Below the pieces are notes generated by a model. That model did no database searches. It was not told where the DNA came from and saw nothing but the letters and a program-made list of their open reading frames with translations. Both the position numbers and the translations under genes were made by a program. From Idiomarina rhizosphaerae (lineage in GTDB: Bacteria > Pseudomonadota > Gammaproteobacteria > Enterobacterales > Alteromonadaceae), in contig NZ_JAMZDE010000001.1 in the NCBI RefSeq assembly GCF_024159085.1, positions 124,001 through 188,000 of the forward strand: a DNA stretch of 64,000 nt, given 5' to 3'. Each line of letters starts with the position of its first letter. The stretch's first letter is position 1. Positions 1 through 64,000 of this stretch are shown here, piece after piece.

Positions 1-154
1 CTTGCGCAATACCGTCATCCGCTTCCTCTTTAACCGGTGGAGCGACGTACCAGAACACCACCATGATAATTAATATCACGTAAACCAGAACGTTGTTCCA
101 TGCTCTTCGGGTCATGGTCAGCCCAAATATTTTTCGCTTCTCATTCACTTTCAT
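1..154 (-). CDS. Small membrane-anchored protein, N-terminal fragment
   Basis: This is the first 51 codons of a gene that leaves the window at its left edge. Reading leftward from an ATG at 154, a basic N-terminus (KVNEKRK...) is followed by a hydrophobic stretch at about residues 20-42 (VLVYVILIIMVVFWYVA). An acidic segment (EEADD) comes next. That arrangement fits a single N-terminal membrane anchor with the rest outside the cytoplasm, although the topology is inferred. A second in-frame ATG at 115 would give a shorter N-terminus. The gene is divergent from the oxygenase at 273. I do not recognise the family from this fragment, and no function is proposed. Confidence 0.55.
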   Translation of the reverse strand, partial: MKVNEKRKIFGLTMTRRAWNNVLVYVILIIMVVFWYVAPPVKEEADDGIAQ

Positions 155-272
155 CGGCTTGCGCTCTTTGTGCTAAGGTTCGAATAGTTTTCTTGTTGCC
201 GTACTCCTTGTTACTGGAGACAGAATACCCTATATTCTCGCGCGACAACAAAGTACGGAGCTTTATTGCATT

Positions 273-890
273 ATGGTGCTATCTGATATTATCGACAAAG
301 TTGCTGACCACGGCTACTGCATTATCGATAATTTCCTGCAGCCGCAGCGTTCGCAGGCTCTGTATCAATACGCTCAGCAATTACCCGCGCAATACTGGAA
401 TCTGGCTGGTATCGGCCGCCAGCAAAACCAGACCATTAATACCATGGTTCGCAACGACCGTATTTACTGGTTAACTCCGGAAGAACCGCGTCATAAAGAC
501 TACCTCAGCATTATGGATGAATTACGCCACGAATTTAACCGCGAGCTCTTTCTTGGCCTGTTCGATTACGAATGCCACCTGGCGCATTATCCTAAAGGCG
601 CGTTTTATAAGAAGCACCTGGATGCGTTTAAGGGCAGAAGCAACCGAGTGCTCACAACGGTGTTTTACCTGAACCCTGAATGGCAGGAAACCGACGGCGG
701 GCAATTGGTTATTTATGGCGACAAGGGACAGGTGCTGGAAACCGTACTGCCTAAACAAGGGCGTTTAGTGGTGTTTTTAAGCGACCGCTTTGTGCATGAA
801 GTACAACGCTCGGAACGTGACCGCTTCAGCATTACCGGCTGGTTCCGTATTAATGCCAGCATCTCGGGCATTATTGACCCACCTCGATAA
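273..890 (+). CDS. 2OG-Fe(II) oxygenase, prolyl-4-hydroxylase/SM-20-like
   Basis: The 205-residue protein has the double-stranded beta-helix signature of Fe(II)/2-oxoglutarate dioxygenases. The iron triad is H115 and D117 in the motif KKHLDAF, plus H175 in RFVHEV. R184 in DRFSITGWF is placed to bind 2-oxoglutarate. The segment RSNRVLTTVFYLN is typical of the SM-20/prolyl hydroxylase branch. Members of this family hydroxylate proline or other residues on proteins, but the substrate here cannot be read from the sequence. The ATG at 273 gives a normal N-terminus for the family. The ribosome site is weak (GGAG about 14 bases upstream). The gene stands alone, divergent from the membrane-protein fragment at the left edge. 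Confidence 0.85.
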   Translation: MVLSDIIDKVADHGYCIIDNFLQPQRSQALYQYAQQLPAQYWNLAGIGRQQNQTINTMVRNDRIYWLTPEEPRHKDYLSIMDELRHEFNRELFLGLFDYECHLAHYPKGAFYKKHLDAFKGRSNRVLTTVFYLNPEWQETDGGQLVIYGDKGQVLETVLPKQGRLVVFLSDRFVHEVQRSERDRFSITGWFRINASISGIIDPPR

Positions 891-920
891 ATAGAGGATT
901 CCCCAGCTTTACAGAATTTA

Positions 921-1625
921 CTAGTAGCTATATTTAGCTTCGGCTTTCCCGCTTAGCTGGCTTTGCAAATTGCTTTGGTATTTGAAAATATCAAAGTTAC
1001 CTTTGAAAATTTCACCACGATTCGTCGTATATGATTTATCTAAAATTTCTTTAATATCAATTATATCTTTGAAGTTCTCTTGAGTAACGTCGTATTTCCC
1101 CCAGTATTGCCCTTTTCCGTCGTAACCCCTGTCATATTCCTGCCCTTTAATGAAAATATCAGGAACTTCCTTCGCTAACTCCAGAATCTCAGTATTTGAA
1201 TTGAGCTCAGATTCTAAGTACTCTTTTTCGTTTTCAGTTATATTGCCTGAAACCACAAGCTTATCGTCGCTATCAATAGAAAACCCCCAGTCTTTATTTG
1301 CTAATGAGGGATTGTCTTTCTGCAAGTTTGCCATAAAAATTTGGTATTCTTTCTGCATGCTTCTAAGTAGCTTGGGTAACTCACCGAAAGTAATGGTATT
1401 TGTCATTTTGTCAATTAAGGCTGATTCAGATTTATGAGCTTCGATAGTAAAAGGTCTGTCATAAGTTACCTGCTCATCTGACGAAATTTTCTGGTTTTTA
1501 TGATAAACGTCCTTATCCAGCCCCTTTTCTGCCTGACTTATTGGCTGTTCACTCACAGCAACCTTTAACTTTTCGTTGGCTAACTGAGTCACTGTCTGAG
1601 TTAATGCATTTCTATTAATTTCCAT
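921..1625 (-). CDS. Unrecognised protein, divergent member of a local three-gene family
   Basis: This 234-residue acidic protein has no signal peptide or membrane segment. By eye it is homologous to the proteins at 1860-2597 and 4250-4972. It shares DVYHK near residue 40 and a central block with the pattern F(M)x(N)LxxxxPxLAxxxWG(F/I)SI, followed by LxVSGxxxxxxKE(Y/F)LExxLNxN. It also shares a later WGKYDxxxxNFxDIxDxKxxL block. It is much more diverged than the other two are from each other, so it marks an older duplication. It is divergently oriented to the 1860 gene across 234 bases. The first 60 residues look disordered (polar, rich in Q, S, K). I do not recognise the family, and no function is proposed. 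Confidence 0.6.
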   Translation of the reverse strand: MEINRNALTQTVTQLANEKLKVAVSEQPISQAEKGLDKDVYHKNQKISSDEQVTYDRPFTIEAHKSESALIDKMTNTITFGELPKLLRSMQKEYQIFMANLQKDNPSLANKDWGFSIDSDDKLVVSGNITENEKEYLESELNSNTEILELAKEVPDIFIKGQEYDRGYDGKGQYWGKYDVTQENFKDIIDIKEILDKSYTTNRGEIFKGNFDIFKYQSNLQSQLSGKAEAKYSY

Positions 1626-1859
1626 AACAAAGCCTGCTTATAAGAAACTGCGATTTGATATATCAACTTGTTATCGGTGAAAGAGAAAAAACCTTGAGTT
1701 TTTAGTGATTTCTGAAGTTTCAAAGTTAAACGAAATTAGTCATGAGGCAAGCGAAATAAGGCTCTCGGACAACCGAAGGACATAAATTAACCAAGTTACT
1801 ACAGTTAAGAGATAACCTGCCGATAATCATAGAGTACAGGTGCAAGAAAGGGAAATGAT

Positions 1860-2597
1860 ATGAAAGTCAGCGGCCAGGAAGCAGGTGTTCTGCCTCAAGT
1901 AGTATCGAATTCAACTGCAAAAGCCAGTCCATCAGAGAATGGTAAAGAGTCATTGCAAAATGCGACTCATCAACTAGCTCGGGATGTTTATCATAAAGAA
2001 AACTCACGGGAAATCTCTCCGGTTTACAGTAAACCGATAAACATATCGGGAGATATGGGAACCATAACGAACACGAAAACGTGGGAGGAACACTCCTATG
2101 AATCGGGGCTTGCATGGGCTAACCTGTATTTCCCCGGTGGTGATGTGCATAAAGCCGCTGAAAGCATGTTTTCCCCATACGAACAGTTTATGGCTGAGTT
2201 AAACCAAGAGCGGCCCGATTTAGCCGACAGCTACTGGGGCATCTCTATCAATAAATCTGGAGAACTGAAAGTTTCCGGCTCACTCAGTGATGCTGATAAG
2301 GAGTTTCTGGAGACCAGATTAAATGAAAATGAGGAGCTTGTGTCCTCTGCCCAGGACTTTAAGGATAACTTTTTAAAGTATATTTCTATGGAGTCTCTTG
2401 GTTGGGGGAAATACGACGCCAATGAAAGTAACTTTGATGATATTTTTGACCTAAAACAGATGCTCGAAAATTCTCGGGCAGATGAAGACTATAAGAGAAT
2501 TTGGGGCAAAAGCTTGGAGAACCCCGAGCTAAGTTACTTGGAGCTAAATGATAGTATCTCGCGACAACTTCGAAGTAACGCTAGGAAATTTGAATAA
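1860..2597 (+). CDS. Unrecognised protein, local family copy 1
   Basis: The product is 245 residues, acidic, with no signal peptide or membrane span. The first 60 residues are low in hydrophobics and probably disordered. The body carries the family block around residues 115-160 (YEQFMAELNQERPDLADSYW, then ISINKSGELKVSGSLSDADK) and a WGKYDANESNFDDIFDLKQM block near residue 185. It is a close paralogue of 4250-4972. The homology covers the coding region and also the 35 or so bases before it, including the leader AGGTGCAAGAAAGGGAAATG, and stops just after the stop codon. The ribosome site is GGGAAA, 6 bases before ATG. A perfect hairpin follows directly. Function unknown. Confidence 0.65.
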   Translation: MKVSGQEAGVLPQVVSNSTAKASPSENGKESLQNATHQLARDVYHKENSREISPVYSKPINISGDMGTITNTKTWEEHSYESGLAWANLYFPGGDVHKAAESMFSPYEQFMAELNQERPDLADSYWGISINKSGELKVSGSLSDADKEFLETRLNENEELVSSAQDFKDNFLKYISMESLGWGKYDANESNFDDIFDLKQMLENSRADEDYKRIWGKSLENPELSYLELNDSISRQLRSNARKFE

Positions 2598-2600
2598 TTG

Positions 2601-2628
2601 TTGAGGACTCCCTCACGGGAGTCCTCAA
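2601..2628. terminator. Perfect hairpin between convergent genes
   Basis: The arms TTGAGGACTCCC and GGGAGTCCTCAA (12 bp, perfect) enclose a TCAC loop. The hairpin lies 3 bases after the stop of the unrecognised gene at 1860 and 6 bases before the end of the convergent secreted-protein gene. It has no long T-run on either side, so termination is inferred from stem stability and position. It could serve both directions. The duplication shared with 4250-4972 ends inside its first arm. Confidence 0.6.
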
Positions 2629-2633
2629 ACACA

Positions 2634-3977
2634 TTATGTCGGATTACTTGATATTAATCTTTGATTACAAATATGACCAAAGGTTACAGTCTTGACGTTT
2701 TCCCCTCCAATGCCAATTCTATGAGGGTTGCCATTTTCATCGAGACCTTTATTAGTCGGTATTTCTAGCCTCCAGGCACCTACCTCTACTTCAGATTCCC
2801 ATACATTTTCGTACCCGAAACTGTATTCCGTGTGCTGAACAGGGGGAATATTTGGGTTACAAGAGTTAAGATTTATTTGCTCTGATATTTCTCCGTTCTC
2901 ATCAGACATAACCTCATAATTCGTTAGGGTGTTCCCGGTATCCGCTAGATTCTTAATAAAACGAAACGTTGCAACTGCCCCTTCAATAGGTTTGCCGGTT
3001 GAATCTCTAAGTACAAGGGACCAGCTCAATGTATTGTAGGCCTGCGTGGTAAGATAGGGATCGTTTTGCGCGGAGTATGGAATACGTGTCACATTACTTT
3101 CACCGGAAATGTCGTCGTCAAAAGAATCCACTATTGACGCTAACGTTAACGTGTAATTATTTTCCGGATTAGCGGGTAGTGCGTCATTTGGTCTGACTCG
3201 TAAATTCACTTTTTGACCGGGCTGAAGACCTGATAACAGTCGATAAGAATATGCCGGAATTGGTACCCATCCACTATTGTAAACCTCAAAGAAATACTCG
3301 TTAGTCAGGTCATCTTCTAATACGACGGATAAATTCTGCCCATTCACCGCCGTAAACTCAAAGTAATCAACATCGTTAATGCTGTCCATGTTGCCGACGA
3401 TTTTATTCTGTCTGTCCGGTAATATTGTTGACGTTGCAACGGTATCATTAAATTCGTAAGCATCCAGGTTGGTAGCAACGGCCGCACCGAAGTTATAAGG
3501 TGAGCCATCCGATTCAATCACTTCCATAAACCAGTAATAATGGCCCGGCTCCGTCAGTGCAATAACCGCTTCATCCTGATTACCTGTATTTGCCGAGCTG
3601 CCAATGACGGTAAAGGTATCGTCGGGGTTATGCCTGAGTATGCTGAGGTTGACATTCGTATCGGTGGATTGACCAACCAATAATGCCGTCGTTTTACTTC
3701 GCTCCGTAATTTCAAAATGATAACAAACGTTTTCACCAGCTTGCGAGTTGCTAAGTGTATAAAGGCTTCCCGTAGCAAGCGTCGGGCAAATGGGGGTTAT
3801 CGCACTGTCGGTAATAGTCTGTTTACTCACACTGGAAACAACCGCGTTTTGAGAAGGGAGCCCCTTAATCACAAACTTATCGACTTGTCCTGCAGACTCT
3901 AGCTCGTGTTCCACTGCAAAAATGTGCGCTGAAAATAATAGAGATAAAAGAGAGAGTGGCAATGTTAATTTTTTCAC
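2634..3977 (-). CDS. Secreted protein with PPC-type domains
   Basis: The 447-residue product starts with a clear Sec signal peptide (MKKLTLPLSLLSLLFSAHIF, cleavage expected near AVE), so it is exported. Residues about 85-170 form one beta-rich module ending GHYYWFMEVIESDGSPY. Residues about 170-280 form a second module of the bacterial pre-peptidase C-terminal (PPC) type, recognisable from DAYEFNDT at its start, then VDYFEF and NYTLTLAS. The C-terminal 150 residues contain an Ig-like stretch (LRDSTGKPIEGAVATFRF) and two cysteines. No protease domain is present, so a structural or binding role outside the cell is more likely than catalysis. The gene sits between two copies of the unrecognised paralogue family and converges on the first. 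The headless frame at 30083-30481 ends in a similar AGTYYWAVEN motif. Confidence 0.7.
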   Translation of the reverse strand: MKKLTLPLSLLSLLFSAHIFAVEHELESAGQVDKFVIKGLPSQNAVVSSVSKQTITDSAITPICPTLATGSLYTLSNSQAGENVCYHFEITERSKTTALLVGQSTDTNVNLSILRHNPDDTFTVIGSSANTGNQDEAVIALTEPGHYYWFMEVIESDGSPYNFGAAVATNLDAYEFNDTVATSTILPDRQNKIVGNMDSINDVDYFEFTAVNGQNLSVVLEDDLTNEYFFEVYNSGWVPIPAYSYRLLSGLQPGQKVNLRVRPNDALPANPENNYTLTLASIVDSFDDDISGESNVTRIPYSAQNDPYLTTQAYNTLSWSLVLRDSTGKPIEGAVATFRFIKNLADTGNTLTNYEVMSDENGEISEQINLNSCNPNIPPVQHTEYSFGYENVWESEVEVGAWRLEIPTNKGLDENGNPHRIGIGGENVKTVTFGHICNQRLISSNPT

Positions 3978-4249
3978 CGTAAACGTCCTTTTTTGTTTCG
4001 GAGATTAAAAATTATACTGAAAAGTTAAATCGATCAACAAACTATTATGATAAGTATCTTTAGCTTTTCTAAAAGTGACTTCTTGCGGCTAGCCGTTATT
4101 TAAAATGGGTAATGGTATCAATAAGTTATCGCACCTGGGGTTAAGGTATCTGCAGTTCGCGAATTAAGAAACTTTTTACTAACAAAATATTAAGTTAAAA
4201 CACTGAGTGCCGATATTTATAGAATACAGGTGCAAGAAAGGGAAATGAT

Positions 4250-4972
4250 ATGAAAGTCAGCGGCCATGGAGCGGGTGTCCTGCCTCAAGTAGTATCGAAT
4301 TCAACTGTAAAAGTCAGTCCATCGGACAACGGCAAAGAGTCATTACGAAATGCGACTCATCAACTAGCTCGGGATGTTTATCATAAAGAAAACTCACGGG
4401 AAACGTCTCCTGTTTACAGTAAACCGATAAACATATCGGGAGATATGGGAACGATAACGAGTACGAAAACGTTGGAAGAATACTCTTATGAATCAGGGCT
4501 GGCATTTGCTCATCTTTATACATCTGGTGGAGATGTACATAAAGCCGCTGAAAGCATGTTTTCCTCATACGAACAGTTTATGACCGAATTAAATCGAGAA
4601 CGACCTGATTTAGCCGACAGCTACTGGGGGATTTCTATCAATAAATCTGGTGAACTGGAGGTATCCGGTTCGCTCAGTGATGACGATAAGGAATTTCTGG
4701 AAACCAGGTTAAACGAGAACGAAGAGCTAGTATCCGCAGCTGAAGACTTTAAAAATAACTTTCTAAAATATGTTTCCATGGAATCCGGGGGATGGGGTAA
4801 TTACGAAGTAAACGATGATAACTTTGCTGAAATTTTTGACCTCAAACAGATGCTCGATAGCTCTGAAGGAACTGAAGAATTTAAGTATTATTGGGGAAAA
4901 GACTTTAGTTTCCTGGAGCTAAATGAAAATATATCCTCTCAGCTTCGAAGTAACGCTAGTAAATTTGAATAA
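4250..4972 (+). CDS. Unrecognised protein, local family copy 2
   Basis: This 240-residue protein is the close paralogue of 1860-2597. The first 70 residues are nearly identical (VLPQVVSNST, RDVYHKENSRE, NISGDMGTIT). The central block YEQFMTELNRERPDLADSYW with the following SINKSGELEVSGSLSD is kept. The copies differ mostly in the segment after WG and at the C-terminus, where SRADEDYKRIW is replaced by SEGTEEFKYYW. The same leader and ribosome site (AAGAAAGGGAAATGAT) precedes the ATG. The secreted PPC gene separates the two copies, so the pair is either a non-adjacent duplication or a tandem pair later split. Function unknown. The protein is soluble by its composition. Confidence 0.65.
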   Translation: MKVSGHGAGVLPQVVSNSTVKVSPSDNGKESLRNATHQLARDVYHKENSRETSPVYSKPINISGDMGTITSTKTLEEYSYESGLAFAHLYTSGGDVHKAAESMFSSYEQFMTELNRERPDLADSYWGISINKSGELEVSGSLSDDDKEFLETRLNENEELVSAAEDFKNNFLKYVSMESGGWGNYEVNDDNFAEIFDLKQMLDSSEGTEEFKYYWGKDFSFLELNENISSQLRSNASKFE

Positions 4973-5021
4973 TTGTTGAGTTAGTACATTTTAAGAGTAA
5001 AAACACCAAGCATCACCCAAT

Positions 5022-5049
5022 AAAAAACCCAGCCGAAGCTGGGTTTTTT
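5022..5049. terminator. Bidirectional Rho-independent terminator
   Basis: The stem is AAAAAACCCAGC / GCTGGGTTTTTT with a CGAA tetraloop. It has A and T runs on both sides, so it can end transcription of the unrecognised gene at 4250 (+) and of rpmB-rpmG (-). Confidence 0.9.
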
Positions 5050-5065
5050 GTAAGCTTTAAACCAA

Positions 5066-5221
5066 TTACTTGATTTTAGCTTCTTTGAAGATCACATGCT
5101 TACGAACCACTGGATCGAATTTTTTGATCTCCATTTTTTCTGGCATGGTGCGTTTGTTTTTGTCTGTGGTATAGAAGTAACCTGTACCAGCAGATGACAC
5201 TAAACGAATCTTATCGCGCAT
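5066..5221 (-). CDS. rpmG: 50S ribosomal protein L33
   Basis: The 51-residue product begins [20 protein letters not shown] and ends [11 protein letters not shown], the whole length expected for L33. The core [20 protein letters not shown] is typical. It is a structural protein of the large ribosomal subunit near the E site. This copy lacks the CxxC zinc knuckle, so it is a zinc-free (C-minus) form. It lies 11 bases downstream of rpmB on the same strand, the usual rpmB-rpmG operon, and is followed by the shared terminator at 5022-5049. Confidence 0.97.
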
Positions 5222-5232
5222 AATTTAGTTCC

Positions 5233-5469
5233 TTAAACCTTAACACCACGGCCGCGGAGATCCGCTAATACCGTATCGATACCGTTTTTATCAATGATAC
5301 GCATACCTTTAGTAGAAATGCGTAACTTAACCCAACGCTTCTCGCTTTCTACCCAAAAGCGGTGCGATTGAAGGTTCGGCAGGAAGCGACGTCTAGTCGC
5401 ATTGCGTGCGTGCGAGCGGTTGTTACCGACTACCGGACGCTTACCTGTAACTTGGCATACTTGTGACAT
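5233..5469 (-). CDS. rpmB: 50S ribosomal protein L28
   Basis: This is a 78-residue L28. The N-terminus [20 protein letters not shown] and the block [20 protein letters not shown] are diagnostic. The ATG at 5469 is preceded by GGAGTAAAGAC, a good ribosome site. The frame stays open for 28 more codons upstream, but that extension is not part of L28, which always begins at this methionine. It is the first gene of the rpmB-rpmG operon. The region upstream to radC (5470-5651) should hold its promoter, although I did not define one. Confidence 0.97.
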
Positions 5470-5651
5470 GTCTTTACTCCAAAATTGCTGCAAGCTCGCC
5501 TGTCGCCCAACGTGACCTTGCCTATAAATCCGAGGGCGCATTTTATACAGCAAACTGCCCTTCTAATCAAGCTTATACGACGGAAATTTGATCGTCATCG
5601 ATCGTTCGGTGCGGATTTTACGTGATTTTTAACCAAACCGCCAGTACAAAA

Positions 5652-6326
5652 CTACAACAATCCGCGCTCTGCAAAAGAAATTGGATCGCCGGCACCCACC
5701 ACGAAATGATCCAACAGCGCCACATCAATTAAAGTCAGGGCTTTTTTGACCCGCTCGGTGACTCGCTGGTCAGCCTGGCTGGGCTCTGCAACACCCGATG
5801 GATGATTATGTGCGAGGATAACCGCCGCCGCATTATACTGCATAACCAGCTTTATTACCTCACGTGGATACACCGGCGCGGCGTTAATGGTGCCCTGAAA
5901 GAGTTCTTCGTAACGTAACAGCCGGTGCTGGCTGTCCAGCAGTAAAATAGCAAAGACTTCGCGGCCTTGATGACGCAGCTGCGAGGTTAAATAGTCTTTG
6001 ACCATGGTAGGTTCGGTAAAGCCGTCTGAACGCTCCAGCTGCCATTTCAGGTAGCGTCGTGACAATTCCAGCACAACCCGCAACTGATTCACACGGGCCG
6101 GGCCTATGCCGTTGCAAGCCAATAGCTGCTCAGGAGTGGCTGTTAACAAAGCGCCTACACCGCCGAAGTCACTTAGTAAACGACGCGCAAAACTGACAAC
6201 GTCCTGCCCGCCACTGCCGCTACCAAGTAAAATGGCTAATAATTCTGCGTCACTCAGGTATTCTGCTCCCTGAGTCTGTAGTTTTTCTCTGGGTCGTTCC
6301 GAAACGGGCCATTCCTTGACGCTCAT
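5652..6326 (-). CDS. radC: RadC/JAB1-type metalloprotein
   Basis: The 224-residue protein has the RadC arrangement. An N-terminal helix-hairpin-helix part (LLACNGIGPARVNQL) is followed by a JAMM/MPN domain carrying the metal motif AHNHPSGVAEPSQAD (HxH and downstream D). The chosen start (MSVKEWPVSERPREKL) has AAGGAGAAAAG just upstream. A longer in-frame extension to 6443 has no ribosome site and would overlap coaBC. RadC was once linked to recombinational repair, but its role in the cell is still unsettled. Position next to coaBC and rpmBG, on the opposite strand from coaBC, is the standard gammaproteobacterial order. Confidence 0.93.
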   Translation of the reverse strand: MSVKEWPVSERPREKLQTQGAEYLSDAELLAILLGSGSGGQDVVSFARRLLSDFGGVGALLTATPEQLLACNGIGPARVNQLRVVLELSRRYLKWQLERSDGFTEPTMVKDYLTSQLRHQGREVFAILLLDSQHRLLRYEELFQGTINAAPVYPREVIKLVMQYNAAAVILAHNHPSGVAEPSQADQRVTERVKKALTLIDVALLDHFVVGAGDPISFAERGLL

Positions 6327-6436
6327 TCTTTTCTCCTTAATTCTTACCTTAATTCTTAAGAGAGAAGTATAACGACCATCTACCCAGTTACGGGGTCTCA
6401 TGTTATCTTTACACGACTTAACACTAAGGGGTTCGC

Positions 6437-7657
6437 ATGGCACAGCTGCAGAACAAACACATACTTTTAGGTATTACCGGTGGCATTGCCGCCTATAAGG
6501 CACCTGACCTGGTGCGCCGTTTGCGTGAGCAGGGCGCAGAAGTTCGTGTGGTGCTGACTGCCGGTGCTAAAGCCTTCGTAACCCTACTTAGCTTACAAGC
6601 TGTGTCCGGCTTTACGGTCAGCGACGACCTGCTGGATCCCACAGCAGAAGCCGCTATGGGCCATATTGAACTGGCACGCTGGGCTGACCAAATTCTTATT
6701 GCTCCGGCAACGGCTAACACTATTGCCCGTATTGCTCACGGCTTTGCCGATGACCTGTTGAGTACCCTGGTTTTAGCCAGTAAAGCACCGCTCGCCATTG
6801 CTCCGGCAATGAATCAACAAATGTGGGCGGCTACTGCGGTTCAGGAAAATATTGAAACGTTACTCAGCCGTGGTGTGCAAATGATAGGCCCGGAAAGTGG
6901 CGAACAGGCCTGTGGCGATGTCGGTTACGGCCGCATGAGTGACCCTACAGAAATTGTGCAGGCGTTAATAAAAAAAGCCCCTAAAGCCAAACAAGACTGG
7001 CAGGGGAAAACCTTTGTTATTACCGCAGGGCCAACCCGCGAAGCCATTGACCCGGTGCGCTACATCAGTAACCACAGTTCCGGAAAAATGGGGTATGCCC
7101 TGGCTGAAGCTGCTGCACATGCAGGGGCTGAAGTCATTTTAGTCTCGGGGCCGACACAACTGCCAACGCCCGCCGGTGTTCAGCGCGTTGACGTGGAAAC
7201 CACCGAACAAATGCTAAACGCGGTACAGCAGCAACTGCCAAACTGCGATGTGTTTATTGGCTGTGCTGCCGTGTCAGACTATAGGGTTGCTGAGGTTGCC
7301 TCGCAGAAAATTAAAAAAGAACAGAACAACCAGCCGCCACAACTCAAGCTGGTGCAAAACCCGGACATTCTGCAGCAGGTAGCCAGCTCTGAAAAACCAC
7401 CTTTTACTGTTGGATTTGCGGCCGAAACTGAAAACCTAAAAGCCAACGCGCTACGCAAACTGGAACGAAAACAACTGCAAATGATTGTCGCTAACGACGT
7501 CAGTCAGGTTGGGCTGGGTTTTAACAGCGACAGCAATAACGCCATTATTTTGAGTAAGGACAGTGAGCAGTCACTTCCAACAATGAGCAAGCATGATATG
7601 GCTATTGCAATTATCGACGCGATAGCCACACGTTATTTTAATACCACTGCCAATTAA
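6437..7657 (+). CDS. coaBC: Bifunctional phosphopantothenoylcysteine decarboxylase / phosphopantothenate-cysteine ligase
   Basis: The 406-residue enzyme carries two consecutive steps of coenzyme A synthesis. Residues 1 to about 190 form the FMN-dependent CoaC half. GGIAAYKA binds FMN, the active histidine is in GHIELARWAD, PAMNQQMW is the substrate motif, and the flap cysteine is in EQACGDVGYGRM. From about residue 195 comes the CoaB half, with TAGPTREAIDPVRYISNHSS, the nucleotide-binding SGKMGYALA and the lysine motif KIKKE. It acts in the cytoplasm. The gene is followed after 18 bases by dut, as in related genomes, and probably shares its transcript. Confidence 0.97.
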   Translation: MAQLQNKHILLGITGGIAAYKAPDLVRRLREQGAEVRVVLTAGAKAFVTLLSLQAVSGFTVSDDLLDPTAEAAMGHIELARWADQILIAPATANTIARIAHGFADDLLSTLVLASKAPLAIAPAMNQQMWAATAVQENIETLLSRGVQMIGPESGEQACGDVGYGRMSDPTEIVQALIKKAPKAKQDWQGKTFVITAGPTREAIDPVRYISNHSSGKMGYALAEAAAHAGAEVILVSGPTQLPTPAGVQRVDVETTEQMLNAVQQQLPNCDVFIGCAAVSDYRVAEVASQKIKKEQNNQPPQLKLVQNPDILQQVASSEKPPFTVGFAAETENLKANALRKLERKQLQMIVANDVSQVGLGFNSDSNNAIILSKDSEQSLPTMSKHDMAIAIIDAIATRYFNTTAN

Positions 7658-7675
7658 TAAGAAAGTGAGAACTCC

Positions 7676-8131
7676 ATGACGCAAGTCGAAGTAAAGATTT
7701 TAGATGACCGCATTGGCCAGTCTATTCCGCTTCCTGAATACGCCACACAGGGCTCTGCCGGAATGGATCTGCGTGCCTGCCTGGACCAGCCGCTGACTAT
7801 TGAACCGGGTCAAACCCAGTTAATAGGCACCGGTATTGCCATGTACATTGGCGACCCGAATTATGCGGCCACTATTTTACCGCGTTCAGGGCTGGGCCAT
7901 AAGCACGGTCTGGTGCTGGGCAACCTGGTCGGCCTTATCGACTCGGACTACCAGGGCGAGCTTAAAGTGTCCTGCTGGAACCGCAGTAACCAGGCTTACA
8001 CCATTGAGCCCGGCGACCGTATTGCGCAACTAGTGATTTTGCCAGTTGTGCAGGCGCAAATGTCGATTGTTGAAGAGTTCCACGAGACGGATCGTGGTGA
8101 AGGTGGTTTTGGTCATTCTGGTCGTTCGTAG
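7676..8131 (+). CDS. dut: dUTP diphosphatase
   Basis: The 151-residue trimeric dUTPase hydrolyses dUTP to dUMP and pyrophosphate. This keeps uracil out of DNA and supplies dUMP for dTMP. All five family motifs are present: AGMDLRA, PRSGLG, the uracil pocket [22 protein letters not shown], and the C-terminal arm [11 protein letters not shown] that closes over the nucleotide. The length equals the family norm. It lies between coaBC and slmA on the same strand. Confidence 0.98.
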
Positions 8132-8179
8132 TTACAGCAACTAATCATTCTGGCCTCTCAAATAAGGAAAGTTACTGTC

Positions 8180-8770
8180 ATGGCAGAACAAAAACGTAAC
8201 CGTCGTGAAGAAATTTTACAGGCTTTAGCGGCAATGCTGGAAACCAGCCCGGGTCAGCGCATTACTACAGCAAAACTGGCGGCTAATTTAGGCGTTTCAG
8301 AGGCGGCTTTATATCGTCACTTTCCGTCGAAAGCGCGGATGTTTGAAGGGCTTATCGAGTTTGTTGAAGACACCCTGCTAACCCGTATTAATATGATTAT
8401 GGACGAGGAGAAAAACACCCTCTCCCGCTGTCACGCAATATTGCAACTGTTGCTGACGTTTGCCGAACGTAACCCCGGTATTACCCGTGTTATGACAGGT
8501 GATGCATTAATGGGGGAGCATGACCGTCTGCGGGGTCGTATGGAAGATTTGTTCAACCGTATAGAGAGTTCAATTAAGCAGATACTGCGCGAGAAAGCGA
8601 TGCGCGAACAGCAGCGCTTTATTGTGGACGAAGCGGTATTAGCGAACTTATTGCTAAGCTATGCCGATGGCAAAATCAGCCAGTTTGTACGCTCTAACTT
8701 TAAGCGTTTACCGACTGAGCATTTCTCGGCTCAGTGGCAGGTAATGGAACAACAGTTGGTCAGTTCGTAG
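8180..8770 (+). CDS. slmA: Nucleoid occlusion factor SlmA (TetR family)
   Basis: The 196-residue TetR-fold protein has an N-terminal helix-turn-helix ([20 protein letters not shown]) followed by the conserved [17 protein letters not shown] of SlmA. In gammaproteobacteria SlmA binds specific chromosomal sites and blocks FtsZ ring assembly over unsegregated DNA. Family membership is supported both by sequence and by the coaBC-dut-slmA order. No ligand pocket function is expected. The ribosome site AAGGAAAG precedes the ATG. Confidence 0.95.
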
Positions 8771-8788
8771 ATACGTGTGTAAATAAAG

Positions 8789-8830
8789 GCGTAAAACAGG
8801 TCACTGTAAACAGATCACTCCGTTTTACGC
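8789..8830 (-). terminator. Possible terminator hairpin for gpsA
   Basis: GCGTAAAAC (8789-8797) and GTTTTACGC (8822-8830) form a 9 bp stem around a 24-base loop. On the minus strand the stem is followed by CCTTTATTT, so it could stop gpsA transcription. It overlaps the last codons of gpsA. The large loop makes this tentative. Confidence 0.35.
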
Positions 8831-9816
8831 TCACGGCTTAATAAATCAATAGCGGCCTGTTGCGGTTCTTTACCTTCATAAAGGACCGCATATATCTGCT
8901 CACAGATGGGCATTTCCACTTCGTTACGCGCAGCTAAAGCAACCACTTCACGGGTATTACGGTAGCCTTCAACCGATTGCCCGATACTCTTCAGCGCTTC
9001 TTCAACCCCTTTACCCTTGCCTAAAGCCATGCCAAAACGGCGGTTACGCGACTGATTGTCGGTACAGGTAAGAATTAAATCACCCAAACCCGCCATACCG
9101 GTAAAGGTTTCGCTTTTTGCGCCTAACTTCAGACCTAACCGGGTGAGTTCAGCCAACCCGCGGGTAATAAGCGCCGTGCGGGCGTTAGCACCAAAGCCAA
9201 TACCGTCGGCCATACCAGCACCAATGGCTATGACATTTTTAACCACGCCCCCCAACTGCACACCAATAAAGTCGTTGTTGGTGTAAACCCGGAAAGAGCG
9301 GTCACAATGCAGAAGCCCGGAAAGCTCTTCGACAAAGGCCTGATCAGTTGACGACATCGAAATGGCAGTAGGTAAGCCTTTAGCCATTTCAATAGCAAAA
9401 GTGGGGCCGGATAACACCGCTAACGGATGCTCGTCGCCCAGAATATCTTCTGCGACTTCGTACAAAAGACGTCCACTGTCCGGCTCTAACCCTTTGGTTG
9501 CCCAGGCAACGCGGGCATGTTCCGCTAACAAAGGTTTTGCCTGCTTCAGCATAGACGAGAACGAGTGGCTGGGAACTACGACCACCACGTTTTTCACGTC
9601 TTTAAGGGCTTCGCCTAAGTCGGCAGTAACCTTTAATGATTCGGGAAACGGGCACGCAGGCAGATATTCTTCGTTTTCATGAGCCGTTTGCATAACGGCA
9701 ACTTTATCGGCATCCCGCCCCCACAAGGTAGTAGGAATACCTTTGCGGGCAAAACAAATAGCAAGGGCGGTCCCGTAAGAGCCCGCCCCTAATACTGTCA
9801 CCTGAGGTGTCTGCAT
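8815..9816 (-). CDS. gpsA: Glycerol-3-phosphate dehydrogenase [NAD(P)+]
   Basis: The 333-residue enzyme reduces dihydroxyacetone phosphate to sn-glycerol 3-phosphate, the backbone for phospholipids. The N-terminal Rossmann motif is [10 protein letters not shown]. The catalytic lysine is in [12 protein letters not shown], and the C-terminal helical domain includes [19 protein letters not shown]. It follows secB by 12 bases in the order rhodanese-secB-gpsA, the conserved operon found in many gammaproteobacteria. It is cytoplasmic. Confidence 0.97.
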
Positions 9817-9828
9817 TATTGTATCTGC

Positions 9829-10332
9829 TTACGCGTCTGCAGTTTGCTGACCCTGAGCCTGTTCAGCTTGCTGCTGCATATGACGCTGGAAAATCGCATC
9901 AAAGTTAACAGGAGCCAGGTTCAACTGTGGGAAAGTCGCACGGTTAACAAGGTTTGAAACGCACTCACGAGCATAAGGGAACAAAATGTTCGGGCAGAAA
10001 GAACCCAGCATGTGTGCCAGTTGGCCGTCCTGAACTTCTTCACCAATAGTGAAAATACCCGCCTGATGTACTTCACAAAGGAAAGCAACGTCGTCTTCAA
10101 CTTTGTTAGTTGCTGTCAGAGTCAGTACCACTTCGTAAACACCGTCTTCAATTTTTTCGTGTTTAACGTTCAGGTCTAATTTAAGGTCAGGCTTCCATTC
10201 TTTACGGAAAATAGCCGGAGAGCTTGGAGTTTCGAAAGAGATGTCTTTAGCGTAGATACGCTGAATAGCGAATTGTACTTGCTGCTGTTGGTTTTCAGCT
10301 GCTGCGCCGTTTGCTTGCTGTTCTTCAGCCAT
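9829..10332 (-). CDS. secB: Protein-export chaperone SecB
   Basis: SecB is a tetrameric cytoplasmic chaperone that holds preproteins unfolded and hands them to SecA. The 167-residue product has the conserved core [19 protein letters not shown] and the [20 protein letters not shown] block. The Q/A-rich N-terminus (residues 2-18) and the Q-rich C-terminal tail are longer than in E. coli SecB but low in complexity. It is the middle gene of the rhodanese-secB-gpsA operon. Confidence 0.97.
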
Positions 10333-10374
10333 GATTTTACTTCCTATTCTTTTTTAAGTATTAGACGAATTTTA

Positions 10375-10806
10375 TTATTTTTTCTGCGAAACCGGCAATT
10401 TGGCGCTGCGCCATGTGTTCATACCACCTTGCAGCACAGCAACTTGAGTAAAGCCTTCAGCCGTTAGCTGGCTAACTGCCGATTTTGCCGTCATTCCTGT
10501 TGCACAGACTATCACAATGGGGGCTTCTTTGAACTTTTCAATAGAGGAAAGTTCTTTTTGTTTAATTTTTTCCATCGGTAATGACACCGATCCGTGAATG
10601 TGTCCTTTCTTAAATTCATCCGGACTACGAATATCAACAAAAACGCCATCACCGCGGTTTACCCATACCGTGGCCTCTTGCGGTTCTAAGTTTTTTGTCG
10701 GTGACATAGCCGAGCGAATCGTGGTCACAATCAGCGCGATTAACAGCACGACCCAGATACCACTCATCATCGGGTTGCTTTTGACAAATTCCATAATTTC
10801 TTGCAT
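10375..10806 (-). CDS. Membrane-anchored rhodanese-domain protein (YibN-like)
   Basis: This 143-residue protein has one N-terminal membrane span (residues about 12-32, MMSGIWVVLLIALIVTTI) followed by a complete rhodanese domain. The active-site loop is CATGMTA with the sulfur-accepting cysteine in VIVCATG, and DIRSPDEFKKGHI is the usual N-terminal rhodanese motif. It probably transfers sulfane sulfur at the inner membrane. The partner is unknown. Its location immediately upstream of secB matches yibN of enterobacteria, and it is divergent from gpmI. Confidence 0.9.
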   Translation of the reverse strand: MQEIMEFVKSNPMMSGIWVVLLIALIVTTIRSAMSPTKNLEPQEATVWVNRGDGVFVDIRSPDEFKKGHIHGSVSLPMEKIKQKELSSIEKFKEAPIVIVCATGMTAKSAVSQLTAEGFTQVAVLQGGMNTWRSAKLPVSQKK

Positions 10807-10971
10807 AAGACCTACCAGTATTCGTCGGTAACAGAAAAGAGTTGCGGGTCAAGAGTATACCTGTACAAATCGCAGTTTCCAGAAAAATCTTGGGTGGATG
10901 CGTAACCTCTGGAAATCGAGTAGAATGTTGGCTAATTTCATCTGTGAAAACACCGAGCAATGAGGCCCATT

Positions 10972-12507
10972 ATGACTCCTACGATAAAACCTTTGGTATT
11001 GTTGATTCTGGACGGCTGGGGTTATCGTGAAGATGCCCCCGATAATGCAATAGCCAAAGCGAATACTCCGGTTATGGATCGTTTATGGGAAAAGTACCCG
11101 CATTGTTTGGTAGACGGCTCCGGCGGCGCGGTTGGTTTACCGGACGGCCAGATGGGTAATTCCGAAGTGGGTCATGTTAATTTAGGTGCCGGTCGCATCG
11201 TTTATCAGGACTTCACCCGCATTAGCAAAGCCATTTCTGATCGCAGTTTTTACAGTAACTCTGTACTTTGCGACGCCCTGAAAAAAACCAAAGCAGCTAA
11301 GGGTGCCGTCCATATTATGGGGTTACTCTCTGCCGGCGGTGTTCACAGCCATGAAGACCACCTTATTGCCATGATTGAAATGGCCGTGGAAGAAGGTGCA
11401 GAAGACGTTTACCTACATGCTTTCCTGGATGGTCGTGACACACCACCAAAATCGGCACTGGCTTCCATTGAGCGCTTAGAGGGTTTATTCGCACGCCTGG
11501 GTAAAGGCCGTTTCGCCACCTTAAGTGGTCGCTTCTACGCCATGGACAGAGACAAACGCTGGGAGCGCATTGAACAGTCTTACAAAGCTATTTATCACGG
11601 ACTTTCCGGCAAAACCGCACCCAATGCAACAGACGCGCTGGAAGACGCTTACGAGCGCGGCGAAACCGATGAGTTTGTCACCCCAGTTATTATTGGGCAG
11701 CCAGCACCAGTTGCCGACGGTGATTCCGTATTTTTTATGAACTTCCGTGCTGACCGTGCCCGTGAAATGACTCAAGCCTTTGTCGACAACGACTTCGACG
11801 GTTTTGACCGTGGCTCGCGCGCTGATATCAGTGAATTCGTTATGCTGACCCAATATGCCGATACCTTAGAAGCGCCCAGCGCCTTCCCACCCGAGCCTTT
11901 GAATAATGTACTGGGTGAATGGCTTGCTAAGCATGATAAAACTCAGCTGCGTATTTCCGAGACAGAAAAATACGCACACGTTACTTTCTTTTTCAGCGGC
12001 GGACGCGAGCAGGAATTTGAGGGCGAGAAGCGTGTCCTTATTCCTTCGCCTAAAGTTAAAACCTACGACTTACAACCAGAAATGAGCTCAGAACAACTTA
12101 CCGATGAGTTGGTTGCAGCCATTGAGTCGCAGGCCTTCGACGTTGTTATTTGCAACTACCCTAACGGTGACATGGTTGGACATACTGGTAATTTTGATGC
12201 CGCCGTTAAAGCTTGTGAAGCCGTTGACCACAGTGTCGGACGAGTGGTTTCGGCATTAGAAGCCGTTGGTGGTGAATGTCTGATAACGGCGGACCATGGC
12301 AACGCAGAACAAATGAGTGATGCCACGACCGGGCAGGCACATACCGCACATACGAACGAACTTGTACCTTTCATTTATGTGGGCCGACCGGCTAAAGCCC
12401 AAAATGGACGCTTATCTGACGTTGCCCCAACCATACTGCACTTAATTGGCATGGAGCAACCGGACGAAATGACCGGTACGTCGCTAATGACGTTAGAGCA
12501 GGATTAA
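10972..12507 (+). CDS. gpmI: 2,3-bisphosphoglycerate-independent phosphoglycerate mutase
   Basis: The 511-residue iPGM interconverts 3- and 2-phosphoglycerate in glycolysis and gluconeogenesis. LLILDGWG near the N-terminus binds Mn. The phosphoserine nucleophile lies in [16 protein letters not shown], and HGNAEQM and HTAHTNE carry further metal ligands. I chose the ATG at 10972 because GAGG sits 6 bases upstream. An in-frame ATG at 10960 would add four residues without a better ribosome site. It starts the gpmI-envC-yibQ run, the conserved order. Confidence 0.97.
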
Positions 12508-12510
12508 CTT

Positions 12511-13656
12511 ATGCCAATAAGGCTGTTTTGGGCAATGGCGCTGGGGCTGGTTGTTATCAGCCCCGGTTTAGCGCAGGACTATAGCGAAGATGATAAAGCC
12601 TCAACTCAAGCCGAAATTGCAGCGGTTAAAGAGGAACTGGCTAAACGTTTGCGGGCTATAGAAAAGCGAAGCAGTGCGCTAAACTCAACTGAACGACAAC
12701 TGCGTGATCTGGAAATAAAAACCTCAGAAATAGCCGGTTCTTTGCGCCAAACCGAAACCGAACTTAAAGAAGTTACTGCAGAAATAGCTGACTCAGAACA
12801 ACGCCGCGAAGAGCTTAAGCAAAAACAAAAGCAGCAGATGACACAACTGGAAGATCAGCTGGTTTCCGCTTATATGAACGGTAAACACGACTTTCTGAAA
12901 ATGCTGTTAAACCAACAAGACCCTGGCCAGTTTGAAAGAATGTTGAGCTATTACCAATACATGAATGCCGCCAGAGTTGAAGAGATTGAGGTTATTCGGC
13001 GCACTCAGGAAGAAATTGCCACGCTGACAGAACAACTTAAGCAACAACAAAACGAGTTAGCCAGCTTACAGGCAGAACAAGAAAAACAACGCGCACAACT
13101 GGAGCAGCAGCAACACCGGCAGGAAGAAAAGTTAGCAGAGCTGCAACAGCAGCAACGTAAAGACCGATCCCGGGTGAATCAACTGGAGCAAAGCCGGGAG
13201 CAATTAGAGCAGGTATTAAGTGCCATTGAAACCGCGCTGGCTCAGCAAAAAGACGTTCGCCTGGTTGGCCTGCAGGCAGTAAAGAATCAACTTCGCTGGC
13301 CAAGTGACGGAGACGTGAAACGCTTGTTTGGACAACGCCGCGAAGGTCCGGTTGAATGGAAAGGTGTGCTCATTGAAGGACAAAACGGCCAACCAGTTCG
13401 TTCTATTGCTAACGGCCGCGTGGTATATGCAGACTGGCTGCGAGGCTTTGGTTTAGTCATCGTTATTGACCACGGTGAGAGTTATATGAGCTTATATGGC
13501 CACAACCAGACATTAACAAAAGCGGTTGGCGATAAAGTCCGTAAGGACGAAGAAATTGCACTGATGGGTCAGTCTGGTTCACGTAATAGTGCGGCACTTT
13601 ACTTTGAAATTCGCCATCAGGGGCGTCCACAAAACCCAAGTAACTGGATACGCTAA
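12511..13656 (+). CDS. envC: Murein hydrolase activator EnvC
   Basis: The 381-residue periplasmic protein has a signal peptide (to about GLAQ, residue 22). A long coiled coil rich in Q, E and K (about residues 30-250) is followed by a LytM/M23 domain. The LytM catalytic residues are degraded. The expected HxxxD is replaced (KGVLIEG) and the final HxH motif reads YFEIRH. This is the pattern of EnvC, which activates the amidases AmiA/AmiB at the septum rather than cutting peptidoglycan itself. FtsEX, which regulates EnvC in E. coli, is encoded 3 kb away. It starts 3 bases after gpmI and overlaps yibQ by one base. Confidence 0.93.
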   Translation: MPIRLFWAMALGLVVISPGLAQDYSEDDKASTQAEIAAVKEELAKRLRAIEKRSSALNSTERQLRDLEIKTSEIAGSLRQTETELKEVTAEIADSEQRREELKQKQKQQMTQLEDQLVSAYMNGKHDFLKMLLNQQDPGQFERMLSYYQYMNAARVEEIEVIRRTQEEIATLTEQLKQQQNELASLQAEQEKQRAQLEQQQHRQEEKLAELQQQQRKDRSRVNQLEQSREQLEQVLSAIETALAQQKDVRLVGLQAVKNQLRWPSDGDVKRLFGQRREGPVEWKGVLIEGQNGQPVRSIANGRVVYADWLRGFGLVIVIDHGESYMSLYGHNQTLTKAVGDKVRKDEEIALMGQSGSRNSAALYFEIRHQGRPQNPSNWIR

Positions 13657-14411
13657 TGTTAAGGCTTGTACTTTCTTTGGGTTTACTGGTTTGCCTGATG
13701 ACGCCAGCTTATGCCTCTAAGATAGCCATTGTTATCGATGATATAGGCAATAATAAAAACGATTTAAAAGCAGCTCTGTTACCCGGCAATATCAGTTTCG
13801 CGGTGCTGCCCTATACTCCTTATGCACGCGCTTTCGCCTTACGCGCCCATCATCAGAAGAAACAAATATTACTGCATATGCCAATGGAAGCCGTTGAAAA
13901 TAACCGCCCGGGTCCCGGAGTGGTCACCGCGGATATGAATAATGCGCAAATAAAACTGCAATTGGTTGATGCACTGGACTCTATACCTTACGTTACAGGC
14001 GTCAATAACCATATGGGGAGTAAATTGACCCAGCTACACGTGCCTATGCAGGCGGTGATGGAGACACTGGCGGCGCGTGAACTCTTTTTTCTTGATAGCC
14101 GGACATCTGAGTTCAGCGTTGCAGAACAAATGGCAGGAGAACTTGGTGTACGGACATCACACAGGCATGTGTTTCTTGATAACCAGGTTGATGAGCCGTA
14201 TTTACAGCAGCAATTTGATCAATTGCTGAGTATAGCCAAACGTCAGGGACAAGCCATAGGCATTGGGCATCCGTACCCAGAAACCCTGAGCTTTCTGCAA
14301 AAGCAACTACCACAATTGCAAGAACAAGGTATTGAGTTGGTATTCGTATCTGAGTTAACCACTGTGGCTAACCGCAATGGGTATCTTCTTCCAGTGACGT
14401 CAGCAAAATAA
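13656..14411 (+). CDS. Divergent polysaccharide deacetylase family protein (YibQ)
   Basis: The 251-residue exported protein (signal peptide ending near AYAS) belongs to the divergent polysaccharide deacetylase family formerly called DUF610. IAIVIDDIGNN has the paired aspartates. HMPMEA, NNHMGS and FLDSRTS follow at the expected spacings, and AIGIGHPYPETL lies near the C-terminus. The TAA of envC overlaps its ATG (TAATG), indicating translational coupling. Its substrate is not established, and a role in cell envelope maintenance is inferred from the gpmI-envC-yibQ operon. Its last 44 bases overlap the convergent gene at 14368. Confidence 0.88.
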   Translation: MLRLVLSLGLLVCLMTPAYASKIAIVIDDIGNNKNDLKAALLPGNISFAVLPYTPYARAFALRAHHQKKQILLHMPMEAVENNRPGPGVVTADMNNAQIKLQLVDALDSIPYVTGVNNHMGSKLTQLHVPMQAVMETLAARELFFLDSRTSEFSVAEQMAGELGVRTSHRHVFLDNQVDEPYLQQQFDQLLSIAKRQGQAIGIGHPYPETLSFLQKQLPQLQEQGIELVFVSELTTVANRNGYLLPVTSAK

Positions 14412-14625
14412 GCGCCTGTTCGCGAGTTTCGCCACAGACGTAATCCTCTGCAGTGAACTCACCACACACTTTCGGCCGCTCTGGCTGCCCGAATAAACGA
14501 CACAAATTATCATCATCGAGTTGAACACAACGCACACCCGCCGGTTTGCCGTTAGGCATACCGGGGATGGGAGAACTAATTGAGGGGGCTATGCAGCAAG
14601 CACCGCAACCAATGTGGCACTTCAT
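14368..14625 (-). CDS. YkgJ/UPF0153-type cysteine-rich protein
   Basis: This 85-residue protein has the CxxxCxxCC cluster at the start (CHIGCGACC) plus downstream cysteines in VRCVQLDD, NLCRLFG, PKVCGEF and YVCGE. That is the layout of the small zinc- or iron-binding YkgJ/UPF0153 family. Its biochemical role is not known. Its ATG directly abuts the stop codon of rpoH, so it is probably co-transcribed with rpoH. Its 3' end overlaps the end of yibQ by 44 bases on the opposite strand. Confidence 0.85.
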   Translation of the reverse strand: MKCHIGCGACCIAPSISSPIPGMPNGKPAGVRCVQLDDDNLCRLFGQPERPKVCGEFTAEDYVCGETREQALILLTSLEEDTHCG

Positions 14626-15486
14626 TTAGCTCATTGCGAGACGAAGCTTCTTCATCGCATTTTGTTCAAGTTGGCGAACACGCTCTGCTGAAACTTCGTA
14701 TTTTGCTGCCAAGTCATGCAGCGTCGTTTTGTCTTCCGATAACCAGCGAGACTGGACGATATCCTGACTACGTTCGTCTAAGTGACTCATTGCACCCAGC
14801 AGTTTCTGCTGAGTATGGCTTTCGTAGTCTTCGGCTTCAATTTCTGCGGCTAAGTCGGAACGCTTGTCTTCCAGATACATCGCCGGAGAATAGGCACTGC
14901 CCTCTTTCGAGTCATCGTCGTCTGAACTCAGTTCAAACGCCTGATCGTGGGCGCTCATGCGAGTTTCCATTTCCAGCACTTCTTTAGTACTGACACCAAG
15001 CTCGTTAGCTACCGTTTCAACTTCTTTCTGGCTAAACCAACCTAAACGCTTTTTCATTTTACGCAGGTTAAAGAACAACTTACGCTGTGCTTTAGTGGTT
15101 GCCACTTTAACAACGCGCCAGTTACGCAGCACGTATTCATGAATTTCTGCTTTTATCCAGTGAACAGCAAAAGACACCAGACGCACACCAACTGATGGGT
15201 CAAAGCGTTTCACGGCCTTCATTAGGCCAATATTGCCTTCCTGAATTAAATCGGCTTGCGGCAGACCATAACCCGAATAACTACGAGCTACGTGTACCAC
15301 AAAACGGAGATGCGACATGATGAGTTCTTTCGCTGCATCAAGGTCACTGTTCTCGTATAATCTTGTTGCCAACGCCTTTTCTTTTTCGGCGGTGAGCATA
15401 GGAATACGGTTGACTGACTGAATATAGCCGTCGAGTCCTGCCCCTTGGGGAACCGATAATGCCATAGTGTTTAATTCAGTGCTCAT
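14626..15486 (-). CDS. rpoH: Heat-shock sigma factor sigma-32
   Basis: The 286-residue sigma factor directs RNA polymerase to heat-shock promoters. Region 2 contains [18 protein letters not shown]. The RpoH box, diagnostic for this subgroup, reads QRKLFFNLR. Region 4 ends with the helix-turn-helix [20 protein letters not shown]. Length matches E. coli RpoH (284). It lies downstream of ftsX as in E. coli (ftsY-ftsE-ftsX-rpoH), with a 143-base gap before it that should hold its own promoters. I did not assign individual promoter elements. Confidence 0.97.
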
Positions 15487-15629
15487 TTAACAACCTCTAC
15501 TTAAAATACCGACTTAATTACTGCTTTCAGTCAGCTTTTAAGACCCTTTTTGAGTCTAAAAGTTCCATTATGATCATTGCAGATCAGGTAATTCAGTATA
15601 ACTAAGCCTATGGCTTTCGCAACCCCATT

Positions 15630-16619
15630 TTATTCAGGTTCTATGCTTTGTATATGACGTCTTACAGCTAAGTAAGAACCTGCTAAACCTAATCCTACAG
15701 CGACCAACCATATAATCAATAGCTCGCCTAACGTCAGACCATTTAATTGGAAAGGCGTTTCGTAAAGTTCAGTTAAATCTACTACGGCACTCTCGACCCA
15801 CCAGATCAGTAAAGCGGTTGCCAACCAGGCAACCAGTCCGCCAATAATTCCGTACCAGACACCGGTGTATAAAAAAGGACGCTGAATAAACGCGTTAGTC
15901 GCGCCAACCAGTTTCATCACCATAATTTCGTCACGCTTGGACAGTATATTTAACCGAATCGTGTTCCCTACAATAAGCACCACCGACAAACACAGCACCA
16001 CGGCCAGCGCTCCGAGAATATCTTCAATTAAATTAAGAATTCCCTGTAGTCGGTTAAGCCATTCCAGGTCCATTTTCGCGTAAGCGACTTCGCGTTGTTT
16101 TTCCAGCCGGTTGAGCAATTCCTCGGCTCGCTGCGGTGAGCGATGCGACTCAGCCGGAATAACGACCAACACGTCCGGCAGCGGGTTTGACGAGAGGTAA
16201 TCCAGTGTTTCACCAAAGCCCGACTCTTTCTTGAACTCTTCCAATCCCTGCTCTTTGGGAATAAGACGCACTGACTCAACACCTTCGGAGAGCTCCGTTT
16301 GCGTCTTTAATGTGTCGACTTCAGATTGCTGCAGATCCTTCCTTAAAAACAAGGTAACTTCAGAGGCTTCCTGCCAGTTATCGGCAATACTGGTGGTATT
16401 TTTGACTAACACGTAAAGCGATGACGGTAACGTCAGGCTCAGCCCCAGTACCGCCATGGTCATAAAAGAAGCAAAAGGGTTACGCCACAATTCGCCTAAA
16501 CTGGCAATGGCCTGCTGGGCATGATGCACAGGAACCATAATGAGTCGACGCCACCAGGGTAAGCGGCCGCGATTACTGGCACCTTTTTCAATGCTGCGGT
16601 TACGGAACAATAAACTCAT
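15630..16619 (-). CDS. ftsX: Cell division ABC transporter permease FtsX
   Basis: The 329-residue inner membrane protein has four expected membrane spans: about residues 50-70, then after the periplasmic domain IEDILGALAVVLCLSVVLIV, GVWYGIIGGLVAWLATALLI and GELLIIWLVAVGLGLAGSYL. The large periplasmic loop (about 75-200) is the part that contacts EnvC in E. coli. With FtsE it couples cytoplasmic ATP hydrolysis to peptidoglycan hydrolase activation at the septum. It overlaps ftsE by 4 bases, which points to translational coupling. Confidence 0.95.
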   Translation of the reverse strand: MSLLFRNRSIEKGASNRGRLPWWRRLIMVPVHHAQQAIASLGELWRNPFASFMTMAVLGLSLTLPSSLYVLVKNTTSIADNWQEASEVTLFLRKDLQQSEVDTLKTQTELSEGVESVRLIPKEQGLEEFKKESGFGETLDYLSSNPLPDVLVVIPAESHRSPQRAEELLNRLEKQREVAYAKMDLEWLNRLQGILNLIEDILGALAVVLCLSVVLIVGNTIRLNILSKRDEIMVMKLVGATNAFIQRPFLYTGVWYGIIGGLVAWLATALLIWWVESAVVDLTELYETPFQLNGLTLGELLIIWLVAVGLGLAGSYLAVRRHIQSIEPE

Positions 16620-17293
16620 AGTTCACTGTCCTCCAGCCCATCGTTAATCATACGCCCGTCTTTTAAAGTTAACGTACGGTAGCGTAAGCGCGCAATAAGA
16701 CCTAAATCGTGGGTGGCAATGAGGACAGCAACACCGACTTTATTAAATTCTTCAAACAGCCGAATAATTTCCATCGACAGCTTAGGATCGAGGTTACCGG
16801 TGGGCTCATCGGCCAGTAGCAACGGTGGCTTGGTCACAATAGCGCGGGCAATACCCACTCGTTGCTGCTCACCACCGGATAACATTTTCGGATAGTGTTT
16901 TACTTTGTCGGCTATACCCACTTTCTCCAATGCAGCCACGACACGCTTGCGCGCTTCCTGAACACTGTAGCCTTCAATAATCAGCGGCAATGCGACGTTA
17001 TCGAACACGGTTTTATCCATGAGCAGGCGGTGATCCTGAAAAATCATGCCAATATCGCGGCGCACATAAGGCACTTGCGAAGGCTTAATTTTTCGCAGGT
17101 CATGTCCGTTAATCAGCACCCGGCCTGCGGTTGGTCTTTCCATTAAACTGATGAGTTTGAGCAAGGTACTTTTACCCGCACCGGAATGACCCGTTAAAAA
17201 AGCCATTTCACCGGGCTCTACGTGGAAGTCGACATGGCTTAGCGCCTGATGGCCTCCACGATAGGTTTTACTGACTTGCTCAAAGCGGATCAT
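16616..17293 (-). CDS. ftsE: Cell division ATP-binding protein FtsE
   Basis: This is a 225-residue ABC ATPase. Walker A is GHSGAGKST, the Q-loop is FQDHRLL, the signature is LSGGEQQR, Walker B is [12 protein letters not shown], and the H-loop is ATHD. It partners FtsX in the divisome. The gene starts 2 bases after ftsY and overlaps ftsX, so ftsY-ftsE-ftsX is a tight operon. Confidence 0.97.
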
Positions 17294-17295
17294 GA

Positions 17296-18621
17296 TTAAC
17301 TCGCTGTTGTCTGTTCTGATTCGTCTACGTTACGGTCAAATAGCGCCGCGATAAAGTCTTTTGCCACAAAAGGCCGTAAATCTTCTAAGCTTTCGCCCAC
17401 CCCAATATAGCGGATAGGAATAGCGAACTGGTCTGCGACCGCGAAAATCACCCCGCCTTTTGCGGTGCCGTCGAGCTTAGTCATCACAATACCCGAAACG
17501 CCCACAGCCTCGGTAAAGAGTTTTGCCTGACTAATAGCATTCTGTCCGGTACCAGCGTCAAGCGTCAGCATCACTTCGTGCGGCGCTTCCGGATCCAGCT
17601 TTTTCATTACCCGAACCAGCTTTTTCAGCTCTTCCATTAGATTGGCTTTATTTTGCAGGCGTCCTGCGGTGTCCGCAATAAGCACATCAACGTCACGTGC
17701 TTTAGCGGCCTGCAGCGCGTCATAAAGAACCGAGGCACTGTCGGCTCCGGTATGTTGAGCAATAACCGGAATGTCGTTACGCTCGCCCCAAACCTGCAGC
17801 TGTTCTACTGCCGCCGCACGGAAAGTATCTCCGGCAGCCAGCATTACCGACTTACCTTCGGCTTTAAATTGTTTAGCCAGCTTACCAATAGTGGTGGTTT
17901 TGCCCACACCGTTTACGCCGGTCATTAGAATCACATAAGGAGAATCAGATTCCGGTATTTCCAGGCGTTTATCGACTGGCTTTAAAATCTCAGCTAATTG
18001 CTCTTGTAACAAATCATACAAAGCTTCCGCGTCTTTTAACTGCTTGCGGTCGGCTTGTTTCGTCAGATTATCAATAATTTTGGTGGTGGTTGCTACACCC
18101 AGGTCTGCCATTAATAGCTGAGTTTCGAGTTCTTCAAACAGGTCGTCATCAATTTTCTTACCGCGGAATACACCAATAAGACCTGAACCGATAGAACCGG
18201 AAGTTCTGCGTAAACCTTGAGTCAGACGTGCCCAGAAACCTTTCTTTTCACCTTTCTCTTTCGGTGCGACTTCAGTTGGTTCTGGCTTATGTTCTGGCTG
18301 AGGCTGAGGCTGAGGCTCTGGTTCAACTACTGACTCAGGCTCGGTGATCACTTCCGGTTGAGCTGCTTCTTTCGCTTCCGGAGCAGTTTTTGCCGCATGC
18401 GATTCAGCAGTAACTTGCGCACAGTCCTCAACTGCACTGGGCAATTCTTCGCGTGTCTCGGTTCTTTCTGGTTTCGGCTCTTCCTGAGGCTTAGATTCAG
18501 GCTCAACTTCTGATTCAGGCTCTGGCTGCTCCTGTTCTTCGACTACCGTCTCTTCTTTCTTTTCTTCGGCCTCAGGCGCCTTTTCATTACGCTTTTTCTT
18601 AAACAGCGAAAACATCGACAT
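17296..18621 (-). CDS. ftsY: Signal recognition particle receptor FtsY
   Basis: The 441-residue GTPase docks SRP-ribosome complexes at the inner membrane. Residues 1 to about 125 form a very acidic A domain rich in E, P and K with PEPQPQPQPE-type repeats. The N domain follows (KKGFWARLTQGLRRTSGSIG), then the G domain with P-loop GVNGVGKTTTIGKL, DTAGRLQNK and the TKLDGTAKGG specificity motif. The expanded acidic A domain is consistent with a salt-tolerant marine proteome. It is the first gene of ftsY-ftsE-ftsX and divergent from rsmD, as in E. coli. Confidence 0.97.
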   Translation of the reverse strand: MSMFSLFKKKRNEKAPEAEEKKEETVVEEQEQPEPESEVEPESKPQEEPKPERTETREELPSAVEDCAQVTAESHAAKTAPEAKEAAQPEVITEPESVVEPEPQPQPQPEHKPEPTEVAPKEKGEKKGFWARLTQGLRRTSGSIGSGLIGVFRGKKIDDDLFEELETQLLMADLGVATTTKIIDNLTKQADRKQLKDAEALYDLLQEQLAEILKPVDKRLEIPESDSPYVILMTGVNGVGKTTTIGKLAKQFKAEGKSVMLAAGDTFRAAAVEQLQVWGERNDIPVIAQHTGADSASVLYDALQAAKARDVDVLIADTAGRLQNKANLMEELKKLVRVMKKLDPEAPHEVMLTLDAGTGQNAISQAKLFTEAVGVSGIVMTKLDGTAKGGVIFAVADQFAIPIRYIGVGESLEDLRPFVAKDFIAALFDRNVDESEQTTAS

Positions 18622-18724
18622 ATTGGTTTCCTTGGAACTGACACGCAGGAATCGTTAAACTATAGGCTTTAGTTTACCATGCTGTTAACAAACTGACGAC
18701 GGTCTGAATAAAGGAAGCCACAGA

Positions 18725-19306
18725 GTGAAACAAAAACGCCAGACAAGCGCCAGCGGCGACTATCGGATTATTGGCGGACAATGGCGCGGTCGTCGCCTTC
18801 CCGTTGCCGACAGCCCGGGTTTACGTCCCACCACGGACCGCGTACGCGAAACTCTGTTTAACTGGCTGCAGTGGGACATTACCGACGCCCGGGTGCTGGA
18901 CTTATATGCCGGCAGTGGAAGCTTAGGCTTCGAGGCTGCGTCGCGTGGAGCGGCTCAGGTGACTCTGATAGAGGCCGTAAAAGCGGTCAGCCAGCAGTTA
19001 CAGAACAATATTAGCTTATTAAACAGCGAGCGCATTGAGGTTGTTACCCATAACGCACTCGACTGGCTGCAAACTCAAGCCGCTGAAGCCTACGACATTG
19101 TTTTTATTGACCCGCCGTTTCGCGAAGGTCTGGCTGATAAAACATTAAAGCTGCTGGATGAAAATAACTGGCTGACAGTCGACAATCAGGTATATCTGGA
19201 AACAGAAAAAGAGTGGCCATTGAAATTACCGGCCAACTGGCGTGTGACCAAAGAGAAAACTCACGGACAAGTTTGCTTTCGCTTACTGACTAAGGACATA
19301 GAATGA
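18725..19306 (+). CDS. rsmD: 16S rRNA (guanine966-N2)-methyltransferase
   Basis: The 193-residue SAM-dependent methyltransferase modifies G966 of 16S rRNA. IIGGQWRGRRLP and RPTTDRVRETLFNWL are the typical N-terminal blocks. LDLYAGSGSLGFEAASRG is the SAM-binding motif I, and VFIDPPF is the catalytic DPPF-type motif of N2-guanine methylases. It is divergent from ftsY, the conserved arrangement. It overlaps the following DUF1145 gene by 4 bases. Confidence 0.96.
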   Translation: MKQKRQTSASGDYRIIGGQWRGRRLPVADSPGLRPTTDRVRETLFNWLQWDITDARVLDLYAGSGSLGFEAASRGAAQVTLIEAVKAVSQQLQNNISLLNSERIEVVTHNALDWLQTQAAEAYDIVFIDPPFREGLADKTLKLLDENNWLTVDNQVYLETEKEWPLKLPANWRVTKEKTHGQVCFRLLTKDIE

Positions 19307-19605
19307 AAGTTATTATTATTGCGGGCAAAGTGGTTTTTGCCGTTATCTGGCTGGGTCTTTTTGCTTTGCTTGCAGGGACAAACGGCGAGCTCAGCACTCA
19401 GTCCATTGGTTTGCTGAGCTTGTTATTAGCCATTATGGTTATCACGCACTTGCTGCTGCTTGGTATTTTTGTTGCCACCATGAAAGAGGTTTTCCCCTGG
19501 CGCAAAGGCGACAGCTGGCAAATTCTGGCCTTTGGTATTTTCGCCTGGCTGTCTATTCTTCAGCGTCCAAAGCCAGACCAAGGTTCGACACCCCCTCGTC
19601 GTTAA
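19303..19605 (+). CDS. DUF1145 small membrane protein
   Basis: This 100-residue protein has two or three hydrophobic helices (about 4-24, 33-58 and 73-85) and the motif EVFPWRKGDSWQILAFGIFA. It corresponds to YhhL of E. coli, which also follows rsmD directly. The ATGA overlap with rsmD suggests coupled translation. No function is established. Its 3' end overlaps the convergent DUF416 gene by 53 bases. Confidence 0.85.
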   Translation: MKVIIIAGKVVFAVIWLGLFALLAGTNGELSTQSIGLLSLLLAIMVITHLLLLGIFVATMKEVFPWRKGDSWQILAFGIFAWLSILQRPKPDQGSTPPRR

Positions 19606-20161
19606 GCATCATTTTTAACTGGCTTACCAAAGCTCTGTTTACCGCAGGCTGTTGTTCAAGAAAGTTGATCATGGCCTGCTGAATAGCCACTTCGTATTCC
19701 ATTAGCTCATGTGTCTGAACGTGCTCTTTTAACTGCTCGGTGCCCACGTCTTCGGCGTCATTGAGTTCAATAAACTTCGCCACACTGGCTTGCGATATTT
19801 TTGCCACATCCAGAAAATTAGACGCGTTATCGTCCAGCAGCCCCTGCAACAACGTACTTAACGCTGTGCAGGCATCCATTGCCGGATACACACCCAACAT
19901 GTCGTGCCCGTATTCACTGGGCGTTTGTTCGTCCACTTTTTCCTGCCAGCGGGCAAAGTTAACCTTGGTTTTCTTCGGGTTGGCTACCCAGTCCCAGCAG
20001 GCATTTAACGTGCCGTGCAAAGGTTTACTGTCGCCAAAGCCGGTTAACTGATGAAAGAAATCGTAATTAGGAACCATACGTTCGCACAGGTATAACGCCA
20101 TAACAATTTGCTGTTCATGCGGTAGTTCGCGTATGCGCTGAAAGGTATCGAGTTGACTCAC
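19553..20161 (-). CDS. DUF416 family protein (YjaG-like)
   Basis: The 202-residue soluble, mostly helical protein matches the DUF416/YjaG family. The N-terminus reads LPHEQQIVMALYLCERMVPN. A central HGTLNACWDWVANPK and YGHDMLGVYPAMDAC lead to a C-terminal NFLEQQPAVNRALVSQ block. Function is unknown in all members. It is divergent from the PLP enzyme at 20224 and convergent with the DUF1145 gene. Confidence 0.85.
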   Translation of the reverse strand: MSQLDTFQRIRELPHEQQIVMALYLCERMVPNYDFFHQLTGFGDSKPLHGTLNACWDWVANPKKTKVNFARWQEKVDEQTPSEYGHDMLGVYPAMDACTALSTLLQGLLDDNASNFLDVAKISQASVAKFIELNDAEDVGTEQLKEHVQTHELMEYEVAIQQAMINFLEQQPAVNRALVSQLKMMLNDEGVSNLGLALDAEE

Positions 20162-20223
20162 GTTCCGGCTCCAGACAGTGTATGCTTATCACTGTGTCGT
20201 TTTATTCGTTAAGGGCTCGTATT

Positions 20224-21183
20224 ATGCCGAAGTTATCGCTCCCCTGCCATGCCGATGTCGTACAAGCGCAGCAAAGAATTAATAGCTATACCGTCAAGAC
20301 CCCTGTGCTGACAAACCCTGCGTTAAATCAGCAATTGGGCTGCGAATTATTTTTCAAATGCGAGAATCTGCAACGTACCGGGGCCTTTAAGTTCCGGGGG
20401 GCCACTAACGCGTTACTTAAACTTAGCCCGAAACAGCGCCAGCAAGGGGTTATCACCGTGTCTTCCGGCAATCATGGTGCGGCATTAGCCCACGCAGGTA
20501 AAGCTTTGGGTGTAAGAGTAAAAGTCGGCGTACCCACTAATGCTCCCGCAATAAAACGGCAAAATATTGAAGCCGGTGGTGCGGAAATTACCAACATAGA
20601 ACCGGGTATGGCCGCGCGTGAAGCCATTGTGGCCAAGTGGCAAAAGGAAGGTGAAAGTCACTTTATACCGCCTTATGATCATGCCGACATTATTGCCGGT
20701 CAGGGCACAGCAACACTTGAGTTACTGGAGCAAACTGACGCACTGGATGCGGTAATAACGCCACTGGGTGGTGGTGGCTTGCTTTCAGGTGCCTGTCTTG
20801 CCTGTGACGGTACCGAAATACAAGTGTTCGGCGCAGAACCCGAATTAGCGAATGATGCCTTTTTATCGTTAAAAGCCGGAGAGCGGCAACCGGCGTTACC
20901 CGCGAAAAGCCTGTGCGATGGTTTACTGACTCAAATCGGTGAATTGCCGTTTGCTATTATTCAGCAACGTATCGGCGATATCTTAGTCTTGAAGGATGAA
21001 GACACCCTAAGCGCCATGCAACTAGTTTGGCATCATCTGAAAATTATTGTGGAACCGTCGTCTGCTATCGCTTTAGCTGCGGTTATACAAAATAAAGCGC
21101 TGTTTGAAGGCAAACGAGTAGGCTTGGTGCTAAGTGGTGGTAACGTTGCAGCGCAGCCGGAAGAGGCAAAGCTGCGCCAGTAG
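20224..21183 (+). CDS. Serine/threonine dehydratase-like PLP enzyme
   Basis: The 319-residue fold-type II PLP enzyme carries the Schiff-base lysine in GAFKFRGATNAL, the substrate loop SSGNHGAALA and the phosphate-binding GGGGLLSG. These are the motifs of catabolic threonine dehydratase, serine racemase and hydroxyaspartate ammonia-lyase. It has no C-terminal ACT regulatory domain, which argues against biosynthetic IlvA. It probably deaminates serine or threonine, although the exact substrate is open. I chose the ATG at 20224 (MPKLSLPCHADVV). An in-frame ATG at 20182 would add a 14-residue N-terminus that fits the family poorly. Confidence 0.85.
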   Translation: MPKLSLPCHADVVQAQQRINSYTVKTPVLTNPALNQQLGCELFFKCENLQRTGAFKFRGATNALLKLSPKQRQQGVITVSSGNHGAALAHAGKALGVRVKVGVPTNAPAIKRQNIEAGGAEITNIEPGMAAREAIVAKWQKEGESHFIPPYDHADIIAGQGTATLELLEQTDALDAVITPLGGGGLLSGACLACDGTEIQVFGAEPELANDAFLSLKAGERQPALPAKSLCDGLLTQIGELPFAIIQQRIGDILVLKDEDTLSAMQLVWHHLKIIVEPSSAIALAAVIQNKALFEGKRVGLVLSGGNVAAQPEEAKLRQ

Positions 21184-21203
21184 TCAATCGGGTTTCAAAA
21201 AGC

Positions 21204-21635
21204 TCAGGTTGCGAATATTTGACTGTCGTCGTTAAAGGTTTTGAATTCTAACGCATTACCGCAGTAGTCGTAGAAGAACATAGTGCCCTGCTCGCCCGGC
21301 TTACCTTTGAAGCGAATGTAGGGTTCTATGACAAACTCAATATCCGCAGCTTTCACACGTTCTGCCAGTGCCTCCCAGTCATCACGTAATAAGACAACGC
21401 CAAAATGTGGAACGGGAACCGAATGGCCATCAACGCCGCTGTGATTTTTTAAACCGGCAACATTGGGTGCAACGTGAGTCACAAACTGGTGACCAAAGAA
21501 GTTCCAGTCTATCCATTCGTCACTGCTGCGTCCCTGTGACAGCCCAAGCACATCGCCATAAAACCCACGGGCATTATCGAGTGAGCTGACAGGAATGGCT
21601 AAATGAAAGGGTCGTACATTAGTTGTGTCTGACAT
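21204..21635 (-). CDS. VOC (glyoxalase/dioxygenase fold) family protein
   Basis: The 143-residue protein has one vicinal-oxygen-chelate module. Candidate metal ligands are the histidine in PFHLAIPV, a second in VPHFGVVL and the glutamate in GNALEFKTF, and [10 protein letters not shown] is characteristic. Such proteins act on small molecules (glyoxalase I, dioxygenases, resistance proteins), and the substrate here cannot be assigned. It is convergent with the dehydratase-like gene. Confidence 0.8.
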
Positions 21636-21664
21636 ACTGCTAAATTGCCTTGCTCTTTAGCCAC

Positions 21665-21895
21665 TTAATGGCTGAGCTTTGCCGTTATGTTTTGTGGTGT
21701 GCTGGTTTGCGGCGAACGACGCCACATTCTGACACCAATAGCGAACACAAGAAGCGCCCAGTTTACCGGTGGAATGAAACCGGCGGTTAATACCGCTAAC
21801 AAATTCCATAGTGGTTTTTTCTGATGCTGGCCCACTAAAGTATAAAACAATAGAGCGGCTACGAGTCCTTGGAGTACCATGAGGCTCAATAGCAT
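21665..21895 (-). CDS. Small hydrophobic protein, unrecognised
   Basis: This 76-residue protein has two predicted membrane helices (LMVLQGLVAALLFYTLVG and LLAVLTAGFIPPVNWALLVF) and a basic C-terminal tail. I chose the ATG at 21895 because AAGGAAAG sits 4 bases upstream. The frame extends 25 codons further without a better site. I do not recognise a family. It lies 29 bases upstream of the VOC gene on the same strand and may be co-transcribed. Confidence 0.5.
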   Translation of the reverse strand: MLLSLMVLQGLVAALLFYTLVGQHQKKPLWNLLAVLTAGFIPPVNWALLVFAIGVRMWRRSPQTSTPQNITAKLSH

Positions 21896-22046
21896 AAGTC
21901 TTTCCTTTTCGTTATTTAAAAAACGTCTTTGCGTTTCTGTTTTTTGTTCTAAATCAGTTTTTACTCGCAAGTAATTACTGATAGATAAAGACTACTCAAT
22001 TATGACTAAACTGTAAAACTTTGTATAAGTCTATGAAATCAAAAGT

Positions 22047-22073
22047 AAAAAACCGACCAAAAGGCCGGTTTTA
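22047..22073 (-). terminator. Rho-independent terminator of the transsulfuration operon
   Basis: On the minus strand the stem AACCGGCC/GGTCGGTT (one mismatch), with a TTTT loop, is followed by a T-rich run. It lies 37 bases past the stop of the cystathionine enzyme gene. Confidence 0.8.
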
Positions 22074-22109
22074 CATATTAAAAATTGAATTTTTAATCGT
22101 TAATAGCGA

Positions 22110-23282
22110 TTAAAATGCGCTAAGCGCGTTGTCTAAGTCGGCTTTAAGATCATCCAGATCTTCAATACCAACAGACACCCGCACGAAGTTATCCAAAATG
22201 CCTAGCTTCTCACGATTCTCTTTTGGAACCGACGCGTGCGTCATAATGGCCGGATGTTCAATCAGCGATTCAACACCACCTAAGCTTTCGGCCAGTGCAA
22301 ACACTTCTACTGATTCCAGGAATTTGCGCGCCGCTTCTAAGTCACCTTTCAGCAAAATAGAAATCATGCCGCCGAAACCCTGCATCTGCTTTTTCGCCAG
22401 CTCATGCTGAGGATGGCTTTCAAGCCCCGGGTAAATGACTTTTTCCACTTTCGGGTGTTGTTCAAGCCATTTAGCCAACTCCATTGCCGCTTCATTGTGA
22501 TGGCGCATACGCAATGCCAGTGTCTTCACGCCGCGCAGTGCAAGGTATGAGTCAAACGGACCGGCAATAGCACCTGCAGAGTTCTGTAAAAACAACATGC
22601 GCTCAACCAAATCGTCATTATCGCCCACAACGGCAATACCGCCGACCATATCAGAGTGACCGTTGAGGTATTTGGTTGCTGAGTGCATAACCATGTCTGC
22701 GCCCATTTCCAGCGGGCGCTGGTTAAACGGCGTGGCAAAAGTGTTATCCACCACCACAATAATATCCGGGTTCTTTTTCTTAGCCAGTTTAACTATGGCT
22801 TCAATGTCGACCAGCTTCAGCATCGGGTTGCTTGGCGTTTCCACCCAGATCATGCGGGTGTTGTCCTGAATGCTGGCTTCCACTGCGCTTAAATCAGCTA
22901 AGTCGACATAAGAGAATTTCAGGCCAGCAGAGCGTCCGCGCACTTTGTCGAATAAACGGAAGCTACCGCCGTATAAGTCGTCCATAGCAACGATGTGGTC
23001 GCCGCTGTCCAGCAGCTCCAGAATGGTCGAGGTTGCTGCCATGCCAGACGCAAAAGCCAGCCCCTGCTTGCCACCTTCCAAAGAAGCAACAGAACGTTCC
23101 CAGGCAAAGCGCGTGGGGTTGTGTGAGCGTGAATACTCAAAACCTTTGTGTTGGCCCGGGCTTTCCTGAGCATAGGTAGAGCTGGTAAAAATAGGAGGCA
23201 TTACCGCACCGGTAACAGGCTCCGGAGACTGCCCGCCATGAATGGCGCGCGTCGCGAATTTCATTGTCTTTTCATTTGCCAT
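22110..23282 (-). CDS. Cystathionine gamma-lyase/synthase family PLP enzyme
   Basis: The 390-residue fold-type I enzyme of the Cys/Met metabolism family has the PLP lysine in [14 protein letters not shown]. Other conserved blocks are [20 protein letters not shown] near the N-terminus, [15 protein letters not shown] and [12 protein letters not shown]. The C-terminal [16 protein letters not shown] is typical. The family includes cystathionine gamma-synthase (MetB) and gamma-lyase (CGL), which sequence alone separates poorly. Because the upstream gene looks like cystathionine beta-synthase, gamma-lyase (cystathionine to cysteine) is the better guess. It follows that gene by 29 bases and ends in a good terminator. 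Confidence 0.85.
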
Positions 23283-23311
23283 GATTCAGGTTCCTTAATT
23301 TACAACAAGTA

Positions 23312-24277
23312 TTACAGCAGGTTTTGCTCACGCATCCAGTCGTCGTTGAACAGCTTGGACAGGTAGCGGTTACCCGTATCACAAGCTAGCGTTACAACGC
23401 GTTTTGGCTCGGTTTGTTGTTGGCAATAACGCAGCGCCGCTGCAATTAAAGTACCGCTTGATGAACCCACCATAACGCCTTCTTTTTCCAGTACTTTACG
23501 TGCGGTTTGCATGCCTTCTTTATCAGAAATGGCAAACGCAGTATTGGCTAATTTGATGTCACAAATGGTCGGGATAAAATCTTCACCAATGCCTTCGGCC
23601 AACCAGCTGCCCGCTTCCACTTCTTCGTTACGGTTAACCAGTGGTTCTAAAATAGAGCCTGCCGGATCAGCCAATACTAAGTCGATATCGCTTTTTTGTT
23701 CGCGTAAATAACGGCCAACACCGGTTAAGGTTCCGCCAGAGCCAACACCACAGACGAACGCATCCAGGTTACCTTCCATTTGCTCCCAAATTTCCGGACC
23801 TGTCGTCTTGTAATGAGCATCGACGTTTGCCGGATTCTCAAACTGGTTAACATAGTAGTAGCCGTTTTCTTCCGCCATGCGCGCTGCCATGTCCTGATAG
23901 TATTCAGGGTGGCCTTTTTGCACATCGGAACGCGTCTGTACCACTTCGGCACCCATAGCACGCAGGTTGTTTACTTTTTCCTGGCTCATTTTGTCCGGCA
24001 TAACAATTTTCAGCGGATAGCCTTTACTCGCCGCCACTAACGCCAGACCCAGTCCGGTATTACCGGCAGTCGCTTCAATAATAGTATCGCCCGGCTTTAA
24101 TTTGCCTTGCTTTTCGGCCTGTTCAACCATTTCCACCGCAATACGGTCTTTAATAGAGCCGCCCGGGTTTTGCAGCTCGAGTTTTAAATACAGCTCGCAC
24201 GGGCCGGTGTCCATATTGGTAACGCGCACCATTGGCGTGTTGCCGACCATTTCCATTACATTATTAAAAACTTTCAT
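23312..24277 (-). CDS. Cystathionine beta-synthase-type PLP enzyme (cysteine synthase family)
   Basis: The 321-residue fold-type II enzyme has the PLP lysine in NPGGSIKDR, the TAGNTGLGLA loop and the GSGGTLTGVGRY phosphate motif. The C-terminal half has EGIGEDFIP and CDTGNRYLSKLFNDDWM, which resemble catalytic cores of cystathionine beta-synthase more than CysK or CysM. The regulatory CBS-pair domain is absent. With the downstream gamma-lyase-type gene it would make a reverse transsulfuration route from homocysteine and serine to cysteine. O-acetylserine sulfhydrylase activity is the alternative. The gene is divergent from the threonine aldolase. Confidence 0.8.
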   Translation of the reverse strand: MKVFNNVMEMVGNTPMVRVTNMDTGPCELYLKLELQNPGGSIKDRIAVEMVEQAEKQGKLKPGDTIIEATAGNTGLGLALVAASKGYPLKIVMPDKMSQEKVNNLRAMGAEVVQTRSDVQKGHPEYYQDMAARMAEENGYYYVNQFENPANVDAHYKTTGPEIWEQMEGNLDAFVCGVGSGGTLTGVGRYLREQKSDIDLVLADPAGSILEPLVNRNEEVEAGSWLAEGIGEDFIPTICDIKLANTAFAISDKEGMQTARKVLEKEGVMVGSSSGTLIAAALRYCQQQTEPKRVVTLACDTGNRYLSKLFNDDWMREQNLL

Positions 24278-24405
24278 ATTGGCTCGCTTTGTTGTCGAGT
24301 GTCTGGTTCAATATCGGGTCATTATCCCTTGACTGAGCTCGCTAAACAACCTTGCGCTTAGAACCGGATGATAGTTGTTATAACTAACCCCAAAATGAGG
24401 CTGTT

Positions 24406-25428
24406 ATGCTGGATTTACGCAGTGATACCGTAACCCTTCCCAGCGCTGCTATGCGCACTGCTATTGCCGAAGCGACCGTCGGTGATGATGTTTATGGTGA
24501 AGATCCGTCAATTAACGCGCTGGAAAAGCGGGTGGCAGAATTGCTCGGTAAGGAAGATGCTTTGCTTTGCAGCTCCGGCACACAAAGTAACTTGCTGGGG
24601 TTAATGAGCCACTGCCGTAACGGCGAAGAGTACATTGTCGGTCAGGAGTATCACACTTACCGCTACGAGGCCGGAGGCGCTGCAGTTTTAGGCAGCATCG
24701 TGCCACAGACCATTGAAGTAGAAGCCGATGGCACCTTGTCGCTTGCAACTATTGAAAAGCGTATAAAACCCAACGACCCGCACTTTCCTATCACCCGCTT
24801 GCTGGCCTTTGAAAATACCCACGGCGGGCAGTTAATAGACCAGGACTATTTTGATAAAGCCCGTATTCTGGCCGATCAAAATGGTTTGTCGATGCATTTA
24901 GACGGCGCGCGCCTGCCCAACGCCGCTATTGCCAGCGGCCGCAGCATGGCGGAACTCGCCGCCCCTTTCGACAGCGTGTCTTTGTGCTGTTCAAAAGGTC
25001 TGGGGGCGCCTATTGGTTCACTGCTGGCAGGCTCAAAAGAATTAATTGCTCGCGCTCGACGTTGGCGCAAAATGGTCGGCGGCGGTATGCGTCAGGCCGG
25101 GTTTGTTGCCGTAGCCATTGATTACGCGTTAACGAATCAGTTTGAGCGTATACAGCAGGACCACGACAACGCTGAATGGTTGTTTCAACAACTTTCTGAG
25201 TTGCTGGCAGGTACCGAAGCCAAAGTCCGCTATTCCGGTACCAACATGACCTTTGTCGAACTACCGGACAGTTTACCGGCGGACAGCTTGCGGGAACTAA
25301 TGGCAGAACACGACATTAAACTGCCCGGCGGCCAAAAGCTGCGACTAGTGTGCCATCTGGATGTCAGCCGCGAACACCTGGAACGTTTTGTCGAATTGTT
25401 CAAACAATGGCTTAGTAGCGAGCGCTGA
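24406..25428 (+). CDS. ltaE: Low-specificity L-threonine aldolase
   Basis: The 340-residue PLP enzyme splits threonine or allo-threonine to glycine and acetaldehyde. MLDLRSDTVTLPSAAMR at the N-terminus is diagnostic. LHLDGARLPNAA-type and SLCCSKGLGAPIGSLLAGS (PLP lysine in CSKGLG) are the catalytic blocks. The GVRWRR-like region reads RARRWRKMVGGGMRQAGF. It sits divergent from the transsulfuration pair. Glycine/threonine and cysteine metabolism being adjacent suits an amino-acid-consuming marine bacterium (inference). Confidence 0.93.
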   Translation: MLDLRSDTVTLPSAAMRTAIAEATVGDDVYGEDPSINALEKRVAELLGKEDALLCSSGTQSNLLGLMSHCRNGEEYIVGQEYHTYRYEAGGAAVLGSIVPQTIEVEADGTLSLATIEKRIKPNDPHFPITRLLAFENTHGGQLIDQDYFDKARILADQNGLSMHLDGARLPNAAIASGRSMAELAAPFDSVSLCCSKGLGAPIGSLLAGSKELIARARRWRKMVGGGMRQAGFVAVAIDYALTNQFERIQQDHDNAEWLFQQLSELLAGTEAKVRYSGTNMTFVELPDSLPADSLRELMAEHDIKLPGGQKLRLVCHLDVSREHLERFVELFKQWLSSER

Positions 25429-25439
25429 GGTTGCAGCCC

Positions 25440-25547
25440 GTAACCTGACGTTCACGTCAGGTGGGGTGTCGGGCTAACCACCAAAAGTGATTTTTACCTC
25501 TTGGTATAGACGGGCAGATCGCACCTGACGCAATAGCGTCAGGCTAC
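25440..25547. repeat. REP/BIME-like repeat, copy 1
   Basis: This 108-base element has a hairpin at each end. The left end is GTAACCTGACG-TTCA-CGTCAGG. The right end, read on the minus strand, is GTAG then CCTGACGC-TATT-GCGTCAGG. The ends are therefore in inverted orientation, and each begins with a GTAA/GTAG tetranucleotide, the layout of REP pairs mobilised by RAYT transposases. About nine tenths of the bases match copy 2 at 26005. The GTAG of the right end supplies the TAG stop of the CopG-type gene. Confidence 0.8.
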
Positions 25548-25882
25548 CCTTCATTAGCTCTTTGATCTTCTGGGCCTTTGATTTCCATGACCTGAGCTCT
25601 TTGCTTCAGGACTTTCTTTTCCGATGCCACAAATCGCTTCAGGAGTTGCCTAATTAGCGGTTGGTATCCCAAGTTATAATGCTCTGCGATGGTCTTCAAA
25701 TCGTCGATGAGCTCTTCCTCCATACGAATAGATATAGGCCGCAGTCGCACAGACTGATTGATTGCATCTTCAATTGCCTGGTCAAATCCCACACGTTCTA
25801 CATAAGCTTCTTCTTGACCTAATTCACCACTATCCCATTTTTCATCTTGCTCAACCGCTTCTCTGATATCTTCTTTTTTCAT
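25544..25882 (-). CDS. CopG-type antitoxin-like ribbon-helix-helix protein
   Basis: This 112-residue acidic protein has a C-terminal ribbon-helix-helix segment (RPISIRMEEELIDDLKTIAE, then HYNLGYQPLIRQLLKRFV). The pattern is that of CopG/BrnA-type antitoxins, where a beta strand binds DNA and GYQxLIxxLL is the second helix. The N-terminal DIREAVEQDEKWDSGELG could be the toxin-binding part. No toxin gene is found beside it. Upstream is 110 bases of spacer and then a repeat. I chose the ATG at 25882 because GGAGAG lies 4 bases before it. The gene is bracketed by two copies of the same repeat, and its stop codon is part of copy 1. Confidence 0.75.
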   Translation of the reverse strand: MKKEDIREAVEQDEKWDSGELGQEEAYVERVGFDQAIEDAINQSVRLRPISIRMEEELIDDLKTIAEHYNLGYQPLIRQLLKRFVASEKKVLKQRAQVMEIKGPEDQRANEG

Positions 25883-26004
25883 ACGACTCTCCAATTCATG
25901 CAGGGATACTGCTAGCTTCCATACTTTTCATAGATTCTTTGCTCTAACGAGTTAGCTTCTTAAACTGTAGCGTAATACATATGTATATACAAAATAGCCG
26001 TGGC

Positions 26005-26113
26005 GTAACCTGACGTTGTACGTCAGGTGAGATGTCGAGCTAACCACCCAAAGTGATTTTTACCTATTGGTATAGACGGGTAGATCGCACCTGACGCAAT
26101 AGCGTCAGGCTAC
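26005..26113. repeat. REP/BIME-like repeat, copy 2
   Basis: This 109-base element matches copy 1 along its length, including the non-hairpin middle (AAGTGATTTTTACC, TGGTATAGACGGG, AGATCGC). The left hairpin is GTAACCTGACG-TTGT-ACGTCAGG. The right hairpin, read on the minus strand, starts GTAGCCTGACGC and is identical to copy 1. Its GTAG contains the TAG stop codon of comM. It separates comM from the CopG-type gene on the same strand. Confidence 0.8.
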
Positions 26114-27654
26114 AAGCTTTGCACCTGATCAATGAGTCGATCTAGGGCTCGGTAATTGAGAGCTTCGGCTAAATGCTGCTGCTCAATGGCGTCACTCTCA
26201 GCTAAATCAGCAATGGTTCGGGCTAAACGCAGAGTCCGGTGATAAGCTCGGTGGGACAGCTTCATCTTTTCGGAGGCTTTTGCTAAAAATGCTTCTGTTT
26301 TGTCTGACAACTCGCATATTTGCTTCAGCGCTTTCGGCTTAACCTGACTGTTCAGACAGCCCTGTCGCTGTATTTGGCGCTGCCTGGTTTTCTCGACTAA
26401 GCTTTTTGCTTCTGCAGAAGTCATTTGGCTATTGCGTTTGGGTCCACCATTCAGACTCATTGATTCCGTTTCTCGTGGCACCATCACCTGGATGTCGATA
26501 CGATCCAGCAAAGGACCTGAAAGCTTGTTTAAATACTTGAGAATTTGGTCAGGTGTGGACCGGCAGTTAGCTAAGGAGCCATCGAATTGACCGCAAGGAG
26601 AAGGGTTCAGCGCGCAAACCAGCTGAAAGTTAGCCGGGAATTTGACGTTGTATCCTGCACGACTAATGGTAATTTCACCGCTTCCGAGTGGTTCACGTAA
26701 GCAGTCCAATACATGTCGACTGAACTCGGGCATCTCATCTAAAAATAATAACCCGTTGTTTGCTAAGGATATTTCTCCTGGACGAACAGAATTACCCGTT
26801 CCACCTCCCACAAGCGCAGCGGCTGTACAGGTATGGTGCGGATTTCGCAGCTCGCGCCGTGTTAACGCCTCCGCATGATGGTAATCAAAAGACACCGACT
26901 TAACCGCCGCAATTTCCATAGCTTCCTGCTCAGTTAAGGCTGGCAATATCCCATTCAAACGTTGCGCCAGCATGGTTTTACCGGTTCCCGGTGGCCCGAC
27001 GAACAACAAGTGGTGCTTACCTGCCGCAGATAACAACAAGGCGCGCTTAGCTTGCTCCTGCCCTACAACATCGGCTAAATCACCATCATCGTTCGATGAT
27101 TCCTTTGCCCAATTTATCGACTTTGATTCCCTCAGTGGCTGGTGATCATGCAAATGTTCATAAACACTGACCAAGTCAGCCGCCAGCCAGCTCTTTTGTT
27201 CACGTACTAACCCGGCTTCCTGCTCGTTAGTAATAGGTACAAACGCCTGCCGCTTTTTATTACGACACGCCAACAAGGCTGGGATTAAGCCATTTACCGC
27301 ACGCAACTCACCGGTTAACGCCAGCTCACCATAAAATTCCGCCTGCTCCAGAATAGCATCCGGTATCTGCCCCGAAGCCGCCAAAATGCCAACCGCTATG
27401 GCTAAATCATAACGCGCCCCGGTTTTAGGAATATCCGCCGGCGCTAAATTCACCGTAATACGCGTGGCCGGTGGATATTCAAACCCCGCGTTCATCAAGG
27501 CGGTTTTGACCCGATCCCGAGCCTCTTTTACTGTAGTTGCAGGCATGCCAACCATAGCAAATCCTGGCATTCCCCTTGCCAGATCCACTTCAACCCGAAT
27601 TTCCGGCGCATGAATACCTATCAATGCCCGGGTATAAACTCGCGCTAACGCCAT
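26110..27654 (-). CDS. comM: Mg-chelatase-like AAA+ helicase ComM (YifB family)
   Basis: The 514-residue protein has the YifB/ComM arrangement. An N-terminal Lon-protease-like domain (ARVYTRALIGIHAPEIRVEV, TRITVNLAPADIPKTGARYD) is followed by an AAA+ core with Walker A GPPGTGKTMLAQR and Walker B LLFLDEMPEF. The C-terminal Mg-chelatase-type domain carries CALNPSPCGQ. In naturally transformable gammaproteobacteria ComM is a branch-migration helicase that extends recombination of incoming single-stranded DNA. Other competence genes are not in the window. The C-terminal codon Leu is followed directly by the TAG of the repeat. Confidence 0.93.
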   Translation of the reverse strand: MALARVYTRALIGIHAPEIRVEVDLARGMPGFAMVGMPATTVKEARDRVKTALMNAGFEYPPATRITVNLAPADIPKTGARYDLAIAVGILAASGQIPDAILEQAEFYGELALTGELRAVNGLIPALLACRNKKRQAFVPITNEQEAGLVREQKSWLAADLVSVYEHLHDHQPLRESKSINWAKESSNDDGDLADVVGQEQAKRALLLSAAGKHHLLFVGPPGTGKTMLAQRLNGILPALTEQEAMEIAAVKSVSFDYHHAEALTRRELRNPHHTCTAAALVGGGTGNSVRPGEISLANNGLLFLDEMPEFSRHVLDCLREPLGSGEITISRAGYNVKFPANFQLVCALNPSPCGQFDGSLANCRSTPDQILKYLNKLSGPLLDRIDIQVMVPRETESMSLNGGPKRNSQMTSAEAKSLVEKTRQRQIQRQGCLNSQVKPKALKQICELSDKTEAFLAKASEKMKLSHRAYHRTLRLARTIADLAESDAIEQQHLAEALNYRALDRLIDQVQSL

Positions 27655-27821
27655 CTGTCTCTCCGTGACTAAACAACGACGTAACTATAAGCTGGGGATA
27701 AACCTTTGTATGTAAGCCAAGCACTTCAAGCAATGACCGATATTCTTAGTTCAATAGCCAACGTTTGGCACAAGTTTTGTATTAATGATTGCACTGCTAA
27801 ATGACACATTCAGGAGCAATT

Positions 27822-28250
27822 ATGCAGATTGATACCGTAAACCAGCCGACAGCAGTTCTAACAAGGAAACCCGACGGCACAGAGAAAAACGTTGGCCCAG
27901 ATTCAGTAAGCAGTACGAAAAACAATACGGCTCCAACAAAACCGAATTTTGCTAATATGACACAATCCGATCTATTTAACTGGGCAAATGAAAAAGCCAA
28001 AGCCGGAGAGTTATCACCGAAAGAAATGTGGTCATTTTCCTACCTCGCGATGGATATTCCGGTTGGTAAAGAACTGTCAGCTGAAGACTTAAGACCCGAC
28101 GATGCGAAACTCATCAATTTTTTCGATAAAGTTCAGGATGGGATACGTGGGGCGATCAGCAATGATGACTCAGAAACCAAACAACGCCTTGAATCCGTTT
28201 TGAGTATTATGAAGCGAGAACAGCAGGGACAAATTAATTTATCGGTTTAG
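27822..28250 (+). CDS. Small unrecognised protein with helical-pair motif
   Basis: The 142-residue product has no signal peptide or membrane span. Its first 50 residues are polar and probably disordered. From residue 53 the sequence MTQSDLFNWANEKAKAGELS lines up without gaps with MSPNEMEDLAVFLEEKGVIS of the convergent gene at 28325 (M, A, G, S and a later E shared, hydrophobics in register). The two are therefore probably distant paralogues. The ATG at 27822 has CAGGAGCAATT before it. The rest (LSAEDLRPDDAKLINFFDKV) looks helical. I do not recognise a named family, and a regulatory or secreted-effector role would be speculation. Confidence 0.6.
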   Translation: MQIDTVNQPTAVLTRKPDGTEKNVGPDSVSSTKNNTAPTKPNFANMTQSDLFNWANEKAKAGELSPKEMWSFSYLAMDIPVGKELSAEDLRPDDAKLINFFDKVQDGIRGAISNDDSETKQRLESVLSIMKREQQGQINLSV

Positions 28251-28308
28251 AACTTAATGGCCAATAATTGGGAACACACTCTGATTCAATTTATATTAAA
28301 TAATACGC

Positions 28309-28339
28309 AAAAGCCTCGCTTGCTTCAGGCGAGGCTTTT
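28309..28339. terminator. Bidirectional terminator between convergent small genes
   Basis: AAAAGCCTCGC (28309-28319) pairs with GCGAGGCTTTT (28329-28339) over a 9-base loop. Its inner part encodes the last residues (KSLA) and the stop of the minus-strand gene ending at 28325. Confidence 0.85.
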
Positions 28340-28762
28340 CAATATATTCACAATTGTCTGGTTAGTCTCTATACTTTCAGCCATATTTCGGTTTTTCGAA
28401 AACTCAAGCCTCTCAGTCCATCGCTCCATTTGATCAATCGGTTTATCCCGGTCAAGTTTTTTCCCCTCAGAAGACATTTGTGAAGGATCCAAGTGAAATG
28501 CCATTACAGCAGCCTCAGATGAACTAATCACTCCTTTTTCTTCAAGAAAAACTGCCAGATCCTCCATCTCATTAGGAGACATAGCACGGGCATTAAATTT
28601 CCCTTTAAGTTCGTCATACACTTCGCTCAATTTGGAGCCTTTAGAGCTTAATTCAACCTCATTATTAACGTCAGTAGCGGTATTACCCTGCGGGTTGTCT
28701 TTAGCAGGCAATTTATCCGAAGTTAATGAAGATAGAAAATGTTCAGTCCTTGATACAATCAT
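28325..28762 (-). CDS. Small unrecognised protein, distant paralogue of 27822-28250
   Basis: This 145-residue protein has no signal peptide. The first 50 residues are polar, with VELSSKGSKLSEVYDELKGK resembling the VxLSxxxxxL stretch common in short helical regulators. The middle MSPNEMEDLAVFLEEKGVIS aligns gap-free with the neighbouring gene. The C-terminal part (MERWTERLEFSKNRNMAESI) is predicted helical. The last four residues and the stop codon are encoded inside the shared terminator, so protein end and transcript end evolve together. Function unknown. Confidence 0.6.
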   Translation of the reverse strand: MIVSRTEHFLSSLTSDKLPAKDNPQGNTATDVNNEVELSSKGSKLSEVYDELKGKFNARAMSPNEMEDLAVFLEEKGVISSSEAAVMAFHLDPSQMSSEGKKLDRDKPIDQMERWTERLEFSKNRNMAESIETNQTIVNILKSLA

Positions 28763-29041
28763 AAATCCCCCAGCACTTTTGTTGTCAAAGTCACTATACT
28801 TTGTAAATTAATAAGCAACTTACGCGCCAAGTCTTATTCAAGCTTAATGAATTTCCTTATCCAGTACTGAATATTCAAATGGCAACTAACGAGCTTAAGA
28901 GGGAGAATGCAAAACACGTTCGTTTTTTCGAAATTTCAGGGGAAATTTAGTGATGCTGGCAATAAAAACAATCGGTGGTTTGCCGTTTTTGAGGCAACTG
29001 TTTGCCGCCCAAAACATCTTGAAAACGTTTCAAATATAACC
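28763..29041. other. Non-coding spacer before the duplicated block
   Basis: This is about 280 AT-rich bases upstream of the minus-strand gene at 28325. It should contain that gene's promoter. A short frame opening at 28907 has a good ribosome site (GAGGGAGA) but runs straight into the decayed fpr copy, so I do not call it a gene. No tRNA, IS end or other structured element was seen. Confidence 0.4.
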
Positions 29042-29234
29042 ATTACCAGTAATTTTCAGAGGTCACATTACCAGGCTTACGGCGGGTGTTTTTGGGAGCC
29101 CTAACTCAGCCAGCGCGGCGCGTGACTCTTTTATCATGTCGGGATGCGCTGCTGTTTAACGGGGTTTCAAACGCGTTGCTTAATTGTTCGGGATATTCTT
29201 GTTGCCACGGCTCTATTTGACTCTGATAGACCAG
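29042..29234 (-). pseudogene. Decayed copy of the fpr 3' end
   Basis: On the minus strand this stretch aligns with the last part of fpr (31200-31500). The terminal codons for ENYW-stop, the CACATTACC...GGCTTACGG block, GCGTGACTCTT and GATATTCTTGTTGCCAC are shared. It has lost about 20 bases and then about 90 bases in two internal deletions and carries many substitutions, so it cannot encode reductase. It joins directly to a fragment of the secreted-protein gene at about 29235. It is a relic of an old duplication of the fpr neighbourhood. Confidence 0.85.
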
Positions 29235-29238
29235 CTAT

Positions 29239-29331
29239 CCTGCCGCAGGAACCTACTACTGGGCTGTTGAGAATGAAGGTGGCGGTGATGGTTCCGGTTC
29301 ATTTGAATATGAGTACGGCTATACTCGCTAA
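29239..29331 (+). pseudogene. 3' fragment of a secreted-protein gene
   Basis: This fragment encodes PAAGTYYWAVENEGGGDGSG, then SFEYEYGYTR and a stop, matching the last 30 codons of the frame at 30083-30481. Across these codons the differences between the two copies are mostly at third positions (GGC/GGA, TCC/TCA, TTT/TTC, GAG/GAA, TAC/TAT, ACT/ACC), while the protein is nearly unchanged. Only the tail survives here, fused to the fpr relic. Confidence 0.8.
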
Positions 29332-29359
29332 CTCTCAACTACCGATCTTATTCATAAAT

Positions 29360-29386
29360 AGGCTCTTAAACGAGGAGCCTCTTTTC
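29360..29386. terminator. Terminator hairpin
   Basis: AGGCTC and GAGCCT (29360-29380) enclose a 9-base loop, followed by CTTTTC on the plus strand. It lies downstream of the secreted-protein fragment and convergent to the gene at 29414. A similar hairpin lies at 30517 in the second repeat unit. Confidence 0.55.
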
Positions 29387-29413
29387 TATATAAATATTGT
29401 TTGGCACTATTAT

Positions 29414-29974
29414 CTACACCCTTTCATCAATCATTTTTGCATTAATTCCTTTTAGATATTCCATCGCATCGCTTTGTAGATCTGATAGATAATCTAAATC
29501 TAACAGCTCTTTAGAAGCTTCCTTGTATCGTTCAGCAATACGCAGTGCTTCCGCTCCATATATAGGGTGCCCTTTAGATTTATCATTAACTGCATGGTCG
29601 AAAACCGAAACTACATTTTCTGAGCTATCCAATCCACCGAATCTTATTTTTAATTCGAGCTGAACTTTTGAACCACGCAACTCTTCATCGTCCTTATATC
29701 GATTATACCCTTCTATCGTCTCTTCTTTAAACGTCATCACACTCTCAGCCAGGGCAATATATTCTTCAACGGTTATGTCTTTGGCATTTTCGGGATCAAC
29801 CGACAATAGTCCTTTGAACTTCTCGGCCTGCTCATCGGTAAGCTTTGAGGTGTCAATGGCGGGCTCCGGAGGCTTAGTCTCGTTTACTTCCGGCTTTTTT
29901 GCAGGCTCAGCTACCGCTGTCGATGGTGGCTTTTTTATGGTGAACGAGAAATCACTGATGGTTAAAGGTTTCAT
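29414..29974 (-). CDS. Unrecognised small protein, duplicated unit A
   Basis: The 186-residue protein has no signal peptide. Residues 1-40 are proline/lysine/glutamate-rich and probably disordered (KKPPSTAVAEPAKKPEVNE). Residues 45-92 (LTDEQAEKFKGLLSVDPENA, then ITVEEYIALAESVMTFKEET) are helical. This N-terminal half is almost identical, in DNA and protein, to the gene at 30569. After EGYNRY the two proteins diverge sharply, although scattered matches (LLDxxYLSxLQSD) show they remain homologous. The ITVEEYIALA stretch follows the same pattern as MSPNEMEDLA and MTQSDLFNWA in the two genes to the left. The ATG at 29974 has AGGAGG 5 bases upstream. Function unknown. Confidence 0.65.
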   Translation of the reverse strand: MKPLTISDFSFTIKKPPSTAVAEPAKKPEVNETKPPEPAIDTSKLTDEQAEKFKGLLSVDPENAKDITVEEYIALAESVMTFKEETIEGYNRYKDDEELRGSKVQLELKIRFGGLDSSENVVSVFDHAVNDKSKGHPIYGAEALRIAERYKEASKELLDLDYLSDLQSDAMEYLKGINAKMIDERV

Positions 29975-30082
29975 AAACACCTCCTGTGTTAACCCCTTAT
30001 ATCGTCGAATTACTAGTCAACTTTAGCGACCTTAAACGCTATTTATTGATATCCAAATCTCTAACACCTAAAAAATTCATAA

Positions 30083-30481
30083 AAAGAGTCACTGACTTCC
30101 TCTGAAATTCAATCAGCTATTGCTGAATTTACTTTAGAGCAGGAGCGTGAAGGAAAGATCCAACCTCAACTTATTTGCAGAACCGTTTATTCGGCTGGTT
30201 ATACTCATACCGACGTTTCTGATGGTATCGATGTTATTGCGTCATTCACTGTATATCCGGAATGTGCGCGTGAATATCAAACATTTCAGATAACCGATAA
30301 TGTTGCAGGAGCAACCTTCAGAGTCTATTTAATAAATAGTTCAAACAGCAACGTTGAGTCCAGCGGGCTATACGGAACCACAGATTACCCACCTGCAGGA
30401 ACTTACTATTGGGCTGTTGAAAACCAAGGTGGAGGTGATGGTTCAGGGTCATTCGAATATGAATATGGCTATACCCGCTAA
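30083..30481 (+). pseudogene. Headless frame of a secreted beta-rich protein
   Basis: An open frame of 132 codons starts right after an in-frame TAA at 30080 and has no ATG, GTG or TTG start with a ribosome site. It reads SEIQSAIAEFTLEQEREGKI, later LICRTVYSAGYTH, then PPAGTYYWAVENQGGGDGSG and SFEYEYGYTR before the stop. The two cysteines, the beta-strand pattern and the AGTYYW ending resemble PPC-type exported domains such as the one at 2634-3977, so a lost signal peptide is likely. It is best read as a gene that lost its 5' end when the duplicated block rearranged. An intact reading frame argues the loss is recent. Confidence 0.7.
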
Positions 30482-30516
30482 TCCAACGTTTTAAATAGAA
30501 ACCTTATACTAATAAC

Positions 30517-30539
30517 AGAGGCTTTCACGAGCCTCTTTT
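30517..30539 (+). terminator. Terminator of the secreted-protein frame
   Basis: AGAGGCT and AGCCTCT enclose TTCACG, followed by TTT. It lies 36 bases after the stop codon and between convergent genes. Confidence 0.65.
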
Positions 30540-30568
30540 ATCTTTAGCAACATTAGCTACATCGATAT

Positions 30569-31132
30569 TCAGGCTTTCTCGTCAACCAATTGCTCCCCAT
30601 TGTCATTAAGATACGTTAACAGATCGCTTTGTAAACTAGACAAGTACTCCGTATCTAAGAGCTTTACAGCCTCATTCTCATTACGTTTTGCACTACTTAG
30701 CGCGGTTATAGGGTGCCAACTTTCAGCCTCCGTCAAAACAGCATTATTTTTAAACTCTGCGAATGCGGATAAAGCGTTTTCATTAGCGAAAGCTGGATCG
30801 AAATGCTCAACTTTCACCCTTAATTGATTTTGGGACTTTCGCAATGAATTGTCATAGCGATTATAGCCCTCAATAGTCTCTTCTTTAAACGTCATTACGC
30901 TCTCAGCCAGAGCAATATATTCTTCAACGGTTATGTCTTTGGCATTTTCGGGATCAACCGACAACAGTCCTTTGAACTTCTCGGCCTGCTCATCGGTAAG
31001 CTTTGAGGTGTCAATGGCGGGCTCCGGAGGCTTAGCTTCTTTTACTTCCGGCTTTTTTGCAGGCTCAGCTACCCCTGTCGATGGTGGCTTTTTTATGGTG
31101 AAAGAGAAATCGCTGATGGTTAAAGGTTTCAT
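30569..31132 (-). CDS. Unrecognised small protein, duplicated unit B
   Basis: The 187-residue protein shares its first 94 residues, its leader (AGGAGGTGTTTATG) and about 50 upstream bases almost perfectly with the gene at 29414. The C-terminal half differs (SLRKSQNQLRVKVEHFDPAF, EFKNNAVLTEAESWHP). The kept C-terminal pattern LLDxxYLSxLQSD and the final VDEKA against IDERV show common descent. The contrast suggests gene conversion over the N-terminal half or selection for C-terminal change. It has no signal peptide, is acidic and probably has a disordered N-terminus. It lies immediately downstream of fpr on the same strand (67 bases) and may be read through from it. Function unknown. Confidence 0.65.
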   Translation of the reverse strand: MKPLTISDFSFTIKKPPSTGVAEPAKKPEVKEAKPPEPAIDTSKLTDEQAEKFKGLLSVDPENAKDITVEEYIALAESVMTFKEETIEGYNRYDNSLRKSQNQLRVKVEHFDPAFANENALSAFAEFKNNAVLTEAESWHPITALSSAKRNENEAVKLLDTEYLSSLQSDLLTYLNDNGEQLVDEKA

Positions 31133-31199
31133 AAACACCTCCTGTGTTAACCCCTTATATCGGCGAATTATTGGGCAACTTTAATATTCGAAAGTAAAA

Positions 31200-31940
31200 T
31201 TACCAGTAATTCTCAGAGGTCACATTACCGGGCTTACGGCGAGTATTTTTAGCAAGCCCTAATTCCGCAAGCGCAGCGCGTGACTCTTGTATCATATCGG
31301 GGTTACCGCAAAGCATGACTTGTGCGCTGGTGTCTAACGGCGTTTCAAGTGCGTCGCTTAACTGCCCGGAGCTAATCAGTTCTGGAATCCGTGCAGAGAA
31401 GGCGCCGGGAATGTTTTCACGAGTTATAACCGGCTGGTAGCCCAGTTGCCCGGGATATTCTTGTTGCCACTGCTCTATTTGCCCCTGATAAACCAAATCT
31501 TCTGCCACACGAACACCGTGCACCAGATTGATGCGTTTAAACCTTTCCCACGGCTTTTCGGTTCTTAGCATAGAAATAAACGGGCCAATGCCGGTTCCCG
31601 TAGAAAGCATCCACAAGCTGTCGCCGTCCGGCACTTCGTCCAGCGTGAAAAAACCACCAGCGGGCTGGGTAATATCCACGTTATCGCCGGGCTGCAGCTT
31701 GGCTAACTTAGTACTGACCTCGCCGTCTTCCACTTCAGCTATGACAAAATCCAGTATGGCTTCGCCGGGTTCGCTGGCCAGCGAGTAGGCGCGCAATAGT
31801 TGCTCGCCCCCCACATTCAGACCTAAACGGACGAATTGCCCGGCCTTAAAGTCAAAAGGCTCAGACACAACTCTCAAACTGAAAACGCCAGAACTCCAAC
31901 GGTAATTCTCGACAACTTTTCCACTAATCCATTGGATCAT
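31200..31940 (-). CDS. fpr: Ferredoxin/flavodoxin-NADP+ reductase
   Basis: The 246-residue FAD enzyme exchanges electrons between NADPH and flavodoxin or ferredoxin. The FAD motif is RAYSLAS, the NADP motif is STGTGIGPFISML, and HGVRVAEDLVYQ and MLCGNPDMI are typical of bacterial Fpr (subclass II). The C-terminal ENYW matches the aromatic end of the family. A decayed copy of its 3' end lies at 29042. It is 9 bases downstream of ubiK. Confidence 0.93.
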   Translation of the reverse strand: MIQWISGKVVENYRWSSGVFSLRVVSEPFDFKAGQFVRLGLNVGGEQLLRAYSLASEPGEAILDFVIAEVEDGEVSTKLAKLQPGDNVDITQPAGGFFTLDEVPDGDSLWMLSTGTGIGPFISMLRTEKPWERFKRINLVHGVRVAEDLVYQGQIEQWQQEYPGQLGYQPVITRENIPGAFSARIPELISSGQLSDALETPLDTSAQVMLCGNPDMIQESRAALAELGLAKNTRRKPGNVTSENYW

Positions 31941-31949
31941 ACGGCTGAC

Positions 31950-32195
31950 TTAGTCCTTGTTTTGGTTCTTGGTCGCTTGCAGCTCTTTTTCTAACAGTTC
32001 AACACGCTCACGTAAGCGCAGTAACATTTGCTGCTGTACGTCCAGCTCTTCGCGGGTGACTAAATCCAGTTTCGACAGCTGTGATTGCAGTGTCTGCTTA
32101 ACCCGCTGCTCCATGTTTCCGGCCAGTTCTTTAACACCGGCTGGCATGCTGTCGTTAATTTGGCGAGCAATATTCTCTATTGTTTTGTTGTCCAT
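31950..32195 (-). CDS. ubiK: Ubiquinone biosynthesis accessory factor UbiK
   Basis: The 81-residue protein has the BMFP/YqiC fold. An amphipathic N-terminal helix (ENIARQINDSMPAGVKELAG) is followed by a C-terminal trimeric coiled coil (MLLRLRERVELLEKELQATK). UbiK helps the aerobic Ubi complex handle hydrophobic quinone intermediates. It is encoded directly before fpr and divergent from rep. It provides the aerobic counterpart to the O2-independent ubiTUV genes at 51-53.5 kb. Confidence 0.9.
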   Translation of the reverse strand: MDNKTIENIARQINDSMPAGVKELAGNMEQRVKQTLQSQLSKLDLVTREELDVQQQMLLRLRERVELLEKELQATKNQNKD

Positions 32196-32305
32196 AAGTC
32201 TCTCTTTGTGTAAATCGTTGCTTATGCGTTTAGCTTAGCAGGAGATTCAGGTAAAATCCGAGCTTCTTATCAGCTTTTTCACGAATCAGGAACTCCGCGG
32301 CGCCC

Positions 32306-34315
32306 ATGCTGAACGATCGCCAGAACCAGGCTGTACATTACATCCAGGGCCCTTTATTGGTGCTTGCCGGCGCCGGTAGTGGCAAAACCCGGGTAATAAC
32401 GGAGAAAATTGCCTACCTGATCCGTCAGCAAATTTACACCGCCCGGCAAATTGGTGCAGTGACTTTTACCAATAAAGCCGCCAAAGAGATGAAAGAGCGT
32501 ATTGCACAAACCTTGCCGAAAGCTCAACTGCGCGGTTTAACCGTGTGCACCTTTCATACTTTGGGGCTGAATATTATTCGCCGCGAACTCAGTACCCTGG
32601 GGTTTAAGCCCGGTTTTTCATTGTTTGACGACCAGGACACCTACGCCCTGCTTAACGCCCTTACTGAAGATGTATTTGAGGGCGACAAAGCGCTGATTCA
32701 AGCCTGTCAGCACCAGATAGGCCACTGGAAGAACGCCATGCTGTCGCCGGAGCTGGCTCTACAAAAAGCCGGGAACGATCAGGAAAAGGCCTTTGCTCAG
32801 GTTTATCAGCAATACCAGAATAACCTGAGCGCCTGTAATGCCGTGGACTTTGATGACCTGATCCGCCTGCCGACCCAGTTGCTTGCGACCAACGAAAACG
32901 CCCGCGCACGCTGGCAGAAAAAGTTTCAGTATTTATTGGTGGACGAATATCAGGATACCAACACCAGTCAGTACCAACTGGTTAAATTATTAGTGGGCGA
33001 ACGCGCTCGCTTTACCGTGGTAGGCGACGACGATCAGTCGATATATTCCTGGCGTGGTGCGCAGCCTAAAAACCTGGCCTTGTTGAAGCAGGACTTCCCA
33101 CAGCTGGACGTGGTTAAGCTGGAACAAAACTATCGCTCGCACGGTCGTATTCTGAAAGCCGCAAATATTCTCATTGAGAACAACCCGCACGTATTTGAGA
33201 AAAAGCTGTTCTCGGAAATGCAGTACGGCGAGCCGATAAGCGTTATTTTTGGTCGTAACGAAGAGCATGAAGCGGAACGCGTGGTTGCCGAAATTGTAAA
33301 ACAGCGGTTCCTGCGCAAAACGCCGTATCATCACTTTGCCATTTTATACCGTGGTAACCACCAGTCGCGTCTGTTTGAAAAAGCTCTGATGAACAACCGC
33401 ATTCCCTACAAAATTACCGGTGGTCAGTCGTTCTTTGCTCGCGCGGAAGTCAAAGACATTATGGCTTACTTACGGTTACTGGTGAACCCAACCGACGATA
33501 CCGCTTTTCTGCGCATTATTAATACTCCACGGCGCGGCATTGGCCCGCAGACCGTTGAGCGTATTGGCCGTTTGTCGCAGGAGTTAGGCTGTAGCTTATT
33601 TGAAGCCTGTCAGTCGCCCCATTTAAAAACGCAGCTTAGCACCGGTGTGTTTCAGCATGTGGACGTGTTCCGCAACATGATAGATACCCTGGCTCGCCGT
33701 GCCGATAATCAGGAAGACGCCAGTGACGCGGTAAAACAACTGCTGAGCGAAATTGGCTACGAAGACTGGTTGTTTGAACAAAGCCCCAGCGCGAAAGCCG
33801 CCGAAATGCGAATTAAAAACGTGTACGAACTCCACCGCTGGGTATCGGACATGCTAAAAGGCGACGCCGAACATGACCCCATGGAATTGAATCAGGTGGT
33901 CAGCCGCTTGTCGCTGCGCGATATGATGTCCCGTAACGAAGACGACGAGCAGTTTGAACAGGTGCAGCTAATGACCTTACACGCCTCTAAAGGTCTGGAG
34001 TTTCCACAAGTGTTTTTAGTGGGCATGGAAGAGGGTCTATTGCCGCACCAAAGCAGTATTGATGAAAATAACATTGAAGAGGAACGCCGTCTGGCTTACG
34101 TCGGCATTACCCGCGCCCAGCATAAGTTAGTCTTTACTATGGCCAAAGAACGTCGCCAGTTTGGAGAAAAAACGGAGCCACAACCCAGCCGCTTTTTACT
34201 GGAGTTACCGCAGGACGATTTAGAATGGGAGCATCGCAAGCAAAAATCTGACGAGGAACGTGAAGAGCAGAGAAGTCAGGGTCTGGAAATGTTGAAAAAC
34301 GCACTGAAAAAGTAG
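32306..34315 (+). CDS. rep: ATP-dependent DNA helicase Rep
   Basis: The 669-residue superfamily 1A 3'-5' helicase helps replication forks pass bound proteins. Walker A is GAGSGKTRV, motif Ia is TFTNKAAKEMKERI, motif II is LLVDEYQDTN, motif III is VVGDDDQSIYSWRGA, motif IV is LEQNYRSHGRIL, motif V is LMTLHASKGLEF, and motif VI is EEERRLAYVGITRAQ. Length and the LxxNPTDDTAFLRIINTPRRGI block match Rep rather than UvrD, which is longer. The ATG at 32306 begins MLNDRQNQAVHYIQGPLLVL. It is convergent with the GGDEF protein, with only 7 bases between them. Confidence 0.95.
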   Translation: MLNDRQNQAVHYIQGPLLVLAGAGSGKTRVITEKIAYLIRQQIYTARQIGAVTFTNKAAKEMKERIAQTLPKAQLRGLTVCTFHTLGLNIIRRELSTLGFKPGFSLFDDQDTYALLNALTEDVFEGDKALIQACQHQIGHWKNAMLSPELALQKAGNDQEKAFAQVYQQYQNNLSACNAVDFDDLIRLPTQLLATNENARARWQKKFQYLLVDEYQDTNTSQYQLVKLLVGERARFTVVGDDDQSIYSWRGAQPKNLALLKQDFPQLDVVKLEQNYRSHGRILKAANILIENNPHVFEKKLFSEMQYGEPISVIFGRNEEHEAERVVAEIVKQRFLRKTPYHHFAILYRGNHQSRLFEKALMNNRIPYKITGGQSFFARAEVKDIMAYLRLLVNPTDDTAFLRIINTPRRGIGPQTVERIGRLSQELGCSLFEACQSPHLKTQLSTGVFQHVDVFRNMIDTLARRADNQEDASDAVKQLLSEIGYEDWLFEQSPSAKAAEMRIKNVYELHRWVSDMLKGDAEHDPMELNQVVSRLSLRDMMSRNEDDEQFEQVQLMTLHASKGLEFPQVFLVGMEEGLLPHQSSIDENNIEEERRLAYVGITRAQHKLVFTMAKERRQFGEKTEPQPSRFLLELPQDDLEWEHRKQKSDEEREEQRSQGLEMLKNALKK

Positions 34316-34322
34316 TGCCAAA

Positions 34323-36923
34323 CTAAGCTGATACGAAAGAGGTGTCGTCGTCTTTGGCTACAGTGCCTTCATAGTTTTCGTCAATGAAGCTGCCCTGCCC
34401 CATCATAACACCTTGCTTTTCCACATCATTTTTTTGCGTTTCAGTTTCCAGTCCATCGGCATAAACAGCAATATCGAGCTCATGACACAAGGTCACAATG
34501 TGCTTTAACATGGCCTGCGCCCGGTTATTACTGCTCAGCCGGGCAATGTAATGATGATCCAGCTTAAGTATGGTAAACGGAAAGTTATACAGGAACTGAA
34601 GCGGCCCGGAACCACTGCCAAAGTTGTCTATAACCAGCTTAAAGCCAAACTCGGAAAGCCGCCTTAAACTGGCCAGTACCCGACGGCCATCTCTGACCAG
34701 GTCGGTTTCATCAAATTCCAGTGCGATATTCTCTGGTTTAACACCGCTTTCCGTCACGATATTCACCAGCTCATTCAAGTGACTGGTTTTCAATAAATGG
34801 CGCACAGATAAATTCAGGTGCAGCATAGTGTCGGCACTGACGTTATTCTCAACAAGCCACTGGCTGGCTGCCCGTAAAGCAAAGCGGTCAAGTTTCACAA
34901 TAAGACCGGTGCGCTCAGCCAGAGGCAACAACTCTTCACTGTTAAAGCTGTAGCGCGGGTCTTCCCACACCAATTTAGCTTCTACGGCTTTGACCTCGCC
35001 TGTTGTTAAATTCACTATTGGCTGAAAACTAACAGCGAAATCTTTCTCAACTTTAGCATGACGCAGCGCCGTTTCTTTACGAACACTGTCCACCAGATTT
35101 TCATGCATGCTGTCATCAAATAATACGTAGCGTCCACGCCCCATACCTTTAGCCTGGTACATGGCGGCATCTGCGTCGCGCAACAGTCGTTCAGCCGAAT
35201 CGGTCTCTTCCAGACACTCGGCAATACCGATACTGGCGCCGGAGTAATGCTCCTGTCCGTTCAGGTGGAAAGGCTCACTCATTTGCTGGATCATGCGCTT
35301 GGCAACGTCTTTGGCGTCATCAATACTGGTAATGGTATCCAGCAGAATAACGAATTCATCACCACCTAAGCGCGCCACCATGTCGTTGTCACGCACGCAG
35401 TCACCAATACGCTTGCTGACTTCCAGCAAGAACTCATCGCCGGCAGAGTGCCCGAGCGTGTCGTTTATATTTTTAAAGCGGTCCAGGTCAACAAATAGCA
35501 CCGCAAAATGGTGCTCAGGGTGCCGTCGTTTATGCGCCACGGCCTGCTGCAAACGTTCATTGAACAATATGCGGTTAGGTAAGCCGGTCAGGTTATCGTG
35601 ATGCGCTGCATGGAATAAGCTGGATTCGGTTTTTTTCCGTCGTTCTATTTCGGACACCAGCTCTTCGGTACGCTCTGCCACTTTCTTTTCGAGGAACTGG
35701 TTCACCCGCTGAATTTCTTCCGCTGAGCGTTTTCTGTCAATGGCCACGGCAACGTGCTGCGAAACAAAGTTCAGCAGCTCTAAATCATCGCTATGGTATA
35801 AAAAATCGCCGTCGTAGGTCTGTACCGCAATAACCCCAAACACCTGCCCGTTCATCATTAAAGGGCTACCGAGCCATTGTTTAGCCAGTTTCATACCACC
35901 GTAGCCTAACTCTATTTCGTTTTTCTTCAGCAGTTTTTGACGTACAGGAGCATCGATAAAGGCCGGTTCACGCATTTTAATAACGTATTCTGTTAAACCT
36001 TTACCGGCTCGTCGTCGTTCGGCTTTAGCGCCTGTTTCATCAACATGGTAGGGAAAATGTATAAACTTTTTATCGTCTGATAAAAGCGCGACAAAGAAGT
36101 TGTCGGCATGAATCAATTTACCGATTTGCCTATGCAACTGCCGATAAAAAGCGTTCATATCGTCAGAGGTATTGGTCAGCTCGGAAATAGCAAAGAGCAC
36201 CGAGGTTTGCTGCTCAGCCCTTTCGCGAATGGTAATTTCGCTCATTAAGCTTTCATTCGCGTGGCGCAATTCGGCTGTCTGGTGTTCTATTTCACTTTGC
36301 ATTAAGTCGCGCTGCTTTAAACGCTCTAAAGCATTCACCACGTGTTGCGATACAAAGGTGAGCAAATCTTCATCTGAGGCGTCATAACGAACGTCGGCAC
36401 TGTAGCTCTGCACCACCATAACACCTATGGTCACGTCACCACGTTTTAACGGAACACCTAGCCAGTCCTGATGCTCTGCCCCTAAACCTTCTATTTCGGC
36501 GTTATCAATTAAGCGCTGATACACTTCCGGAGGGCAAAGCAAAGACTGGCCTTTTCGCAAAACATAGCCTGTTAAACCTTTCTTTAATTGCTCTATAGGA
36601 ATGCGCTCAAATAAGGTGTCCTGATCAATTTCGTCGACAAAATAAACAAAATCAACCAGCTCTTCCTGAGGTTCGTAAAGGCAAATATAAAAATTACGGG
36701 CGTACATCAGCTCGCCGATAATCTCGTGCAGAGACTGATAAAAGTTGTCCATTTCGCGCGCAGAAGCCGCCAGTTCCGATATTCGGAACAGCGCTTTTTG
36801 TACGACTTCAGCAGACCGATACTTTTGGGTCAACCCCTTTAGGCGGGCGATGACTTTGTGCAAGCGTTCATTTTCAGTTTTTATATTCTGAAGCTGTTCC
36901 TCGCTATGCGTACGGTCTGTCAT
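34323..36923 (-). CDS. GAF-GAF-GGDEF-EAL protein, probably a diguanylate cyclase with degenerate EAL
   Basis: The 866-residue soluble protein has an N-terminal coiled coil and two tandem GAF domains (about residues 45-205 and 245-405; WLGVPLKRGDVTIGVMVVQS and WLGSPLMMNGQVFGVIAVQT are the matching strands). A linker helix leads to a GGDEF domain with intact RLGGDEF and an inhibitory RxxD site (RDND five residues before GGDEF). The C-terminal EAL domain lacks key residues: EAL reads EAK, DDFG reads DNFG, and AEGVE reads ADGLE. It therefore probably makes cyclic di-GMP and may bind, but not cut, it. There is no membrane segment. The GAF ligands are unknown. Confidence 0.88.
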   Translation of the reverse strand: MTDRTHSEEQLQNIKTENERLHKVIARLKGLTQKYRSAEVVQKALFRISELAASAREMDNFYQSLHEIIGELMYARNFYICLYEPQEELVDFVYFVDEIDQDTLFERIPIEQLKKGLTGYVLRKGQSLLCPPEVYQRLIDNAEIEGLGAEHQDWLGVPLKRGDVTIGVMVVQSYSADVRYDASDEDLLTFVSQHVVNALERLKQRDLMQSEIEHQTAELRHANESLMSEITIRERAEQQTSVLFAISELTNTSDDMNAFYRQLHRQIGKLIHADNFFVALLSDDKKFIHFPYHVDETGAKAERRRAGKGLTEYVIKMREPAFIDAPVRQKLLKKNEIELGYGGMKLAKQWLGSPLMMNGQVFGVIAVQTYDGDFLYHSDDLELLNFVSQHVAVAIDRKRSAEEIQRVNQFLEKKVAERTEELVSEIERRKKTESSLFHAAHHDNLTGLPNRILFNERLQQAVAHKRRHPEHHFAVLFVDLDRFKNINDTLGHSAGDEFLLEVSKRIGDCVRDNDMVARLGGDEFVILLDTITSIDDAKDVAKRMIQQMSEPFHLNGQEHYSGASIGIAECLEETDSAERLLRDADAAMYQAKGMGRGRYVLFDDSMHENLVDSVRKETALRHAKVEKDFAVSFQPIVNLTTGEVKAVEAKLVWEDPRYSFNSEELLPLAERTGLIVKLDRFALRAASQWLVENNVSADTMLHLNLSVRHLLKTSHLNELVNIVTESGVKPENIALEFDETDLVRDGRRVLASLRRLSEFGFKLVIDNFGSGSGPLQFLYNFPFTILKLDHHYIARLSSNNRAQAMLKHIVTLCHELDIAVYADGLETETQKNDVEKQGVMMGQGSFIDENYEGTVAKDDDTSFVSA

Positions 36924-37094
36924 TCAGGTTCAACCTTAGACACTGACACTCCTTGCCGCGAAATACATTTTGTTAACACTTGTTGCTTTTGGTAACAGTC
37001 GTACAGTATAGACCTGTGTCAAAAAATAGAAAAGATCTGGTTAAAAATTAATTAGTGAGGGAAGTTAAGAAAACGAATTAACGTCGATTGACAC

Positions 37095-37125
37095 AAAAAA
37101 GACCACCGGGTGGTGGCCTTTTTTT
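37095..37125. terminator. Terminator after cytochrome c5 gene
   Basis: The stem CCACC-GGGT-GGTGG is flanked by an A-run and a T-run, so it can act in both directions between the cytochrome and GGDEF genes. Confidence 0.85.
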
Positions 37126-37144
37126 GCTGAAGATGCATATGAAA

Positions 37145-37570
37145 CTAAATTTCTTCGGTCATATAGTTAATTGCAGCTTGAATTTCTTCTTCTGAGCAGT
37201 CGCTACAGGTTCCTTTAGGCGGCATGGCATTAAAGCCTTCTACTGCGTGCTTCAATACCGTTTCCATGCCCTGGTCTAAACGTGGTTGCCAGTCGGCGGC
37301 GTTGTTCATTTTTGGAGCACCCATAACACCACTGGTATGGCAGGCTGTACAATACTTATCGTATACTTGCTGGCCTGACCGCGGTCCGCTGCTTTCTTCA
37401 GCGGCGCTGCTTTCACCAGCCACATAGTGCTTACCTAAAGGCTTAATACGCTCAGCGATCGCTTCACGTGACATATCATCCTGCACTGATGCCGCACTAA
37501 TGCTTAGCGCAAACAGCATTGACATGGTGCCTAAAACGCTCTTAACAAAAAATGAATTCATAGCTTTCAC
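37145..37570 (-). CDS. Cytochrome c5-type monohaem protein
   Basis: The 141-residue exported protein has a signal peptide (to about SISAAS) and one haem site CTACH (YCTACHTSGVMGAPKM). The axial methionine lies in FNAMPPKGTCSDCSEEE, where the extra CxxC pair is typical of cytochrome c5. It carries electrons in the periplasm, likely between quinol oxidation and terminal oxidases or reductases. The start is probably GTG at 37570, which has AGGAGA 5 bases upstream. An in-frame ATG 9 bases later is less well placed. It is divergent from dinB. Confidence 0.9.
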   Translation of the reverse strand: MKAMNSFFVKSVLGTMSMLFALSISAASVQDDMSREAIAERIKPLGKHYVAGESSAAEESSGPRSGQQVYDKYCTACHTSGVMGAPKMNNAADWQPRLDQGMETVLKHAVEGFNAMPPKGTCSDCSEEEIQAAINYMTEEI

Positions 37571-37654
37571 TGGTTTCTCCTACAAATGGCTGGTGTTCTT
37601 GCACGCCCAGTTAGTGGATGCGATTATAACCACAAATGTGCAAAGGATAAACAC

Positions 37655-38725
37655 TTGGCTGAAATTGCTCGCAAAATAGCTTTGCTGGATTTGGATGCGT
37701 TCTTTGCTTCGGCTGAAGAATTGCGCGACCCAAGCCTTAAAACACGCCCTTTTGCTGTCGGTGGCGGTGGTGAACGAGGCGTTGTTGCAACGGCAAATTA
37801 TCTGGCTCGTCAGTTTGGCGTTAAAAGCGCGATGCCGGGTAGTCATGCCCGCCGTTTGTGCCCGCAATTAACCTTTATACGACCTGACGGCAACTACTAC
37901 CGCGAACTGTCCAATAAGGTTCTGGATATTCTGCATGAACTCACACCCCGCATTGAACCGGCTTCTATCGACGAGTTTTATCTGGACTTAACCCATTTGG
38001 AAGGCTTTAAAGGCAGCGCGACTTTGGCCATGGACTTTGTTCGTGACCAAATTAAGACGCTGGGAATAACCGGCTCTGCCGGCATTTCAAACCAGAAAAT
38101 GGTAGCCAAAATTGCCAGCGAAGAGCGCAAACCCGATGGTCAGTTTGTGGTTCGCCCGGCGGAAGTTATGGACTACATCGCGGCCTTAAACCTCAAACAA
38201 ATTCCGGGTGTTGGACCTAAAAGTCAGCAAGTGCTCACTAACTATGGACTTATCACCGGCAAAGACATTCAGAATATTGAACTGCAGCAATTACAGGCCA
38301 TTCTTGGCGATAAAGCCGGGTATGTACTCTTTGAACGCTGCCATGGGCGGGATCGCCGCGAAGTTGTTACAGAGCGCATTCGCAAAAGTGTCGGAGTTGA
38401 ACAAACCTTAGCAACGGATATGCGACTGGAATCGACGGCTCAGGCTTATGTTCAGGACAATTTATTACCGAAACTGCGTCAACGAATGAAAATCACCCAC
38501 TGGCGTGAGCAGCCTATTCGTAGCCAGACACTAAAGCTGAAATTCTCGGACTTCACACAAACAACAGTCTCCCGTAGTGCTCAGTTTATTTCACCCAGCC
38601 TGTTTTATCAGTTATTAGACGAAGCCTGGCAGCGTGGAAAAGGGAAGGGGGTAAGGCTGTTGGGGATCAGTGCAACATTGCCTGACCCCAACGAGCAATT
38701 ACAACTCGAACTCGAGCTGGATTAG
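37655..38725 (+). CDS. dinB: DNA polymerase IV
   Basis: This 356-residue Y-family translesion polymerase has the catalytic acidic residues in ALLDLDAFFASAEE and ASIDEFYLDLT. GGGGERGVVATANYLARQFG is the finger block, and IPGVGPKSQQVL is the helix-hairpin-helix. I chose TTG at 37655, preceded by AAGGA with an 8-base gap. The open frame reaches back to an ATG at 37586, but the extra 23 residues (MAGVLARPVSGCDYN...) overlap the cytochrome promoter region and are not seen in DinB. No clear LexA box (CTGT-N8-ACAG) was found. Confidence 0.92.
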   Translation: MAEIARKIALLDLDAFFASAEELRDPSLKTRPFAVGGGGERGVVATANYLARQFGVKSAMPGSHARRLCPQLTFIRPDGNYYRELSNKVLDILHELTPRIEPASIDEFYLDLTHLEGFKGSATLAMDFVRDQIKTLGITGSAGISNQKMVAKIASEERKPDGQFVVRPAEVMDYIAALNLKQIPGVGPKSQQVLTNYGLITGKDIQNIELQQLQAILGDKAGYVLFERCHGRDRREVVTERIRKSVGVEQTLATDMRLESTAQAYVQDNLLPKLRQRMKITHWREQPIRSQTLKLKFSDFTQTTVSRSAQFISPSLFYQLLDEAWQRGKGKGVRLLGISATLPDPNEQLQLELELD

Positions 38726-38727
38726 TC

Positions 38728-39156
38728 TTATTTCACTGTAATAGTGATTTTTTCTGATACCACGGCCGGGTTATGCGGTACGTGGTTCTTATCGCCTAAG
38801 ATAATTTGTAGCGTATGTTCACCCGGCTCTAAGGTCACGGTAGTTTCTGTCTGGCCACCACCAAAGTGAGTCACGTCACCGCCCATAGGTTTGTCCATAG
38901 CTGGTAGTTCGTCTTTATCAACCAGCAAATGGTGATGTCCGGTATTCTTCACATCGACACCTGCCGGCGCTACGCCCATACCGCTTAAGCCAAACTTCAC
39001 TTTAAAGGTTTTACCAACCACTTCCCCGTTTTGCGGAGAAATAATATAAGCCTGGGCTTGCTCTGATGCTTCTGTACGTTCTACTGCCTGAGCCGTTGTT
39101 GCCAGAACAGGTCCGCCAAGTAGTGCTATGGCGCCAATCATCCATGCTTTGTTCAT
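38728..39156 (-). CDS. DUF4399 exported protein
   Basis: This 142-residue protein has a signal peptide (MNKAWMIGAIALLGGPVLAT, cleaved near AQA) and a DUF4399 beta-sandwich. Typical motifs are ISPQNGEVVGKTFKVKFGLS, NTGHHHLLVD, HFGGGQTETTVTLEPGEHTL and LGDKNHVPHNPAVVSEKI. It is probably periplasmic, and the histidine-rich motif could bind a metal, but no activity is established. The start at 39156 has GGAGCAAACCT before it. It lies 27 bases after the chemoreceptor gene on the same strand and converges tail to tail with dinB. Confidence 0.82.
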   Translation of the reverse strand: MNKAWMIGAIALLGGPVLATTAQAVERTEASEQAQAYIISPQNGEVVGKTFKVKFGLSGMGVAPAGVDVKNTGHHHLLVDKDELPAMDKPMGGDVTHFGGGQTETTVTLEPGEHTLQIILGDKNHVPHNPAVVSEKITITVK

Positions 39157-39182
39157 AGGTTTGCTCCAATAGTTGATTTCGA

Positions 39183-41075
39183 TCAATTCAGTTTAAACTG
39201 TGTTACCAATTGTTCCAAGCGTTCAAACGCCGTGTTCAGTTCACGGCAAGCTCGCTTGGTATTATTTAGATTGTCTACGCTCTGATCGTTCATACTGCTT
39301 ATATCCATAATGTCACGATCGAGCGTTTGGATCACTGAAGTCTGCTGTTCTGTTGCCGATGCCACTGAGTGATTGACATCATCGATAGTAACAATGATAG
39401 CGTTAATTTCAGACATCTGCTCAGCAGACTCTTCCGCACTTAACACACAGGCACTGCTTATTTCCTGACTTTCCTGAATGACTTCCACCACACTACGAGT
39501 CCCCACTCTGACCCGTTCTATCATGGTTTCAATTTCACCCGCCGACGACGAGGTCCGTTGAGCCAGGCTACGCACTTCATCCGCTACTACCGCAAAACCA
39601 CGGCCGGCTTCCCCTGCACGTGCCGCTTCAATAGCCGCATTCAGAGCCAGCAAGTTTGTCTGCTCAGTTATACCTTTAATAACCTCAATGATCTTACCAA
39701 TGTTCTGGGTGTCTTCGTCCAGAGTATGAATTGCCTGGCTGGAGGCATCCATGCGCTCCGACAAGTGCTGAATTTGTTGTCGGTTGTGTTGCAATGAGCT
39801 TCTTGCAGATGACGCTTTTTCAGTACCAGAGCTTGCCTGTTCAGAGGCTTTTGCAGCATTCTCGGCAATTTCATTAGCACTCGCACCCAGTTCATTCACT
39901 GCCGTTGCAACAGAGCTGGCTTTTCCGGCCTGTTCGCTGCCAATGTCCATTGAATCGTCATTTGCCTTAACCATGCTGCGAATGTTGCCTTCCACTTGCT
40001 GTGCGGCCGCATTCACTTCCAGCAAGGCTTGCTGAATTTTCTCAATAAACTCATTCATGCGCCGTGAAACAAGGCCAAACTCATCGTCGGATTCAACCGG
40101 CAGCCGCTGCGTTAAATCGCCCTCGCCGCGGGCCATATCAGTTACAGCCTCATTTAAGCGGCGCAAAGGTTTAAGCAATAAGCGTAGTAACCAGGTTAAT
40201 GACACCACTACCGCCACAATGCCAATAACCAAATAAATAATAGCAGTCCAGGCAAAGGAGGAAACGTTGCTGTAAGCCTGTTCTCGGTCAATAACCACTC
40301 CCAGATACCACTCAACTCCCTGAATACCTTTTATTTTATGGAATGACACGAGGCGATCCGCTCCATCAATACGGTATTCGGAGAAATCAGAACTTAAAGC
40401 AACTGGCTGCCCGGCATAATCGTTCACAGATTTTTCAATCCAGTCTTTGTTGGGGTGTGCCAGAATATTTCGATCACCGCTAACCAAAAAAGCATAACCC
40501 AGACCCATAAAATCGATGTCATTAACAATTTCAGAAATCTCATCCAGCATCATATCGCCGCCGGCAACTCCCACCAGACGACCATCACGACGCATGGGCA
40601 CCACCGCGGTAATGGTCAATTCATTGGTGGTAACGTCAATATAAGGCGCGGTATAGGTTGGCTGCCCCTCATCAACCGCCAGCTGGTACCAGGGACGGCT
40701 GCGGGCATCGTAATCGTCCGGCAGGTCGATGCTGGGATCATCGAGCAGAAAAGTCCCGTCGAGCAAGCCATAATACACATTTTTAAACTTACCGGCGGCT
40801 TTGGACTGTTGAACCCGCTCTAAGGCTCGGTCTGTAGAATCATCAACATTGTAGGCATCGGCGGTTGCCTGAACAATGCTCATACGGTCATCAAACCACT
40901 GCGAAATATTGTTTGATACAGAGTCGGACAAAGCCTGCATTTGATGCTGCAAATTACTGCGGGTTTGATTCGACATCTGCAAAAAGTTGGTCAGCGTGAA
41001 GACACCCAGCACGAGTACCAGTATCAACGACGCAACAATAATAACCTTTTGCGTGAACTTTAATTTATTCAGCAT
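39183..41075 (-). CDS. Methyl-accepting chemotaxis protein with amino-acid-type dCache domain
   Basis: This 630-residue inner membrane receptor has TM1 at about residues 9-31, a periplasmic dCache_1 domain (35-280), TM2 at about 283-307, a HAMP domain, and the cytoplasmic signalling hairpin with the invariant tip region ([20 protein letters not shown]). The sensor has Y122, R127, W129, Y130, Y145 and D174. These spacings (5, 7, 8, 23, 52) equal those of the known amino-acid-binding dCache motif, so amino acids are the likely attractants. There is no C-terminal CheR-tethering pentapeptide (it ends VTQFKLN). It may be co-transcribed with the DUF4399 gene. Confidence 0.93.
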
Positions 41076-41139
41076 CTTCGGAGCTTCTCTTGTTATTGTT
41101 TTTTGATCAGTCTCTTAAAGTTACTCTGTATTTAGCAAA

Positions 41140-42510
41140 CTACCCCACCTGCACTTCTGTTTTCGGGTAACGCACTCTTTTTCGGTGTGGAGTTGTTAAA
41201 AAGTACACTAAAGTCAGCGGCCCTACCCGTCCGGCAAACATCAGAATAATGACTAAAATCTGGCTCACTTCAGTTAACTCGCCCGTTATTCCTCGTGACA
41301 GCCCTACCGTCGCCAATGCCGATAAAACTTCGAAGCTTACATCTATAAACGGCAGCGGATTCAAAATCATTAGAAAAAAGATACCGAGAAACGCCATTAA
41401 CAGCGTAATCATTGAGACAGCCAGAGCTTTCATCACCATTTGCTGCTCAATACTACGCTGCATCAACGTCACGTGCTGTCTGCGTCGCAGAAACGCGTAA
41501 GTTGCCATCATCAGAACAATGAAAGTACCTAACTTAATACCGCCGCCAGTACTCATTGAGCCGCCACCAATAAACATCAACAACATAATGTACATTGAGG
41601 TTGGTTCGCGCAGTTGCCCAATATCTACAGTATTAAAGCCCGCTGTTCGCGGCGTTGTCGCCTGAAACCACGACGCAAGCGTTTGCTGCAGTGTCGATAA
41701 AGACCCCAGGGTGTCCGGATTATTATGCTCCATTAACCAAAATATAATGGCAGATACCAGATTAATGACTAAAGTGGCGATAAGGATACTGCGTGTATAT
41801 ACCGAGAATTGATGCCAGCGTCGCTTCTCGAATATGTTCATCAATACTGAAAAACCTAAGCCGCCGACAATAAACATGAACGTGACAACCAAGTTCACGG
41901 GAATACTGCCAACGTAGTCACTTAAGCTGTTTGCAGAAAGAGCGAACCCCGCGTTGTTAAAAGCTGATATTGAATAAAAAGCAGCCTCGCCTAACGCTCC
42001 CCAGAAACCAAACTCCCCCCACCAGGTTAACGTCAAAACTACGGTTCCCAGAAGCTCAACAATCAATGCCAGGTAGAAAACGGTTCTGGCAGTCTTAGCA
42101 ATATTTTTTAAGCTGGTCTGCTGCATCGCCTCTCTTGCGACGAGCTGATAGCTAATGCCAATGTTTCCGCCCATAGACATAACCGCCAGAATGGCAAATG
42201 TCATAAAGCCAATGCCGCCAGTCTGAATCAAAATTGCAATAACGGTGAGTCCGAAAGGGGTGTAGGCCTGACCGGTATCGACTACCACCAGTCCGGTTAC
42301 TGTCACCGCCGATGCCGCAGTAAACAGACTTTCTAGCCAGGTAATAGGTTCAACAGTCGCAAAAGGAAGTTTTAGTAATAAGGCGCCAAACAAAATTAAA
42401 ACAAAAAAGCCGCCGGCAAGAACAACCGGCGGACCTACTTTAAGCTTTTTATGCTGGCTCCGTCTGGCTCTGGTGTACGCCATAAAAAAAGAGGGTAACC
42501 ATTGCTTCAT
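41140..42510 (-). CDS. ktrB: Potassium uptake channel subunit KtrB (TrkH family)
   Basis: The 456-residue membrane protein is made of four M1-P-M2 repeats with glycine at the selectivity positions (FTAASAVTVTGLVVVD, FNNAGFAL, TTPRTAGFNTVD and SALATVGLSRGI). The length matches KtrB rather than the longer TrkH. The gating loop between repeats contains MFIGGGSMSTGGGIK. With KtrA it forms a sodium-dependent potassium uptake system, important in osmotic adaptation of marine bacteria. It overlaps ktrA by 4 bases, giving coupled translation. Confidence 0.93.
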   Translation of the reverse strand: MKQWLPSFFMAYTRARRSQHKKLKVGPPVVLAGGFFVLILFGALLLKLPFATVEPITWLESLFTAASAVTVTGLVVVDTGQAYTPFGLTVIAILIQTGGIGFMTFAILAVMSMGGNIGISYQLVAREAMQQTSLKNIAKTARTVFYLALIVELLGTVVLTLTWWGEFGFWGALGEAAFYSISAFNNAGFALSANSLSDYVGSIPVNLVVTFMFIVGGLGFSVLMNIFEKRRWHQFSVYTRSILIATLVINLVSAIIFWLMEHNNPDTLGSLSTLQQTLASWFQATTPRTAGFNTVDIGQLREPTSMYIMLLMFIGGGSMSTGGGIKLGTFIVLMMATYAFLRRRQHVTLMQRSIEQQMVMKALAVSMITLLMAFLGIFFLMILNPLPFIDVSFEVLSALATVGLSRGITGELTEVSQILVIILMFAGRVGPLTLVYFLTTPHRKRVRYPKTEVQVG

Positions 42511-43169
42511 GACTCTTCGACCAGCTTCGGTGCGATTGATTTCAGCGCTTTTAAGCTACCCGCCATGACCAGCGTTTCATGGCCTTCTATGGTTGTTTCC
42601 GGGCCAGGAGTAACCGTCACTTCGTCCCGCTTTTTTAATAACAACAAATGAAAGTTATCGGTATTATCAGGCAAAATGTCGTTTAGTGTTTTGCCTTCAA
42701 GGTTTTCGCCTAACGCAATTTCGACGCAAAACCAGTTATGCCCAAGCGACATGTACTCATTAACCATAGGATAATTCAAAGCCTGAGCAACTCTTATGCC
42801 CATTTCTTCTTCCGGGTGAATAATGCGACTTACCCCAAGCTTCGATAAAATTTGGTGATGCGACTTAGACGTGGCTTTCGCCCATATGGTCTCAACACCA
42901 ATAGTTTTTAAGTGCAGTACACACAACAAACTGGCCTGTAAATCCTCACCAATAGCAACCAGAACCACGTCGCAATTCGATAAGTCGAGCTCGTTTAGTG
43001 CTTTCTCGTCGGTAACATCGCAAATTGCCGAGTGCGTGAGCTGATCGGCAAGTTCTTCAACCAGCTTCTCGTCAGCATCAACGCCAATAACTTCATGGCC
43101 TAGCTCTAATAATTCCAGTGATGTCCGGGCGCCGAAGCGGCCCAGACCAATAACTCCAAACTGTGCCAT
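42507..43169 (-). CDS. ktrA: Potassium uptake regulatory subunit KtrA (RCK)
   Basis: This is a 220-residue cytoplasmic RCK protein. The N-terminal Rossmann motif GLGRFGARTSLELLELGHEV with acidic GVDADE binds ATP/ADP (or NAD). The C-terminal RCK_C domain starts near residue 135 (NWFCVEIALGENLEGKTLND). It forms the octameric ring that gates KtrB. It is the first gene of the ktrA-ktrB pair and lies 9 bases after the M14 peptidase gene. Confidence 0.94.
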   Translation of the reverse strand: MAQFGVIGLGRFGARTSLELLELGHEVIGVDADEKLVEELADQLTHSAICDVTDEKALNELDLSNCDVVLVAIGEDLQASLLCVLHLKTIGVETIWAKATSKSHHQILSKLGVSRIIHPEEEMGIRVAQALNYPMVNEYMSLGHNWFCVEIALGENLEGKTLNDILPDNTDNFHLLLLKKRDEVTVTPGPETTIEGHETLVMAGSLKALKSIAPKLVEES

Positions 43170-43178
43170 GTCAGACTC

Positions 43179-45866
43179 CTATTGTGCTTTTGCCGGTGCC
43201 AGGAACAAGGCGTTTATCAGCAAGGTATTTAAGCCGTCCATATAGGCACGGTACGTGGGTTCCTGAGTAAAGCTGATAATCATGCCTTTGCCACTTGGCT
43301 GCCAAATTAATAGCGGCTTGTAAGGTAGTTGCTGAGCTATATCGTCCCACAAAAAGCCACTGGCTAACAGGCTATCCGCGCCAGCAAACCACGCAATGTT
43401 GCGGCCATGATCAATATCAATGGGGGTAAACACATCATTACCGTTATAAATACTTACTACCTGCGGTTTAACGCCGGCGCTTAACCAGTGGTTTGTATCC
43501 ACTTTGGCATTTAATAACGCACCGGGCACCCAGTCGGGGTCAGCGCCGTGCGGTTTTATTTCCGTTAAGAACTGCTCGCGGCTTTCAATCACCTTACCGT
43601 CTACTTTAATTTCTTCGTCAGGCTCAGTAACGCCCTCTTCCGGCACTTTGCGTTCCAGTTGGGTATTCAGCAGACCGGTTTCAACAGCCCAGGCAGAAGC
43701 ACTGCCTAAAGTCAGCAGCACACCGCCGTCTGAAACCCACTGCTGGATTTTCTCAACGGTTTTGTCGTTAAGCACGCCGGAGTATGCACCTTCCGGTAGT
43801 ATCAGAACATCCAGCCCATTAAGGTCATTTTGCAATAACTGCATGGTACGAATAGCTGTTACCGGATAACCCATCTGGCGTTCAATCACAAAGCGGGTAT
43901 GCCCTGCACTGTAAGGGCTAACCGGCTCATCCCAGGCAATAGCAATTTTCGGTGCTTCCAGTTTGCTTACGTTGTGCGAACCAAAGTTAGGCCCTTCAGT
44001 CATCCAGCTTGTATCAACGCCTTCAACGGTTGCGCCTGAAGCCTCAGCGAGCTTTTGCAATTTAGTCTGCAAACCATCAGGGTTGTCAGCACGGGTTAAA
44101 ATCAATGAACCACTGGGGAATTCACCGGCGTTCTCGTGGGTAAAGGCTAATTCGCTTTGGCGAACCTCTAAACCTTCGCGCAACGCAGCAGTGAGGAAAC
44201 GCCCTGCATTCATGTCACCCCAACGAACCAAAAAAGCCACTTTGGCGTCCGGGTTAGCCACTTTGCCAGGCTCAATACGACCTTCTTCTACAAAGGCTGT
44301 GGCGACGTCAGGTAAATCATCACAGGTGTGGCTGTCGACATTGAACATCAGCGGCAGTGACCAGCCGGTTACATCGTAAATTTGGTCCGGTAGATTATTG
44401 TTACGGCGCTGCTCCTGCTCTACCAGGAAGTCATCTGCCATATCCACCTGTTTATCCATTAAGGTACGTATCATGCGGTGTGCGGGCTGTGCCATATCAA
44501 TGATATAAGCGCCCGCTTCATAATCAGTACCGCAGACGTCAAACGCCTTTTCCGCCAGCTTCACTTCTGCACCCTGTTCAACCAGTAAAGAGGCCAGTTT
44601 ACGTGCGGCAGCCGGGTCATCCTTGGCAGGCAGAATAATAGAGCGGACATCACCGTCTTCGCCTGCTTCAACCGCTGACTTGCGGTATTCCCAGAACTTT
44701 TGCAATAAGGCTTCGCGGCGTTGGGAAACTGTCTGAATAGTCGAGATAGACGCTATAAAATGCTGCTGAACACCATCGGCGTAGGTCAGTACGTCGCCGT
44801 CTGCACGGTCAAATAAATGCCCACGTGCTGAAGCCATCTCATAGGTCATTGCAACTGAGCCCTGATACAGCGGCCAGCTGGCACCGTAGCCCGGGTAAAA
44901 CGCGTCGAAAATTTCGCGGGTAAAATAATCAAAGCCCTTTTCGTCGAACCACTGGCTGTTATTTTTACCAATCCAGTTCAGCGTTTCGCGTTGTGACTCG
45001 GTAATCAGTGGATTATAAGGCCGAGCCTCTGGGGTGAAATAATAAGTGGAATCGCCACCCATTTCATGCAGGTCAACAAACACCAGCGGATAGTATTTTA
45101 GTAAGGCATCAATTTGCCCGCTAATTTCAGGCTGAGTCAGCGCTATCCAGTCGCGGTTCATATCAAACAGGTAGTGGTTAGTGCGCCCGTTAGGCCAGGG
45201 TTCGTTGTGCTCCGCACTGCGGCGGTCCCCCGAGTGCTCCAGCCCAACACTCATGTAGTAACGATCCACAAAGCGGGCTCGTCCGTCCGGGTTTTGCAGC
45301 GGATCTATGAACACCATGGTGTTATCTAACCAGCGTTGGGTCTGCTCACGCTGGTCATGCAGTAAATGATAGGCGGTTACCATAGCGGCTTCCGGTGACG
45401 AAATTTCATTGCCGTGAACGCCATAGGACAGCCAGATGCTACCGGGCAATTCGTCAATTAACTGCTCAGCCTTATCGCTGTCGGTTTTGCGCGGGTCGGC
45501 TAAGGCCTGCATGCCCTTCATAAAACCGTCAAAGTCAGCCATATTGTCTTCACTGGAAATAACCGCGTAATAAAGCGTACGCCCTTCCCAGCTTTTGCCG
45601 TACTCAAGCAATTTTACTTGTTTGGGGTAAGCCTGCTGCAGAGCTTCAAAATAACGGCTCATGTCGGCCGGGCTGGTAATTTTAGTGCCAAGCGGATAAC
45701 CCAGAACCTGCTCAACAGTCACTTCTGAATTACTGTAGTTAGCTTCGGGGAGTAACGAACTCTCGCCCGAGAGTTGTTGTGCTTGAGTCGGCATGACCAA
45801 CCATGAGGCGGCTATCAGCGCCGCAAATTTGAGACTGCGCATCTTCATTCCTGTTGTTTTATGCAC
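43179..45866 (-). CDS. Exported M14-family zinc carboxypeptidase
   Basis: The 895-residue protein has a signal peptide (MRSLKFAALIAASWLVMPTQ, cleaved near AQAQ). A peptidase M14 domain spans about residues 60-400. The zinc ligands are in SYGVHGNEISSPEA (HxxE) and FVDLHEMGGDSTYYF, and the catalytic glutamate is probably in MTYEMASARGH. The C-terminal 450 residues include a class-I glutaminase-amidotransferase-like segment (DVLILPEGAYSGVL, WVSDGGVLLTLGSAS). This size and layout are typical of large M14 peptidases of Alteromonadales that degrade extracellular peptides. The start could be any of the first three methionines. AGGA lies before the third. Confidence 0.88.
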   Translation of the reverse strand: MHKTTGMKMRSLKFAALIAASWLVMPTQAQQLSGESSLLPEANYSNSEVTVEQVLGYPLGTKITSPADMSRYFEALQQAYPKQVKLLEYGKSWEGRTLYYAVISSEDNMADFDGFMKGMQALADPRKTDSDKAEQLIDELPGSIWLSYGVHGNEISSPEAAMVTAYHLLHDQREQTQRWLDNTMVFIDPLQNPDGRARFVDRYYMSVGLEHSGDRRSAEHNEPWPNGRTNHYLFDMNRDWIALTQPEISGQIDALLKYYPLVFVDLHEMGGDSTYYFTPEARPYNPLITESQRETLNWIGKNNSQWFDEKGFDYFTREIFDAFYPGYGASWPLYQGSVAMTYEMASARGHLFDRADGDVLTYADGVQQHFIASISTIQTVSQRREALLQKFWEYRKSAVEAGEDGDVRSIILPAKDDPAAARKLASLLVEQGAEVKLAEKAFDVCGTDYEAGAYIIDMAQPAHRMIRTLMDKQVDMADDFLVEQEQRRNNNLPDQIYDVTGWSLPLMFNVDSHTCDDLPDVATAFVEEGRIEPGKVANPDAKVAFLVRWGDMNAGRFLTAALREGLEVRQSELAFTHENAGEFPSGSLILTRADNPDGLQTKLQKLAEASGATVEGVDTSWMTEGPNFGSHNVSKLEAPKIAIAWDEPVSPYSAGHTRFVIERQMGYPVTAIRTMQLLQNDLNGLDVLILPEGAYSGVLNDKTVEKIQQWVSDGGVLLTLGSASAWAVETGLLNTQLERKVPEEGVTEPDEEIKVDGKVIESREQFLTEIKPHGADPDWVPGALLNAKVDTNHWLSAGVKPQVVSIYNGNDVFTPIDIDHGRNIAWFAGADSLLASGFLWDDIAQQLPYKPLLIWQPSGKGMIISFTQEPTYRAYMDGLNTLLINALFLAPAKAQ

Positions 45867-45949
45867 TTTTAAACTGTGCTTAGGGTTTCTTTTTATGTCT
45901 CTCTAATGTAAAAGCTTGAACAAGGGAAGTGAAGCTCAATTTAGGTACT

Positions 45950-47140
45950 ATGAATAAAAAGACTCAATTAACCACGCTGCTGGCGGCTATAGCCACAACG
46001 CTAATTTTGGCAGGATGCCAAATAACACCTAATAACGTAAAACGCGTGGTCAATTCAGGCGTGTTTAGCGGTAACGACCCAAGCGCAGTGGTGGAATCTA
46101 TGGCGCGTGAGCGTTTGCACAGCTACCGCAGCAACCCGCAACAGCTTATTAGCGACATTGAGGACTTACGCAAGGCTTTGCGCGATCTGCGTGCCGTTGC
46201 TGAGGCCATATGGGGTGACGAGGAAAACACGGTTCCCAGCGCAAAGAAGTACGTTAAATACAGTGATAACTTTCATGCCAAAGCCGTTGTCGATTTTGAG
46301 CAGGGCCTGCTGACCGTTGCGACATTGCATGACAGCAATGATCCAGCCAAAACCCAGGAACAACTCAAAGCCGCTATTGTGCGTACGCTGTTAACGCCAA
46401 CCGACCTCACTGCCGTTGATATTTTTACCGATAAAGAGCCAGGACGGACAGGAAAACCGTTTTTGCGCGGACAAGTTGTTGACCAGGACAATGTCGTAGT
46501 CGAATACGAATGGCGGGCAAACCGCTTTGCCGAGTACTTGGTGAAAAACCAACTGCACACCCGCCGCGCTAAGAACAACCAGGTGTATGAGGTTCAAATT
46601 GCCTTAGTTGATGAACACAAGGAGCTGCGCAAACACCAGTATGCCGACTACGTGATAGCCGCAGCGCGACGCTATAACCTGGAGCCTGAGCTTATTTATG
46701 CCATTATTGAAACAGAAAGCAGTTTTAACCCTTATGCGGTGAGCCACGCTAACGCTTACGGCTTAATGCAGGTAGTGGCATCGACCGCCGGACGTGACGT
46801 GTTTGAGCGCGTTCGTAAAATTCCCGGGCAGCCCACGTCTCAACAATTGTTTGACCCCGCACAGAACATTGATATTGGCAGTGCCTATTTGCACATTTTG
46901 AATACCCAGTACCTAAAAGGCGTGCAACACCCGCGCAGCCGCGAATACGCTATTGTTTCAGCATACAACGGTGGCGCCGGTAACGTGCTGAAAACCTTTT
47001 CTTCCAATCGTAGCAACGCGGTTCAAATTATAAACCGAAGTCAGCCCGGCATTGTTTACCGGGACTTAACTTCTAAGCATCCGTTGTCGGAGAGCCGCCG
47101 ATATTTAGAAAAAGTGATGTATTTTAAGCAGGGTTACTGA
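45950..47140 (+). CDS. mltC: Membrane-bound lytic murein transglycosylase C
   Basis: This 396-residue outer-membrane lipoprotein has a lipobox ending LILAGC (Cys at residue 23). An MltC-specific N-terminal domain precedes a C-terminal SLT domain. The catalytic glutamate lies in YAIIETESSFNPYAVS, and NAYGLMQVV and SAYNGGAGNVLKTF complete the lysozyme-like fold. It cleaves glycan strands to 1,6-anhydro products. I chose the ATG at 45950 because it puts a standard lipoprotein signal first. An upstream in-frame GTG would add seven residues. Its last bases overlap the end of ytfE on the other strand. Confidence 0.94.
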   Translation: MNKKTQLTTLLAAIATTLILAGCQITPNNVKRVVNSGVFSGNDPSAVVESMARERLHSYRSNPQQLISDIEDLRKALRDLRAVAEAIWGDEENTVPSAKKYVKYSDNFHAKAVVDFEQGLLTVATLHDSNDPAKTQEQLKAAIVRTLLTPTDLTAVDIFTDKEPGRTGKPFLRGQVVDQDNVVVEYEWRANRFAEYLVKNQLHTRRAKNNQVYEVQIALVDEHKELRKHQYADYVIAAARRYNLEPELIYAIIETESSFNPYAVSHANAYGLMQVVASTAGRDVFERVRKIPGQPTSQQLFDPAQNIDIGSAYLHILNTQYLKGVQHPRSREYAIVSAYNGGAGNVLKTFSSNRSNAVQIINRSQPGIVYRDLTSKHPLSESRRYLEKVMYFKQGY

Positions 47141-47673
47141 CACGAACCGCAACAAAAGTCTTTACCGTGCTCAGGTGCCGATGCTTTCTTTTCAACAAAA
47201 AGCAGGTTGTTTTCCAGGTGAATATGCTCGTGCAAATCATCCTGCAGCTCTTTTAAGCCTTTATAAAGAGTTGTCCAGGTACCACAGGCGCCTTCCGGCA
47301 GCGTTAAGTTATTGGTCAGTTCATCAATTCTGTTAAGTTCCCCCTCATGCTGAACGTGTTCGCTTTCCATTACTGAAATTGGCCCGCCCGGATAAACACC
47401 ACGAGACAGCAAAGGAAACAGAATTTGTTCTTCTTTTGTCATGTGGCTTTCCAGCTCCTGCATCAGGTTATCCAGGTGTTCAGTCAGACCAACCGGGGCT
47501 TCGGGGTGATCACCATGAACAGCTTCAACGCGCATAGCCAATTGCTTTAACTCAGGAAGCTGTTCGCGATGGCGCTGATGAAAACGCAGATAAATGTGCT
47601 CTATCAAATGCTTGGGTGAAGCGTCCTGCCATTGTTGCTCGGCAGTCTGTAAACGGTCATTGAAAGTACTCAT
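47134..47673 (-). CDS. ytfE: YtfE/RIC-type di-iron protein with C-terminal cysteine motif
   Basis: The 179-residue hemerythrin-like protein belongs to the family that repairs nitrosylated or oxidised iron-sulfur clusters. The di-iron ligands are recognisable in RFHQRHREQLPEL (H35 region), ESHMTKEEQILFP (H77, E81), SVMESEH (H106) and HIHLENNLLF (H150, E154). The N-terminal ScdA_N domain with its YCCGG motif, normal in the 220-residue form, is missing. Instead the protein ends KDFCCGSCQ. Transcription should depend on NorR and sigma-54, since a TGGCCT-N5-TTGCA promoter and three GT-N7-AC sites lie upstream. It is divergent from norR. Confidence 0.88.
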   Translation of the reverse strand: MSTFNDRLQTAEQQWQDASPKHLIEHIYLRFHQRHREQLPELKQLAMRVEAVHGDHPEAPVGLTEHLDNLMQELESHMTKEEQILFPLLSRGVYPGGPISVMESEHVQHEGELNRIDELTNNLTLPEGACGTWTTLYKGLKELQDDLHEHIHLENNLLFVEKKASAPEHGKDFCCGSCQ

Positions 47674-47718
47674 GGGTCACTCCTGTTTGCTAAATAAAGT
47701 TTCTACTCAGGTCTGGTT

Positions 47719-47734
47719 TGCAACAAACAGGCCA
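47719..47734 (-). promoter_or_regulatory. Sigma-54 promoter of ytfE
   Basis: On the minus strand the sequence is TGGCCTGTTTGTTGCA, a match to the -24/-12 consensus (TGGCAC-N5-TTGCW) with correct spacing. It ends 46 bases before the ytfE ATG. The same TGGCCT-N5-TTGCA core occurs before norB at 59344. Confidence 0.9.
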
Positions 47735-47776
47735 GCTCCTACCCCGTTAGGATTATTGACTCTCCGGGGTGCCGCG

Positions 47777-47829
47777 GTACTATCAACCCAACCAATAAGG
47801 GTATTTTTAACCTGGGCAGTCAATTTAAC
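47777..47829 (-). promoter_or_regulatory. Three NorR-type enhancer sites for ytfE
   Basis: Reading toward ytfE, the sites are GTTAAATTGAC (47819-47829), GTTAAAAATAC (47801-47811) and GTTGATAGTAC (47777-47787). Each fits the GT-N7-AC NorR core. The steps are 18 and 24 bp, and the nearest site ends 43 positions from the start of the sigma-54 promoter. The same steps and distance recur at norB. The first site ends one base before the norR ATG, so NorR may also repress its own gene (inference). Confidence 0.82.
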
Positions 47830-47830
47830 C

Positions 47831-49375
47831 ATGTTGCAAGAAAGTCTATTAGCAGACCTGCTTACCGAGCAGCCTGCAGCCGTTCGTTTACAAAATTTGG
47901 TCAACACCTTGCGCAGCCACTTTAACTGCGGCGCAGTGGTTTTATTAAAGCTGGATAATGAAGTGCTGCAACCGGTTGCTATTCAGGGACTGGTACGCGA
48001 AGCCCTGGGCCGCCGCTTCGTTGTGGCGCAACATCCCCGGTTAGCAGCATTACTGGCTTCTCGTAACCCCGTGCGGTTTGAGCACGACTCGTCATTACCA
48101 GACCCCTACGACGGACTGCTCGCTGAGCAGCCAGGTAATGCGCTACCCGTTCACGACTGTATGGGTATTAGTTTGTATCTGGAGAATAAGTGCTGGGGTG
48201 TACTGACGTTAGACGCACTGCAACCCGGTACATTTACCGACAACTCAATGATTGAATTGCAAAAGTTTAGCTTGTTCGTTGAGACCGCCGTTCGCATTGG
48301 CCAGCTGGAGCAAAACGTCAGGGCTCTGCGACAAGGCCAGCAGCGCACCATGCCAAAATCCGGAACCACAGAAAGAAACGAATCGGAAATTATCGGGCAC
48401 AGCAAAGCCATTGAAAGTGTACTCAAAGAACTGCGGGTAGTTGCCAGTGCCGATTTGCCCGTGTTGCTACTGGGCGAGACCGGTGTCGGTAAAGAGCTGT
48501 TTGCCCGTGAACTGCACTTGCTCTCACAGCGCAGCGACAAACCCCTTATTTATGTGAACTGCGCGGCTCTGCCGGAATCACTTGCAGAAAGCGAGCTTTT
48601 TGGTCATGTAAAAGGGGCGTTTTCCGGGGCAACCAACGATCGTTCAGGACGCTTTGAAGTCGCTCACGGCGGCACGCTGTTTCTGGATGAAGTTGGCGAG
48701 CTGCCATTATCCATACAGGCCAAATTATTGCGGGTACTGCAAAACGGTGAAATTCAGCGTTTAGGCTCTGACAAATACCGAAAAGTAGATGTTCGCCTCA
48801 TAGCAGCCACCAACCGCAATCTGCGCCAGCAAGTCAGTAATGAAACTTTCCGTGCTGATTTATACCACCGCCTTTCGGTTTATCCTTTGCCAATTCCGCC
48901 ATTACGCGAGCGCGGTGACGATGTGTCTATTCTGGCCGGACATTTTCTCGAGCTAAACCGGGCTCGTCTGGGGTTAAGGGCTTTGCGTTTATCGCCGGAG
49001 GCTGAGCTTGCCATACAGCAGTATCAGTGGCCGGGTAATGTGCGTGAACTGGAACATGTTATAAGCCGGGCCGCTATTAAGCTACTGAGCCACGGAGTGG
49101 AAAAAACCGATATTGCCACCATTGAACCCGACATGCTGGATCTGGATGTGCAACTACCTTTGTCAGCCACCACCGACTCTGGAAAAAACTCCGCAGGAAC
49201 CAGCTTACCTCCGGCTAACGTGTCGATGAAAGAAGCGGTAAATTATACTCAGCGTAAGATGATAGAAGCGGCTTTGAGCCGTCACAACAACAGCTGGAGT
49301 CAGGCCGCTAAAGACCTGCAGCTGGATGCCAGTAACCTGCACAAAATGGCCAGCAGATTAGGAATGAAGTCGTGA
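47831..49375 (+). CDS. norR: Nitric oxide-responsive sigma-54 activator NorR
   Basis: The 514-residue enhancer-binding protein has an N-terminal GAF domain (about 1-165) that in E. coli senses NO through a mononuclear iron. The AAA+ domain has Walker A GETGVGKE, the sigma-54 contact loop (GAFSGA here rather than the usual GAFTGA) and Walker B GGTLFLDEVGELP. The C-terminal Fis-type helix-turn-helix is SWSQAAKDLQLDASNLHKMA. I chose the ATG at 47831, which gives the standard NorR start MLQESLLADLL. The frame is open for 79 codons more but crosses the ytfE promoter. Binding sites matching NorR occur at ytfE and norB. Confidence 0.93.
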   Translation: MLQESLLADLLTEQPAAVRLQNLVNTLRSHFNCGAVVLLKLDNEVLQPVAIQGLVREALGRRFVVAQHPRLAALLASRNPVRFEHDSSLPDPYDGLLAEQPGNALPVHDCMGISLYLENKCWGVLTLDALQPGTFTDNSMIELQKFSLFVETAVRIGQLEQNVRALRQGQQRTMPKSGTTERNESEIIGHSKAIESVLKELRVVASADLPVLLLGETGVGKELFARELHLLSQRSDKPLIYVNCAALPESLAESELFGHVKGAFSGATNDRSGRFEVAHGGTLFLDEVGELPLSIQAKLLRVLQNGEIQRLGSDKYRKVDVRLIAATNRNLRQQVSNETFRADLYHRLSVYPLPIPPLRERGDDVSILAGHFLELNRARLGLRALRLSPEAELAIQQYQWPGNVRELEHVISRAAIKLLSHGVEKTDIATIEPDMLDLDVQLPLSATTDSGKNSAGTSLPPANVSMKEAVNYTQRKMIEAALSRHNNSWSQAAKDLQLDASNLHKMASRLGMKS

Positions 49376-49764
49376 CGCGGGAGCTGTTAATTCGGTTATT
49401 GTGGCGCGCTCTGGCGCTATTTTTTGTATTGCTTGGACTTATTGGCATTGCCCTGCCGGTAATGCCCACAGTGCCTTTTCTCATTGCGGCATTGTGGGCT
49501 GCTAGTAAAGGCTGGCCCCGGCTTGAAGCCTGGCTGCTTAACCACCCTAAATACGGCCCGGACATAAAAGCCTGGCGCGAACACCGGGTCATTAAACGCC
49601 GCTCTAAGATAATCGCCTTAGTCATGATGGCAACCGGGTACCTGGTACTATGGTTATTTGTTCCGCAGGTTCCGGTGTGGTTAAAAGCAATTGTCGGGGT
49701 TGTTCTGGTTGTGGTCGGGTGCTGGCTGGCTACGCGCCCCGACCACTCTCCGGAAGAGACTTAA
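49372..49764 (+). CDS. DUF454 inner membrane protein (YbaN-like)
   Basis: The 130-residue protein has three hydrophobic segments (LLWRALALFFVLLGLIGIAL, then a short one near residue 30, and two adjoining C-terminal spans from about 80). The DUF454 signature is PVMPTVPFLIAALWAASKGW with WLLNHPKYGPDIKAWREH. It begins with GTG overlapping the norR stop codon, so translation is coupled to norR. Small DUF454 proteins often sit near haem or NO genes, but their function is unknown. It is convergent with nnrS (4-base overlap). Confidence 0.85.
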   Translation: MTRELLIRLLWRALALFFVLLGLIGIALPVMPTVPFLIAALWAASKGWPRLEAWLLNHPKYGPDIKAWREHRVIKRRSKIIALVMMATGYLVLWLFVPQVPVWLKAIVGVVLVVVGCWLATRPDHSPEET

Positions 49765-50972
49765 CCCGGGTTACCGTCGGCGCGGGGTGTTGTCAGCACC
49801 TTAAAATAAACCACAACATAAATACCATAAGCCATTGTCCAGGCTATAGCGCTAAACATTAACCACTGGCTGGCTAAATCAGGAGCCAGCCACATTAAAA
49901 AGACCCGGGTTAATGCGGCTATTAATACCAGTAAAAATGCGCCGGTCATTATCAGTTTGGGTTGCAACGGGCGCCCACTATGGCCTAGCGAAACGCGCGC
50001 TATCATGCTGAGGATCATATTCCCCATAGCTCCCGCGGTTAAGGCATGTAACGCAACACTCTGAGTCAGGTCAAAGCCCGCGTAACGCAATGCAAATAAG
50101 GCCAGACCAACCGGAATAAACCAATAAGCTAAGTGCAGTGACCAGAGCAGCGGTACTCTCCAGGTTATCCAGATTTTCCAGCGCGCAACTCTTATACCGG
50201 TTGCCACCGCTGAAACACCAAATAGAACGACCATTATCTGGTTAGGCAACAGCGTGTGCAGATTCAGAAAGTGCACAGCAAAGATAAGCCACAAGCTGCC
50301 TAAGGCGATGCGATCAAGCCAGACAATTGGCGTTACTTTAGGCGTTTGCGTACCGTTGGCAGTAAACATTGGCAGCACTCGTCCGCCAATAATGGCCATT
50401 AACAAGGTCACCAGAAATACTGCGTTGTAAGCACCAAGCACCTGAATATGATAGTGACCAAAGTGTAAGCCGTAGTGCATAAGCAAGTTGCACACCGTCA
50501 GCAACAGCAAAATGGGCACAAAGAATAAATTTCGGGTCTGATTTACTTTTAGCACCATACGCCCGAACAGAAACGCGGCAACAGGTAAAAGACTGACATC
50601 CACGGCTGCAACTAACCACCATGGCAGTTCACCGCCCAACAGCAACATTAACCTGGCGGCTGCCCATAAAACGGTCAGAATAAGCAGAGTTTTGCCATGT
50701 GGTGCCCTAAGTCCGGTCCAGTTCTGCACCGCAGTTAATAAAAAACCCAGGACTATGGCAATAACAAAGCCAAATATCATTTCATGGCTGTGCCAGAACA
50801 TGATGTTGCCATATACAGGCAAACTGAGCTTTCCACCAAGTGCTAACCCCCACAGCAGCATCGCTACGGCACTGAACCCTGCACCCAAAAGGAACAGAGG
50901 CCGAAACGCCTGCCGCAGAATAGGAGTTAACTGCTCTTCTTTTTGTCTGTCTGTGATTTGCATCACTGTCAC
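49761..50972 (-). CDS. nnrS: NnrS family haem-copper membrane protein
   Basis: The 403-residue protein has about twelve membrane helices and the NnrS motifs FRPLFLLGAGFSAVAMLLW, FWHSHEMIFGFVIAIVLGFL, GGRVLPMFTANG and HALTAGAMGNMILSMIARVS. NnrS proteins bind haem and copper and protect cells during NO stress. They often belong to NsrR or NorR regulons. The ATG is preceded by GGTGACAGTG. An NsrR-like palindrome lies 14 bases upstream of the start codon, in the promoter region. Confidence 0.92.
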   Translation of the reverse strand: MTVMQITDRQKEEQLTPILRQAFRPLFLLGAGFSAVAMLLWGLALGGKLSLPVYGNIMFWHSHEMIFGFVIAIVLGFLLTAVQNWTGLRAPHGKTLLILTVLWAAARLMLLLGGELPWWLVAAVDVSLLPVAAFLFGRMVLKVNQTRNLFFVPILLLLTVCNLLMHYGLHFGHYHIQVLGAYNAVFLVTLLMAIIGGRVLPMFTANGTQTPKVTPIVWLDRIALGSLWLIFAVHFLNLHTLLPNQIMVVLFGVSAVATGIRVARWKIWITWRVPLLWSLHLAYWFIPVGLALFALRYAGFDLTQSVALHALTAGAMGNMILSMIARVSLGHSGRPLQPKLIMTGAFLLVLIAALTRVFLMWLAPDLASQWLMFSAIAWTMAYGIYVVVYFKVLTTPRADGNPG

Positions 50973-50985
50973 CGCTTATTAATAA

Positions 50986-51008
50986 AAGATACATTTTTAA
51001 TATACCTT
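50986..51008 (-). promoter_or_regulatory. NsrR-like palindrome upstream of nnrS
   Basis: The plus-strand sequence is AAGATACATTT-T-TAATATACCTT, an 11-1-11 palindrome with 8 of 11 symmetric positions. It resembles the NsrR consensus AAGATGCATTT-N-AAATGCATCTT. NsrR itself is not encoded in this window, so the assignment depends on the motif alone. Confidence 0.6.
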
Positions 51009-51068
51009 TTATTTTGACGAAGATCGACGCTCTACCACTAAAAGTCAGTTAATACCTATTTAGAGATT

Positions 51069-51956
51069 CTAGCCTGTCGCTAGCCCCGCCAGTTGCAACC
51101 AGTAGCCATTGTTCTCTTTGCTCGTCAGGGTCACGGGGTGTTCCCCATTGATATTACTGCGGAAGCGTTGTAGCCAGTCGAAAGTCCCCTCGGGTTGCGG
51201 ACTAATACGCACAATATCGACCAGGCCATTCATACCCGGCAGCTGGTTTATCAGGTTATAACGTGTACCCGATTGCGTCTGAATACCATTAAGCACAAAC
51301 ACCTGCTGACCTTCCTGACTTTTCACTTCCCGGCCTTCCGGGTACTTTATGCAACACAGCTCGCACTGATCTTTCGGGCGGTTCTCCGAGCGGGCAGTAA
51401 AGCAACGACCAGACCAGGCCAAAGGTATATGGCCAAAGGAGAAAACTTCCACTTCAAAGCAGTCCCTCACGGTGTCAATAAGGTTGTGCTGTAAGACGTC
51501 CTGCAGCCAGTCGCGGGAAAGTTCAAATGGAACCACCCAGCGAGTCATACCCATATCAATGAGACGGCGCAGGCTCTGGTGATTATAAATATTAATGGCC
51601 GGCCCGGCGGTAAAGTTCAGCCCCTGCTCCTGCAATAAGTTAATAGCGCTGACATCATTGGCTTCGACATCAAACTCGCCATTATCGCAATATTTACCCA
51701 GCTCTCTTAGTTCAGCCGGAGCCTCTAGTAGAGTCATTGTCGATAGTGTTACTTTTTTCCCGGCTTCTCTTAGCATGTGCGCTATCGCCAGATAGTCATC
51801 CAGCTTTAACTCACGACGCTTACTGCAAACGGTTTCGCCCAGATACACATGGTCAACATCTGACTCCGCGGCTTGCTGGTAAAAATCAAAAACCTGTTGT
51901 TTCGGCCAAAAATACAGAATAGGTCCTAGAGAAAACTTCATATTGGTTACTTCCAT
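51069..51956 (-). CDS. ubiV: O2-independent ubiquinone biosynthesis protein UbiV (U32 family)
   Basis: The 295-residue protein belongs to the peptidase-U32-like family. Cysteines for a 4Fe-4S cluster are seen in AWSGRCFTARSENR, KDQCELCCIKYPEG and an earlier conserved region. UbiV forms a heterodimer with UbiU that hydroxylates ubiquinone precursors without oxygen, using prephenate as the oxygen donor in E. coli. The start MEVTNMKFSLGPILYFWPKQ overlaps the end of ubiU by 10 bases. An internal methionine five codons on (MKFSLGP) is the likelier start. Confidence 0.9.
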   Translation of the reverse strand: MEVTNMKFSLGPILYFWPKQQVFDFYQQAAESDVDHVYLGETVCSKRRELKLDDYLAIAHMLREAGKKVTLSTMTLLEAPAELRELGKYCDNGEFDVEANDVSAINLLQEQGLNFTAGPAINIYNHQSLRRLIDMGMTRWVVPFELSRDWLQDVLQHNLIDTVRDCFEVEVFSFGHIPLAWSGRCFTARSENRPKDQCELCCIKYPEGREVKSQEGQQVFVLNGIQTQSGTRYNLINQLPGMNGLVDIVRISPQPEGTFDWLQRFRSNINGEHPVTLTSKENNGYWLQLAGLATG

Positions 51957-52939
51957 TTCCGGTGGTACGCGCCCAGCGTCGTTTGACTGCCTTCAGAAAG
52001 TGAGGCCAGAACCGAATTCCAGTTATCTTCCACTTCAAAGGCATCAGGGTCGGTCATAACGGCATCGATAGCCTGACGCCAGACTCTGGTAATTTGCGAC
52101 ACATAAGCCGGGCTGCGCTGCCGACCTTCAATTTTTAAGGAGGCAATGCCTTCTTTATAAAGCTGCGGCAACAAACTTAAGGTATTCAGGCTGGTCGGTT
52201 CTTCCAGTACATTGTAAATTTCGTCGTCAACCGAAAAACGCCCTTTGCATAAAGTGGGATAACCCGCCTTTTCATTTTCACCAAAGCGGTCTATAAGCAC
52301 GCCGTTAAGCCGTGACTCCAGTTTGTTATCCTGTTCGTCCCACTCGACAAAAGCTGCGGGCGAACAGGCACCTGCTGTATTGGGCGACTCACCGGTCAGA
52401 TAAGAACTTAAGTAGCAGCGCCCTTCTGCCATAATGCAGAGGCTGCCAAAAGCAAAAACCTCCAGCTCGACGTCAGTAGTGCGCGCCAGTGCTCTGACTT
52501 GCTGCATAGACAGCACTCGGGGCAAGACCACCCGTGACACGCCAAACTGCTGGTAAAAACGGATGGCTCCGGCATTGGTTGCAGAGGCCTGCACCGATAA
52601 GTGCCTTTCAACTTTGGGGTACCTTTCAGCGGCGTAAGCCAGAACCGCGAGATCTGCAATAATCAATACATCAGCACCGGCCAGAACAGCATCATCAACT
52701 GCCCGACGCCATTTCTCCCAACTGTTGGCATGTGCAAAGGTATTAATGGCAACGTGCAGTTTACGACCATGCTTGTGCACATAGTCCGCTGCTTCTGCTA
52801 GCTTCATCTGATTTAAATTCAGACCCGCGAAATGACGCGCATTGGTTTCATCCTTTAACCCCACATAGACCGCATCGGCACCATTTTCTATAGCCGCTTT
52901 TAATGCAGGGATACTTCCGGCCGGACACAGCAATTCCAT
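51947..52939 (-). CDS. ubiU: O2-independent ubiquinone biosynthesis protein UbiU (U32 family)
   Basis: The 330-residue partner of UbiV begins MELLCPAGSIPALKAAIENG. The cluster cysteines are in FGSLCIMAEGRCYLSSYLTG, GACSPAAFVEW and TLCKGRFSVDDE, the full set known for UbiU. It acts in the cytoplasm on quinone intermediates bound by UbiT. The overlapping ubiU-ubiV pair is divergent from ubiT across 93 bases, the same arrangement as in E. coli (yhbT versus yhbUV). Confidence 0.93.
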   Translation of the reverse strand: MELLCPAGSIPALKAAIENGADAVYVGLKDETNARHFAGLNLNQMKLAEAADYVHKHGRKLHVAINTFAHANSWEKWRRAVDDAVLAGADVLIIADLAVLAYAAERYPKVERHLSVQASATNAGAIRFYQQFGVSRVVLPRVLSMQQVRALARTTDVELEVFAFGSLCIMAEGRCYLSSYLTGESPNTAGACSPAAFVEWDEQDNKLESRLNGVLIDRFGENEKAGYPTLCKGRFSVDDEIYNVLEEPTSLNTLSLLPQLYKEGIASLKIEGRQRSPAYVSQITRVWRQAIDAVMTDPDAFEVEDNWNSVLASLSEGSQTTLGAYHRKWK

Positions 52940-53032
52940 TTAAAACCTCTATTTAATATTTTGTAGCACCCTAATTATTAATTCATTATAGTGCTCAAAA
53001 CTTTTATTTTGTTGTTGCAAACGGAGCAAAAT

Positions 53033-53530
53033 ATGAATACCACCAACTGGGTATCTTCTATACCCAAAATAATTCGGCCAATAAATAAATTAATTCCGTC
53101 GAAATTTATTAATTTCGGATCTGAAAAGTTATTAAACCTTTTATTTAAGGAAGAAATTTCTTCAGGAGAGCTTAATTTTATTTCCGGGAACATAATAGAG
53201 ATAAAGGTCAAAGACATTGATTTATCTCTATTTTTGACGTTAAAAGGAAGTCAACTGAAATCCCTTAAGGGCCCAGTAGAAGCAGACGTACAGCTATCAT
53301 CAGACGGTGACGCACTGCTTTTGCTGATTTACGGAAAGGTTGACCCCGACACATTATTCTTTAATCGAAAACTAATGGTGAAAGGCAATACCGAATTAGG
53401 GTTACATTTAAAAAACTTCTTAGACACTATTGAGGTAAATCAAAAGCTACCAAGGGCCTTATATTTAATAGGAGATCGGTTTAGTGATTTTATTTATAAA
53501 GAAAAAGGTGAAACAATACAGACAAGTTAA
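53033..53530 (+). CDS. ubiT: O2-independent ubiquinone biosynthesis lipid-binding protein UbiT (SCP2)
   Basis: This 165-residue SCP2-domain protein has ISSGELNFISGNIIEIKVKD and VDPDTLFFNRKLMVKGNTEL, the conserved C-terminal part of YhbT/UbiT. UbiT binds the hydrophobic quinone precursors for the anaerobic hydroxylations. The ATG at 53033 has ACGGAGCAAAAT before it. The coding sequence is clearly more AT-rich than its neighbours, with many AAA, ATT and TTA codons. Next on the strand is hemN. Confidence 0.85.
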   Translation: MNTTNWVSSIPKIIRPINKLIPSKFINFGSEKLLNLLFKEEISSGELNFISGNIIEIKVKDIDLSLFLTLKGSQLKSLKGPVEADVQLSSDGDALLLLIYGKVDPDTLFFNRKLMVKGNTELGLHLKNFLDTIEVNQKLPRALYLIGDRFSDFIYKEKGETIQTS

Positions 53531-53541
53531 TTAAATAATTT

Positions 53542-53555
53542 TTGACTGGGGTCAA
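53542..53555 (+). promoter_or_regulatory. FNR-like palindrome before hemN
   Basis: TTGAC-TGGG-GTCAA is a perfect 5-4-5 palindrome close to the FNR consensus TTGAT-N4-ATCAA. It ends 9 bases before the hemN ATG and overlaps the ribosome-site region, which is too close for ordinary activation of hemN. It may act as a roadblock, serve another promoter, or be fortuitous. Confidence 0.45.
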
Positions 53556-53564
53556 GGGGTGGTT

Positions 53565-54926
53565 ATGAGTACAGTTACCTGGGATAAAGAGTTAATAGAA
53601 AAATACAACATTAATGGACCTCGTTATACGTCTTATCCCACAGCGTTAATGCTTTCCGAACAATTTTCAGAAAGCCGCATAGAAGCCGCGCTGAAAAATG
53701 CAAATGACGGACTGTGTCTGTATTTACACTTGCCTTTCTGCCACAAGCTTTGTTATTACTGTGGTTGCAATAAAGTAATTACCCGCCACCAGCATAAAGC
53801 CGATAAGTATCTGGATTACCTCGCCCGCGAAATGGCGATGTACCAACCTATGGTAAAGGACAAAAAGATCCGCCAGATTCATTTAGGCGGTGGTACCCCT
53901 ACTTTCTTGACCGAGCAGCAACTGACCCGCCTAATGGAACTGGTTCATCAGCATTTTACTTTCGCGGACAACCCTGAAGTCAGCATAGAGATTGACCCGC
54001 GCAGCTGCAGCGACGAAAAGCTTCGCCATTTACGCGAGTTAGGTTTTAACCGTGTGAGCTACGGGGTGCAGGACTTCGACAAGAAAGTTCAAATTGCTAT
54101 CAATCGCGTACAGGACATTGAGCTTATTGCGCATCAGCTAAAACTCAGTAAAGAGCTAGGCTTTGACTCAATTAACTTAGACCTTATTTACGGCCTGCCT
54201 TACCAGCGTCCGGAAACCTTTAAGAAGTCTATTGAGCAAGTCATTGAAATGGATCCCGATCGCATTTCAGTGTTTAGCTACGCCCATTTACCCCAGCGTT
54301 TCGCTGGTCAGAAGAAAATACCGGAAGAGTCCATTCCGCAGCCATCGGTTAAGCTGAGTCTGCTGGAACAAGCCATTACTCAGCTGAACGACGCCGGTTA
54401 TCAATTTATCGGCATGGACCATTTTGCAAAAAAAGACGATGGCCTTGCCATAGCTCAGCGCGAAGGACGTTTGCAGCGTAACTTCCAGGGCTACACCACC
54501 GACGGTCAGGACGCACTGCTGGGCTTAGGTGTTTCATCCATTAGTCAGGTAAACGGTGTGCTATGGCAACACGAAAAAGAGCTACCGGCTTACTACAAAA
54601 TGATAGATAACGGACAAAAACCCATAATAAAAAGCATGGCGTTAAACGACGAAGACAAGCTGCGAGCCGCATTAATTTCTCAGGTTATTTGCCATTTCGA
54701 GCTTGATATAGAAGCTTTTAAAGCAGAGTGGGATCTGGACGATTTCTGGGCTCATTTCGCCGAAGCCATACCACTACTAAAACCATTCATTGAAGACGGC
54801 TTAGTCGACGTTTCCGACAAGAAGCTCCGCGTCACCGACTTAGGTCGCCTCTGGGTTCGCAGCATCTGCGCCTGTTTCGACGAATACCTGGATCACGGCC
54901 AAAACCACTACTCCAAAGTCGTTTAG
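53565..54926 (+). CDS. hemN: Oxygen-independent coproporphyrinogen III oxidase
   Basis: This 453-residue radical SAM enzyme decarboxylates coproporphyrinogen III to protoporphyrinogen IX without oxygen, for haem synthesis. The 4Fe-4S motif is FCHKLCYYCGC (CxxxCxxC plus the extra cysteine of true HemN). GGGTPTFL binds SAM. RYTSYPTA near the N-terminus and VSIEIDPRS are HemN hallmarks that separate it from HemW. The start at 53565 has AAGGGG 5 bases upstream. It follows ubiT by 34 bases, pairing anaerobic haem and quinone synthesis. Confidence 0.95.
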   Translation: MSTVTWDKELIEKYNINGPRYTSYPTALMLSEQFSESRIEAALKNANDGLCLYLHLPFCHKLCYYCGCNKVITRHQHKADKYLDYLAREMAMYQPMVKDKKIRQIHLGGGTPTFLTEQQLTRLMELVHQHFTFADNPEVSIEIDPRSCSDEKLRHLRELGFNRVSYGVQDFDKKVQIAINRVQDIELIAHQLKLSKELGFDSINLDLIYGLPYQRPETFKKSIEQVIEMDPDRISVFSYAHLPQRFAGQKKIPEESIPQPSVKLSLLEQAITQLNDAGYQFIGMDHFAKKDDGLAIAQREGRLQRNFQGYTTDGQDALLGLGVSSISQVNGVLWQHEKELPAYYKMIDNGQKPIIKSMALNDEDKLRAALISQVICHFELDIEAFKAEWDLDDFWAHFAEAIPLLKPFIEDGLVDVSDKKLRVTDLGRLWVRSICACFDEYLDHGQNHYSKVV

Positions 54927-54996
54927 CTGGCTGGGGGCGGTAGCTTCCGAAAAGCGAGTGCGACGAAGCATCCAACGAGATCGAGGTAGAGCAACA

Positions 54997-55140
54997 GGGG
55001 AAGGTGTTGAGGGAAAGGGCTGTTGCGCTCAGAGAGTGTGTGGCGCCAAGGATGGCGCCACCCAAGCCCCCAGGGATAGGTTTACGGCGTCTCTCTGAGC
55101 GCAACAGCCCTTTTCCGAGAAAGCCTTTCCCTCTCCCTCC
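54997..55140. repeat. Large nested inverted repeat between hemN and nhaD
   Basis: A 23 bp perfect inverted repeat has arms at 55014-55036 and 55091-55113 (core GGGCTGTTGCGCTCAGAGAG). It encloses two copies of the self-complementary TGGCGCCA (55041-55048 and 55053-55060). Imperfect G/A-rich and C/T-rich flanks extend the symmetry to about 54997 and 55140. It fills most of the gap between convergent hemN and nhaD, so it could be a terminator, but its size and complexity suggest a dispersed repetitive element. No transposase is present. Confidence 0.65.
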
Positions 55141-55141
55141 A

Positions 55142-56575
55142 CTAACTCAGGAAAGTGGCTTGGTTTAGCCATAGGTGTAGCAGGATGCTGGCTGCGTAGC
55201 CTATTGCTATTACCGGTGTCCATTTTAGATGCGACATAAAGGTGTAGTAGCCTCTGGCTTGTCCCATTAAGGCAACGCCTGATGCGGAGCCAATAGAAAG
55301 CAGGCTGCCGCCGGTGCAACAGGCCAGGGTTATTAACAGCCAATGTCCGGTGGACATTTCAGGATCCATGGACAGTACCGCGAACATCACAGGAATGTTA
55401 TCCACGAGAGCGGAGACCACGCCGAGAATAGTGTTTGCTATGGTTGGGTCTAAACCACCATAAAGAGACTCGGACAGTAAACCTAAGTAACCCATAAAGC
55501 CTAAACCACCGACACACAGCACAATGCCGTAGAAAAACAGCAAAGTGTCCCATTCGGCACGGGAAACCCGGCTAAACACGTCGAATGGCACTACACCACC
55601 GAGTTGTTGCAGGCGCTTTTGGTCGCCCTCGCGTTCAGCCATTGCACGTTTGCGCGCCAACGAACCCGGCAGGGTCATACGCAGGAAGTAGCCGAAAAAC
55701 TGTAAATAACCCAAACCCATCATCATGCCAAGCACCGGCGGTAAATGCAGCCAAATATGACACGCGACCGCGGTCGCAACAGTTAATAAAAACAAAAACG
55801 TAATGCGCAGGGCTCCGCGCTTAAGCTCCACTTCGGTATGCAGCGTTGTCGGGCTTTTGTTCTCAATAAAGAAGCTCATGATAATTGCGGGTATTAAGTA
55901 GTTCACTAACGCCGGTAAAAACAACTGCAGGAACTCGGTAAACTCTACCTTGCCGGACTGCCAGACCATAAGCGTGGTTATGTCCCCAAACGGGCTGAAT
56001 GCACCGGCGGCATTAACCGCTATAACAATGCTGGAACAGCATAGCGCGACAAACTTTTTATTGCCCTCGGCAACTTTCATGACCACAGCCGACATCAACA
56101 GAGCGGTGGTCAGGTTGTCCGCAATAGGCGAAATGAAAAACGCTAAAAAGCCGGTTATCCAGAAGAGCTTTCTATAGGTAAAGCCCTTTTTCATCAACCA
56201 GGCGCTGAGCGCATCGAACAAACGCCGTTCTTCCAACGCATTGATGTAGGTCATTGCCACCAGCAAAAACAACATCAACTCTGCGAACTTTAGTAAGTTT
56301 TCCCGGAAGGCTTCTTCCGCCAGAACAGCATTGTCGCCACTGTAAACAAACCCTATGAGTATCCATATAACCCCCGCCGCAACCAGCACAGGCTTGGATT
56401 TTCTCATGTGCAGTTTCTCTTCACCCATCACCAAAATGTACGCAAGGATAAAAATAACGATGGCAGCGTAACCAACGGTAGATGACGTGAGATCGATACG
56501 GTCAGCAGAGGGTTCTGCAGCCAGTACTGATACCGAAAACAGCAGCGAAATGACGGTAAACAGCAATCTTTTCAT
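55142..56575 (-). CDS. nhaD: Na+/H+ antiporter NhaD
   Basis: The 477-residue protein has an N-terminal signal-like helix (MKRLLFTVISLLFSVSVLAA) and about twelve further membrane spans. Motifs of the NhaD/ArsB-type ion transporter superfamily are FISPIADNLTTALLMSAVVM, NAAGAFSPFGDITTLMVWQS, VDNIPVMFAVLSM and GGSLLSIGSASGVALMGQ. It exports sodium (or lithium) in exchange for protons at alkaline pH and high salt. It is convergent with hemN. Confidence 0.93.
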   Translation of the reverse strand: MKRLLFTVISLLFSVSVLAAEPSADRIDLTSSTVGYAAIVIFILAYILVMGEEKLHMRKSKPVLVAAGVIWILIGFVYSGDNAVLAEEAFRENLLKFAELMLFLLVAMTYINALEERRLFDALSAWLMKKGFTYRKLFWITGFLAFFISPIADNLTTALLMSAVVMKVAEGNKKFVALCCSSIVIAVNAAGAFSPFGDITTLMVWQSGKVEFTEFLQLFLPALVNYLIPAIIMSFFIENKSPTTLHTEVELKRGALRITFLFLLTVATAVACHIWLHLPPVLGMMMGLGYLQFFGYFLRMTLPGSLARKRAMAEREGDQKRLQQLGGVVPFDVFSRVSRAEWDTLLFFYGIVLCVGGLGFMGYLGLLSESLYGGLDPTIANTILGVVSALVDNIPVMFAVLSMDPEMSTGHWLLITLACCTGGSLLSIGSASGVALMGQARGYYTFMSHLKWTPVIAIGYAASILLHLWLNQATFLS

Positions 56576-56766
56576 AGCGTTTTTTCAGTGCAGTTCAGAG
56601 CCAAAAGATAAACTGCACCAACTCTCCTTGTTGGTTGGTGGTTAAGAATAAAAGTGGTTGATTATTCCGGCTGGAATTTTCGCGCGGAGATTACCACAAA
56701 ACTCGAATTCTGAGAGCTACAGAAAGAGGGAAAATTAATCCCTCTCTGTAAGCATTTTGTGCCACT

Positions 56767-58605
56767 TTAGCTTGCTCTGCGCAATACCCTATTGGATTGT
56801 GCCGCACCCACAGCAACCTCGGCTGGCTGCTTGCGATGATAATGACGCAAATGGTGTTCTTTTCGACGGCCTGCACTAAAAGCAGACACACGTTTTAAGT
56901 AACCAATAACCCGGGTTCCGTAGTCGATATCTTCAGAACCACAGCAGGAACATTCGCTTAAGGTGCGTTTATCAATGTGCTCGCAGGCGTTACAAATGGT
57001 AATTTTGACGTTAATGCAGAAGTAATTACAGCCCGTTTTCGCGGCAATATTGAGTAACGACAAATAGCCTGAGGTGTTGAGCTTTTCATCAAGGTTCAAA
57101 TGCAATGCCGAACCGCCATCCAGGTATTCAATCAATTCTTTTCCGTGAAGAACCAGTTTATCCAGTGCATTGGCATCTTCGTCTTCTACGGCATAAAAGT
57201 AGGAGTTGTAGCAGTCACGGCTCACTTTATAACCGTCAGCTCTGTCCCACTTGGCGTTCTTCACACCCAGGTTTTCTGCTGGCACAAACTCAGTGTTAAA
57301 CATATACCCATACTCTTTTTTCGCAGCTTTATTAGCGTCGTAAATCACTTTTAAATGGCTTTGCACAAAGTCTTTATAGGTCTGGTTGTTACCCGCGGTG
57401 ATCCCCTGCGATTCCGCCGCTTCAACCATGCCGTTAATACCAATAGTCAAAAACTGCTTGTCCAGGGTAATAAAGCCGGCGTCATAGACCGTTAACAGAC
57501 CCGCTTCCTTGTATTCTTCCATCAACTTCCTGTAAGCCACCTGATATTTGTGAATTTTGCTGACTTCTTCCTCTAAATCTCTGTCATCCTGCACCAAACG
57601 GTTCATGTTCATGGTAATGACATTAATAGAGCCCGTAGCGACACCACCGGCACCCAGGGTATAAGAAAAGGTATTGTCGCTAATTTCGCTACGTAGTCGG
57701 CAACATGAAGCTAACGAGTCGGCATTGTCAGATAAATAAACAAAGAAGGAATTACCATTTGCCATCTCACCGGCTACTTTTTCGGCAAATGCCTGATCTT
57801 TGCATTGTCCCTTGTCGGTTAACATGGCCACAGTCACCACCGGGAAGGTCAAAATCGTCTTTTCCCGTTCCTTATTAAACCAATCCAGGAAGAAGTCCTG
57901 CAACGCACTGACTGAGCTCCACTCCGGTTTCGTGAAGTCCGCAGGGAAAACAAACTCACCAAACATGCTGTCAAAGTAATGCTGGTCGTAAATGGAAATA
58001 TTCCAGAACACGCTCTGGTAGCCCCGGGCAGCCGCAGGCTGATTCAGCGCATAAACCACGTGCTGCAGATGGTTTTCAATTTGGTGACGATGCGTATTCA
58101 AATAATCGTCGCCGTAGTCTTTGCGGGCAAAGTAATCGAAGTAGGTTAGAAACTCGACCGTAGCGACTGCCCCGGCAAACTGCGAGCTTACGGCAAAAAC
58201 AAAGTTCACAAAAGTACCGCAGAAAGACTCCAGATGCTTAGGCGCCTGAGACTCGCCACCCAGCTTGGTTAAGCCATCACGTAAAAACGGGTACATAGTG
58301 ACTGAAACACAGTAAGGTTTCAGGCTGGTTTCGTCGTGCACGTAAATTTCATGATCTTCAATTTGTCTAACGTACTCTTTTGCCAGGTCGTTACCAAAAA
58401 GCTCACTGATTTTATTACTGACTTGCTTGCGGTTAACCTGCACAAAAAAGTCTTTCATTAACTCAGCTTCAAGCGTTGCTATATTCTTTTGTGTGACGTT
58501 GGCGTTTGCATCCATTTTCGAGCCATCAGCCGCATTTTGAGCATGCAGATACTCGTGAATGAAATCGACTTTGCCAGTGACTTGTTCTTCGTTTAAGCGC
58601 AACAT
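56767..58605 (-). CDS. nrdD: Anaerobic ribonucleoside-triphosphate reductase
   Basis: The 612-residue class III ribonucleotide reductase makes dNTPs without oxygen. The thiyl region includes SLASCCRLRSE, and GAGGVATGSINVITMNMNR lies in the barrel. The zinc site has four cysteines in TICNACEHIDKRTL and SECSCCGSEDID, and the glycyl radical residue lies in GTRVIGYL. The N-terminal ATP-cone typical of the enterobacterial enzyme is absent, so allosteric activity control is probably reduced. A tail of about 25 residues (HYHRKQPAEVAVGAAQSNRV) extends past the usual end. It starts 2 bases after nrdG. Confidence 0.93.
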   Translation of the reverse strand: MLRLNEEQVTGKVDFIHEYLHAQNAADGSKMDANANVTQKNIATLEAELMKDFFVQVNRKQVSNKISELFGNDLAKEYVRQIEDHEIYVHDETSLKPYCVSVTMYPFLRDGLTKLGGESQAPKHLESFCGTFVNFVFAVSSQFAGAVATVEFLTYFDYFARKDYGDDYLNTHRHQIENHLQHVVYALNQPAAARGYQSVFWNISIYDQHYFDSMFGEFVFPADFTKPEWSSVSALQDFFLDWFNKEREKTILTFPVVTVAMLTDKGQCKDQAFAEKVAGEMANGNSFFVYLSDNADSLASCCRLRSEISDNTFSYTLGAGGVATGSINVITMNMNRLVQDDRDLEEEVSKIHKYQVAYRKLMEEYKEAGLLTVYDAGFITLDKQFLTIGINGMVEAAESQGITAGNNQTYKDFVQSHLKVIYDANKAAKKEYGYMFNTEFVPAENLGVKNAKWDRADGYKVSRDCYNSYFYAVEDEDANALDKLVLHGKELIEYLDGGSALHLNLDEKLNTSGYLSLLNIAAKTGCNYFCINVKITICNACEHIDKRTLSECSCCGSEDIDYGTRVIGYLKRVSAFSAGRRKEHHLRHYHRKQPAEVAVGAAQSNRVLRRAS

Positions 58606-58607
58606 AA

Positions 58608-59081
58608 TTATTCTCCTGTTTGAAACTTGCAGTTCAATAACTGCTGGGTTCGTAAATCATAAAAGCGTTGATTGGTGGTTGGGCTTTCCAGCCCGCCCCG
58701 GGCAGCAATCCACGGTCCGGTTTTTAAATAAGTCAGTTGTTCGCGAAGGGTCAGTGAGACATTCTCATACCCGGTATACAGACAGGTCTCCAGCCCTTCG
58801 TTTCGTACTTGCTTTAATAGTTTCAGTAGTGCTTCGGGCTGCCATTCGCCGCCCAGAAATAGAACGCAGCTAATTAACCCGTGGTATTTTTCCAACTGCT
58901 GCGTAAGATGCTCCGGCGTTAGCGGAGAACCACTTCCCACCGGCCAGCTATCCACACTGTGGCAGCCTTTACAGCCAACCGGGCAGCCGGTAATGGTGTA
59001 AGCTAAGGCAACTTCCCCCGGCACTTCTTGCCAGACAACTTGCTCCGCACTGTAATGTAGCCTTGTAGGGTAAACCGCCAT
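58608..59081 (-). CDS. nrdG: Anaerobic ribonucleotide reductase activating protein
   Basis: This 157-residue radical SAM activase generates the glycyl radical on NrdD. The cluster motif is GCPVGCKGCHSVDSW (CxxxCxxC), and LFLGGEW and LYTGYENV are further family blocks. It lies upstream of nrdD, whereas most genomes have nrdD first. The ATG at 59081 is only 2 bases from a probable NrdR box, and the ribosome site is weak (GGTGTTTT). Tight repression in oxygen-rich growth is therefore plausible. Confidence 0.9.
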   Translation of the reverse strand: MAVYPTRLHYSAEQVVWQEVPGEVALAYTITGCPVGCKGCHSVDSWPVGSGSPLTPEHLTQQLEKYHGLISCVLFLGGEWQPEALLKLLKQVRNEGLETCLYTGYENVSLTLREQLTYLKTGPWIAARGGLESPTTNQRFYDLRTQQLLNCKFQTGE

Positions 59082-59083
59082 AA

Positions 59084-59131
59084 AACACCATATATTGTTA
59101 TTAATTTAAAAATAATCACTACATATTGTGC
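59084..59131 (-). promoter_or_regulatory. Two NrdR boxes upstream of nrdG-nrdD
   Basis: On the minus strand GCACAATATGTAGTGA (59116-59131) and AACAATATATGGTGTT (59084-59099) each resemble the NrdR consensus ACACTATATATAGTGT. Their starts are 32 bp apart, close to three helical turns, the usual tandem spacing. The proximal box ends at the nrdG start codon. Confidence 0.78.
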
Positions 59132-59230
59132 TTCAGCATAGTTAAGTCTGTTTCGGCCGCATTGATCCCGCTCAAGATTTAAGCAAGAAGGAAAAAATGA
59201 CGGGATCCTTAAAGAGATACCCATTAAAGG

Positions 59231-59301
59231 GTAGAAATAACCTTTAGGGTACTTTTAACCACAAAAGTAAAAACAACCTAATAAACTTAAGTCATAAATA
59301 C
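59231..59301 (+). promoter_or_regulatory. Four NorR-type enhancer sites for norB
   Basis: GTAGAAATAAC (59231), GTACTTTTAAC (59249), GTAAAAACAAC (59267) and GTCATAAATAC (59291) fit the GT-N7-AC core. The steps are 18, 18 and 24 bp. The last site ends 43 positions from the start of the sigma-54 promoter. The three proximal sites have the same spacing as the three at ytfE, and the fourth, distal site is extra. Confidence 0.82.
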
Positions 59302-59343
59302 CCTTTTAAAATTAAATGCCTTATTTATCAATAAATTAAAATA

Positions 59344-59359
59344 TGGCCTCAATATTGCA
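59344..59359 (+). promoter_or_regulatory. Sigma-54 promoter of norB
   Basis: TGGCCTCAATATTGCA has the -24 (TGGCCT) and -12 (TTGCA) elements with a 5-base gap, as at ytfE. It lies 93 bases before the norB ATG, leaving a leader of roughly 80 bases. Confidence 0.9.
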
Positions 59360-59421
59360 CTTAGGTGAATGCATAGCGAATTAATAAAAATTCTCTGCTC
59401 ATAAATCTATGGAGTAACAAT

Positions 59422-59469
59422 ATGAAGCTGTTCAGCATCAAGGAGGTCAATTATGGCCGGTTATCGTAA
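59422..59469 (+). CDS. Possible 15-residue leader peptide overlapping norB
   Basis: An ATG at 59422 preceded by GGAGTAACAAT opens a frame MKLFSIKEVNYGRLS that ends at TAA 59467-59469, 17 bases inside norB in another frame. It lies within the norB leader, and its codons cover the norB ribosome site (AAGGAGG). Ribosomes translating it would pass over, and could re-initiate at, the norB start. It may be a coupling or attenuation device, or chance. Confidence 0.4.
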   Translation: MKLFSIKEVNYGRLS

Positions 59470-61693
59470 GCTTTGGTGGACGTTAATTGCGGTTCTCGCA
59501 ATTACCTTTGGACTTTTAGGGTATTTTGGAACGGAAGTTTACCGGGAGGCTCCGCCTATTCCGGATAAGTTCATGAGTACCAATGGCAAAGTCATTGCAA
59601 CCGAAGAGTCTGTTTTAGACGGGCAAACTGCCTGGCAGTCTGTTGGTGGCATGCAACTCGGTTCCATTTGGGGGCACGGTGCTTACCAGGCGCCCGACTG
59701 GACAGCTGACTGGTTACACCGCGAACTTCTTGCCTGGCTGGACATTCGCGCTAACGAAGTCTTTGGCAAACCCTACGAACAGCTTGAGGGTTCGCAGCAA
59801 AATCAACTTGAATACGAGCTGAAAGAAGAGTATCGGACTAATACTTACGATAAAGCTTCAGATACCGTTATTCTAAGTGAACGACGCATTCAGGCTATTG
59901 AGCAGACCGGCGAGTATTACTCAAAGCTGTTCAGCGATGACCCGGAGCTGCGCCCTACCCGCGTTAGCTACGCCATGAAAGAAAATACGCTTCCTTCAGA
60001 AGCACGTCGTGCGGTAATGAACGACTTTTTCTTCTGGACAGCCTGGGCCGCATCAACAGAGCGCCTTGACTCCGACATTACTTATACAAACAACTGGCCA
60101 CATGAAACCTTGATAGATAACGTGCCTAGCGCGGAAAATATTATCTGGTCTATTGTCAGCGTTATTCTCTTAATTGCTGGTGTCGGTTTCTTAATCTGGG
60201 CATGGGCGTTTTTACGTCAACACGATGAAGAAGACCCTGTTGCCCCAGAGCATGATCCCATAGCCAAAATTAAGCTCACGCCCTCACAAAAAGCCTTAGG
60301 TAAATACCTGTTTATTGTGGTTGCGCTGTTCTCGCTACAAGTTTTACTGGGAGGCTTAACCGCACACTACACAGTCGAAGGACAGGAATTCTACGGCATT
60401 AATATTTCAGAGTGGTTCCCCTACTCACTAACCCGTACCTGGCACATTCAGGCTGCCATGTTCTGGATTGCCACTGGGTTCCTGGCTGCAGGCCTCTTTC
60501 TTGCGCCGATTATTAATGGCGGTAAAGATCCTAAGTATCAGAAACTGGGTGTTGATATCCTGTTCTGGGCATTGGTTCTGGTTGTTGCAGGTACCTTTAT
60601 TGGGAACTGGTTAGCCATTGCGCAAATTATGCCTGAACACCTGAACTTCTGGTTAGGTCACCAGGGTTACGAATACGTCGACTTAGGTCGCCTATGGCAA
60701 ATTGGTAAGTTCCTGGGTATCGTTTTCTGGCTGGTACTGATGATGCGTTGTGTTGTCGGAGCATTTAAAGTTAAAGGCGATAAGAACTTACTGGCGTTAT
60801 TTACCGCTTCGGTTGTTGCCATTGGCCTGTTCTACGGTGCCGGCTTCTTCTACGGCGAGCGTACTCACATTTCTATTATGGAATACTGGCGCTGGTGGAT
60901 TGTTCACCTGTGGGTAGAAGGCTTCTTCGAAGTGTTCGCAACGGCTTCACTGGCCTTTATTTTCCACAGCATGGGCTTGGTTTCCCGCCGCATGGCAACC
61001 GTCGCGGCATTAGCTTCCGCATCACTGTTTATGCTCGGTGGTGTACCAGGTACGTTCCACCACTTGTACTTTGCCGGTACAACCACTCCGGTCATGGCCG
61101 TGGGTGCAACGTTCTCAGCATTAGAAGTCGTGCCGCTGATTGTTCTTGGCTATGAAGCCTGGGAGAACTACAGCCTGCAAAAACGAGCAACCTGGATGCA
61201 ACGCATTAAGTGGCCGTTACTTTGCTTCGTTGCGGTTGCCTTCTGGAACATGCTTGGCGCAGGTGTACTCGGCTTTATGATCAACCCACCTATTTCGCTG
61301 TACTACGTGCAAGGCTTGAACACTACGCCAACTCACGCACATGCAGCTTTATTTGGTGTGTACGGATTCCTGGCGCTTGGTTTCGTGCTATTGATTCTGC
61401 GCTACATTCGCCCGAACCTGCAGTTCGATGAAAAACTGATGAAAATGGCATTCTGGACCATGAACATTGGCTTAGCACTAATGCTTTTCACCAGCTTGTT
61501 GCCGGTCGGTTTCATTCAGTTCTACGCCGCTGCCAGCGAAGGCTTGTGGTATGCGCGCAGTGAAGCCTTTATGCAACAACCTCTATTACAGAACTTACGC
61601 TGGTTCCGTACCGTTGGCGACATGGTCTTCATCGTAGGTGCGTTAGGCATCAGCTGGCAAGTTGTAAAAGGCTTAAAGCATAAGTCTGATTAA
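59453..61693 (+). CDS. norB: Quinol-dependent nitric oxide reductase (qNOR)
   Basis: The 746-residue single-subunit enzyme reduces 2 NO to N2O with electrons from quinol. Residues 1-225 form the N-terminal span and periplasmic domain typical of qNOR (SVLDGQTAWQSVGGMQLGSI, WGHGAYQAPDWTADWLHREL). About twelve further helices carry the haem-copper-oxidase fold. Metal ligands lie in TRTWHIQAAMFW, HLWVEGFFEVFATA (the glutamate that helps hold FeB), GTFHHLYFAGTT and THAHAALFGVYGF. No NorC is needed or present. Its promoter region carries sigma-54 and NorR sites. The strong AAGGAGG ribosome site is 7 bases from ATG. Confidence 0.95.
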   Translation: MAGYRKLWWTLIAVLAITFGLLGYFGTEVYREAPPIPDKFMSTNGKVIATEESVLDGQTAWQSVGGMQLGSIWGHGAYQAPDWTADWLHRELLAWLDIRANEVFGKPYEQLEGSQQNQLEYELKEEYRTNTYDKASDTVILSERRIQAIEQTGEYYSKLFSDDPELRPTRVSYAMKENTLPSEARRAVMNDFFFWTAWAASTERLDSDITYTNNWPHETLIDNVPSAENIIWSIVSVILLIAGVGFLIWAWAFLRQHDEEDPVAPEHDPIAKIKLTPSQKALGKYLFIVVALFSLQVLLGGLTAHYTVEGQEFYGINISEWFPYSLTRTWHIQAAMFWIATGFLAAGLFLAPIINGGKDPKYQKLGVDILFWALVLVVAGTFIGNWLAIAQIMPEHLNFWLGHQGYEYVDLGRLWQIGKFLGIVFWLVLMMRCVVGAFKVKGDKNLLALFTASVVAIGLFYGAGFFYGERTHISIMEYWRWWIVHLWVEGFFEVFATASLAFIFHSMGLVSRRMATVAALASASLFMLGGVPGTFHHLYFAGTTTPVMAVGATFSALEVVPLIVLGYEAWENYSLQKRATWMQRIKWPLLCFVAVAFWNMLGAGVLGFMINPPISLYYVQGLNTTPTHAHAALFGVYGFLALGFVLLILRYIRPNLQFDEKLMKMAFWTMNIGLALMLFTSLLPVGFIQFYAAASEGLWYARSEAFMQQPLLQNLRWFRTVGDMVFIVGALGISWQVVKGLKHKSD

Positions 61694-61701
61694 CCCTTAA
61701 T

Positions 61702-61740
61702 AAACCAAGCTTCTGCAATTGTTGCGGAAGCTTGGTTTTT
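61702..61740 (+). terminator. Rho-independent terminator of norB
   Basis: AACCAAGCTTC pairs with GAAGCTTGGTT, extended by GCA/TGC inside, and is followed by TTTTTCTTTT. It ends the norB transcript before the small cysteine protein gene. Confidence 0.9.
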
Positions 61741-61768
61741 CTTTTGCGGGGAGTTTACTGGAGGATGT

Positions 61769-62044
61769 ATGAGCCGCAAACCCGATACCAAAACCGCTAT
61801 GTATCAGTTACTCGATGTCATTCGCGAGCACATCCCTTTTGGCTTAAAAGAAGCGGATATGTGCCAGGGTATTTGTCGTGGTTGCTCTAAAAAAATGATG
61901 GAAATGCTGGATGCTGAAGTCAGCCAATGGCAGGCCGACCTGGACAACGAACTGGCGGAGCCAACCTTAGCGGACCTAGTTTTTATGGAGAAGTTAGCGC
62001 GCCGAACCGAGAAAGTTCTTCACCGCAATAAACTGATGAATTAA
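61769..62044 (+). CDS. Small C-x3-C-x2-C protein, unrecognised
   Basis: The 91-residue soluble, helical protein has one cysteine cluster, MCQGICRGCSKKM (C-x3-C-x2-C near residue 33). That spacing can hold a metal or an iron-sulfur cluster, and it is the spacing seen in radical SAM enzymes, but the protein is far too short to be one. The remainder (WQADLDNELAEPTLADLVFM) is acidic. The ATG has GGAGGATGT before it, so it is well translated. It lies between norB and the NarX-like kinase (74 bases from it), suggesting a role in nitrogen-oxide sensing or metal handling (inference). Family not recognised. Confidence 0.65.
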   Translation: MSRKPDTKTAMYQLLDVIREHIPFGLKEADMCQGICRGCSKKMMEMLDAEVSQWQADLDNELAEPTLADLVFMEKLARRTEKVLHRNKLMN

Positions 62045-62118
62045 TCCGCACTTATTTGTTCCCTTCTTTCGAAATGCTATATCATGTACCGGAATTTTCA
62101 CTCAGGACGTCGCCCGGA

Positions 62119-63915
62119 ATGATACGCAACGCTTCTATAATTAATGTCTTCAGAGTATCGCTCGCGCTTATCGTAATCGTTGCCAGCGCCTCTTCTCTAT
62201 CTGCATTCTGGCTTTTGGAAAAATCAGAGCAGGACGCTGAGTTGATTAACGTTGCGGGCTCACACCGGATGAAAGCCTATAAGTTCGCGCTGCAGCTATC
62301 GACAGGTAAGAATGTTCAGGCCCGCGAAACAGCGCAAGAAATAGAGACACTCTGGGAACAACCTTTGCTTCATCGCCACTTCGTCAAAGCTGGCGGCAGT
62401 ATTCAACAGTTAGCCAAAGACGCCAAAGCCGAATGGCAACGGGTACACTCCGAGATAGCGGAGCAAGACTTTGTTCGCTTTTCCCAGCAGCAAAGTAACG
62501 CCATAGACAACTATGTGAATCAACTGGACACTCTGGTCGGCCAGCTGCAAGAGCACTCAGAAAAACGGATGGAGACGGTTCGCAGCTCCCTGGCTCTAGC
62601 CTCATTCTTTATCGTTGCCATATTTTTCTTTTTACTTACCGTGCTAAAACGAAAAATCAACCAACCGCTTCGGCACCTGCTGGCGGTTTCCAAACGTTTG
62701 GGTCAGGGCGACTTCACCGCTAAGTCAAAAATCGATAACGAAGATGAAATAGGCCAGCTGTCCCGCACAATGAACAAGATGTCGGAAACCGTCAGCTACT
62801 TTTACGGTGGTCTTGAACGCCGGGTAGAGCAGCAAACTCAGGAGCTGTCGCGCAAAAACAAGGTGTTGTCCTTTCTGTACGATACCGCCCGCTCCATTAT
62901 CGTGCACAGTTATGACTACAATAATTACCAGCAAGTTATCGAAAAGCTGTACGAAATTGGCGAAGTGGATGACATTGAGTTATGTCTGTTAACGGAAGAA
63001 GGCAATCGCCCGTTTTTGCAACTGCAACCGCGTCCCAATTCACACGAACCCTGTGAGGCCGGTGACTGCGCTACCTGCCTTAAAGCAGGCCCTGGTGCTT
63101 CGGTAATAGAAGACAAACTGGTTTATCGCTTTGTGCTAAAACGGGAAGATCAAAACTACGGAGTATTAATTGTTCGCTGCGAGCAGGGACAGCCTCTGGC
63201 AACCTGGCAACAACAACTAATGAGTTCAACAGCGGACCAGCTGGCTCTATCACAAAGCCTGAAATCTGAGGAAGAGCAAGTACGCCGGCTGGCATTAATG
63301 CACGAGCGTACCGTTATAGCCCGCGAGCTTCACGACTCACTGGCACAGGCTTTGTCCTACTTAAAAATTCAGGTTACGAGACTACACAAAGGCATTGAGA
63401 AGAACGATCGCGCCACTATAGATGATGTCAGTAACGAGCTGAGAGAGGGCCTTAACTCAGCCTACCGGCAGTTGCGGGAATTGCTCACAACTTTCCGCTT
63501 AAAAGTAGATGGTTCAGGACTTTACAGCGCATTACAAACGACGGTTAAGCAGTTAACCGAACAAAGTAATATGGTTGTCCATCTGGACTATCGCCTTAAT
63601 AATATTCCGCTGGTGCCCCATGAAGAGATCCATTTACTGCAAATTATTCGTGAAGCCAGTCAAAACGCGGTAAACCATAGTCAGGGGAGTGAAGTACACA
63701 TTAGTCTGTCGCAGCCCAGTGGACAGGACGTGGAACTTAAAATTACGGATGATGGCATCGGTTTACCTGAAAATGCGGAGAAGGTTAACCATTACGGGTT
63801 AGCCATTATGCAGGAACGCAGTCGTAATCTTGGTGGTGAAATAAAAATCTCAAGACTGGAAAGCGGCGGAACCGAAGTTTGCTTCATCTTTACACCGGAC
63901 TACTTGTTGCAATAG
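62119..63915 (+). CDS. narX: NarX-like nitrate/nitrite sensor histidine kinase
   Basis: The 598-residue membrane kinase has TM1 (about residues 8-31), a periplasmic helical sensor with a P-box-like segment (LINVAGSHRMKAYKFALQLS), TM2 (about 172-195) and a HAMP domain. A central cysteine-containing module follows (EPCEAGDCATCLKAG), then a HisKA_3 dimerisation helix with the phosphorylated histidine in IARELHDSLAQALSYLKIQ, and a HATPase_c domain (NAVNHSQGS, DDGIGLP). This is the NarX/NarQ arrangement. I chose the ATG at 62119, giving the usual short cytoplasmic start. Its response regulator is not in the window and probably lies just beyond. Confidence 0.9.
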   Translation: MIRNASIINVFRVSLALIVIVASASSLSAFWLLEKSEQDAELINVAGSHRMKAYKFALQLSTGKNVQARETAQEIETLWEQPLLHRHFVKAGGSIQQLAKDAKAEWQRVHSEIAEQDFVRFSQQQSNAIDNYVNQLDTLVGQLQEHSEKRMETVRSSLALASFFIVAIFFFLLTVLKRKINQPLRHLLAVSKRLGQGDFTAKSKIDNEDEIGQLSRTMNKMSETVSYFYGGLERRVEQQTQELSRKNKVLSFLYDTARSIIVHSYDYNNYQQVIEKLYEIGEVDDIELCLLTEEGNRPFLQLQPRPNSHEPCEAGDCATCLKAGPGASVIEDKLVYRFVLKREDQNYGVLIVRCEQGQPLATWQQQLMSSTADQLALSQSLKSEEEQVRRLALMHERTVIARELHDSLAQALSYLKIQVTRLHKGIEKNDRATIDDVSNELREGLNSAYRQLRELLTTFRLKVDGSGLYSALQTTVKQLTEQSNMVVHLDYRLNNIPLVPHEEIHLLQIIREASQNAVNHSQGSEVHISLSQPSGQDVELKITDDGIGLPENAEKVNHYGLAIMQERSRNLGGEIKISRLESGGTEVCFIFTPDYLLQ

Positions 63916-64000
63916 TAAAAGACACCGTCCGCGCTCTTAAGGGTTATAGAACTGACCATGCCGACGCAAATAGACAAAGCCATTTAACAAAAATCCGATA
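63916..64000. other. Right-edge spacer after narX
   Basis: Eighty-five bases follow the kinase stop codon. I see no terminator hairpin and no convincing gene start, so the kinase transcript may continue past the edge, for example into a partner regulator. Confidence 0.3.

Follow-up and report, generated by a model that had tools for sequence, protein, structure and literature searches.

In two described relatives of the system considered here, NorR activates norVW (Escherichia coli) and norAB (Ralstonia, now Cupriavidus, eutropha) through three tandem GT-N7-AC sites (Rodionov 2005, PMC1274295, in the portions of text covered, as for all sources cited below). The three enhancer sites of E. coli norVW are described as essential and as a scaffold for a higher-order NorR oligomer, and NO at the GAF iron lifts the repression of the AAA+ ring (PMC2941729). 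NorR increases the expression of ric (norA), a ytfE-type gene, in R. eutropha (PMC9268430), and in R. solanacearum norA is reported to be under NorR and norB not (PMC9045102). Predicted targets include norB in Ralstonia and Shewanella putrefaciens as well as dnrN, which is ytfE in that naming, in Pseudomonas stutzeri, where the predicted hmp sites at −192, −173 and −148 give steps of 19 and 25 (PMC1274295).

Two control regions of similar kind are found in Idiomarina rhizosphaerae (GCF_024159085.1, genome size 2.87 Mb), within a stretch of 64,000 nt (NZ_JAMZDE010000001.1, positions 124,001 to 188,000 of the forward strand), hereafter the window. It is very likely that they constitute a two-promoter NorR regulon of the R. 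eutropha norA-norB type, built on a lineage version of the NorR spacing, and that type is extended here to a genus in which our searches found NorR, YtfE and a quinol NO reductase but no Hmp, NorV or Hcp.

Anatomy of the ytfE and norB control regions

At the ytfE side the GT-N7-AC sites are stepped 18 and 24 from distal to proximal and lie 43 from the −24 element (47777−47734); at the norB side the steps are 18, 18 and 24, again with 43 (59344−59301). The start-to-start geometry (d1/d2/d3) is thus 18/24/53 at both promoters, d3 running from the start of the proximal site to the start of the −24 element, i.e. 43 plus the site length. Tandem GT-N7-AC sites upstream of a −24/−12 promoter, as in the NorR family, are present at both. 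An earlier note on this DNA had pointed out this shared arrangement (TGGCCT-N5-TTGCA, three sites stepped 18 and 24, 43 to the −24 element), and all of its coordinates and arithmetic check exactly; the further norB site that it placed another 18 bp upstream is there too, and turns out to be limited to some lineages of the genus (Table 1 and below).

Table 1. Features of the norR-ytfE and norB loci, in window coordinates
Feature	Position	Strand	Description
ytfE/norA-type di-iron (hemerythrin-fold) protein	47134..47673	-	179 aa; Pfam PF01814; without N-terminal ScdA_N
ytfE sigma-54 promoter	47719..47734	-	TGGCCTGTTTGTTGCA; predicted; model R1 81.3 bits for whole region
ytfE proximal putative NorR site	47777..47787	.	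GT-N7-AC; 24 bp from middle site
ytfE middle putative NorR site	47801..47811	.	GT-N7-AC; 18 bp from distal site
ytfE distal putative NorR site	47819..47829	.	from sequence; ends 1 base before norR ATG; adjacency conserved in the clade
norR	47831..49375	+	514 aa; GAF, AAA+ sigma-54 activator (GAFSGA), Fis-type HTH
norB outermost (fourth) putative NorR site	59231..59241	.	GT-N7-AC; same place in 5/8 genus members
norB putative NorR site, distal of three	59249..59259	.	GT-N7-AC
norB middle putative NorR site	59267..59277	.	GT-N7-AC
norB proximal putative NorR site	59291..59301	.	GT-N7-AC
norB sigma-54 promoter	59344..59359	+	TGGCCTCAATATTGCA; predicted; model R1 77.3 bits for whole region
norB, nitric oxide reductase	59453..61693	+	746 aa; Pfam PF22085 (NorB cytochrome c-like) and PF00115 (COX1)

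The NorR protein belongs to its family by NCBIfam NF003451 (716 bits, cutoff 476) and carries the Pfam domains GAF and Sigma54_activat, HTH_8 reaching 19.5 bits, below its own cutoff of 22. YtfE scores 214.8 bits against the NCBIfam YtfE profile, under the cutoff of 254, and covers profile positions 61-216 of 220. We take NorB to be of the quinol type from its single-subunit fused layout. An rpoN gene is present in the genome (542 bits, cutoff 277).

The likeness to R. eutropha NorR-norAB comprises the three GT-N7-AC sites, the ytfE-type norA, the adjacency of norR to ytfE/norA, the placing of norB under NorR sites and the NorR protein itself, which falls in a clade with a Cupriavidus NorR. 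Unlike the single norA-norB operon of that type, ytfE (minus strand) and norB (plus strand) lie here 11.8 kb apart, each with its own array, and compared with the Cupriavidus locus the outer step is 18 instead of 20 and norB has a fourth site. E. coli norVW shares three GT-N7-AC sites, the middle-to-proximal step of 24, a sigma-54 promoter and a divergent norR, as norR (plus) diverges here from ytfE (minus), but its steps are 21/24/66 and its target is the flavorubredoxin. The predicted hmp and dnrN promoters of P. stutzeri, from another lineage, also have three sites, with steps of 19/25 where positions are given, that is, for hmp only. Since NorR control of norA and a quinol norB is known from R. 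eutropha, ytfE plus norB as targets, set by the earlier note against the flavorubredoxin of E. coli, are no departure for NorR; the regulon is known in kind. Its particulars in this lineage are the separation of ytfE from norB, an outer step of 18 bp and the fourth site.

Chance does not readily produce such regions. The core TGGCCT-N5-TTGCA occurs only twice in the window, at these two promoters, and the looser TGGC-N7-TTGC 11 times against 4.2 expected. Lone GT-N7-AC is frequent (221 in the window), but the three-site 18/24 array is found twice, against a mean of 0.005 (maximum 1) over 200 dinucleotide shuffles, and once a properly spaced sigma-54 element is required as well, the window still has two and none of the 200 shuffles has any.

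Conservation in the genus and competing readings

Of the 19 genus genomes, 8 have norR, and these same 8 are the ones with ytfE and norB; the norR start lies 11.6-20.3 kb from the norB start. The ytfE spacing is exactly 18/24/53 in seven of the eight, G006 having 30/24/53; that of norB is 18/24/53 in six, 18/24/52 in one and 18/25/52 in one, so that no step deviates by more than 1 bp in any of the eight. The fourth norB site lies 18 bp further up in five members and 24 bp in one, and is absent in two. Free drift of the spacings among relatives, named beforehand as what would speak against the claim, is thus not what is seen. Queries with E. coli NorV, Hmp and Hcp matched in none of the 19 genomes (cut-offs 1e-20, 1e-30 and 1e-30), and hence no flavorubredoxin target of the E. 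coli type was found in the genus; this set held no positive genome, and the same proteins matched at other NorR loci (local tblastn). A short leader ORF before norB, recognised by eye in I. rhizosphaerae, G016, G005 and G007, is altered in G003 and G001 and absent in G004 and G006, and was not retained as a feature.

How far the regulon extends was addressed with a sequence-only promoter model (R1), built from ten promoters and run on 35 genomes. Its training comprised the I. rhizosphaerae promoters and those of five relatives, leaving outside G005, G006, ytfE of G016 and norB of G001. In the I. rhizosphaerae genome the model gives only two strong sites, ytfE and norB; beyond these it scores the norB sites a second time, as an echo from the reverse strand (23.1 bits), and one match of 16.7 bits. 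This supports the small regulon that had been suggested, for a scan that scores pre-selected candidates and in which NorR promoters of other spacing would score poorly. Both promoters are recovered in all eight norR-bearing genus genomes (36.6-86.9 bits); in the 11 that lack norR no score exceeds 22.7 bits. G007 shows one additional match, of 24.5 bits.

The ten promoters (5 ytfE, 5 norB), drawn from the 13 genus promoters with exactly 18/24/53, align without gaps over 117 columns. Their GT/AC cores are 100% identical because the promoters were picked on that geometry, and the informative figure is that of the spacers: ytfE and norB promoters share 29% there, against 49% in the N7 centres and 70% in the sigma-54 element. 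For the I. rhizosphaerae pair spacer identity is 24%, in agreement with the earlier remark that the flanking DNA is otherwise unlike. Since relatives keep the spacing while ytfE and norB spacers share only 29%, the spacing looks to be under selection, and the earlier note had judged it so.

A competing account, which we regard as rather unlikely, derives the norB control region from the norR-ytfE intergenic region, by duplication when a norA-norB unit was split, so that the spacing would be shared by descent and not through selection on it. Such units do exist: norR, ytfE and norB stand together behind one array at ten loci of another genus (L179-L185, L187, L188, L192), and in Cupriavidus (L039) an array of 20/25/53 precedes ytfE, with ytfE and norB both on the strand of the array. 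The distance between norR and norB starts within Idiomarina likewise suits a common origin. However, the spacer identity between the two promoters is near chance, similar spacing is met at hmp and norV promoters of distant genera, and even if the region was copied the spacing has outlived the sequence.

It is improbable, in turn, that NorR plays only a secondary part and that norB or ytfE answers mainly to a different NO regulator, either NsrR or a factor of the FNR type. The genome does encode a repressor resembling NsrR, with 40% identity to the E. coli protein, and positions 59369-59385, close to the expected start of norB, read as an imperfect ATGCAT-N5-ATTAAT; against this, two-mismatch NsrR-like matches number 6 where 8.8 are expected, i.e. 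not above chance, and the first half-site of the norB motif is altered in G007.

The link of the arrays to norR was followed over 37 ytfE loci, eight from the genus and 29 further ones (88 genomes matched, and loci came from 30 of them). Upstream of ytfE an array is present at 22 of the 23 loci that hold a NorR match of more than 45% identity, a set that is not independent since eight come from Idiomarina and ten from another single genus, and at none of the 14 that do not; the one exception, L178, has norR beside ytfE and no array found. That NorR is a bystander, the sites being palindromes arisen by chance in A+T-rich DNA or belonging to some other sigma-54 activator, is hardly credible. GT-N7-AC is indeed a weak motif, and the NorR query also matches seven further activator-like sequences in the genome (one with internal stops), but the arrays follow norR in these loci and genus-wide, and across the clade the ytfE distal site stands next to the norR ATG.

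On the reading as a two-promoter NorR regulon, ytfE and norB, both protective against nitric oxide, are probably switched on by the same NorR through equally spaced sites. By analogy with known NorR biology, NorR on three palindromic sites (four at norB) would assemble as an activator ring over a fixed enhancer, NO binding at the GAF-domain iron would let the ring act on sigma-54 polymerase at the −24/−12 promoter 43 bp downstream, and the di-iron YtfE and the quinol NO reductase would be raised together.

Spacing across NorR-type loci

A wider comparison covered 67 NorR-type loci: 20 from relatives, 33 named (L039-L071), 13 class-wide and that of E. coli K-12. The named loci are 33 of 80, the other 47 (partial or weaker matches) having been dropped before any scan, and the class-wide sample comes from 15 of 369 genomes with a NorR match, two of which were already known. 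With steps left free (14-32/14-32/35-110) in upstream DNA, on the strand leading away from norR, a three-site array with sigma-54 element is found at 43 of the 67 loci, and 39 of these 43 fall inside a narrow box of 17-22/24-26/(51-54 or 65-68) that was set post hoc, after a first look at 34 of the loci. After shuffling of the upstream DNA (100 rounds), the mean number of loci with an array is 0.02 per round, and not one array falls in the box. The four arrays outside are G006 (30/24/53), L056 (20/14/53), L158 (20/24/100) and L160 (20/24/99). The spacing is therefore not particular to the ytfE/norB pair, contrary to what one could gather from the earlier note, because the same box recurs among NorR-type loci (39 of 67).

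At 24 of the 67 loci no exact three-site array was found upstream of norR. Of the 23 that were re-examined, nine have a pair of sites spaced 22-26 bp with d3 at 53 or 64-67, and 14 have nothing; at the remaining one, L064, an array of 19/24/67 lies before hcp, downstream of norR. Taking instead, with no box, the array of best sigma-54 element before a recognised target (45 loci), d3 is 51-54, 66-67 or 99-100; the exceptions, 79 (two cases) and 90, come from arrays that can also be read as 54 or 66. The targets of the array promoters are hmp, ytfE, norV and hcp. At six further norB loci, from outside the genus, arrays were found at two (L033, 18/25/64; L036, 20/24/54), which leaves 4 of 14 norB loci with none (L032, L034, L035 and L037), L034 and L035 having ytfE directly upstream. 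Kinship reduces the 42 boxed promoters to 29 clusters at 80% NorR identity and to nine at 65%.

Two other accounts of the spacing were set aside. Compensation between steps (a fixed total of 45 bp with a sliding middle site), for which some groups, with 19/26, 20/25 and 21/24, seemed to speak, is contradicted by r(d1,d2) values of 0.06 (42 promoters), −0.03 (29 clusters) and 0.05 (nine clusters), for promoters pre-filtered to the box. A role of helical phase in setting the promoter distance is not favoured, since by arithmetic ~52, ~66 and ~100 are not whole turns apart.

The 18/24/53 of Idiomarina is then best read as the lineage version of a ruler of ~17-22/24-26/51-54 or ~66, irrespective of the target gene, that is met in beta- and gamma-proteobacteria at the majority of NorR promoters whose three-site array can be recognised, and the fixed steps would fit a scaffold of set register. 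As norA and norB stand apart in this genus and norB has the same ruler on unrelated DNA, the spacing itself may be the functional signal. We offer only tentatively, and at less than even chances, the general form of this idea: a ruler common to the family, with 17-22 as outer step, 24-26 as inner step and discrete promoter distances of ~52, ~66 and ~100, that outlasts spacer turnover and change of target, as a rigid scaffold setting the register of the activator ring. It predicts that altering the 18, 24 or 43 bp should abolish activation and that altering spacer sequence at constant length should not. The portions of the NorR literature covered, which lie outside the primary reports on NorR sites, state no spacing rule and give positions for one promoter; the measured ruler and some of the side features are, in that sense, modestly new, a coincidence of spacing noticed by eye having become a rule measured over 67 loci.

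NorR phylogeny, the norR start and the GAF domain

In a NorR tree of 66 of the 67 proteins (FastTree, midpoint root, the cut L153 left out), the 15 ytfE-linked NorRs, that of I. rhizosphaerae included, fall into a single clade in which Cupriavidus agavae, Achromobacter and one Pseudomonas are represented. At 14 of these 15 loci the distal palindrome ends 1 base before the norR ATG; at L041 three bases intervene. The usual ribosome-binding position thus falls inside a putative NorR site, so bound NorR should curb its own expression: in the ytfE-linked clade, NorR occupying the ytfE enhancer, whose outermost site borders on the start codon of norR, probably also limits norR expression, judging from the layout of the sites.

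Residues aligned with E. coli R75, D96, D99, H111, C113 and D131 are identical in all 16 NorRs aligned; they are residues around the GAF iron site. R75 is an iron-site residue of the GAF domain of E. coli NorR, and R81 is required there for the off state without NO (PMC2941729). The R81 position, a further difference from E. coli, is Ala in the I. rhizosphaerae protein, and Arg is found in only 2 of the 16; the off state of this NorR may accordingly differ from that of E. coli, or be leaky. The GAFSGA motif, considered as a special feature of this NorR, is ordinary, as 22 of the 67 NorR-type proteins carry it; 43 have GAFTGA and two were unread (locus cut or mis-framed).

Location of the YtfE cysteine motif

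The N-terminal ScdA_N domain, which in most bacterial RICs contains the DfCCgG motif (according to PMC9268430), is absent from the Idiomarina rhizosphaerae YtfE, and this protein ends at its C-terminus in HGKDFCCGSCQ. The same terminus, HG[KE]DFCCGSCQ, is found in all 8 of the 8 YtfE proteins of the genus. A comparison of the YtfE loci L164-L171 and L173-L178 returned four relatives (L173, L174, L175 and L177) in which CCGSCQ at the C-terminus accompanies the N-terminal motif. The sequences look as if the motif had shifted to the opposite end of the protein and ScdA_N had been lost afterwards.

Coordinates of the features discussed
Feature	Position	Strand	Remark
ytfE	47134-47673	-	
Outer NorR palindrome through first base of norR	47819-47831		
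norR	47831-49375	+	
nnrS	49761-50972	-	PF05940
NsrR-like stretch	50978-50994		two mismatches
norB surroundings	51069-63915		
NsrR-like repressor	G000:C5:131215-131619 (own genome)		40% identical to E. coli NsrR

NorR and its binding sites

Replacement of R81 in E. coli NorR by Ala, Ser or acidic residues is described in PMC2941729 as giving NO-independent activity. At the aligned position the I. rhizosphaerae NorR has Ala, and Arg is found in only 2 of the 16 aligned NorR proteins, both norV-linked; the E. coli-type off switch may not be usual for the NorR family.

Among the 15 loci of the ytfE-linked NorR clade, 14 have a single base between the outer palindrome and the start codon of norR, and therefore the usual ribosome-binding position falls inside a predicted NorR site. 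An exact-site scan returned just two NorR sites, 22-26 bp apart and with the sigma-54 element 64-67 bp beyond, in L014-L018, L020, L054 (Vibrio) and L058 (Shewanella). L019, on a neighbouring branch outside this group, has three.

nnrS, norB surroundings and an NsrR-like repressor

nnrS is located between norR and norB. Genes linked to an anaerobic lifestyle surround norB, namely ubiV, hemN, nrdD and one for a sensor kinase of the NarQ/NarX type, whose score is below the curated cutoffs. Upstream of nnrS there is no match to R1, the model trained on ten ytfE/norB promoters of the genus (own included), and the frequency of matches such as the NsrR-like stretch found there is no better than chance. 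The NsrR-like repressor itself has a match at E<=1e-20 in 15 of the 19 genus genomes, whether norR is present or not.
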